Positions 1 to 33,358 of a DNA stretch of 33,358 nt are shown here, one piece after another. How positions within the stretch are numbered: the first letter of the stretch is position 1; each line of letters opens with the position of its first letter. The DNA comes from a virus, in IMG/VR virus record IMGVR_UViG_3300037961_004875, positions 3,971 to 37,328 of that record. One strand, written 5' to 3'. Made by a program: the position numbers and the translations under genes. Under the pieces are notes generated by a model that made no database searches, was not told where the DNA came from, and saw only the letters and a program-made list of their open reading frames with translations.

Positions 1-138
1 ATTTACTTTGAACGAATCAAATGCTTCTGAAACCTGTTCAATCTTTTCTGGAGACGCAGCAATATACTCCTCTTTTACTTCATCAAGAGGAGTTTTTTTA
101 GTATTTCCAAAAAAATCTGAAGGCTTCTTTAATGCCAC
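1..138 (-). CDS. 17: Terminase large subunit gp17, N-terminal fragment
   Basis: This is the first 46 codons of a gene that runs off the left edge. The translation begins MALKKPSDFFGNTKKTPLDE and stays open to base 1. It starts at a GTG at 136-138, with an AGGAG ribosome binding site 11 bases upstream. It follows gp16 directly, as gene 17 follows gene 16 in T4. The start resembles the N-terminus I recall for cyanophage gp17, the ATPase and nuclease that pumps DNA into the prohead. The Walker and nuclease motifs lie outside the window, so the call rests on position and the N-terminal resemblance. A TAAATA late-type box lies in the short gap upstream. Confidence 0.8.
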   Translation of the reverse strand, partial: MALKKPSDFFGNTKKTPLDEVKEEYIAASPEKIEQVSEAFDSFKVN

Positions 139-162
139 TGTTAATATATCTCCTGTATTTTA

Positions 163-171
163 TTATTTATT
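163..171 (-). promoter_or_regulatory. Late-promoter-like box before gp17
   Basis: AATAAATAA on the minus strand overlaps the gp16 stop codon, 25 bases before the gp17 start. It matches the TAAATA core of the T4 late box. Confidence 0.4.
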
Positions 172-585
172 GTCCTCTTTCAATCCATGTTTGAGCATCT
201 TTGCTAGTTCTGCAGTAGACCCAACAAACAATGCATTGTTGACAGTTGATGGTCCTTTGGATTGTTTCTCTTCTTCTACCTCTTTAAGTTTCTTCTGCAG
301 GTCTAATAATTTATCCGTTGCATCAGCAACATTCTTAATTAACTGTCCTGCAACTTCATATGCTCTAGGCATTTCACTTTCTTGAGCAAGTTCAAGGACT
401 CCATTCAGTGCCTCTTGACCTTTTTCAATTATACTATATAGATTCCCTCTGGTGTACTCATAATCCTTTTTTACATCATCTGAACTAGGTTTTACATTAT
501 CCAACTCTTTTTTAACAACTTCAGCCTTTACAATTTCATCAGAAACATTAAAGGTGTCATTTAATTCGTCAAAATTTTTAGTCAT
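163..585 (-). CDS. 16: Terminase small subunit gp16
   Basis: This 140-aa protein is likely the DNA-recognition subunit of the packaging motor, working with gp17. It keeps the core pattern of T4 gp16: an acidic, disordered N-terminus, a central helical stretch containing SEMPRAYEVAGQLIKN (T4 has a PRHMEV block here) and a long helix ending in KKLKEVEEE. Near the end comes NNALFVGSTAELAKML, which matches the T4 pattern NATVFMGSPTELMDEI. T4 gp16 is 164 aa. The ATG at 583-585 forms a TGATG overlap with the gp15 stop, so I prefer it to the in-frame TTG one codon upstream. The overlap suggests translational coupling to gp15. The gene ends in a TAATAA double stop that overlaps a late-promoter-like box for gp17. 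Confidence 0.88.
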   Translation of the reverse strand: MTKNFDELNDTFNVSDEIVKAEVVKKELDNVKPSSDDVKKDYEYTRGNLYSIIEKGQEALNGVLELAQESEMPRAYEVAGQLIKNVADATDKLLDLQKKLKEVEEEKQSKGPSTVNNALFVGSTAELAKMLKHGLKEDNK

Positions 586-1604
586 CAAATAAACCCACCA
601 TCAAATCCAAAGTTATCACCTGGTTCAATTAGAGCACTGTCTACTCCGATTGTACCTACACTTGGCAGAGTTGTCTCTGTATAGTCAATTCCTTTGACTT
701 CTGCACCAGCAACATGCTTCTCTGCCTTTGTATTATCTCTTCCTCTATCAACCGTAATTTTATTACCAGTTTTAGATCTAACAAATAATTCTTCATCTCC
801 AATGAAGATATACTTATCTGCTTTGATTCCAGTGGCATCTGCAACTTCAAAGGTTTTTGCTGTTGCACTAATGTCTGCTGCCAATGTAGTGACAACATTG
901 TCTGTGTAAGACTTGAGTGCTCTTGCGGTAGCGGAATAAGTAACCTCTCTCCTTGTATTGGTGGTATCTGTTCCAGTAAGGTAACTGACAGTAGACCTCT
1001 TGATGATATCCTTGGATGCAGACTTGGTAGGACCAAACAGATATGTCTTTGCGGTAAATCTTAAAGTGTAATATAAGACTCTTCTAGTAGTAAAGTCTCC
1101 CTCATAATCATCTTGCATTGTGACACTTTCTAGCACAATGGGAACATCTCTTTTCTCTTTAATTTGATCAACCAGTTCAATAGAAAGATTATATGATGGT
1201 TGAAAATATGGTAAGATTTGCTCTACAATTTGGAGTGCATCATCATTTAATTTAGTATAGATGCTTAACTCAAATGCCATGTTATAAGGAACTGGCATAT
1301 ATGATTTACGTGTCTCAGTTCCATCATCTTTGTCTTTTGCGATGAATGTCTGAGTGGTAGTTACTTTTCTGCTGGGATCGTAAGTAAGTCCAGTAAACTC
1401 AAAGGACATTCTTGGCAATGTGATTGCCATGGGTTTATTCAGGTCTGGTGACTGCTCAATTCTTGCTAAGAACTTTTGAGTAGGACCATATGCCAAAGGA
1501 ATTCTCACAACGGAACCTTCTTGTTGGATCTCCATAGCATTAAACAGAGTTCCAAAACCGATAATGGTTTTTCTCAGAATCTCGTTGTAAAAGTATTCAA
1601 ACAT
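585..1604 (-). CDS. 15: Tail completion and sheath stabiliser protein gp15
   Basis: This 339-aa protein likely forms the hexameric ring that ends the tail tube and sheath and docks the tail to the neck. The start MFEYFYNEILRKTIIGFGTL matches the T4 gp15 pattern MFGYFYN...GDLF. FELSIYTK (about 111-118) and IVEQILPYFQPSYN (about 126-139) are nearly identical to T4. T4 gp15 is 272 aa. The extra length is mostly a segment at about residues 240-305 (TLAADISATAKTFEVADA, then IGDEELFV, then VDRGRDNTKAEKH). It resembles modules in gp7 and the DUF4815 protein of this window. The gene lies 36 bases after gp14, with a CTAAATA box in the gap and only a weak ribosome binding site, and it overlaps gp16 at TGATG. 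Confidence 0.92.
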   Translation of the reverse strand: MFEYFYNEILRKTIIGFGTLFNAMEIQQEGSVVRIPLAYGPTQKFLARIEQSPDLNKPMAITLPRMSFEFTGLTYDPSRKVTTTQTFIAKDKDDGTETRKSYMPVPYNMAFELSIYTKLNDDALQIVEQILPYFQPSYNLSIELVDQIKEKRDVPIVLESVTMQDDYEGDFTTRRVLYYTLRFTAKTYLFGPTKSASKDIIKRSTVSYLTGTDTTNTRREVTYSATARALKSYTDNVVTTLAADISATAKTFEVADATGIKADKYIFIGDEELFVRSKTGNKITVDRGRDNTKAEKHVAGAEVKGIDYTETTLPSVGTIGVDSALIEPGDNFGFDGGFI

Positions 1605-1637
1605 GATTAAACTTTAGACTATTACCTGCAGTAAAAC

Positions 1638-1644
1638 TATTTAG
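1638..1644 (-). promoter_or_regulatory. Late-promoter-like box before gp15
   Basis: CTAAATA on the minus strand contains the gp14 stop codon and lies 34 bases before the gp15 start. Confidence 0.4.
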
Positions 1645-4202
1645 GGTATTCCAAAAGGATTCTGCTCGCTGAAGTCTAATATTGCATCAGCAGCCGTTTC
1701 AATATCAAAGTTGTCTGCATATGGGTCATTATTGGTAGTTTTGTCAATCAATCTCAGAACTCTAGTTGCACCCGAAGTCGCTCCAGTAAGAGTCTCTCCC
1801 AAAGAGAATGAACCAGAGACAGAGGAGATTTCAAGTACATTAGTTGTAGAGTTCCACGATCTTACTCTTGCAGTCACTCCAGTTGTAGCTCCAGTAATAA
1901 TTTCGTTGAAAATAAAGTCTCCACTAGAAGTTGAGGATGGATCGGAGATAGTAATATCTGGTGGGAGTATGTATTTGTTCCCACTATCAGTAATATTAAT
2001 ACTAGTAATTGTTCCTGCTGTACTAATAACAGAAACTCCAGTAGCAGTAGCTACTCCAACAACTTGATCAATATAGTTTTTATCTCCTACAGTGTTAGAT
2101 ATAGAAACTACAGGAGGTGTCAAGTATCCTCCACCGCCATAAGTGATTATGATTCCAGTGACAATACCACATTGATCAATACCAAATTCAAATGCTGATG
2201 TGGCGATCCCCACATTTGTTGAAGCCTGATTTAAAGTAACACTGCCAGATCCAATAGAGGTGACAAAAGTATCTGTTGGTATGAAATTATAAGTATCACT
2301 ATAACCAACACCAAGTCTTACTCTATCTCCAACGAGAATATTTGTTGTGGTAACACCTGTGATAATTGTCGCTCCTGTACCAATAGTTCCCGTAGTATTA
2401 ACTGAATTAAATCTAATTGTTGTAATACCAGTTGCTCTAAACGCTTCATTTGCTCCTCCAGGAGAAGCAATAAAGACAGTTGGAGTAGATGCATATCCGA
2501 ATCCACTATTACCTATACTAATAGAATCTACTGAACCATCAACATCAATTGTGACCGTTGCAGTTGCTGTTGTTGCTGCGGTAGAACCAGAGAAGGAAAT
2601 TGTAGGTGTAACTGTATATCCTGCACCAATTGTTGCTCCTGTTCCAACTGCCCATGGATCGGAGACATTGAAAGAAACAGCAGTAACAATACCAGTAATA
2701 GGGTGTATTGTTGCAACACCAACTGCAGTTTCAAGTGGAGTTATTGTTCCTATTCCAGTTCCAATTGTAACTGTAGGTGCAGTTGTATATGCTCTACCAG
2801 TTGTTGTAAAGGCAACAGAACCAGCATCGATACTGCTACCAGCAAGTCCAACTGTTGCACTAGCAAAACTAACTCCTGGAGATGATATGGTTACTGTTGG
2901 AACACTAGTGTAGAATCTGCCTCCTGTCGTCAATCCAAGAGCAGATATTGTTCCTCCTGTCAGATTAATATCATCAAGAGTTGCTGTTGCTTCAGCATTA
3001 TTTCCAGTTCCTGTTGGTAAGGAGAATGTAACTGTTGGTGCTTGTTTATAGAATACACCACCAGTCGTTCCACCGGGGAACAGATATGAAGATGCACCAA
3101 TACTAATAGGAGCAGAAGTTACACTTACACCTGCAGAAACCATTGGAGATTCTAAAATTGCTGTTGCTGCTGCTCCAACATGCTTTGGTGTTGAGAAAGT
3201 TACCGTTGGTGCTTCAACAAATCCTCCACCAGCATTTGACAGAGTTACTATACCAACACCTCCAACTTCACTAAGAGATGCAGTTGCAGCTGCTCCAGAA
3301 CCAGTGCCATCAGTGGTACTAAAAGTCACTGATGGTGCAACTGTGTATCCTGATCCTGCATTTACAATATCAACTCTCTGAACAGATTGAAGTCTTGGAT
3401 TTGCATTAAGATTGCAAACATTAATGCCACCAATCATTGTTGCAATTCCAGATGCTGTTACTCCTGACGATGGAGCCGCAGATACTTCAACTGTAGGAAC
3501 CATTCCATATCCACCACCTCTATTACTGATAGTAAACTTTCTTACTCCACCAACTACAATTCCAGAAACTGCAGATGCACTAACTGCATTTCCGACCATA
3601 GTAAGTGTTTGAGTAACTCCCTGAATGGTGCTAATACCATCATCAGTTACCCCATCAGACTCATCACCTAGTAACTCATTATCAATATCTTCTATCCCTG
3701 TTGCAATTACCTCATCTTGATACTGGAAGAGTTCACAATACAGTTCATAAACATAGAGACTTTGTAATTGATAATATGGTTTCGCATATTCAATATCTTT
3801 AATTTCATAAAGACGATCATCTAAAGGAAACCAAATTAAGTCTCCACCCTTAGGTCTAGTGGAAAGTTTTACATTTGCCTTTCCTTGAATCAATGGAGTG
3901 ATATAATTTTCGTATCTTTCTCTCGATATAATAAGTCTTACTTCATCTTTTGACTCAATACCAAATTTAGATAATACATCTCCTGCTCCAGAGTATGCAT
4001 CATAATTATCCACATATGCCTCTATAGGCAGAGCTTCATCGAACTTAGACTGAACAACCTCTCTAATGACAGTCTTCTCTGTCATATATTTTCTTGGGAT
4101 GTAGTATATGTCAACACCATACATCCTCAACTGTTCGTTGATTAGATCCTGAACAAGATTTTGCTCAGAAGAAGTACCTTGAGTAAAAAACGGATTTAAC
4201 AT
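1641..4202 (-). CDS. 14: Neck protein gp14 with a large repeat insertion
   Basis: This 853-aa protein has a gp14 neck domain in residues 1 to about 190. NEQLRMYGVDIYYIPRKYM matches the T4 pattern IQMRGVECYYVPREY, and GGDLIWFPLDDRLYEI matches EGDLIYFPMDNSLFEI, followed by PYYQLQ. T4 gp14 is 256 aa and joins gp13 at the head-tail junction. About 630 extra residues are inserted between this domain and a short acidic tail (DPYADNFDIETAADAI) that probably corresponds to the T4 C-terminus. The insert holds about ten copies of a GxGY...PTVT module of 40-60 residues, then two GE.LTG.TSGA modules. The start forms a TGATG overlap with gp13. The insert is almost free of charged residues, unlike the N-terminal domain. 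I infer a beta-rich decoration projecting from the neck; its role is unknown. Confidence 0.88.
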   Translation of the reverse strand: MLNPFFTQGTSSEQNLVQDLINEQLRMYGVDIYYIPRKYMTEKTVIREVVQSKFDEALPIEAYVDNYDAYSGAGDVLSKFGIESKDEVRLIISRERYENYITPLIQGKANVKLSTRPKGGDLIWFPLDDRLYEIKDIEYAKPYYQLQSLYVYELYCELFQYQDEVIATGIEDIDNELLGDESDGVTDDGISTIQGVTQTLTMVGNAVSASAVSGIVVGGVRKFTISNRGGGYGMVPTVEVSAAPSSGVTASGIATMIGGINVCNLNANPRLQSVQRVDIVNAGSGYTVAPSVTFSTTDGTGSGAAATASLSEVGGVGIVTLSNAGGGFVEAPTVTFSTPKHVGAAATAILESPMVSAGVSVTSAPISIGASSYLFPGGTTGGVFYKQAPTVTFSLPTGTGNNAEATATLDDINLTGGTISALGLTTGGRFYTSVPTVTISSPGVSFASATVGLAGSSIDAGSVAFTTTGRAYTTAPTVTIGTGIGTITPLETAVGVATIHPITGIVTAVSFNVSDPWAVGTGATIGAGYTVTPTISFSGSTAATTATATVTIDVDGSVDSISIGNSGFGYASTPTVFIASPGGANEAFRATGITTIRFNSVNTTGTIGTGATIITGVTTTNILVGDRVRLGVGYSDTYNFIPTDTFVTSIGSGSVTLNQASTNVGIATSAFEFGIDQCGIVTGIIITYGGGGYLTPPVVSISNTVGDKNYIDQVVGVATATGVSVISTAGTITSINITDSGNKYILPPDITISDPSSTSSGDFIFNEIITGATTGVTARVRSWNSTTNVLEISSVSGSFSLGETLTGATSGATRVLRLIDKTTNNDPYADNFDIETAADAILDFSEQNPFGIP
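1730..3635 (-). repeat. Degenerate GxGY...PTVT protein repeat array in gp14
   Basis: About ten diverged repeats are visible in the translation. The pattern is a hydrophobic strand, then N.G.GY, three or four residues, P.VT[FI]S, a Gly/Ser/Ala turn and an A.AT strand. Examples are VNAGSGYTVAPSVTFS, LSNAGGGFVEAPTVTFS, IGNSGFGYASTPTVFI and ITYGGGGYLTPPVVSIS. The copies have diverged at the DNA level, so they are old rather than freshly duplicated. Two TSGA-type modules follow at the left end (about 1755-1935). Confidence 0.85.
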
Positions 4203-5047
4203 CAGCCTATCATGTCAAGAGGTGGAAGTTCATAAGTACTCGACATTACCTCTCTAATCTTATCTAGTTCCTTTTCTGCATCATCATATATTTGTCTACC
4301 ATTCAGTTCGATACCACCTGGAAGTTTTACTCCCTGGAACTTAATTAGATTCTGTCCCCACTGTCTCTTAATCAGTGCTGTCAGATAACGCTTCAGGAAA
4401 CCATCATTATAAACTCTTGGATGATCATTTGGATTGAGTAATCTATAGCAGTCAATGACTATGTAATCATCTACACTGACGCTTGACCAGTCAATATCCA
4501 AGTAAAGTCTATCTGATCTAATATTAAATCTGATCTGTTTTTGTGTTGTCAATGCAAAGTCGATATCCTCAAGATATCTCTTGGTCATTGCATAAGTTAA
4601 AATTTCTGTTGATCCAAAGTAGTAAATATCATTCAAGAACAACTGATATTTAATACTGAACATATTATTGGTGGTTGTATTAGAACCATCAAAGTGAAAT
4701 ACTTTCGTTACTCCTAAAACTTCTGGAGGAACTTGTAAATAGTTACTGTTTTCCTCAAACTGAAAGGATACAGACTGACCATCAATCGTAGAAGTTGCGG
4801 TAGTGGTTACAATACCTTGAGGATTACTTCCACCTCTACCTCTTCCCCTATCAATATCTGCTTGAGTAATTTTATACTTTAAGAATGTGTTTGTTGTGCC
4901 GTCATAGTCGCGTTCCTGGAACACCTGGAGGGCGTCATCAACCAAATCATCAATCTGCTCATCGGCAACATTAATCTCCAATACAGGAGCACCTAACTGC
5001 CTCTTACAGTACGCAACTAATTCTGATCTACTTGCTGGTTGAGCCAT
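4202..5047 (-). CDS. 13: Neck protein gp13
   Basis: This 281-aa protein is likely the head-completion neck protein that acts with gp14 to close the filled head and accept the tail (T4 gp13 is 309 aa). The N-terminus has the helical pattern SRSELVAYCKRQLGAPVLEI, followed by DEQIDDLVDDALQVFQERDY. The centre is aromatic-rich (KYQLFLNDIYYFGS) and the C-terminal half carries RYLTALIKRQWGQNLIKF. It lies directly before gp14, whose start overlaps its TGA stop. The ATG at 5047 follows a late-type CTAAATA box and an AGGA sequence in the short upstream gap. No repeat modules are inserted, in contrast to its partner gp14. Confidence 0.9.
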   Translation of the reverse strand: MAQPASRSELVAYCKRQLGAPVLEINVADEQIDDLVDDALQVFQERDYDGTTNTFLKYKITQADIDRGRGRGGSNPQGIVTTTATSTIDGQSVSFQFEENSNYLQVPPEVLGVTKVFHFDGSNTTTNNMFSIKYQLFLNDIYYFGSTEILTYAMTKRYLEDIDFALTTQKQIRFNIRSDRLYLDIDWSSVSVDDYIVIDCYRLLNPNDHPRVYNDGFLKRYLTALIKRQWGQNLIKFQGVKLPGGIELNGRQIYDDAEKELDKIREVMSSTYELPPLDMIG

Positions 5048-5069
5048 TTATTCACCAGTTTCCTATGTG

Positions 5070-5076
5070 TATTTAG
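5070..5076 (-). promoter_or_regulatory. Late-promoter-like box before gp13
   Basis: CTAAATA on the minus strand contains the stop codon of the 130-aa gene and lies 23 bases before the gp13 start. Confidence 0.4.
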
Positions 5077-5465
5077 GTTCGTTGTGTGACGGTATTATAT
5101 ACATAAACATTGCCCGTTACCAAAGGATATGTTGTTGATCCTACAGTAACTAAAACATCATACATATATCTGCCTTGATCCAATGTCTTGGTTTGAGTAT
5201 CCGTTAAAGAAACTTGCAATGTACCACCTAAAGCACTTGTTATACCAACACTAAAAGAAGTGTAATAGTCACTACCAGTCGATGCTCCAATACCAAGTGA
5301 TTTAGCTAACTTTCCCGATCCAGTGTAACTTGTAAAATTAAAGGCACTATTTGAAACATTCTTGACATTAAAAGTTTGAGTAAAATCTGTCCCACCATAT
5401 ATGGTTAGATTTGCCCCGTAAGGAACTCCAGAATCTGGATCGAAAGTAATTGTACTAGATGCCAT
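5073..5465 (-). CDS. Small Ig-like virion protein, unassigned
   Basis: This 130-aa protein of unknown function starts MASSTITFDPDSGVPYGANL. It is rich in Ser, Thr, Gly and aromatic residues and reads as alternating beta strands throughout (TFNVKNVSNSAFNFTSYTGS, then GRYMYDVLVTV and GNVYVY), which fits one immunoglobulin-like sandwich. Similar small beta proteins are common among cyanophage structural genes, and its place between the DUF4815 gene and gp13 supports a virion role. Its stop codon overlaps the CTAAATA box upstream of gp13. It has no signal peptide or membrane segment. It could be a minor neck, fibre or head decoration protein. Confidence 0.65.
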   Translation of the reverse strand: MASSTITFDPDSGVPYGANLTIYGGTDFTQTFNVKNVSNSAFNFTSYTGSGKLAKSLGIGASTGSDYYTSFSVGITSALGGTLQVSLTDTQTKTLDQGRYMYDVLVTVGSTTYPLVTGNVYVYNTVTQRT

Positions 5466-5469
5466 CTGG

Positions 5470-5637
5470 TTATCCTATGATTGCGATTGTTTCTTGCTGT
5501 TTATAATATAATTTTGCAAAAGACTTTGCAATATTCTTTAGCATGTCACGATCATCACAACTATCTATCTCAGATGCAATCTTCTGATATGCAAAAGACT
5601 TTTCTAATCCTTTGATTTCAATATCATTTGGGTCCAT
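5470..5637 (-). CDS. 55-aa conserved-looking small protein
   Basis: This short gene fills the gap between the 75-aa and 130-aa genes. The product reads MDPNDIEIKGLEKSFAYQKI, continues helical and acidic with IDSCDDRDMLKNIAKSF, and ends QQETIAIIG. The first 14 coding bases overlap the end of the 75-aa gene, and its stop is five bases from the next start, as expected of a real gene in a packed operon. The protein looks all-helical and cytoplasmic. Its style resembles small unknown proteins that recur in T4-like cyanophages, but I cannot name a function. The main doubt is its shortness. Confidence 0.65.
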   Translation of the reverse strand: MDPNDIEIKGLEKSFAYQKIASEIDSCDDRDMLKNIAKSFAKLYYKQQETIAIIG

Positions 5638-5851
5638 TGATTAACTCCTTTAGTAGTGACTTGATTTCATTAAGTTCATCCTTTACATTAGCAAGATCTT
5701 GCTCCATTGTCTGTACTTTTTGATTCTTTACACTTTTAGCATTTCTGCTAGCAATGTATTGATCATATGATACATTGTTTACATTGACTATACTATTTGT
5801 CTCAGGATCTCTTGCGAGATCCTTATGACCTTTTTGCGTGAATGTTTCCAT
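5624..5851 (-). CDS. 75-aa coiled-coil protein, unassigned
   Basis: The product starts METFTQKGHKDLARDPETNS. Its C-terminal half (about residues 40-72, VQTMEQDLANVKDELNEIKS and onward) has a heptad pattern typical of a coiled coil. The ATG at 5851 is preferred to the in-frame TTG at 5866 because the TTG lies inside the end of the DUF4815 gene. The ATG itself begins just past that gene's TAA. The lack of a clear ribosome binding site suggests re-initiation after the large gene. The product could be a trimerising or dimerising accessory protein for the neighbouring structural protein; this is inference from position only. Confidence 0.65.
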   Translation of the reverse strand: METFTQKGHKDLARDPETNSIVNVNNVSYDQYIASRNAKSVKNQKVQTMEQDLANVKDELNEIKSLLKELINGPK

Positions 5852-5852
5852 A

Positions 5853-8800
5853 TTATGCGAGAGCAATCACTCTAAGATTCTTCATTTGAGGAACCAGTTC
5901 TTGACTGGTTGATGTCATTACAAGTTTGATTCTATAAGATCTAAAGTTTGGAAGATCATCAATAGTAAATGTGCGCTCAATAAAGTCTGTATCATATGCG
6001 CTATACCCCTTCTTAATTGAATTTGCCACGAAAATATCAGGTCTTCCATCATTATTTTCTTCACTAATAACCTGACCATTAACATCCAAATTCAAATAAC
6101 CTGGGAATGGTTCAAAGATTGGTTCAAATCCAGGATCTGAATTAATCGCATAGAATGCTCTAATATCAGCATCTGTAGGAATGTGAGCATCTACAAGGAT
6201 TTTAATCGATGATGCAGGATTTTCAAGAGTTACTTCTTTAGAAACATACTGACATGCGCTAGGATCATTAAAGAGCGAATTTACTCTAGGATCTGTAGCA
6301 TAATTAGTAACTTCTGAGTTGACTCTGTTTGATATTGCATAAACACTACATCTCTGGAGTTCAATTTGTGGAGTCAACTTAGTATTGGTTGTTCCAAGGA
6401 AAAGTCTCATTTGCATGGACTTATTACCTTCAATTGAATCCAACTTACGATCTTCATTTACCTTGGAGAAGACTGCTCTTGGAGAATCAAGGAAATTGTT
6501 TGCATTAAGGACAACATCTTCAAATCCTGCATTTACATAAGGAATTTCATTGCCACTAATACTTTGAGTAGTAACTGTTCTTATTTGTCCAGATATAGAG
6601 GTTCCTTCAACAGCAATATTGTGTATGGATGGTTTAATGATCTCAAAGGCAATGTTCTTACTAGCCTTGACATTATCTCCACCAGCAGCCTTCGATCTAT
6701 TGAGGAACAATTTGGGGAATCCTGAAGCTCCAGTAGATCTATCATCATTATTATTAATGCCAAGAGTTCCAAGTTTCTGAGACATATCAAGTTTGATATG
6801 ATAAGAATCTAATGTGATTGGATTTGGAACAGTTACTTCACTTAAATCATGAGTTGCATTAATTCTAGCAAGACTTACTCCCGCAAGTTCATATTTGTAG
6901 ACTGGCGTGTCTATGGGATACGATTTTGGAACTGTTCCTCTAGAAATAGTTCCGCCGATGGTCGATCCTGTAGTAGAAGTGTATTCAATGACTTCTTCGC
7001 CAATTAAGAGTAATCCAGTGTTAGTTAAACCAACACCAACACCTTCGAAAGTAGAGAATCTGTCTCCTGTGCCAGCAGTTATTTGAATTGGATTTGTAGA
7101 TGATTTATCATATGCGGCAGTCAATTTAGTTGGTTTAACATCAGGGAGAATACCAAAGATTCTTACAAAATTATCATCGAAATTCATTCCATGATTAACA
7201 TGATTTACTTTAATGTGAAGTCCGTCAGAAATACTTTCTATTCCGTTTGATGGGATAGTAACATCTCCACCCTCAGCACTATTCAGTTCCCTATCAACAT
7301 CATCACTATCAAGGAAACGAATAGTTCCAGCCGCTCCAACAGCAAATTCACCCTGAACATTACCAAGTATTAATTGAGATGTATGTCCAATACCACCCAA
7401 TGTAAATCTAGCATTTCTTCCGACACTCAGTCCAGCAAGATCCGATGAAGATGGATCTGGTGTGGTAGCACTAATAGTAACTACATCACCAACTTGATAT
7501 CCATTACCGCCATCATTATTGATAGTTGCTCCAATAGCAACTCCATCCTCAATAGTAATATTTGCAGTAGCTCCTGAACCATTTCCAGAAACTGCAACTA
7601 AATTTACTCCATTGTAAGTAAACGATCCATCTGCAGGAGTATATCCAACACCTGGATTGGTAACTGACAATGTGCCAGTAGCACTAGCACCAACTCCAAT
7701 CAGATCTCCTTGTGCAGTTCTTTCTGCAGAAGTTCCTTGATAGAAAGTATTGCCAAGAATATAGCGATTATCTGAAATTGTTGTTCCCAATCCAACACGA
7801 ATCTGATTTGAAGTAATATTTAATGGATTTTCCATTAAAGTTGCAATTTGCTTATTACCTTCAGAAAGTTCTGGACTATAAAGATCTATCGATCCAGACT
7901 CAACGAAGTCTGCTCTATACAGAGTAAACTTAAGATCTTCCCACTGACTTGCTTCCCATGTGGAGGCGTTTTGAGATTTGAATAGAGATCCAAGTGTTGG
8001 TTGATTAGAAATATAAGCATCAGATAAGATGTCATTTTCACCAACTCTAGAGATGTAAACACTATACTTAGTTGAGTTTGAAATCAAGCAGATAGCATAT
8101 TCATTACCACCTTCCAGATAAACTGGAGCAGCAAATTCAAATGTAGTTGCCACAGATCCGTCAGTTGAAGTATTAACATCATCAGGATAAAGAATTACTT
8201 CAGAAAGATCAAAATACTTGGGAGTTGGGAAACCATTATCCATGGTTCTAATTTGCATTCTAACAGGAGTGTTTCCATCATCCTTAGTACGGAAGAATAC
8301 ATCACACTTCGTTATGAATACACCTTCTGGGTCTTCCTGTTGATCAACAAGGAAAGATTGTGCCAGGGGATCATACCAACCAACAATAGATTCACTTGTA
8401 CTTGCCTGTCCAATATTTCTAGTTGCAGTAATTTCAGTATCGACAGTTCTATTAACGAGTTCGTCTTCAAAGAGTTTCTTCTGTTCAATTTTTGCATTCC
8501 TAATTGAAAGAATTTGATCCTGAACTGTCTCTAAAATACCAGAAGTTGGATATGCTTCTTCACCAACAGTAGTAGCAGAATCTTGATCATTATCTGGATC
8601 ATTTGTTAGTGTAAATGTATTAGTTCCAGTTTCAAATTTAGGATTGTCTCCATTACCTGCATCAGGAATAAAGAAACTTCCTAACAGAGCCGAAGATGTA
8701 TCAGTAATGAGTCTGACATTTGTTACTTCTGCTTCTGCTCCACTTGTTTGTCCAGTCAGTTTCATTCCTGTCTGGATATAACCAAAGTAATTTCCTTGTG

Positions 8801-11800
8801 GTTGATCTGCGAGAGAATATGTATCTACATTCAATGTTGTTGATGTAGAAGAATAAACTTCGGGAATAATTCCGCCATCAACATAAGGATTATCTGGATA
8901 AACCTCTGTTGGAGCGTCGTAATCACCTCTTCTATGATTTGATTGAGCGACTCTAAAGTTAATTCTAGGATTTGTGTCTTTTCCTTCTTCACCAAGACCT
9001 TTACTAATAACTCTTCCTTGAACTGTTTCTCCAACCTGGAATGTGCCAGAACTCATTGAGATTTCAATTAGTTTTGGTACACAGAACTTGGTGACATCTT
9101 TACCATCAAAGAAAGCATAAATTCTAGTGCTTGGTTTTAAGTTTGCTGCATAGAATTCAACATTTCTTGATCTTACATTAGAAATAACTTCAGTGCTAAG
9201 AACTTTATCGCCAACAGAAACTTCCTCAAAAGTTTCAGTAACTACATATTGCGTACCAGTTCTTTCCTTAATTCCACTTTCGATCGTATCAGTTACATCC
9301 TGCTCAATTGGTTGAGTAGTAGTCTGTTGAACCCATGCCGCAGGTCCACCCGATCCACCATTAATCCATCCACCTCGTCCAAATGTGCGACTACTAGTTG
9401 TAGTAGACTCTCTAGTATCAGTTTGAGTTGTAAATGTACCAGACCAAGTTGTCTCCCAAGAATTCCATACTTCAGGAGCAAATCCAGTTTCTGGATCGAC
9501 ACCATACTTTTCTTCAGCCTCAGACATGATCTGAGAATAGTTACCAATAGTATCGATTGTTCTTGCTTCTACTCTAGTTTGATCAACCCAGTTATCAGAA
9601 GCTGGTGTTAAGACAATTGTTCCTTGCCAGAAACTAATCAAGAAAGGAGTTACACTCTCAGTTCTGGTTGCAAAATTTTGTGTTATCCACTCAACATCAG
9701 AATAATCAAGACTGAGGATATCATTTTGCTTTCTAACATTAGTTCCATCTATAGCAGCAGTTCTCTTATCCTCTGTGGGATCAACATCTACGACAGGACC
9801 TGTTTGTAAGGAGAATGAGTTCGTACTATGTTTTGGTCTAAGAATCTTGTTAACCTGATCAATACTATTATTTCTACCAAGTCTCAAATCTTGAGTAGAG
9901 AATGATGTAAAGTTATCTACAAAGAATCCAGACTTAAATCTATTGAGACCGTTTGCATCAGGTATAAATTGATTAGCAGTATTTGTTTCAAGTATAGAAA
10001 GAGTTGTATAATACTCTAAGTTTCTGATTCTATCTTCAAGTTTCTTGATATCTTTCATCTGATATCTCTTGTACTTCAAGAACCTAACAGATGCTTGTTG
10101 TACATTATGAAGATATGGAGGATACTCTATTGTGGCAAGTTCAATTGCATTAGCAGGAGACTCTGGTTGTGCTCTCTTCGGATCGTCCGAAGGAGTTCCA
10201 AACTTCATTTGAAGTTTTCCGTCTTTATGTAAATAAAGTCTATCAATTCTTCCTTGATAATATGCATAATCTATGAAAATGGTTTCATTAGATGCAAGAA
10301 TATTTGGAACAGAATTTCCTGTAGCATTGAAGGATCTTCCGAGGAATTCTAAAGGAGATCTAGACCCCTCAGATACTGTATAATTGTTAACTCTTGGTCT
10401 TAAATCAATGAGGTCTGTATTCAATACTCCGTTGATTGCTTTAACTTCAGTGGAGTAATCAAAGTCATTATAGGATTCGACAGTAACAATATCTCCATCA
10501 TCAGTAGGATCAAATGATGCGGCCTTATAGTATACTTTAATTTTATTCTTCGGAGCGTCAGAATCACTCTTTCTGGTTATAAATCCATGATTATAGATTG
10601 TTCCTCTTTGTCCAGATCCAAAAGTATAATTAGATGAAATATTAAATGAAGTTGTATCTAAATCACTTACTCCACCAGAAATAGAAGATTCCTGGAATAC
10701 AACTGTTTCTCCTTCTACAAACTTAAAGTTGTTCTTAGGAAGATATCTGAGAGTAGTTGCGTCTTTAATTTCTGCAAATACTGCAACTGCACCACTTGTT
10801 TGACCAACAATCAATTCTCCGATAACCATGTCACCAGTTGAGGCACTAGGTCCATTTAACAGAGTGAGAGACATTTCTGGAGCACCGAAGTTAGAGTCGG
10901 TTAAGTCAGCATCAGATGTTTCATATATTGCATGAATTTGAATAACATCTGGGACATTTAATGATATAACATTGTCCTGAACTCTAGTTCCGAATGGATA
11001 ATCTCCATAAGTTAATCCATCATTTAAAGTAGTTGATCCAATTCCAGAAGCTGGACTGATAGATTTATCAACTACTAAAGATTTTACTCTATCTTTAATT
11101 TTTTTCTTTGCTTTTACATTTGTCTTTCTAACACTAGTAATAAGTTGAGCACCAGTGTCATCTGCTCCTAAACCTCTGATTTGAAGTTCTCTGAGGTTTG
11201 CAGAGAATGCAAAATTATTTTGGGTCAGTGGTTCAGTTGTTCCATCTGATCTGATAAGAGAATATCTTTCATCAGAATATGAAAGATATGTTTCTCCTTC
11301 TGGAAGAGTAACAGTAAGTAAACTAGTAGAACTTAATTGATTATTTGTGATATCTACTGTAAATGGTTTTCTAAGTATCAACTCAGCATCAGTAAGATCA
11401 ACTGCAGCAATATTTTCATTTGGCAATTCTGTATAGAAAGTTGTATCAGATGAAGCATCTAATGCCGTAGTAACAACTTTAAAATCAGAAATAGTGAGGG
11501 CGTTTGTTGGAAGTTTTCCACTAGCTACACCAGGAACGGTTGTTACTCCAGTGATGGAGATATCAGATGTAGTAACACCTACAACTCTTGCTAAGATTGG
11601 ATCAGAAGATGAAGAAAGGTCGGAATATTCAACTAAGTTGTTCTCTTTTATACTACCTGGGAATAATGTATTTGCACTAGTAACAGTACTAACTCCTCCA
11701 GAGAAACCACTAACCTCAGCAGCTCCTATGGTTAATACTGGAGTTTGTATAACATTAGCACTAAATGTGTTAATACCTAGTTTATTATTTCCGTTTGGTC

Positions 11801-13523
11801 CTTGTGCTATTCCGTTGTCAGAAAAGATAGATTTTACATCGGAAATTCCATGAGCAGTGATTGCAACAGCAACTCGATTTATTGTAGATACTTGTGTCGA
11901 AATTCCACTTCTAAAAGTAAGAACTTCATCTTTGACAAATTTACCTTTTTGATCATATACTGTTAATGCAACTCCAGCACTAACTGGACTTCTTAAGAAT
12001 CCAGTTGCTCCGCTACTGCTTCCTTCAACATATGCGGGAATTGCCAAGTCAACAGAACTATTAACAATAATTTCTGTAAAAGGTTGTATGTCGTACAGAG
12101 ACATACCCCATTCATTGTCTTGAGGAAATGTTGTATTGTATGAACCAGATTCTAGTCTAAAATCAAATACTCTAGCAAATCCAATTTCCTTTCCTGCCGC
12201 GACTTCAGAACTTACTCCAACTCTCTGGTTTCTTAAACTGACAATATAAGTATTTCCTACTCCAATAGTTGGTGATCGATAAACATTGTTTAATTTAAGT
12301 GTTGGACCAGTGCTATATGGGAAGAACTGATTTTCAATAGTTCTTGTTACTCTTGGTTTGGGTACATCAATAAAGGAAGGACTTATCGTTTCAACTTCAT
12401 ATCCTCTGACATATGCTTTGCCTGGTGATACTCTACAGATTGCCAAATCTGGACTAGGAGTAGATCCAGCAGCAGTGAATTGACCTGCTTCATATAATCC
12501 TTGATTTCCGCGATTGTTATTAAGAGAGTTTACAATAGAAATATTAAATGGCTTGACAATATAATGTCCACTTTCATCATAAGTTCTTCTTGCTAAGATA
12601 TCTTCCAGATCATCATAGAAAACTGCACCACTACCCTTAGCACTACCTCTCTTGGTAGGTGTTTGAAGAACTCCATTAATTACGGTCGCTAATAAAATAA
12701 AATTATCGTCATTAAAGTCATCAAGTGACTTTTTAAAAAGACTTGTAGAAATTTTAAGTCTGTCTGCCCCTGGAGCGCCATAATTATTGAATCCTTGAGA
12801 ATTATCATTCAAAGATTCATCAGTATTTGAATTTACAATCTCTTCAGAAATAAAGAGACCAATTCTGTAACTAGGAGTGTTTGTATATTGATCTAAAACT
12901 AAAGACTCTTTGTTTACATTTACAAAATTGCCACGGATGAAGTAAACTCCATTTTCAATTTGGAATACTGATCCTGTAGCAGTTGCATTAGATGGTATAG
13001 TATTTGCAAATGGAGTTCCAGCAGAAATAGTAGAGTTTCCGAGTAGACCTGAAGATAAGACTTGATTACAGGTCAGAGGCTCTCCGTCAGTGAAGGTCTG
13101 AGTGGTATTATCGGTTTTAGACGAACCTTGATATGCAATATAGAGGGTTAAGTTTCCTCTCTCGGAATCTGCAGAAGGAAGAATACTATCAACAACAGCA
13201 GTAACCCCAGAAACTTGTCCGGTAATCGTTGTTCCAACTAATTGATCAGCATATGCTTCGACAGGAACTCCCTGGAAAGTGTTTGCTAGTTGTACACAGT
13301 AATATAACTGGGAATAACCAGTATTACCAGGAATTACTTTTGCACCCTCCTTAAAAAAGTGCTGACCAAACTTCTCTATCTGATTCTGAAGAATCGACTG
13401 TAAAGATGTTAATTCTCTTGCCTGAACTGGGTATCCAGGCTTAAAAAGCACCTTGTGGTAATCGTTCGTCGCATCAAAATCGTCAAAATATGGTGCTACG
13501 TTTAGGTTCGTCTGCTGTGGCAT
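5853..13523 (-). CDS. Giant DUF4815-type virion structural protein (baseplate or fibre)
   Basis: This 2556-aa protein starts PYFDDFDATNDYHKVLFKPG, then PVQARELTSLQSILQNQIEK. These are hallmarks of the DUF4815 family of large tailed-phage virion proteins (domain about residues 10-500, ending near GKAYVRGYEVETI). Later blocks are a helical KLEDRIRNLEYYTTLSILE (about 1155), the conserved-looking VEFYAANLKPSTRIYAFFDG (about 1450) and DPLAQSFLVDQQEDPEG (about 1710). A C-terminal beta region ends RSYRIKLVMTSTS...RVIALA. Module insertions include TSGA types, a GxGY pair (about 1940-2015) and an IGEEVIEY...RGT segment (about 2170-2210). The gene sits right after gp8, where T4 has genes 9-12, so a peripheral baseplate or tail-fibre role is likely. 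Receptor binding is possible but not shown. Confidence 0.82.
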   Translation of the reverse strand: MPQQTNLNVAPYFDDFDATNDYHKVLFKPGYPVQARELTSLQSILQNQIEKFGQHFFKEGAKVIPGNTGYSQLYYCVQLANTFQGVPVEAYADQLVGTTITGQVSGVTAVVDSILPSADSERGNLTLYIAYQGSSKTDNTTQTFTDGEPLTCNQVLSSGLLGNSTISAGTPFANTIPSNATATGSVFQIENGVYFIRGNFVNVNKESLVLDQYTNTPSYRIGLFISEEIVNSNTDESLNDNSQGFNNYGAPGADRLKISTSLFKKSLDDFNDDNFILLATVINGVLQTPTKRGSAKGSGAVFYDDLEDILARRTYDESGHYIVKPFNISIVNSLNNNRGNQGLYEAGQFTAAGSTPSPDLAICRVSPGKAYVRGYEVETISPSFIDVPKPRVTRTIENQFFPYSTGPTLKLNNVYRSPTIGVGNTYIVSLRNQRVGVSSEVAAGKEIGFARVFDFRLESGSYNTTFPQDNEWGMSLYDIQPFTEIIVNSSVDLAIPAYVEGSSSGATGFLRSPVSAGVALTVYDQKGKFVKDEVLTFRSGISTQVSTINRVAVAITAHGISDVKSIFSDNGIAQGPNGNNKLGINTFSANVIQTPVLTIGAAEVSGFSGGVSTVTSANTLFPGSIKENNLVEYSDLSSSSDPILARVVGVTTSDISITGVTTVPGVASGKLPTNALTISDFKVVTTALDASSDTTFYTELPNENIAAVDLTDAELILRKPFTVDITNNQLSSTSLLTVTLPEGETYLSYSDERYSLIRSDGTTEPLTQNNFAFSANLRELQIRGLGADDTGAQLITSVRKTNVKAKKKIKDRVKSLVVDKSISPASGIGSTTLNDGLTYGDYPFGTRVQDNVISLNVPDVIQIHAIYETSDADLTDSNFGAPEMSLTLLNGPSASTGDMVIGELIVGQTSGAVAVFAEIKDATTLRYLPKNNFKFVEGETVVFQESSISGGVSDLDTTSFNISSNYTFGSGQRGTIYNHGFITRKSDSDAPKNKIKVYYKAASFDPTDDGDIVTVESYNDFDYSTEVKAINGVLNTDLIDLRPRVNNYTVSEGSRSPLEFLGRSFNATGNSVPNILASNETIFIDYAYYQGRIDRLYLHKDGKLQMKFGTPSDDPKRAQPESPANAIELATIEYPPYLHNVQQASVRFLKYKRYQMKDIKKLEDRIRNLEYYTTLSILETNTANQFIPDANGLNRFKSGFFVDNFTSFSTQDLRLGRNNSIDQVNKILRPKHSTNSFSLQTGPVVDVDPTEDKRTAAIDGTNVRKQNDILSLDYSDVEWITQNFATRTESVTPFLISFWQGTIVLTPASDNWVDQTRVEARTIDTIGNYSQIMSEAEEKYGVDPETGFAPEVWNSWETTWSGTFTTQTDTRESTTTSSRTFGRGGWINGGSGGPAAWVQQTTTQPIEQDVTDTIESGIKERTGTQYVVTETFEEVSVGDKVLSTEVISNVRSRNVEFYAANLKPSTRIYAFFDGKDVTKFCVPKLIEISMSSGTFQVGETVQGRVISKGLGEEGKDTNPRINFRVAQSNHRRGDYDAPTEVYPDNPYVDGGIIPEVYSSTSTTLNVDTYSLADQPQGNYFGYIQTGMKLTGQTSGAEAEVTNVRLITDTSSALLGSFFIPDAGNGDNPKFETGTNTFTLTNDPDNDQDSATTVGEEAYPTSGILETVQDQILSIRNAKIEQKKLFEDELVNRTVDTEITATRNIGQASTSESIVGWYDPLAQSFLVDQQEDPEGVFITKCDVFFRTKDDGNTPVRMQIRTMDNGFPTPKYFDLSEVILYPDDVNTSTDGSVATTFEFAAPVYLEGGNEYAICLISNSTKYSVYISRVGENDILSDAYISNQPTLGSLFKSQNASTWEASQWEDLKFTLYRADFVESGSIDLYSPELSEGNKQIATLMENPLNITSNQIRVGLGTTISDNRYILGNTFYQGTSAERTAQGDLIGVGASATGTLSVTNPGVGYTPADGSFTYNGVNLVAVSGNGSGATANITIEDGVAIGATINNDGGNGYQVGDVVTISATTPDPSSSDLAGLSVGRNARFTLGGIGHTSQLILGNVQGEFAVGAAGTIRFLDSDDVDRELNSAEGGDVTIPSNGIESISDGLHIKVNHVNHGMNFDDNFVRIFGILPDVKPTKLTAAYDKSSTNPIQITAGTGDRFSTFEGVGVGLTNTGLLLIGEEVIEYTSTTGSTIGGTISRGTVPKSYPIDTPVYKYELAGVSLARINATHDLSEVTVPNPITLDSYHIKLDMSQKLGTLGINNNDDRSTGASGFPKLFLNRSKAAGGDNVKASKNIAFEIIKPSIHNIAVEGTSISGQIRTVTTQSISGNEIPYVNAGFEDVVLNANNFLDSPRAVFSKVNEDRKLDSIEGNKSMQMRLFLGTTNTKLTPQIELQRCSVYAISNRVNSEVTNYATDPRVNSLFNDPSACQYVSKEVTLENPASSIKILVDAHIPTDADIRAFYAINSDPGFEPIFEPFPGYLNLDVNGQVISEENNDGRPDIFVANSIKKGYSAYDTDFIERTFTIDDLPNFRSYRIKLVMTSTSQELVPQMKNLRVIALA
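5892..5910 (-). repeat. 7-bp hairpin near the 3' end of the DUF4815 gene
   Basis: AACCAGT and ACTGGTT form a perfect stem around a 5-base loop, about 40 bases before the stop codon. No U-tract follows. Confidence 0.6.
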
Positions 13524-13529
13524 AATTCT

Positions 13530-15083
13530 TTAGAACTGCAAGATAACTTTTATGTCTTCTTTTTGGTTTGACGATCTTGTAATCGAAGGTCTATTATCTA
13601 CGTATATAATATTACCAGAATGCTGTCTTACCTCTGGGGATGCAACACCTGTAGTGAAATCCATTCCAAGATAATATGTACGATTATTTATCGTGGTTTT
13701 GTTATCGCTAAATGCAGCATCAATACTTAAAGGTAACCCTGTAGATGGAGTAATTGCTAACGATCCAGTTCCAGTTGGAGTTCCAGTAAAACTTTGCAAT
13801 TCATATCCATATGTTGGATTAGTAACTCCAATTCCAGTAGATGTAAATCCTGCTAAAGTTCTATCTTGCCAAAGTTTTAAAACACCAGTATTTTGGTCAT
13901 AATTTACAACCCTACCAACTGCAGTAACACCAGATCCAACTGTTTGAGTAACGAAGGCATCAGAAGTAAAAGTTGCTTCACTGTATCCTACCCCAGTCAG
14001 TTTTAAAGCAACTACTGCACTTGCTTTATCCGCAGTTAAGACTGATCCTCCAGCTGGAGAAAGAGGATTTTCTACGATACCAATTCTTGCGAATTGATTG
14101 CCCGTAATAAAATCTGGATTTTCATTATCACTTTCAATTCTGGAATACATCAGAACACTGTATGCACCTAATTCTCTGTAGATATCAGCACCGTGACCAC
14201 CCTGTGGAGTGATGATGACATCAAAAGTTGGTCTAGTTGTTCCGACTGGAATTCCAGCAGCCTCAAAATCAAGAGTTCCAAAAGTATATCCAGATCCTTG
14301 AGCAGATACAGAAACTTCGTTGATTTTAGAGTCTCCGTCAATAGTAACAGTACATGTTGCTCCTGTACCATCTCCCTTAATAGGAACTCCAGTATATGTC
14401 TGATTTGCTGTTCCCAAATCAGCACCACGATTAGTTATCGTAACAATTTTAATAGAACCATCTACAGCATTTTCTCTAACTAGAGATGTATCATTACTAG
14501 TACTCCAGTCTGTAGGAACTGGCATGAAGTCTGTAGAATCAAATTTAGTAATGTCTGCTGGTTTGATAGTATAGAGATATTTCCAAATATATCCATCACC
14601 ACTAGTTCCAGCTGCCTTTGGTTCTAAGTCCGTGAAAGTTGGTTCATCTAGAGATGGTCTACCAAGAGTATTTTCTGGGTTTGTTCCATTTTGTAGGCAA
14701 ATATAAACTCTATAGTCGCTATTAAGGACATAGAAGTTTGAATTATATAAATTAGTAGATCCTGAAACTGGAGCAGTATTTGATCTACTATAATCAGGTC
14801 GGTACATATCATAGGTAGTGCCTGAAGACCAGATTCTCTTAGGAATAACCTGTCTTACATCAGTAGCGTTAATCCTCTTCAGAGCGATCATTGTATTCCA
14901 ATAATCGTTCTCCTGATCAAAATTATCTTTTGGTGCAGGAGGAGTATCATTCCATGTAGAGGAATAGTCTGTCGGATTTGGAAGTCCGACAAAAGAATAA
15001 TAAGAGTTGCTGACATCAGCAACTCCTGCGACAAATTTTTTCGCGTTTAATATTCTTACCTGATCAGTTATAATGGCAGCCAT
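13530..15083 (-). CDS. 8: Baseplate wedge protein gp8
   Basis: This 517-aa protein is likely a wedge subunit of the baseplate. The T4 gp8 landmarks are present: ENDYWNTMIALKRI and VRQVIPKRIW (T4 has MWTHMMGTVKVL and LDAVIPRRDW), GDGYIWKYLYTIKPAD (T4 GDGYVWEYLFEIPPD), and the C-terminal RQHSGNIIYVDNRPSI...KEDIKVILQF (T4 RHSGEMIYMENRPPI...EEINILF). T4 gp8 is 334 aa. The extra length is mainly two inserted regions, a GxGY-type pair at about residues 215-285 and a GVTA...GVLKLW segment at about 385-420. The gene lies between gp7 and the DUF4815 gene with a 6-base downstream gap. A TAATAAATAAG box sits in the upstream gap. Confidence 0.92.
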   Translation of the reverse strand: MAAIITDQVRILNAKKFVAGVADVSNSYYSFVGLPNPTDYSSTWNDTPPAPKDNFDQENDYWNTMIALKRINATDVRQVIPKRIWSSGTTYDMYRPDYSRSNTAPVSGSTNLYNSNFYVLNSDYRVYICLQNGTNPENTLGRPSLDEPTFTDLEPKAAGTSGDGYIWKYLYTIKPADITKFDSTDFMPVPTDWSTSNDTSLVRENAVDGSIKIVTITNRGADLGTANQTYTGVPIKGDGTGATCTVTIDGDSKINEVSVSAQGSGYTFGTLDFEAAGIPVGTTRPTFDVIITPQGGHGADIYRELGAYSVLMYSRIESDNENPDFITGNQFARIGIVENPLSPAGGSVLTADKASAVVALKLTGVGYSEATFTSDAFVTQTVGSGVTAVGRVVNYDQNTGVLKLWQDRTLAGFTSTGIGVTNPTYGYELQSFTGTPTGTGSLAITPSTGLPLSIDAAFSDNKTTINNRTYYLGMDFTTGVASPEVRQHSGNIIYVDNRPSITRSSNQKEDIKVILQF

Positions 15084-15101
15084 TTTTGACGGACTTTTTT
15101 A

Positions 15102-15112
15102 CTTATTTATTA
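15102..15112 (-). promoter_or_regulatory. Late-promoter-like box before gp8
   Basis: TAATAAATAAG on the minus strand lies in the 36-base gap between gp7 and gp8, about 20 bases before the gp8 start. Confidence 0.45.
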
Positions 15113-15119
15113 CGAAAAA

Positions 15120-18100
15120 TCATGTGAATTTTTTGAACCTAATATATCTACTTCTATAAAGTTTTGAAGAAGTAGATATGCCAGTCACCTCGTTTGTTCC
15201 TATTCCAGACATGGTATGTGCTGGATATGAAATTTCTTTGGTTCTAGCCTCTAGATTAACTTTACCCCAGGAGTATTCACCGAGGAATGCTCCAGTTGTA
15301 AGTCCAGGGTTAATTCCCAAAGGTGCCAGATTAGTGTTTACACTAACTTTAATTACATTTGTACTAACCCCAGCAATAACTTGAGTTTCAAGTTCCATCT
15401 TATTGACAACATATACATTATCAAGGAACTCTGATCCAATTCCAACTACCGTGGCATCATCAGTTGCAAGAGCACTTATACTTGTTGATGCTGCACCTAT
15501 ATTAGAGTTTCTTATGATGAAGTAGTCTCCTGTAGATATTCCACTTAAGGTTACTGCAGTTCCAACTAAATTAGTATCTCTCATTTCAGAATCTAAAGGA
15601 ATGTGTAAGTGGAACATCATTCCTGTTGCACCGACACCAATAGTAGTAGTTCCAAGTCCAACAATTATTCCAGAATCTCCAGAATATCCAGTATTTTGTA
15701 TAACTTCACAAGACTCTGTTTGTTCTGCAGGAGGTCCAATCAAGACTAAAGGTGGATTTGTAGTTGTATATCCACTTCCAGGATTGGTAATAGTAACTCC
15801 AGTAACAACTCCATTGGTGATCGTTGCCTCTGCAGTTGCTGTTACGGATGTAGAACCTATACCAACACCAACACTTACATCTGGTGTTGTTGAATATCCA
15901 ACTCCACCATTATTAATTACGATTGAAGTAATAGTTCCAGCAGAAGAAACTACAGCAGTCGCGGCCGCCCCAGTAACAACTATTGGATTTACTAATTTTA
16001 CTTCTTTTTGAATCGTGTTTCTGAATGTAGCTTGTGCATTTTCATTGTTAAGGTCAAACAGTGGTCTTAATCTATCAACATAGATCGCAGTAGAACCAAC
16101 ACCAACAGAACTAATAATATTTGCTACTGGATTAATGACAGGTTCATAAATTTCTCTATCCTTTCCAACTTCCTGACCATTAATAATTTTATCTTGAGTT
16201 TGTCTACACCAGGTAACTGGTCTTTCAAAAGTGGTATCAGTGGTGTTTCCTGGTCCAAAATATGGGAGAGTTTCACACTTATCAACATTTGTGATAGAAC
16301 TGATTGTTCTAGCATCTTCTTGTTGATAGGGTTTTTGTCCTAAATCTGGATTATAGTTTAAAGTAACTTCATCTCCATATTTGATGGTTTCAATAACTTC
16401 TCTATCAATAACATCTAATTCGTCTCCACTTCCCTTATAGAAACAAATATTGAGAGTATCTCCAAGTTTCAATGGTTCTGTAAAGGTTATTTGAGAACCA
16501 CCATTAAACAGATATGAATCACCTGGTTTTTGAAGTATTTCATTTACAAATACTAAGAGCAACTGATCGAGTTCAATCTTGGATCCCTTTGATTTATTAA
16601 TAGATACTGGAATACCAGCCTTGACCAAGGGGAAGTCAATTCTAGTACCATCAATGAAATTGGTAACATCATCAAATGTGTCAAGAACACCCACAGACCA
16701 TCCAGTAAACTCATCGTTGATTACTTTTTCAACTTGAATTTCAAATATATCTGTGGATACGAAAGAAGATGTAGTGGGAATTCCAGTGGTTCCACCAACA
16801 GAAACTGTTAGTCTTTCTCCATTACCATAACCATATCCAGTGTTGTTGATTTCAAAAGAAATTACACTAGATCCTTGACCAACAACAACATCAATAGTAG
16901 CGTCTGTTCCAAATCCAGTTGTTCCAGAAACATAATCTAATGGTAAATTAGTATATGAAAGTGGAGAATCAAATATGATGTCAAGTGGTTTTTTAACAGT
17001 TCCACATCTTGCATAGAAGTGTGCGCGAGTGGAAACACCAGAGTTTATTTCAAAAGTGGTATTATCAATGATTCTGAGAATATTTGATCCCTGTGATGCG
17101 GGATCAAATCCACTGGCAGAGTTATTATTTACTCTAGGTGCGATAATAACTGGTTGTGCAGTTCCACCACTTTGATAGTAAGTCGCAACTGTAGAAGTTC
17201 CAACATTGACCTCAAATTCTGTAGTATTATTGACTGCAAGAACTGAAGTTCCGCAATATGCGGGGTCAGTTGTTCTTGGATAAATGTGAGTACTAGCACC
17301 GTTATCCAAATCACAAGTCATTCCAATACCAGTTAACAAGACATCACTTCTCTGACCTGATATATTAAGATTATGTGGTGTGGCAGTTGTAACGGTCATA
17401 ATGCCAGTGATACTGCTATATCCAACATTGGTTATATTGACTGCTTCAGATCCACTGTAATCGCAGGTGAATGCAATTCCAGAAACATTAATTGTTTCGT
17501 TTACAGATAATCCATGGGCGGTTGATGTTGTAATAGTAGTAACTCCAGTTACATTATCATAGAGTACATCTGAAATGCTGCGTGGAACATAGAATACTCT
17601 ATCAGTTGTAATAGCAACTGAAGTTACATTACCATCAGTAGCAGTAGCAATTCCTATTGGAATACGGGTAGTACCATTAGAATCTGGAAGTTCTGCCGCT
17701 ACGAAAATATCTGTTTGTATACCAGATCTATAACCAGAACCACTATTACCAATCGATACCGAAGTGATAGTGCCTGCAGCGGATACAACTGCTTCTCCAC
17801 CTGCAGTAACCAGAGGCTGCAGTCCAAATCCTTCGCTAGATCCAACAGAAACCAACATTCCACCTCTTGGGAAGGTGCTTAGACCAACATCATTGGTAAT
17901 GTTTCTAGCAGTTCCATCAAAAGTGATAGAGGTTATACCAGAACTTTCGGATAGAGTGAAGTTATTTTGCTCTCCAAGAACCTGGAATATATCATTAACC
18001 AATACAATTGCACCTTCGTTATTAATTCCAGTAATATCACTTCCATTAGACTTCAGAGTAAATTCATTTTCAACTCCATTGAACTGATCTGAAAGATCGT

Positions 18101-21100
18101 CAAATATGTAATTTTTATAGTAAGTCTCATTAGATGTATTCTTCTGAGCCGTTCTCATGAAACTTCTTCCTTGGAACATAGAACTAGTTGATATTCCAAC
18201 ATAGTCTCTTTGATCTGGGGGACTTGTTGGAGTTCCAACAGGAACATTTCCAAATGGCGCTTCACTAAATGTCAAAGTGTTAGCGACAATATTGTAATTT
18301 CCAACAACTTTTGTCACCAGATCACCAGAAGAAATTCCAGTTTGAATATTCGTTCCCATCCATCCTCTACGGACTGAGAGTCTGTTCGTGCTTCCAATAC
18401 CAACACCCTCAACCTTCATGATTTCGCCACCAACCTTAATTAAATCTCCACCAAAGAATGAGGTGATTCCAGTAAAGTCAACAACATTATCTGTACTTAC
18501 TACATCGTCCTCTAAGGTTGTTGTAACTGCCGTAGAGACTATTGGGGACTGAATAAGATTGTCAATAGCAACGAGTACTTTTGCATTTTGATTCGTTGCA
18601 GTAAATGTATGAGCAGCTCCAACTCCAAGAGTACCAACTGAAGTTAAATCGAGAACTTGTGGGATAGATTTCAGAGCATCTTCCGCACTTCTAGCAAGTT
18701 TAATAGTATTATCATTAATCTTAACTGCAAATATTCCAGTTGTAGGAAGTAATGCGGTAGTAAGTCCAGTAACTGGGAATGTAGTTAAAGCAATACCAAT
18801 CGCTGCAGTGCTTCCAATGCCTGGGTTAGCATATTCAATTTGCTCTCCTGTAACATAGAAGTGATTTGGAATTGTAATGCTATTAGAAGAGGTATTAATA
18901 CCGCTTCCAGTAATTGTTCTTTCAAAAATCTGGTCATTCTTATGAGTCAAATTAAATGATCTCTTAATATCTCTCTCAGTTCCAGTATAATCACCAGATC
19001 CAGTCTCTATAGTTCCATTAATAAAATCAATTGTATCTTTCGAATCATCTTCAATTCTAAGAGCATTTGTATATACATGAACAGTTGCATCAATTCCAGC
19101 AACTGGCGTAAACAGAACTTGAGTTGTTGCAGCAAGTCCAACGGAGTCGGCAATCAGTCTAGAACCAAAAGTACCGAGTCCAGAATGAGTTTGAATATTT
19201 GCCCATTCAGTATCAAAAGTTTCCCCAGTTGTTGCTTCCTCAATATGATCATCCACAACAAAATATTCTAAAAATTCATAACGATCATTTGTAGTATCAT
19301 GTACCTGAATCATTAAATACCCAGCATCATATCTGTCTTCAGCAACATCTAAATGACTTGGATATTCAGTGATAACATTTTCAGTCGGAGATCCAGATGA
19401 TGCAATATTTGTAGTCGTGGACTGCAATCTAGCATGTTTCAGATCTAGAGTTGAAATACCAGATGATACTGAAGATAAACCTACAACTATAGCATTAACT
19501 ACAGCGTTTGTTCCTATTCCAGCTGGGTTGAAATCAACTTTAATATTTGATCCATCGAGATATGCAGTATATGTTCCAAATCCAGTTGCACTAAGTCCTC
19601 CAGGAGAGGTGGTTAATTTACCATACTCAAGAATAGAAACATCAGTTCCATCATGGAGAATGTTCAGTTCTTGTGCTTCAAATTCAGTTCCATTAATTGT
19701 TGCACCATTTCCAAGAGATGGATTAGTAACATCTGGAGTAATTTCAACGAGGACTTTTAGAGAATGATATGTATTGCCAATACTAACAATGGTTGCAGGA
19801 GAACCAGAGTTAATAATAGTGCTATCCGAATCGATTAAGACGCCTCCAATCGAGGTAGATCCTGTACTCAGATAATTATCATTTAAATTATAAGAAATTG
19901 ATGTAAGATGATAATCATTTACCGATGACTTGGTTGGGAAGAACAATAACTGGCCATCCGATCCAGATATTGAGAAATCAAAAGATCCTTGATCATATAC
20001 AGATTCAACTCTTGCATATTGATTGAGATATCCAACATTTCCGTCATGAATGAGGTCAACAATTAATCCTTGTCTTTCTTGAGTAAATCTCTTATCTTTC
20101 AAATAAGTGAAGTACTTTCTAAATCTGACATCATCCAGATTAAATGAATCAAGTATACTGAAAGCAGTTGCTCTAGGATTACTGTTAAATTGTGGAGAGA
20201 TATCATCAATAGAGAGAACTCTGTTTCCAGATGATTCAGTAAAATCTGTTAAAATCTTGTTATCAAGAATGATTTCATCAGAAAGAATACTACCATCCGA
20301 AAGATTTACATTATTTTCTGTAGCAATATCAAAATCAAAGACACAATTAGTATCTACAAATCCATCTAAACTACTTACAATAGTAACATCGGTCAATTCA
20401 GTAGAAATGCCAACTTTCATAGATGCATCTAAATTCGTTGACTCAATCTGAAGATCACTGAATTTTCTATATCCAATAGTGTGATTTACCGAGGATACTA
20501 CATCATTCCAGTCATCAAATGGAATAGTGCTCTTCAGTGAATATGAGAAGTTTTGATAATAGAAATTATCTTGGATTCTTTGTAAATTATCATTTAAGAA
20601 TCCAGAACCAGTTTGATTTCCGCTGAATATCTGAGCAGAAACATTTGTCTCAAAGTATGATTCATATGATGTTACATCTAAGGCGGTTCCGGAAAGTTCT
20701 GAAGTAAGTCCTCTTATAACTTCTCCTTTTACAAAATTATCAGAAGAGAGCACTCTAAGGGTTTTTGTTGGTCTATCCCAACTTTGAACAATACCTTCTT
20801 TTCCATTAGTGGTAACTTTTTCACCAGTAAGATAATCGCCTGTAGTTAATAATACATCAAAGGTTGGGAAATTCTTTTGTGCAATTATCTGTCCAGAAGA
20901 ATTAATTACATCAAATTCTCCTGGAATTTCTCCTTCACCCAATTCGTTGCTTAAATTATATGCAACGGAGCCAATTCCACCAATATTAGGAGTTACCGCA
21001 TTAAGAGTGAATAATTTATATCCATAGTTTTTTGAATTATAACCTTTAATAGTAGTACCAACACCAACAGTACTAATATTCTCTATCATCACTTGATCAC

Positions 21101-24100
21101 CAACTTCAAATGGGAATGAAGTGCTAAATCCAATCGCCATGGTTACAGTTACATCTTTAGTAACTGTATTGAATCCAACTGTACTAATTCCAACTCCATT
21201 AGTATTCTTTGTTGGCAATACTGTTGGGGTAGAATTATTAATTCCTCTAGTATTACTTAAAATAGTTACCTCTGAGTCTCCTAAAGAATACCTAGTGGAA
21301 ATATCAGTAATTTGATTGCCAGTTTTACCATCAAAGAAAAGTAACTCTGGTGCTGCAGAATATCCTCTTCCTCCAGAAACTATATCAATAAAATCAACTT
21401 TAGCAAAAGAATCAACATTGATAATTTGTGGAAGAGAAGCACTTGGTTTTAATGTACTATCAGTTGGGAAATCATATCCAACATCATTAATTTTTACTTT
21501 CTCAATAATTCCAATATCTCCACTAACCGATACTAAATCTCCTCTTACTCCCTCAATAGAATTGATAGACTCAATTGAAGGTAAAGTGGTGTAGTTCTTA
21601 CCAGCACTAGTAACCTCTACTGTGGATATTGGTCCAGATGTATGAGTGCAATCAGTTGTATAAGTTATACTAGATGAAGTTGATACATACGAGTTTGCTT
21701 CGGGATTTTGAGGCAATTCAAATTCAAAGAAATCAGATCCTGCAATGGAGACTCTTCTACTTCCGTTATAAACACTATTCTGCGTTATTATAGTGCTATG
21801 ATTTAAAATTTCAGAATCTTGTATTATTTCTGATTTTACAATAGGAAGATTTGTATCAGAAACTGGATCTAAGCGATAATATAACCTTTCAGGGGTTGTA
21901 TTTCCAATAGAAACTGATACCTTAGCAGAAGATGTTCCAGGAATTCCTGTTCTAGAAACACTAAAAGTCGAAGAAGACTGATCTGTTTCCCAACGACGAG
22001 TATATGTGTCGTCCAGATAGAAATTGAGTCTGAATGCAGAATAATCAGTAGCCTGTTGGACAAATCCTAAGGAAGAATCCGAAAGATCAAAATCTAATGA
22101 TGAACTTCTAAAACATTTAATAGAAGGATTAACAAGTCCAAACTCACCAAGTGATTTACTTGCAATATCTACAACACTTGGTATTAGTTTAGTGGAATCA
22201 TGGTGCGTATTAGATAATTTAAAGTTATTATCATCAACTTTTACAATATAATAAATTTTATCATTTACCAATCCTTGACAAGGAACGGCTGAAGAGTGAA
22301 TTACTTTATCACCACTTTCATAACCATGATTCGATATAGTAATAGTATTGGTAGTGCTATTAACTCCTACAGCACTAAAAGTCTCTATTCCAACAAGTGA
22401 TCTTCTATTCTCATCATTATATTTTACAACATATGTTGTTGCAAATGATGGATTAACATCAATGTCGATAAAGTGTCCTGCGCGAATACCATGATTTACA
22501 TCAGTGGTAACGGTTACAGTTCTTTTTGCTAAATTTCCAGTTATATTATCATAATTTGTTGCAAAACTATGGCTATTACCAACACCAACTCCTGTAAAGA
22601 ATAATGTTGTAGTTGTATTTCCTATTCCAATGAATCCGCCAGTAGATCCAAGTCCAACTCTTTGAGTTGCAATACCAATTAAATCTTTTGAAATTTTAGC
22701 AACAAAAAGTTGTTGTCCATCGGTCAGAGTTTTATCTACACCAATTTCTCCATTGTCATTGTAGACAATACCTTGACCACCATTTGAAGAATATGTAAGT
22801 AAATCGCCTGTCTGTAAGTTATGATCCTTAAAATACAGAGATTTGATTGGAACTGCGAGAGAACTCGCTCCAAAAGTTGTTCCAAGGCCAACAGTATTTA
22901 ATCCAAAAGAATCAAATTGCAATACTGATCCAATTCCAACAGCAGTAGTACCAAGACCTACAGTTTCTTGTGGTTCAAAATATATTTCCTTATTTCTTTG
23001 GAATTCATACTTAGTTTTGAATCCAGAATTTATCTCAAACCTTCTTGGTACTTCGGTTATAATGGTTCCTATTGTATGAATAGATCCAACAGTATTATTT
23101 ACTGCTCGCAGAACTCTAAATCTAGAATTTTCCTTATCTACATTTAGAACTTTTACTTGTTCTGTGCCAATACCCAGAATATCATTCGGTACAATGTTTG
23201 AATCAGTTAAATTTGACGATACATTAAAGAAAGTTACTAATCCAGTGATATTTGTATTTCCAATAGCAACTCCTATAGTACCCTTCCCAGCAATTGGGAA
23301 CTTCTCACTTGAAACTCCTATAGAGTAGAATCCTTCAATTTTTGATGATGTCGTAGAAATACCACTAACATTAACAATATCTAAATCTATGAAATTATGA
23401 GGAGATGTTGACTCTACGAGATATCTTCCTTTCTTGGTTGAGGGAATAAATTCGACATTAGGAATTTCACTTATAGCAGCACTAATACTATTAACAGGTC
23501 TTCCCTGCAGTCTGGAAACTCTTCCAGCTGCTCCAAATCCAGTTACATCTTCAGAGAAGTTTAAAGTATCTCCAACTCTATAATTATCTCCAGCACTCTT
23601 GACATCTATTCTGGAAACTCTTCCTCTATTTGTAGATAAAATTTTTCCTGTCTGAGATAAACCATTTGGAGAATATATGTAAGGATATTCAATACCACTT
23701 TCTCTTAAATTATAAGAAATTGTGTTTCTGCACCAATTATTTGCTGCAATATCATAATCATCTTGATTAGAAGATTTTGCAAAATTAAACTCATTTGGAG
23801 TAGAATGATATTTGTCTCCTAAAACATATGGGAATGTTGGTATTTTGTAATTTTCAAACAATCCAGAAGATTCGATACTGTCGGGATTGACTGTAGTAAA
23901 GTAAGCATAAGTTCCATTTGGATATTCTGGTGTTATACAAAATCTTCCATTATTTCTATCAAGATAACTATCGTCATTATTCTCATGATAAGTAAAATCT
24001 TCTACAAAGAATCCTAATGGGAAAATAGATACTGATGGACCGTTAATACGAGTTGTATTAAGTCTATAACTAGACTTCATCAAAGTGACTACTCCACCAT

Positions 24101-27100
24101 CACTATTAGAGTATCCATATGGACCATAAATTGGATTTCCATCATAAGCCCAACCAATGATTGGGGAGTGGTCAGTAAATTCTGTTTCTTGAGAATTAAC
24201 TAGTTTTAGATCCGGCTTTCCATATAAGATATCTCCACCTTCAGAGACCGAATAGATCATTTCTCTTAACGGTCTAGGTGTATACAATGAGTAACATTGC
24301 AAACCATAGTCATCACTTAAAGATCTTTGTGCAACGGTATCATCAGATTTTATTAAATTGTTATTGTATAATTTTTCAAATAAATTTACTCTCCATCTTT
24401 GTATTTGTGGAATAAATGAGAAATCGTCCTCGGATGGAGTTATCTCAATAGTTACATCTCCAGAAACATATCCTGTTCCAGGTTCTATAACTTTTACTTC
24501 ACTGAGTCTTCCATTTGAGAAAATTGGAGTTAAAACACATCCAATACCAGTTGTAGATATTATTTCTAAGTTTGGAATAGATGTATAGTTAGATCCAATA
24601 TTTTCAATTATAACTTCTATAATTCTTCCATCAGCAGTAACAATAGGTTTAACCTGAGCATTTTCTCCAGATCTTACAGTTACCTCTGGTAATTTGGTGA
24701 AATTAATAATTTCACTAGTTCCATATCCAGATCCTTTATTAGATAAATGTATTGAAGTTAATTCTCCTCTGAAAATAGGTTGAACTTCAGCTTTATATGC
24801 GCTAGATTCAATTCCAGTAACAGTTGCTATACCAACTGGACCTTCTACTGTGACCGATATTGGAGGATAATTGAATATCTGTGTTCCAGTACCATCACTA
24901 GTTAAATCAACATATTGTTTTGTTCTATAGAAGAAGTCTTCATCTGTTATTGGACCAATTTCAGATAATCTAAATTGGTTAGAATCAATTACTGTAGCAT
25001 AGTAATTAGTTCCATCACTCAATCCACCAATTGCACTTGTTCCAGCAGAGTATCTCAATACTTCACCAGATTTATAATCATGGTTTTCTATAGAAATAAT
25101 ATCGGATGAGGTATTGATTCCTGCAGAAGTAACGGTTCTTTTTTTGTTCTCATAACCAATTCCGCTATCGACAATGTTTATTGAGTCAATGACAGATTTT
25201 GAAGATGCACACTCTAAAGTATGTTTTCCAATACCATGAGATGATAAAACGACAGTATTAATGCCAACAATTGCTTCCTCTAAAGTGTTATGCAATTTAA
25301 TTGTGGTGGCATCAATAACCTCTGCAAAATATGTTGCACTGGTTGATAATCCACCAACTACTTGTTGAGAATTTGGATTATAAACTATTTGCTCACCGTT
25401 TCTAAATTTGTGATAGGTTGAGAATCCAATAGTAGAATTATTAACACCTATAGAAACTCTTGCAGATTGTACATCTGAGAAAAATTCTACTGAGTGAGAG
25501 ATTAATTTCGTATTTACTAAAGCTCTAGCATTAGATCCATTTCCGCCTGTTATTGAAACGATAGGAGTTTCTGTGAAATCAAATCCTCTATCAATAATTT
25601 GTAACTCTCTTAATTCTCCACTAACTGCGAGGAATCCAGATGCACTAGATCCAGATGGATCTGTTATTACTAAATCTGGTGGATTGATTATATCAAATCC
25701 ATTTCCTGGAGACGAAATCTCAATTTTTTCAATTTTTCCAGTATGAACTGTGTCTTTCGACTTATAGTTTAAAATCTCAACACCGTTAACTAAAATTCCA
25801 GTAGCTCCTGGTGCAGTTTCAACTTCAACATCATTATTAATTGGAGTAGAAATTTCTCTATAAAGTCTTTGAGAATCTACAACTCTACCAGATGTTTCTG
25901 ACAACTCAATAGTATTGGAAGTAACCGTAGTTGTCGATACATTTACAAAATTTGATGTATACAAATTAGCTGGAGATTTTGCTAATTTGATATTATTACT
26001 ATCTACTCTTTGAATATAATATATTCCTTCACCACCAGTATCTCCGCCAAACAAAGAAGATTGAATAGAAGTTTCAACTATATCTTCCCCATCAATTGTA
26101 ATAGTTGTTTGAGTTCTCTGAGGGGTGTAATATACAGATTCTCCACTGTAGAATCCGTGGTCATTTATTGTGAAAGTATCTCCAGAAAATGTACCACTAA
26201 AAGTTTTTAAGGATTTTGCTGCAACAAGTGGTATATCTTTAAATGATGGTAAGGAGTTCGATGCAACTAAAAGAGAATCTCCATATTGTTTTTTATAGAT
26301 ATTTTGAACATTTGCATGGAATTTATTAACTTCTGAAATAGTTGAGGACTTTACTTTCCTTAATTCTCTTAGTAAAGTGTAAGTTCCTGCAACATTAATA
26401 GTTCCAGTAGTTTTAATTACTACAATTTTGTCTGTGATAATATCAAGAACTTCTGCATCATGGGATTCTACACCAGTTGTATTCTCAATTTTTACAGAAT
26501 CTCCGAGAAATAAGTAATTTTCTTTATTTAAAGTTAACTTATAAGTTTTTGGCGAAACATTACTAATCAATTCAATGTTATTAATTGCATATTTAACTGG
26601 ATTATTATACAACCAGTTTTTAAATTTGAAAGTAGTATCTTCAACACCAAGAGTTTTTACATCAAATTGATCTTCTGCTTTGTAATCAAATATTCCATCT
26701 TGCTTTGAAAATCCAGATAAAACTGGAGTAATACGAACTTCAGTAAGAGGTTCTTCAGAAGGTTTGACAGAAGCAAAATCTTCTGTACTTAAAGTGTCTC
26801 CATCAATTAGAGTATCTGTAATATTGCTACAACCTAAAAACTGCGTTATTGTTTTAGATGTATAAGAAACAATACCAACTTTATCTGTAATTGCATTTGG
26901 ATAATCTACATAGATTTCTCCAGAATTTGGAAATCCTATTGTTGAATCTACATCAATGAAGGTGGATCCAGCAGCAACATTTCCAATAATATGAGTTTTT
27001 GGAGCTACTTTAAATGTTCCTATAGTCGATCCTTGAGATCTAGAGTCTCTATTATATCCATCATCAAAAGAGAGTTTATAAAAAGTTTTTCCAGCTCCTG

Positions 27101-27932
27101 CATTTACTTTTTCAATATCGTATATTGCAGTATATGTCTCATCATTATCACCTTGGAATATAGTTCTACTTTCTAGATCTGAAGGATCTCCATTAATCGA
27201 TTCTACTAAAAAATTAGAAGTTACTAAGTTATTAGCATTTGAAGGTGTAAACAGATAATCTCTTGGTTTTGTTATCTCAACATTTACACCATAAAGTGCT
27301 TTAAATAAAATTTTATAAGAATCGTCTGTTCCTTTACTTGTGTAAAAATCTTTTGCTTGCTTTATAAAAACATTCTGATTTACATTAGACGATAAAGGTC
27401 TATCCGATAAACCTGGTAGAATTTGAATCTTAGTTTTGTTTAAAAATTCTTTTAAGAAAAGGCAACTTAAGTTTTCAATAGTTGCACCATCTTTATGATC
27501 AGCAGCTGAAGTAGAATTAAAGACTAGATTCTCTGGATCAGAATCTGATTTATATGAAGTTACTCCAATAAATCCTCTAATACATCCAGTAAAAGAAGTT
27601 TCAGTTTTCCCAGTATAAGTTATTACTTCATCGCCTATTTTTAGAAGGCCATAAGAATCTGGAAATTTATCCGTTGTTGAATCATCTAAATTTATTGTTG
27701 TTGCAAATTCGTCAAGATCACCACTCAAAGTTACAAAATGATTTAAATTAGTCTGCTCATCAACCTTTATATACTGATCAATGTTCTGTATTAAGTCAAC
27801 AGGACCACTTTTATACTCTTGACCAATATAATATTGCTTTAAAAATTCAGAGATAAGAGGGAACTCATTCTCAACATAAGTTGGAAGCTGGTTCTTAACG
27901 ATGCTGCTAAACTTGATTCTTGTTTCTGCCAT
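15120..27932 (-). CDS. 7: Giant baseplate wedge protein gp7
   Basis: This 4270-aa protein takes up over a third of the window. The anchor for gp7 is DFYTSKGTDDSYKILFKALY, followed by GVNVEITKPRDYL (about residues 190-225). It matches FYSTKGIEASYKFLFKVLY in the C-terminal part of T4 gp7 (1032 aa), the region that joins the wedge core. The gene order 6-7-8 agrees. After this comes a long chain of beta modules: about 14 GxGY...P copies, at least six HG[FY]..GE copies and IGDE...RG segments. A YHYH-like domain lies at about 1190-1350 (GWAYDGNPIYGPYGY, then GRFCITPEYPNGTYAYF). A Cys-bearing pair (GIAFTC, GIGMTC) lies near 3470-3560. The product ends SSKLYRSRYIRFKKFT. It has no membrane segment. 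The long chain may reach from the wedge core to the baseplate rim or fibres; that is inference. Confidence 0.88.
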   Translation of the reverse strand: MAETRIKFSSIVKNQLPTYVENEFPLISEFLKQYYIGQEYKSGPVDLIQNIDQYIKVDEQTNLNHFVTLSGDLDEFATTINLDDSTTDKFPDSYGLLKIGDEVITYTGKTETSFTGCIRGFIGVTSYKSDSDPENLVFNSTSAADHKDGATIENLSCLFLKEFLNKTKIQILPGLSDRPLSSNVNQNVFIKQAKDFYTSKGTDDSYKILFKALYGVNVEITKPRDYLFTPSNANNLVTSNFLVESINGDPSDLESRTIFQGDNDETYTAIYDIEKVNAGAGKTFYKLSFDDGYNRDSRSQGSTIGTFKVAPKTHIIGNVAAGSTFIDVDSTIGFPNSGEIYVDYPNAITDKVGIVSYTSKTITQFLGCSNITDTLIDGDTLSTEDFASVKPSEEPLTEVRITPVLSGFSKQDGIFDYKAEDQFDVKTLGVEDTTFKFKNWLYNNPVKYAINNIELISNVSPKTYKLTLNKENYLFLGDSVKIENTTGVESHDAEVLDIITDKIVVIKTTGTINVAGTYTLLRELRKVKSSTISEVNKFHANVQNIYKKQYGDSLLVASNSLPSFKDIPLVAAKSLKTFSGTFSGDTFTINDHGFYSGESVYYTPQRTQTTITIDGEDIVETSIQSSLFGGDTGGEGIYYIQRVDSNNIKLAKSPANLYTSNFVNVSTTTVTSNTIELSETSGRVVDSQRLYREISTPINNDVEVETAPGATGILVNGVEILNYKSKDTVHTGKIEKIEISSPGNGFDIINPPDLVITDPSGSSASGFLAVSGELRELQIIDRGFDFTETPIVSITGGNGSNARALVNTKLISHSVEFFSDVQSARVSIGVNNSTIGFSTYHKFRNGEQIVYNPNSQQVVGGLSTSATYFAEVIDATTIKLHNTLEEAIVGINTVVLSSHGIGKHTLECASSKSVIDSINIVDSGIGYENKKRTVTSAGINTSSDIISIENHDYKSGEVLRYSAGTSAIGGLSDGTNYYATVIDSNQFRLSEIGPITDEDFFYRTKQYVDLTSDGTGTQIFNYPPISVTVEGPVGIATVTGIESSAYKAEVQPIFRGELTSIHLSNKGSGYGTSEIINFTKLPEVTVRSGENAQVKPIVTADGRIIEVIIENIGSNYTSIPNLEIISTTGIGCVLTPIFSNGRLSEVKVIEPGTGYVSGDVTIEITPSEDDFSFIPQIQRWRVNLFEKLYNNNLIKSDDTVAQRSLSDDYGLQCYSLYTPRPLREMIYSVSEGGDILYGKPDLKLVNSQETEFTDHSPIIGWAYDGNPIYGPYGYSNSDGGVVTLMKSSYRLNTTRINGPSVSIFPLGFFVEDFTYHENNDDSYLDRNNGRFCITPEYPNGTYAYFTTVNPDSIESSGLFENYKIPTFPYVLGDKYHSTPNEFNFAKSSNQDDYDIAANNWCRNTISYNLRESGIEYPYIYSPNGLSQTGKILSTNRGRVSRIDVKSAGDNYRVGDTLNFSEDVTGFGAAGRVSRLQGRPVNSISAAISEIPNVEFIPSTKKGRYLVESTSPHNFIDLDIVNVSGISTTSSKIEGFYSIGVSSEKFPIAGKGTIGVAIGNTNITGLVTFFNVSSNLTDSNIVPNDILGIGTEQVKVLNVDKENSRFRVLRAVNNTVGSIHTIGTIITEVPRRFEINSGFKTKYEFQRNKEIYFEPQETVGLGTTAVGIGSVLQFDSFGLNTVGLGTTFGASSLAVPIKSLYFKDHNLQTGDLLTYSSNGGQGIVYNDNGEIGVDKTLTDGQQLFVAKISKDLIGIATQRVGLGSTGGFIGIGNTTTTLFFTGVGVGNSHSFATNYDNITGNLAKRTVTVTTDVNHGIRAGHFIDIDVNPSFATTYVVKYNDENRRSLVGIETFSAVGVNSTTNTITISNHGYESGDKVIHSSAVPCQGLVNDKIYYIVKVDDNNFKLSNTHHDSTKLIPSVVDIASKSLGEFGLVNPSIKCFRSSSLDFDLSDSSLGFVQQATDYSAFRLNFYLDDTYTRRWETDQSSSTFSVSRTGIPGTSSAKVSVSIGNTTPERLYYRLDPVSDTNLPIVKSEIIQDSEILNHSTIITQNSVYNGSRRVSIAGSDFFEFELPQNPEANSYVSTSSSITYTTDCTHTSGPISTVEVTSAGKNYTTLPSIESINSIEGVRGDLVSVSGDIGIIEKVKINDVGYDFPTDSTLKPSASLPQIINVDSFAKVDFIDIVSGGRGYSAAPELLFFDGKTGNQITDISTRYSLGDSEVTILSNTRGINNSTPTVLPTKNTNGVGISTVGFNTVTKDVTVTMAIGFSTSFPFEVGDQVMIENISTVGVGTTIKGYNSKNYGYKLFTLNAVTPNIGGIGSVAYNLSNELGEGEIPGEFDVINSSGQIIAQKNFPTFDVLLTTGDYLTGEKVTTNGKEGIVQSWDRPTKTLRVLSSDNFVKGEVIRGLTSELSGTALDVTSYESYFETNVSAQIFSGNQTGSGFLNDNLQRIQDNFYYQNFSYSLKSTIPFDDWNDVVSSVNHTIGYRKFSDLQIESTNLDASMKVGISTELTDVTIVSSLDGFVDTNCVFDFDIATENNVNLSDGSILSDEIILDNKILTDFTESSGNRVLSIDDISPQFNSNPRATAFSILDSFNLDDVRFRKYFTYLKDKRFTQERQGLIVDLIHDGNVGYLNQYARVESVYDQGSFDFSISGSDGQLLFFPTKSSVNDYHLTSISYNLNDNYLSTGSTSIGGVLIDSDSTIINSGSPATIVSIGNTYHSLKVLVEITPDVTNPSLGNGATINGTEFEAQELNILHDGTDVSILEYGKLTTSPGGLSATGFGTYTAYLDGSNIKVDFNPAGIGTNAVVNAIVVGLSSVSSGISTLDLKHARLQSTTTNIASSGSPTENVITEYPSHLDVAEDRYDAGYLMIQVHDTTNDRYEFLEYFVVDDHIEEATTGETFDTEWANIQTHSGLGTFGSRLIADSVGLAATTQVLFTPVAGIDATVHVYTNALRIEDDSKDTIDFINGTIETGSGDYTGTERDIKRSFNLTHKNDQIFERTITGSGINTSSNSITIPNHFYVTGEQIEYANPGIGSTAAIGIALTTFPVTGLTTALLPTTGIFAVKINDNTIKLARSAEDALKSIPQVLDLTSVGTLGVGAAHTFTATNQNAKVLVAIDNLIQSPIVSTAVTTTLEDDVVSTDNVVDFTGITSFFGGDLIKVGGEIMKVEGVGIGSTNRLSVRRGWMGTNIQTGISSGDLVTKVVGNYNIVANTLTFSEAPFGNVPVGTPTSPPDQRDYVGISTSSMFQGRSFMRTAQKNTSNETYYKNYIFDDLSDQFNGVENEFTLKSNGSDITGINNEGAIVLVNDIFQVLGEQNNFTLSESSGITSITFDGTARNITNDVGLSTFPRGGMLVSVGSSEGFGLQPLVTAGGEAVVSAAGTITSVSIGNSGSGYRSGIQTDIFVAAELPDSNGTTRIPIGIATATDGNVTSVAITTDRVFYVPRSISDVLYDNVTGVTTITTSTAHGLSVNETINVSGIAFTCDYSGSEAVNITNVGYSSITGIMTVTTATPHNLNISGQRSDVLLTGIGMTCDLDNGASTHIYPRTTDPAYCGTSVLAVNNTTEFEVNVGTSTVATYYQSGGTAQPVIIAPRVNNNSASGFDPASQGSNILRIIDNTTFEINSGVSTRAHFYARCGTVKKPLDIIFDSPLSYTNLPLDYVSGTTGFGTDATIDVVVGQGSSVISFEINNTGYGYGNGERLTVSVGGTTGIPTTSSFVSTDIFEIQVEKVINDEFTGWSVGVLDTFDDVTNFIDGTRIDFPLVKAGIPVSINKSKGSKIELDQLLLVFVNEILQKPGDSYLFNGGSQITFTEPLKLGDTLNICFYKGSGDELDVIDREVIETIKYGDEVTLNYNPDLGQKPYQQEDARTISSITNVDKCETLPYFGPGNTTDTTFERPVTWCRQTQDKIINGQEVGKDREIYEPVINPVANIISSVGVGSTAIYVDRLRPLFDLNNENAQATFRNTIQKEVKLVNPIVVTGAAATAVVSSAGTITSIVINNGGVGYSTTPDVSVGVGIGSTSVTATAEATITNGVVTGVTITNPGSGYTTTNPPLVLIGPPAEQTESCEVIQNTGYSGDSGIIVGLGTTTIGVGATGMMFHLHIPLDSEMRDTNLVGTAVTLSGISTGDYFIIRNSNIGAASTSISALATDDATVVGIGSEFLDNVYVVNKMELETQVIAGVSTNVIKVSVNTNLAPLGINPGLTTGAFLGEYSWGKVNLEARTKEISYPAHTMSGIGTNEVTGISTSSKLYRSRYIRFKKFT
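15144..15179 (-). repeat. Perfect 12-bp inverted repeat at the 3' end of gp7
   Basis: Arms ATATCTACTTCT (15144-15155) and AGAAGTAGATAT (15168-15179) are fully complementary around a 12-base loop, inside the last 20 codons of gp7. No U-tract follows on the minus strand. Confidence 0.8.
15735..15935 (-). repeat. Tandem GxGY module pair near the gp7 C-terminus
   Basis: Two adjacent copies are INNGGVGYSTTPDVSVG and ITNPGSGYTTTNPPLVLIG. They are linked by the strand SVTATAEATITNGVVTGV, which also shows the A.AT element seen between copies in gp14. This is the clearest tandem pair in gp7. Confidence 0.8.
21330..21640 (-). repeat. Run of three GxGY modules in gp7
   Basis: Three diverged copies follow each other at about residues 2098-2200: VTSAGKNYTTLPSIES, INDVGYDFPTDSTLKPS and IVSGGRGYSAAPELLFFD. 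Each begins with an alternating hydrophobic strand (STVEV, EKVKI, DFIDI). Confidence 0.75.
24440..24780 (-). repeat. Run of three GxGY modules before the gp7 YHYH domain
   Basis: Three copies (about residues 1050-1165) read LSNKGSGYGTSEIINF, IENIGSNYTSIPNLEIIS and VIEPGTGYVSGDVTIEITPS. They lead into the YHYH-like domain. Confidence 0.75.
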
Positions 27933-27950
27933 TTTTTCTATATCTCTGAA

Positions 27951-30017
27951 TTAGTAACCGCCGCCTGAGCCCGAAGGTGTTGATGAACCACCAGAAGTTC
28001 CTGAAGTTGTACCAGCAAAAGAACTATTAGTAGAAGTAGTCGTAGATGCTGTTGTAGATGCTACAGTAGTAGTTGTAACACTTGCAGGACCACCGACACG
28101 AACTAAATTGCCTTCTGCATATGAAGAAGAAACAATGTAACTAGATGCTGATGGATCGAGTCCTGATGCGATTTCGTCTGATACCATTTCAAATGTACTG
28201 TTACTAGTATCTAGTTGCAAATAAAGGTCCTGTAATCCGACAACATCATTTGATAGTGGTGTTGCTTGTACTTCTATGACCTGTTGACCATCTTTTTCCA
28301 TTCCTGCAAGAATATTCATTGCATTAATGGTTACAATACCATTTACATAGTCAATAGTTCCTACATTAGACCTTATAATTGTTGGATTCTGAGATCCTGC
28401 ATTAGGAACAGTGAATAAGAATAAAGTTCCATTCACTCTACTAGAGTTTGGTATATCACTAAGGTAAACTGTTTCACTAATTCCAGAAACTCTGAATCCG
28501 CTGGATTTTATATTATATCCATCCATACTTGAAATATGGAATTGATTACCAAATCCAATTTGATACTCTGCAATGGTATTGGGTACAACTCTTAAGTCTC
28601 TCCTCATCTTCACAACAGTAATATTTGAAGTTACTGCTTCATGACTATCGTCAACTACCTTCAAGAATTTACTATACTTAAATCGAGCACCATACTTATT
28701 TAATTCAGTAGAACTGGCGTACTTAGCAGCATTATTAGAAACTACTGATGAAACATCAGCCGCTGATGGTGCTAAATTCGTGTTATAATAAACTTTTGAA
28801 CTTACTTCAAGGTAAAGATATTTAAGATCTAAAATTTCAGGAACAACACCTGCTACTGCATATTTTTTTAATCTTAATTTGATATTATCCTTAATTAAAT
28901 TTGGGAGGAAATCGCCAAATCTAGGTTTGATGCTAATAAAGACCTTTCCATATTGTGGGGGGATTAACTCTTCTCCACCAAACACAGAAATAGACTCTGT
29001 ATCTGGATATATCTTTGCAGGAATCAATGTTTCATAATCATCTGCAGTTACTGCACGATTTTGAGTCGCATAAATCTTTGGCGCATACTTTCTAACAGAT
29101 TCAACTGATTCAATCGATGACCCACCTCTAGAAGTATATTCAGGTGTTAAAAGTGATATACCACTTGTAACTGTATATTCATTTCCATCTCTTACATATG
29201 TCAATCTACCATTAAAAGCAAACTGAGAGAATCCATTTCCAGAATCTCCATTAGTTACTAAGTAAGTAACCGTAATATAGTTTTGATCATCAAGTTTTTT
29301 ACCAAAGAACCCATCACCAAAGAATATTTCATATCTTTCATCTGCTACTTCTTGTAAGAAGTAAACTTTTGACTCAGAATTAAGATAAAATAAACTATTC
29401 TGTAAAGAATATTTTACGGTTGCTGTTGAGGACTCTGTATTCTTAACGCCAACTCTGATTAAATCGGAATCAATTCCTACATTTGGTAAAGTAAATTTTT
29501 GTTGGGGATTTCTGGCACTGTAAGTAAAGTTTTTCTCTACAACTGTTCCTTCATAAATGGGAATTTCGTTAAAAGCAGCGATGTTATTAACTACAGGAAC
29601 GGTTATATCATCTAAAATACAGAACGACCCAGCAGTACCACCAAAGACCCCGCTAGACGCTGCTACAGTCCCTCTACGGAGGGTTATAGAGGCAGGTCTA
29701 GGTGTTATGTTAGATGCATCAACAAAAAATGATATTGCAGATGTTGCTGCTTTTCTTGATCTAGGCGTATATCCAATATTTCTTGCTAATGCAATTACAT
29801 TTTCTCTTAAAGTTGCACTATCGATAAAAACTTCGTTTGCTACCATATTAGCATTATACGAAGTAATGTACGTATTGTATGCTAATACATCTAGAATGGT
29901 TGATAAGTTAGAACCTTCAAAGTCATAGTCCGTAAAATTGGAATTTGACTTTAAATATTCTTTGAGAGTAGTTTTAACGTCCTCAAAGTCTAAATTTGTA
30001 AAATTTACTAGTGACAT
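27951..30017 (-). CDS. 6: Baseplate wedge protein gp6
   Basis: This 688-aa protein is likely the wedge subunit that links neighbouring wedges into the baseplate ring (T4 gp6 is 660 aa). The N-terminal block STILDVLAYNTYITSYNANM, then NEVFIDSATLRENVIALARN, then IGYTPRSRKAA is the usual start of gp6-like (baseplate J family) proteins. The central part contains YAPKIYATQNRAVTADDYE (about 313-331), a conserved feature of this fold. The C-terminus is odd: the last 45 or so residues are almost only Thr, Ser and Gly and end SGGGY. The start is one base after the gp25 stop, and the TAAGG-type site overlaps the end of gp25. The two genes are surely co-translated, and only 18 bases separate gp6 from gp7. 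Confidence 0.92.
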   Translation of the reverse strand: MSLVNFTNLDFEDVKTTLKEYLKSNSNFTDYDFEGSNLSTILDVLAYNTYITSYNANMVANEVFIDSATLRENVIALARNIGYTPRSRKAATSAISFFVDASNITPRPASITLRRGTVAASSGVFGGTAGSFCILDDITVPVVNNIAAFNEIPIYEGTVVEKNFTYSARNPQQKFTLPNVGIDSDLIRVGVKNTESSTATVKYSLQNSLFYLNSESKVYFLQEVADERYEIFFGDGFFGKKLDDQNYITVTYLVTNGDSGNGFSQFAFNGRLTYVRDGNEYTVTSGISLLTPEYTSRGGSSIESVESVRKYAPKIYATQNRAVTADDYETLIPAKIYPDTESISVFGGEELIPPQYGKVFISIKPRFGDFLPNLIKDNIKLRLKKYAVAGVVPEILDLKYLYLEVSSKVYYNTNLAPSAADVSSVVSNNAAKYASSTELNKYGARFKYSKFLKVVDDSHEAVTSNITVVKMRRDLRVVPNTIAEYQIGFGNQFHISSMDGYNIKSSGFRVSGISETVYLSDIPNSSRVNGTLFLFTVPNAGSQNPTIIRSNVGTIDYVNGIVTINAMNILAGMEKDGQQVIEVQATPLSNDVVGLQDLYLQLDTSNSTFEMVSDEIASGLDPSASSYIVSSSYAEGNLVRVGGPASVTTTTVASTTASTTTSTNSSFAGTTSGTSGGSSTPSGSGGGY

Positions 30018-30018
30018 T

Positions 30019-30420
30019 TTACCTTGTTGGTTGCAATACGAATTCTAATTGTTGTGTTGGAATATCAGCTCCTATAATGTCATATTTAATGACAACATCA
30101 AATGCATAACCATCAATATTGGCAAATGCATCTACAGATTGTAATCTAACTCTTGGCTCATATCTACGGATAGATTCTTGAATCTGAGTTTGAATTTCAA
30201 TCGCAGTTAAATCATCCGCATTTTCAAAAAGTGAATCAGTAATACGAGATCCAAACCTTGGATTGAAAAATTTCTCTCCAGGATTCGTAAAAACAATGTT
30301 TTTTACTGATCTTGCGATTGCATTTTCATTTTTCATTGCAATCAGATCATTTGTCAGAGGATTAGTCTGAAAAGACATACTGATATCTTTAAATCCTTGA
30401 CTTATCCTTTCTAAAGGCAC
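30019..30420 (-). CDS. 25: Baseplate wedge protein gp25
   Basis: This 133-aa protein (T4 gp25 is 132 aa) is the sheath-initiating wedge subunit with a lysozyme-like fold name in Pfam. FFNPRFGSRITDSLFENADD aligns with T4 FDPEFGCDLSDQLFEN, and ESIRRYEPRVRL aligns with SAVRNYEPRI. The EPR motif near residue 93 is the most conserved element of the family in contractile injection systems. The gene starts with GTG (MPLERISQGFKDISMSF); a later in-frame ATG would remove conserved-looking residues. No good ribosome binding site is seen. It is the first gene of the 25-6-7-8 run, and a GATAAATAA late-type box lies about 20 bases upstream. Confidence 0.93.
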   Translation of the reverse strand: MPLERISQGFKDISMSFQTNPLTNDLIAMKNENAIARSVKNIVFTNPGEKFFNPRFGSRITDSLFENADDLTAIEIQTQIQESIRRYEPRVRLQSVDAFANIDGYAFDVVIKYDIIGADIPTQQLEFVLQPTR

Positions 30421-30440
30421 AACAATACGGCAATTATGTA

Positions 30441-30449
30441 TTATTTATC
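30441..30449 (-). promoter_or_regulatory. Late-promoter-like box before gp25
   Basis: GATAAATAA on the minus strand lies about 20 bases before the gp25 start, at the head of the 25-6-7 run. Confidence 0.5.
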
Positions 30450-30467
30450 AAGGATTTTCTCAATTCT

Positions 30468-30650
30468 TTATTCGTAAAGTGGTTCTGGATCACTAACCTT
30501 CTCAATAACAGAGTATCCATCAGCAAAAATCTCACCTTCTTGTTGAAGTTTTTTCTTTTTTGGCGTTAAATCGTCATTTGAAATCTCACGCAGCATCTTT
30601 TGATGCTGCTGATTTGCCAAATTATCCAAAAAATCGTGTTCAGTGCTCAT
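30468..30650 (-). CDS. 60-aa charged protein, unassigned
   Basis: This small hydrophilic protein starts MSTEHDFLDNLANQQHQKML and contains a basic PKKKKL patch near residue 30. It has no recognised domain and no membrane segment. It lies between the 237-aa gene and gp25, with an AAGGA ribosome binding site and a TAAATA box upstream. It looks like a real cyanophage small gene, but its function is unknown. Codons 15-21 contain a perfect 8-bp hairpin (30590-30609). Confidence 0.6.
   Translation of the reverse strand: MSTEHDFLDNLANQQHQKMLREISNDDLTPKKKKLQQEGEIFADGYSVIEKVSDPEPLYE
30590..30609 (-). repeat. 8-bp hairpin inside the 60-aa gene
   Basis: GCAGCATC and GATGCTGC form a perfect GC-containing stem around a 4-base loop, over codons 15-21 of the 60-aa gene. 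Confidence 0.65.
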
Positions 30651-30665
30651 ATTTTTCCTTTTTTG

Positions 30666-30675
30666 CTATTTATTG
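30666..30675 (-). promoter_or_regulatory. Late-promoter-like box before the 60-aa gene
   Basis: CAATAAATAG on the minus strand contains the stop codon of the 237-aa gene and lies about 15 bases before the 60-aa gene start. Confidence 0.4.
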
Positions 30676-31383
30676 AGGGTCTAAATGACGCCCTTCTTGT
30701 GATTTATACATATCTTCTAATTTTTCTTCTTCATTTTTACGCTCTTTTGCTGTTTTCCAGAAATATTCGTCCTCTCTACCCATTCCAAGTCGCTCAAAAC
30801 CATTTTCAACACTATAATATTCAGTTGAAACCTTAAAATCAGGCATTTTTGGTTCTTCAGGTGTCAAACTATTGTCAAAAATCCGCATTCTATTGTTTGG
30901 ATACAGTGCATACTGTCCATTATTCAATTCAATAAGGTTATGTGACTTATGTTCAGCTGGATTTTCACTTGTTGCATAGTCAATTACATCAGGATCTTGA
31001 TGATAATTGTCTAATGTACAAACATATGTACCTTTTTGAATACCAAAGTCGCGTGTATACAGTTCATAATCCATACTACCAATGAATTGCTTCGTAACTG
31101 ATACCACACCATAGTCCATACAGTTCCAAAACTGTAAATTAGGTAAATCCATATCAGGATTTGGTGTTTCAGGTTCACTTACAAATGCACTAATTGGTAA
31201 TTTATCGTACATTGCCGCATATTCAGGTAAATATGTCTCAAAATAAAAAGCGCGTCCAGGAATCGACTTAGCCGATACCCAAACGCCCTTAACAAATTCA
31301 CCATGACCAAATTGATGATCAGTGAGATATTCTTTTCTTACCCATACCTCAACCGAGGGGAGGTTGCAAATAAGTGCTGCCAT
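30670..31383 (-). CDS. 237-aa conserved-looking unknown protein
   Basis: The product starts MAALICNLPSVEVWVRKEYL. It is rich in Tyr, Trp and acidic residues, with blocks HGEFVKGVWVSAKSIPGRAF, LQFWNCMDYGVVSVTKQF and LNNGQYALYPNNRMRIFDNS. The last 40 residues are highly charged and helical (KTAKERKNEEEKLEDMYKS). I see no catalytic motif and no transmembrane segment. Proteins of this size and style recur in T4-like cyanophages near the baseplate genes, so it may be an assembly or regulatory factor, but I cannot assign a role. A GTAAATAAG box that overlaps the preceding stop lies about 20 bases before its ATG. Confidence 0.75.
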   Translation of the reverse strand: MAALICNLPSVEVWVRKEYLTDHQFGHGEFVKGVWVSAKSIPGRAFYFETYLPEYAAMYDKLPISAFVSEPETPNPDMDLPNLQFWNCMDYGVVSVTKQFIGSMDYELYTRDFGIQKGTYVCTLDNYHQDPDVIDYATSENPAEHKSHNLIELNNGQYALYPNNRMRIFDNSLTPEEPKMPDFKVSTEYYSVENGFERLGMGREDEYFWKTAKERKNEEEKLEDMYKSQEGRHLDPQ

Positions 31384-31403
31384 GATAAGTTAACATTGCT
31401 TTA

Positions 31404-31413
31404 CTTATTTACC
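31404..31413 (-). promoter_or_regulatory. Late-promoter-like box before the 237-aa gene
   Basis: GGTAAATAAG on the minus strand contains the stop codon of the 43-aa gene and lies about 20 bases before the 237-aa start. Confidence 0.4.
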
Positions 31414-31536
31414 CTGTCCGCGATACTTCTTTTTTGCTTTATTACGAGAAGTCGCGGATCTTAATGTATACTGCGAGTTTCCTTGGCGAGTTTTTTTGGG
31501 TTTCCCCTTAACATAAGTGCCACCTTTCATCATCAT
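31405..31536 (-). CDS. 43-aa very basic protein
   Basis: The product starts MMMKGGTYVKGKPKKTRQGN and ends NKAKKKYRGQGK, with roughly a third of its residues Lys or Arg and only Gly, polar and aromatic residues besides. It starts with three ATG codons in a row (31528-31536). A GAGGT site 8 bases upstream overlaps the stop of the glycosyltransferase gene. I recognise the pattern of a small basic protein recurrent in T4-like cyanophages. The composition suggests binding to nucleic acid or to the ribosome, but no function is known to me. A strong hairpin (31417-31458) lies in the last third of the gene. Confidence 0.78.
   Translation of the reverse strand: MMMKGGTYVKGKPKKTRQGNSQYTLRSATSRNKAKKKYRGQGK
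31417..31458 (-). repeat. Bulged 12-bp hairpin inside the 43-aa gene
   Basis: TCCGCGA-TA-CTTCT (31417-31430) pairs with AGAAG-TCGCGGA (31447-31458), giving 12 base pairs with a 2-base bulge and a 16-base loop. It lies just before the stop codon. No U-tract follows. Confidence 0.65.
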
Positions 31537-31547
31537 AGTTCAGTACC

Positions 31548-32315
31548 TCAAATAACGCGAGTTTTTTCGTGACCAACTCTGATACGAGGGTCACACCAGA
31601 TTTCAAAACCTTTCTCTTTTGCATCAAGACAGAATGAGACATCCTCTCCACACATGTCCTGTACATTACCACTCTCAAAGACTTGCATCTTAGGAGCAAA
31701 CCAAGGGTATTCAAGATTCTCAAAGACACCCTTCTTAATGAGCACCCATCCAAAACCTGTGTAGTCTACAGTGAATGGCTTACGCCGCTTACTGATAGAT
31801 TCCACTGTTTCGTGGTTCATTACTCCACCATTATTACGGAACTCATCTTCTTCCAACCAATGTGCAACTGATGTAGTTACACCATCTTCAGTAGCATACC
31901 ATCCTGCAACAATTGATTTCTCTTCACCTTCCGCAGGAATTGCCATGTCACACAATTGCCAGAACTTCTCAGTGTTGAATACAATATCACTATCAATCCA
32001 CAACTGATAATCATACTCCAACTTACCATCCCAAGGTACTTGCTTAGGACCACGAAGTACATTTGCACCTAAACACTTACATCGTGCAAAGTTAACCATA
32101 GACGAATAGTCTTGACTAATCTGAATACTCATACCATTCTGTACCATATCAAAGCACAGTTGTACAAAGTTCTTCAAAAATGTAAATGAACACCCACGAC
32201 CAGGAAGACAAAATACAATTGTCTTTCCTTTCATTCGTTCCTTAATTGATGCAATATCCCACTCTACCTTCTTCGGAGTAGGTGCTTTTGCTTTTACCGT
32301 GAATCCTTTAGCCAT
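31548..32315 (-). CDS. GT-A-type glycosyltransferase (family 2-like)
   Basis: This 255-aa protein likely transfers a sugar from a nucleotide sugar. The fold signs are a first beta strand TIVFCLPGRGCSFTFLKNF, a DxD motif in LWIDSDIVF (D108-S109-D110) for metal and nucleotide binding, TGFGWVLIKKGVFE, the GED motif at 223-225 that often holds the catalytic base, and a late His in RVGHEKT (H249). All the motifs expected of an active GT-A enzyme are present. It has no signal peptide or membrane segment, so it acts in the host cytoplasm. Targets could be phage DNA, a virion protein or a host polysaccharide. A consensus sigma70 promoter sits 24 bases upstream, so it may be expressed early. Confidence 0.78.
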   Translation of the reverse strand: MAKGFTVKAKAPTPKKVEWDIASIKERMKGKTIVFCLPGRGCSFTFLKNFVQLCFDMVQNGMSIQISQDYSSMVNFARCKCLGANVLRGPKQVPWDGKLEYDYQLWIDSDIVFNTEKFWQLCDMAIPAEGEEKSIVAGWYATEDGVTTSVAHWLEEDEFRNNGGVMNHETVESISKRRKPFTVDYTGFGWVLIKKGVFENLEYPWFAPKMQVFESGNVQDMCGEDVSFCLDAKEKGFEIWCDPRIRVGHEKTRVI

Positions 32316-32338
32316 AGTTTGAATTAACCTTCAAATCA

Positions 32339-32367
32339 ATTATAGTATGTGTTATGTAGTCTGTCAA
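32339..32367 (-). promoter_or_regulatory. Consensus sigma70 promoter for the glycosyltransferase gene
   Basis: On the minus strand a perfect -35 TTGACA (32362-32367) and a perfect -10 TATAAT (32339-32344) are separated by exactly 17 bases. The -35 overlaps the last codons of the 71-aa gene. The gene start lies 24 bases downstream. Confidence 0.85.
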
Positions 32368-32579
32368 TATGAATCTTCGCCAAGGGGTTCTGCAGTATTA
32401 TCCGAACTATATCCAAGGGGGCGATTGCATACCTCATATGATAAATCCTCAAGTTCATAATCAGTCTTCATTAGACCAACCATTCCCTTGAGGGTTTCCC
32501 ATGTATTATTAAATTCTTCTGTACTTAGATTGTTATATAAACACTCTTCTTTTGCATAAATGTGATAAACCTTTTCCAT
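32364..32579 (-). CDS. 71-aa acidic protein, unassigned
   Basis: The product starts MEKVYHIYAKEECLYNNLST and contains GMVGLMKTDYELEDLSYEVC; the last third is acidic and probably disordered. Small proteins of this pattern recur in cyanophages, but I know no function. A perfect GGAGGT site lies 9 bases before the ATG (32589-32594), the strongest ribosome binding site in the window. That suggests high expression. The gene is preceded by a long untranslated leader from the promoter at 32753-32781. Confidence 0.7.
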   Translation of the reverse strand: MEKVYHIYAKEECLYNNLSTEEFNNTWETLKGMVGLMKTDYELEDLSYEVCNRPLGYSSDNTAEPLGEDSY

Positions 32580-32629
32580 TGGTTTTTTACCTCCGGGATT
32601 TTTTTTCTGTAAATGAAATCGACTTTCGC

Positions 32630-32648
32630 ATTATATATCGAGGTCGAT
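32630..32648 (-). promoter_or_regulatory. Possible -10 element with inverted repeat
   Basis: A TATAAT (minus strand, 32630-32635) stands directly next to the inverted repeat ATCGA-GG-TCGAT (32637-32648). The nearest -35-like hexamer, GTGACA, is only 14 bases away, so this could be a regulated or weak promoter with an operator in its spacer. Confidence 0.35.
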
Positions 32649-32752
32649 CTGTCACCTCTGTAGGTTAGGGGGACCCATTAATTTTATATCACGCCCGCCG
32701 ACGATAACAACGAACGCCGCATAATAACTGTCAAAAACTGATAGTTTCCTCT

Positions 32753-32781
32753 ATCATATCACGGAGGGTCGCTGATGTCAA
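32753..32781 (-). promoter_or_regulatory. Sigma70-type promoter upstream of the 71-aa gene
   Basis: On the minus strand TTGACA (32776-32781) and TATGAT (32753-32758) are separated by 17 bases. It matches the consensus at 11 of 12 hexamer positions. Confidence 0.75.
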
Positions 32782-32812
32782 CCCCCGTGTGATAAGACTG
32801 CTAAAATGTTGC

Positions 32813-32846
32813 TAACTGCCCAGAGAGTAACTGTCAGTAACTGCCC
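32813..32846. repeat. Short direct repeats TAACTGYCM
   Basis: On the plus strand, TAACTGCCC (32813-32821), TAACTGTCA (32828-32836) and TAACTGCCC (32838-32846) form three near-copies in 34 bases. Two more TAACTGTCA copies lie nearby at 32725-32733 and 32886-32894, the latter inside the 58-aa gene. They could be operator or protein-binding repeats. Confidence 0.5.
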
Positions 32847-32851
32847 TATGA

Positions 32852-33028
32852 TTACCAGCGGACAGGCTTACTCAGGTCCTCAACATAACTGTCAATCAAT
32901 CGCTCAGATCCTTCGAGTTCAAAAAGATCCTCCCATGAAATCTGATGCGGGTCAAAGTCTTCCATCACCTCAAGATCCAGAGTGATTCTATAGCGTTGCT
33001 TCTGTGCCTGACTGATAGCGACTGACAT
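32852..33028 (-). CDS. 58-aa small protein, unassigned
   Basis: The product starts MSVAISQAQKQRYRITLDLE and continues VMEDFDPHQISWEDLFEL, an acidic, probably alpha-beta protein. It has a GGAG site 6 bases before the ATG. Two promoters lie immediately upstream, a consensus sigma70 promoter and a TATAAATA late box, which makes the gene credible despite its length. Similar short proteins are frequent in cyanophage early regions. Its function is unknown; a host-directed early role would fit the promoter but is only inference. Confidence 0.7.
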   Translation of the reverse strand: MSVAISQAQKQRYRITLDLEVMEDFDPHQISWEDLFELEGSERLIDSYVEDLSKPVRW

Positions 33029-33055
33029 GATTGACTCCGTGGGTGATACTTAATG

Positions 33056-33084
33056 AGTATAGAATGGACTGGGGATATTGTCAA
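33056..33084 (-). promoter_or_regulatory. Sigma70-type promoter for the 58-aa gene
   Basis: On the minus strand TTGACA (33079-33084) and TATACT (33056-33061) are separated by 17 bases. It matches the consensus at 11 of 12 hexamer positions. The ATG is 27 bases downstream of the -10. Confidence 0.85.
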
Positions 33085-33096
33085 TCTTCCAATCAG

Positions 33097-33104
33097 TATT
33101 TATA
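33097..33104 (-). promoter_or_regulatory. T4-type late promoter box
   Basis: An exact TATAAATA on the minus strand, the T4 late consensus recognised by a gp55-type sigma factor. It lies just upstream of the sigma70 promoter of the 58-aa gene, so that gene may be read both early and late. Confidence 0.6.
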
Positions 33105-33158
33105 AGGACTGCTGATAATTTTGCGAAGATCTGTGTAGGAATTTTTATCATCGCCCCC

Positions 33159-33187
33159 TTGACATTTCTGCGAGAGTGTGATAGACT
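33159..33187 (+). promoter_or_regulatory. Plus-strand sigma70-type promoter
   Basis: TTGACA (33159-33164) and TAGACT (33182-33187) are separated by 17 bases. It points out of the right end of the window, back to back with the minus-strand promoters, and implies a plus-strand transcription unit beyond the edge. Confidence 0.7.
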
Positions 33188-33264
33188 GCTCGCTTAGATC
33201 ACAAGACCTAGACACATTTCCAGAGAGCATTTGTGAGGACATTAGTGACAACAATTAGAGAGAC

Positions 33265-33308
33265 TTTTCCACAGATAACTAATACTTTTCCACACACATT
33301 GTGGAAAG
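33265..33308. other. Cluster of DnaA-box-like sites, possible origin
   Basis: Two direct TTTTCCACA sites (33265-33273 and 33286-33294) and one inverted near-copy, TGTGGAAAG (33300-33308), lie within 44 bases. The last two form a perfect inverted repeat, TTTCCACA / TGTGGAAA, with a 5-base spacer. TTTTCCACA is the usual cyanobacterial DnaA box. An AT-rich stretch (about 33320-33358) follows, as in an unwinding element. Confidence 0.45.
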
Positions 33309-33358
33309 AGATAAACAACGCATATATGTTTTTTAATACATTTTTTTATATAATCTTT

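Follow-up and report, generated by a model that had tools for sequence, protein, structure and literature searches.

A cluster of host-type DnaA boxes near the 3' end of a viral contig is, by sequence comparison, one module of a conserved and mostly non-coding element. We consider the element to be, on balance, probably a replication origin of the marine T4-like cyanophages, in which a promoter and unwinding element of the T4 style are combined with boxes for the DnaA protein of the host. What the sequences establish are the parts of the element, their conservation, a nearly unique genomic position, boxes that match those of host DnaA and a spacing typical of DnaA sites. T4-like cyanophages rank with the most abundant viruses in sunlit ocean waters. 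Among them, PMC2984593 gives a predicted origin for Syn9 only, and the element provides a precise, single-place and conserved origin candidate in the culturable model phages Syn9, S-PM2 and S-SM2. If this reading is true, a coupling of phage replication to host DnaA, and hence to host growth and light, would follow.

The stretch of DNA analysed (hereafter, the window) comprises 33,358 nucleotides, corresponding to positions 3,971 to 37,328 of the IMG/VR record IMGVR_UViG_3300037961_004875. It takes up the 3' part of a viral contig of 37,328 bases and ends together with it. The contig encodes T4-like structural genes and its nearest relatives are the Synechococcus phages S-SM2, Bellamy and SynMITS9220M01. 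Two exact copies of TTTTCCACA lie on the forward strand at positions 33265-33273 and 33286-33294, the second being 21 nt (two helical turns) past the first, and a third, inverted copy with one mismatch (CTTTCCACA) lies on the reverse strand at 33300-33308, 14 nt past box 2. A preliminary description of this DNA had reported two box copies and one inverted near-copy in 44 bases, followed by AT-rich bases, and both observations were confirmed: the 50 bases after the boxes (33309-33358, forward strand) are 84% AT compared to 64% for the window, and only 0.26% of the 40-bp stretches in the window match the AT-richness of the last one. This block, with a core of TATGTTTTTTAATACATTTTTTTATAT starting at 33325, is a candidate DNA unwinding element and is incomplete because the window ends where the contig ends. 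The window has a single exact TTTTCCACA pair within 30 nt, and none of 100 dinucleotide shuffles produced one; the pair is not due to chance. Single box-like 9-mers (TTWTNCACA) were not enriched in the window, with 4 observed vs 5.6 expected. An inverted third copy 13-14 nt downstream was seen again in relatives.

The element opens with a sigma-70-like promoter on the forward strand (33159-33187), which consists of TTGACA (33159-33164), a 17-nt spacer and TAGACT (33182-33187) with a TG before the -10 box, and agrees with the consensus at 10 of 12 positions. The conserved leader GCTTAGATCACAAGACCTAGACACATTT, delineated by comparison of loci, follows at 33192-33219 on the same strand, and the distance from the -10 box would place the transcript start near 33194-33196. 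The order of the modules in the window is promoter, leader (GCTTAGATCAC..ACATTT), boxes and AT-rich block. Alignment with S-SM2, Bellamy and SynMITS9220M01 returned TTGACA-17-TAGACT, GCTTAGATCAC..ACATTT, a variable part and the AT-rich block, with the boxes kept at the same position in S-SM2 and absent in Bellamy and SynMITS9220M01. TTGACA and the leader were kept across 104 IMG/VR and named loci, and the leader was matched by nhmmer in eight further sequences with E-values ranging from 1.3e-13 (S-SM2) to 7.6e-4 (S-8S56).

On the reverse strand, a second promoter-like site (TTGACA-17-TATACT, 33056-33084, 11 of 12 consensus positions) is divergent to the promoter of the element. The preliminary description had placed the boxes at a divergent promoter region, which holds for the predicted promoters (33084-33056 on the minus strand, 33159-33187 on the plus strand), although no plus-strand gene is visible between the element and the contig end. 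An ORF of 58 aa (32852-33028, reverse strand) flanks the element, and its DNA is kept in S-SM2, Bellamy and SynMITS9220M01. Direct reading also revealed a T4-late-promoter-like sequence, TATAAATA, upstream of the small minus-strand gene (33097-33104, reverse strand); the T4 late promoter consensus used for comparison was TATAAAT (PMC3037559).

Relatives were surveyed with a pattern composed of the promoter and leader and containing no boxes (TTGACA-N22-32-GCTTAGATCAC), which was run on viral contigs and matched 111 of these. Including the window and named phages there were 115 loci, of which 11 were dropped, namely nine chance matches without the element, removed by reading through the list, and two duplicates of S-SM2 and Bellamy. 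The remaining 104 loci were reduced to 86 with at least 300 nt and then to 74 non-redundant copies (class 1, which includes the window copy and a few named ones), and 270 nt of each were scanned for strict boxes, defined as TT[AT]TCCACA. At least one strict box was present in 38 of the 74 copies vs 11 of 2064 equal flanking tiles from the same contigs, and at least two in 36 of the 74 vs 2 of the 2064 background tiles. A total of 91 strict boxes was counted in the 74 copies, compared to a shuffle mean of 0.98. The sites first noticed in the window are hence conserved in related phages.

An exact search with a 24-mer of the AT block yielded 25 stretches, five already in the set and 20 new; the same promoter and leader were recognised by eye within 230 nt in 15 of the 20, S-PM2 among them. 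Queries from Syn9 (221 nt) and S-PM2 matched 148 and 72 records, respectively, many of which are strains of one phage, and the regions of 11 records were taken from these matches. Elements of the Syn9 and S-PM2 type have the order promoter, GTGCTAAG leader, AT block and boxes; in window-type phages the order is promoter, leader, boxes and AT block. Taken singly, most leader-to-leader comparisons of the two classes show weak similarity. A model of the Syn9/S-PM2-type leaders recovered the S-SM2 element as its best match in S-SM2 (E 0.0072), and in P-SSM4 gave a match with an E-value of 0.15, where reading of the sequence revealed the leader, the AT block and a GGATACTATCC repeat replacing the DnaA boxes. 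No element was found in P-SSM2 by either the leader nhmmer search or the Syn9/S-PM2 leader model.

Among 24 named isolates or single-cell contigs with the element (S-MbCM25, MS29 and Syn9 included), at least one strict box was found in 19 and at least two in 16, figures of which the former is biased upward because the queries contained boxes: the named isolates of the Syn9 and S-PM2 class came from BLAST with box-containing queries and those of class 1 from the box-containing window query. The host-consensus cluster is absent in the other five and in P-SSM4. The IMG/VR figure of 36 in 74 is free of that bias since the survey pattern contained no boxes. In Syn9, two strict boxes and one relaxed box lie in a region of small ORFs; gp86 and gp87, two short genes annotated across the box cluster (52477-52797), may be spurious. 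In S-PM2 (NC_006820, 19177-19333), tRNA-Asn and tRNA-Leu are annotated over the element. ARAGORN finds no tRNA in 12000-27000 of that genome, and the annotation looks wrong or shifted.

The 48 adjacent strict pairs comprise 37 direct, 11 convergent and no divergent pairs, and all 37 direct pairs in the 74 copies are spaced 11-12, 20-22, 32-34 or 42 nt, with 20-22 nt being the commonest (18/37). The direct spacings are near whole helical turns, i.e. the boxes are helically phased. Boxes 12 nt apart (a 3-bp gap) are present in S-PM2, S-CAM1, S-RIM32, Syn1, Sf-CH11, S-MbCM25 and MS29, and also in Syn9, where one box of the pair is relaxed. In vivo, E. coli DnaA is reported to favour box pairs separated by 2 or 3 bp (PMC11317965) and, judged by this comparison, the spacings are typical of DnaA sites. 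An inverted partner is common but often degenerate, and some other copies have palindromic cassettes.

The box itself is that of the host. According to PMC4674748, most cyanobacteria have TTTTCCACA as their DnaA box. In the Cyanobiaceae, 51 genomes were matched, 30 dnaN loci were fetched and 27 had enough upstream DNA; 17 of these 27 loci have TTTTCCACA in the 500 nt preceding dnaN, with 22 boxes in 13.5 kb upstream and 0 in the remaining 77 kb. Synechococcus RCC307 has no exact TTTTCCACA in its dnaN upstream region. A box-pair search of eight cyanobacterial genomes found one pair each in three of them; visual inspection recognised no dnaN next to these pairs, and they were set aside. We also looked for a DnaA encoded by the phages. 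The DnaA C-terminal domain was found in none of 14 cyanophage genomes and was present in RCC307, the only host searched alongside, which gives no support to a phage-encoded DnaA. As the box is that of the host and the 14 phage genomes lack the domain, the probable ligand is host DnaA, and its binding to the boxes is likely. Capture of host DnaA, one of the options raised in the preliminary description, is therefore not supported if taken to mean a dnaA gene carried by the phage; the host protein would need to be recruited. To our knowledge, DnaA has not been described to act in T4-like phages.

The other option raised at that stage, a simple repressor operator, becomes less likely because the inverted repeat is often degenerate and helically phased direct copies recur. 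In a wider form, the sites would serve a repressor or other regulator and resemble a DnaA box by chance, with swapped cassettes reflecting different operator specificities. Inverted copies do occur, and TTGATTCTCAAT, GGATACTATCC, TGTGTTACA and TTTATGC fill the same slot; we nevertheless hold this to be decidedly unlikely, given the exact host DnaA box with W tolerated at position 3 (TTATCCACA), the helical phasing and the double boxes with a 3-bp gap. Furthermore, the TTGATTCTCAAT array has a host counterpart in 0 of 61 Cyanobiaceae genomes, whereas TTTTCCACA has one.

Within the phage genomes, strict pairs within 40 nt were found only at the element in S-SM2, S-CAM1, S-PM2 and Syn9, where 0.003-0.03 would be expected. 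In 10 of 11 further cyanophages every strict pair is at the element or within about 1.1 kb of it; the eleventh, S-RSM4, has no strict pair, nor has T4. P-SSM7 (46602-46631), S-ShM2 (53068-53092) and S-RIM32 (61859-61880) each have another box pair, 0.25-1.05 kb away from the main cluster. In all five complete genomes measured (S-SM2, S-CAM1, S-PM2, Syn9 and P-SSM4), the distance from the element to gp25, on the 5' side of that gene, is 2.9-7.5 kb, and the leader and gp25 are on opposite strands. The least stable 40-bp stretch of the element belongs to the least stable 0.04% of the genome in S-SM2 and 0.008% in S-PM2; the AT block is moderately unstable in S-CAM1 and Syn9, in which 1.2% and 0.5% of 40-bp windows, respectively, are less stable.

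Clusters of this kind could also act as a sink, in which the boxes titrate host DnaA and so halt host replication or free nucleotides for the phage. Titration of DnaA by datA is known in E. coli, the phage clusters consist of the exact host box with no phage DnaA found, and extra clusters occur within about 1.1 kb in P-SSM7, S-ShM2 and S-RIM32. We regard a sink as unlikely, however, because there are usually only two or three boxes per cluster, these are bound to a fixed promoter and AT block, and other repeats replace them in about half of the class-1 copies.

GC skew was computed for S-SM2, S-CAM1, S-PM2, Syn9, P-SSM2 and P-SSM4. In the first four there is no sign change at the element, and the preliminary description had counted the lack of a skew change here against an origin; the detrended skew maximum is 6-11 kb from the element in three of the four and far off in S-PM2. 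For T4-like genomes in which one gene direction predominates, GC skew carries little information, and it was dropped as an origin marker for lack of a sign change. The original suggestion of a small bacterial-type origin is thus partly supported: it gains much from the boxes, AT block and promoter recurring at one place in many marine T4-like cyanophages, from the host box and from the DnaA spacings, but draws no support from the skew.

Among the closest known systems are origins of T4 itself. T4 oriF and oriG are described as a promoter with a downstream A+T-rich unwinding element, about 100 bp in total, whose transcript forms an R-loop (PMC3016281). The cyanophage element resembles oriF (also ori(uvsY)) and oriG in having a promoter followed by an A+T-rich unwinding element, in a T4-like phage and in the neighbourhood of gene 25, with the promoter reading into the unwinding element within about 100-200 bp. 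It differs in that oriF lies 3' of gene 25 with a transcript co-directional with that gene, whereas the cyanophage element lies 5' with its leader opposite, and in that T4 has a MotA middle promoter, no paired DnaA boxes and several origins. The promoter found here, TTGACA-17-TAGACT, is of the sigma-70 type and not a MotA-dependent middle promoter, which fits the absence of motA from cyanomyoviruses reported in PMC2984593. According to the same source, cyanophages of this kind use a T4-type replisome, and the RNase H gene is known among cyanomyoviruses only from S-PM2. It also states that Weigele et al. (2007) predicted a single theta origin in Syn9, a phage that carries the element.

Because the plan is the same as that of T4 oriF and oriG with DnaA boxes added, we propose an origin at which DnaA would aid the opening of the AT block; DnaA binding, melting, the replication start and a role of the transcript are what we infer from the arrangement. 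In this scheme, the host-type sigma-70 promoter would fire across about 100-200 bp containing phased host DnaA boxes and the AT-rich unwinding block, and the boxes would be bound by host DnaA. The AT-rich block could then be opened by DnaA together with transcription-made negative supercoiling or an R-loop. This would permit priming and loading of the phage T4-type replisome by one of two routes, from the leader RNA (as in T4 oriF) or on the strand thus opened.

The main rival to the origin reading is a DnaA-controlled early promoter, at which host DnaA bound downstream of the leader promoter would control transcription of an early or antisense RNA and replication would not start. The promoter is strong and the leader conserved, E. 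coli DnaA is reported to regulate transcription via paired boxes (PMC11317965), and in lambda DnaA-box-like sites downstream of pO are protected by DnaA (PMC3985674). A plus-strand gene, i.e. on the strand of the leader, comes after the element in S-BM3, S-8S56 and S-PRM1, and since it does, the elements of these three phages could be plain upstream regions. We nevertheless rate this explanation as rather unlikely, as the annotated genes flanking the element in S-SM2, Bellamy, SynMITS9220M01 and S-SCSM2R all share one strand, opposite to the leader promoter, and the AT-rich block, needless for a transcription switch, is conserved on either side of the boxes. Alternatively, the leader transcript would be the product of a non-coding RNA gene, the boxes being incidental. 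Conservation is indeed highest in the promoter and 5' leader, yet such a gene is very improbable: the leader RNA had no Rfam match, 40 leaders gave no consensus fold (RNAalifold energy 0), and leader length and downstream sequence are highly variable.

The lambda ori region with pO also resembles the cyanophage element as a whole: a promoter is followed by host DnaA sites in a region for phage replication. The two phages are unrelated, however, and lambda encodes an initiator (O) and a helicase loader (P) of its own, with sites that merely resemble the consensus. Cyanobacterial oriC shares the TTTTCCACA boxes in non-coding DNA, there upstream of dnaN, and is unlike the phage element, which comes with a promoter and leader of its own, contains few boxes, arranged in phased pairs, adjoins neither dnaN nor dnaA and belongs to phages with a T4-type replisome. 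DnaA-dependent plasmid origins (P1 oriR, R1 and pSC101) are composed of boxes, AT-rich DNA and repeated units. The phage elements are similar in their boxes, AT-rich DNA and repeats (the latter in the leaders of loci L224, L228 and L171) but differ in having no known Rep gene alongside and in belonging to a lytic T4-like genome. L224, L228 and L171 contain, in the first ~250 nt of the element, tandem copies of the leader unit ATCACAAGACCTGAGCACATTTAATTG..CATAAG with a period of ~33 nt, resembling plasmid iterons. DnaA-box predictions in lytic phages have a precedent, as Ori-Finder predicted DnaA boxes in a Pseudomonas phage (PMC11512268). Among the open-licence papers listed by our literature searches, none links cyanophage or T4-like phage origins to DnaA boxes.

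A strict DnaA box is absent from 36 of the 74 class-1 copies as well as from Bellamy, SynMITS9220M01, S-SCSM2R, Sf-FS3, S-RSM4 and P-SSM4, and about half of the class-1 elements carry other repeats where the DnaA boxes would sit. The alternative cassettes are TTGATTCTCAAT (two direct copies and one inverted), AGTAACTC/CAGATAC repeats, GGATACTATCC, TGTGTTACA and TTTATGC; the first of these may be Fur-like in appearance. Non-DnaA cassettes were seen in loci L196, L134, L123 and L151, in S-RSM4 (L461) and in P-SSM4 (51160-50950). As many copies have no strict boxes, DnaA cannot be essential to every version of the element, and the variety of cassettes is compatible with an origin that exchanges its initiator cassette and also with a regulatory region of changing specificity. 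We tentatively suggest, as a possibility held with less confidence than the origin reading itself, a modular phage origin in which a constant chassis of promoter, leader and AT block carries an exchangeable initiator-binding cassette, made up of host DnaA boxes in many phages and, in others, of repeats such as TTGATTCTCAAT and GGATACTATCC for other proteins. If so, a virus with a T4 replisome would give its first replication step to the host initiator and be tied to the cell-cycle or light state of the host. Such viruses would also switch the protein that fires the origin, and the cassette swaps would amount to a natural experiment in initiator switching.

Two further observations concern the annotation of the window outside the element. 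The protein encoded at 30670-31383 (reverse strand) matches PHROG 3704, labelled ferredoxin; the corresponding S-SM2 gene is purM (phosphoribosylaminoimidazole synthetase) in one record and ferredoxin in the other, so that the labels conflict. Very long ORFs of 4270 and 2556 aa lie beside the baseplate genes at 15120-27932 and 5853-13523 (reverse strand), and in S-SM2 a comparably long gene adjoining gp6 is annotated as the baseplate wedge initiator gp7.
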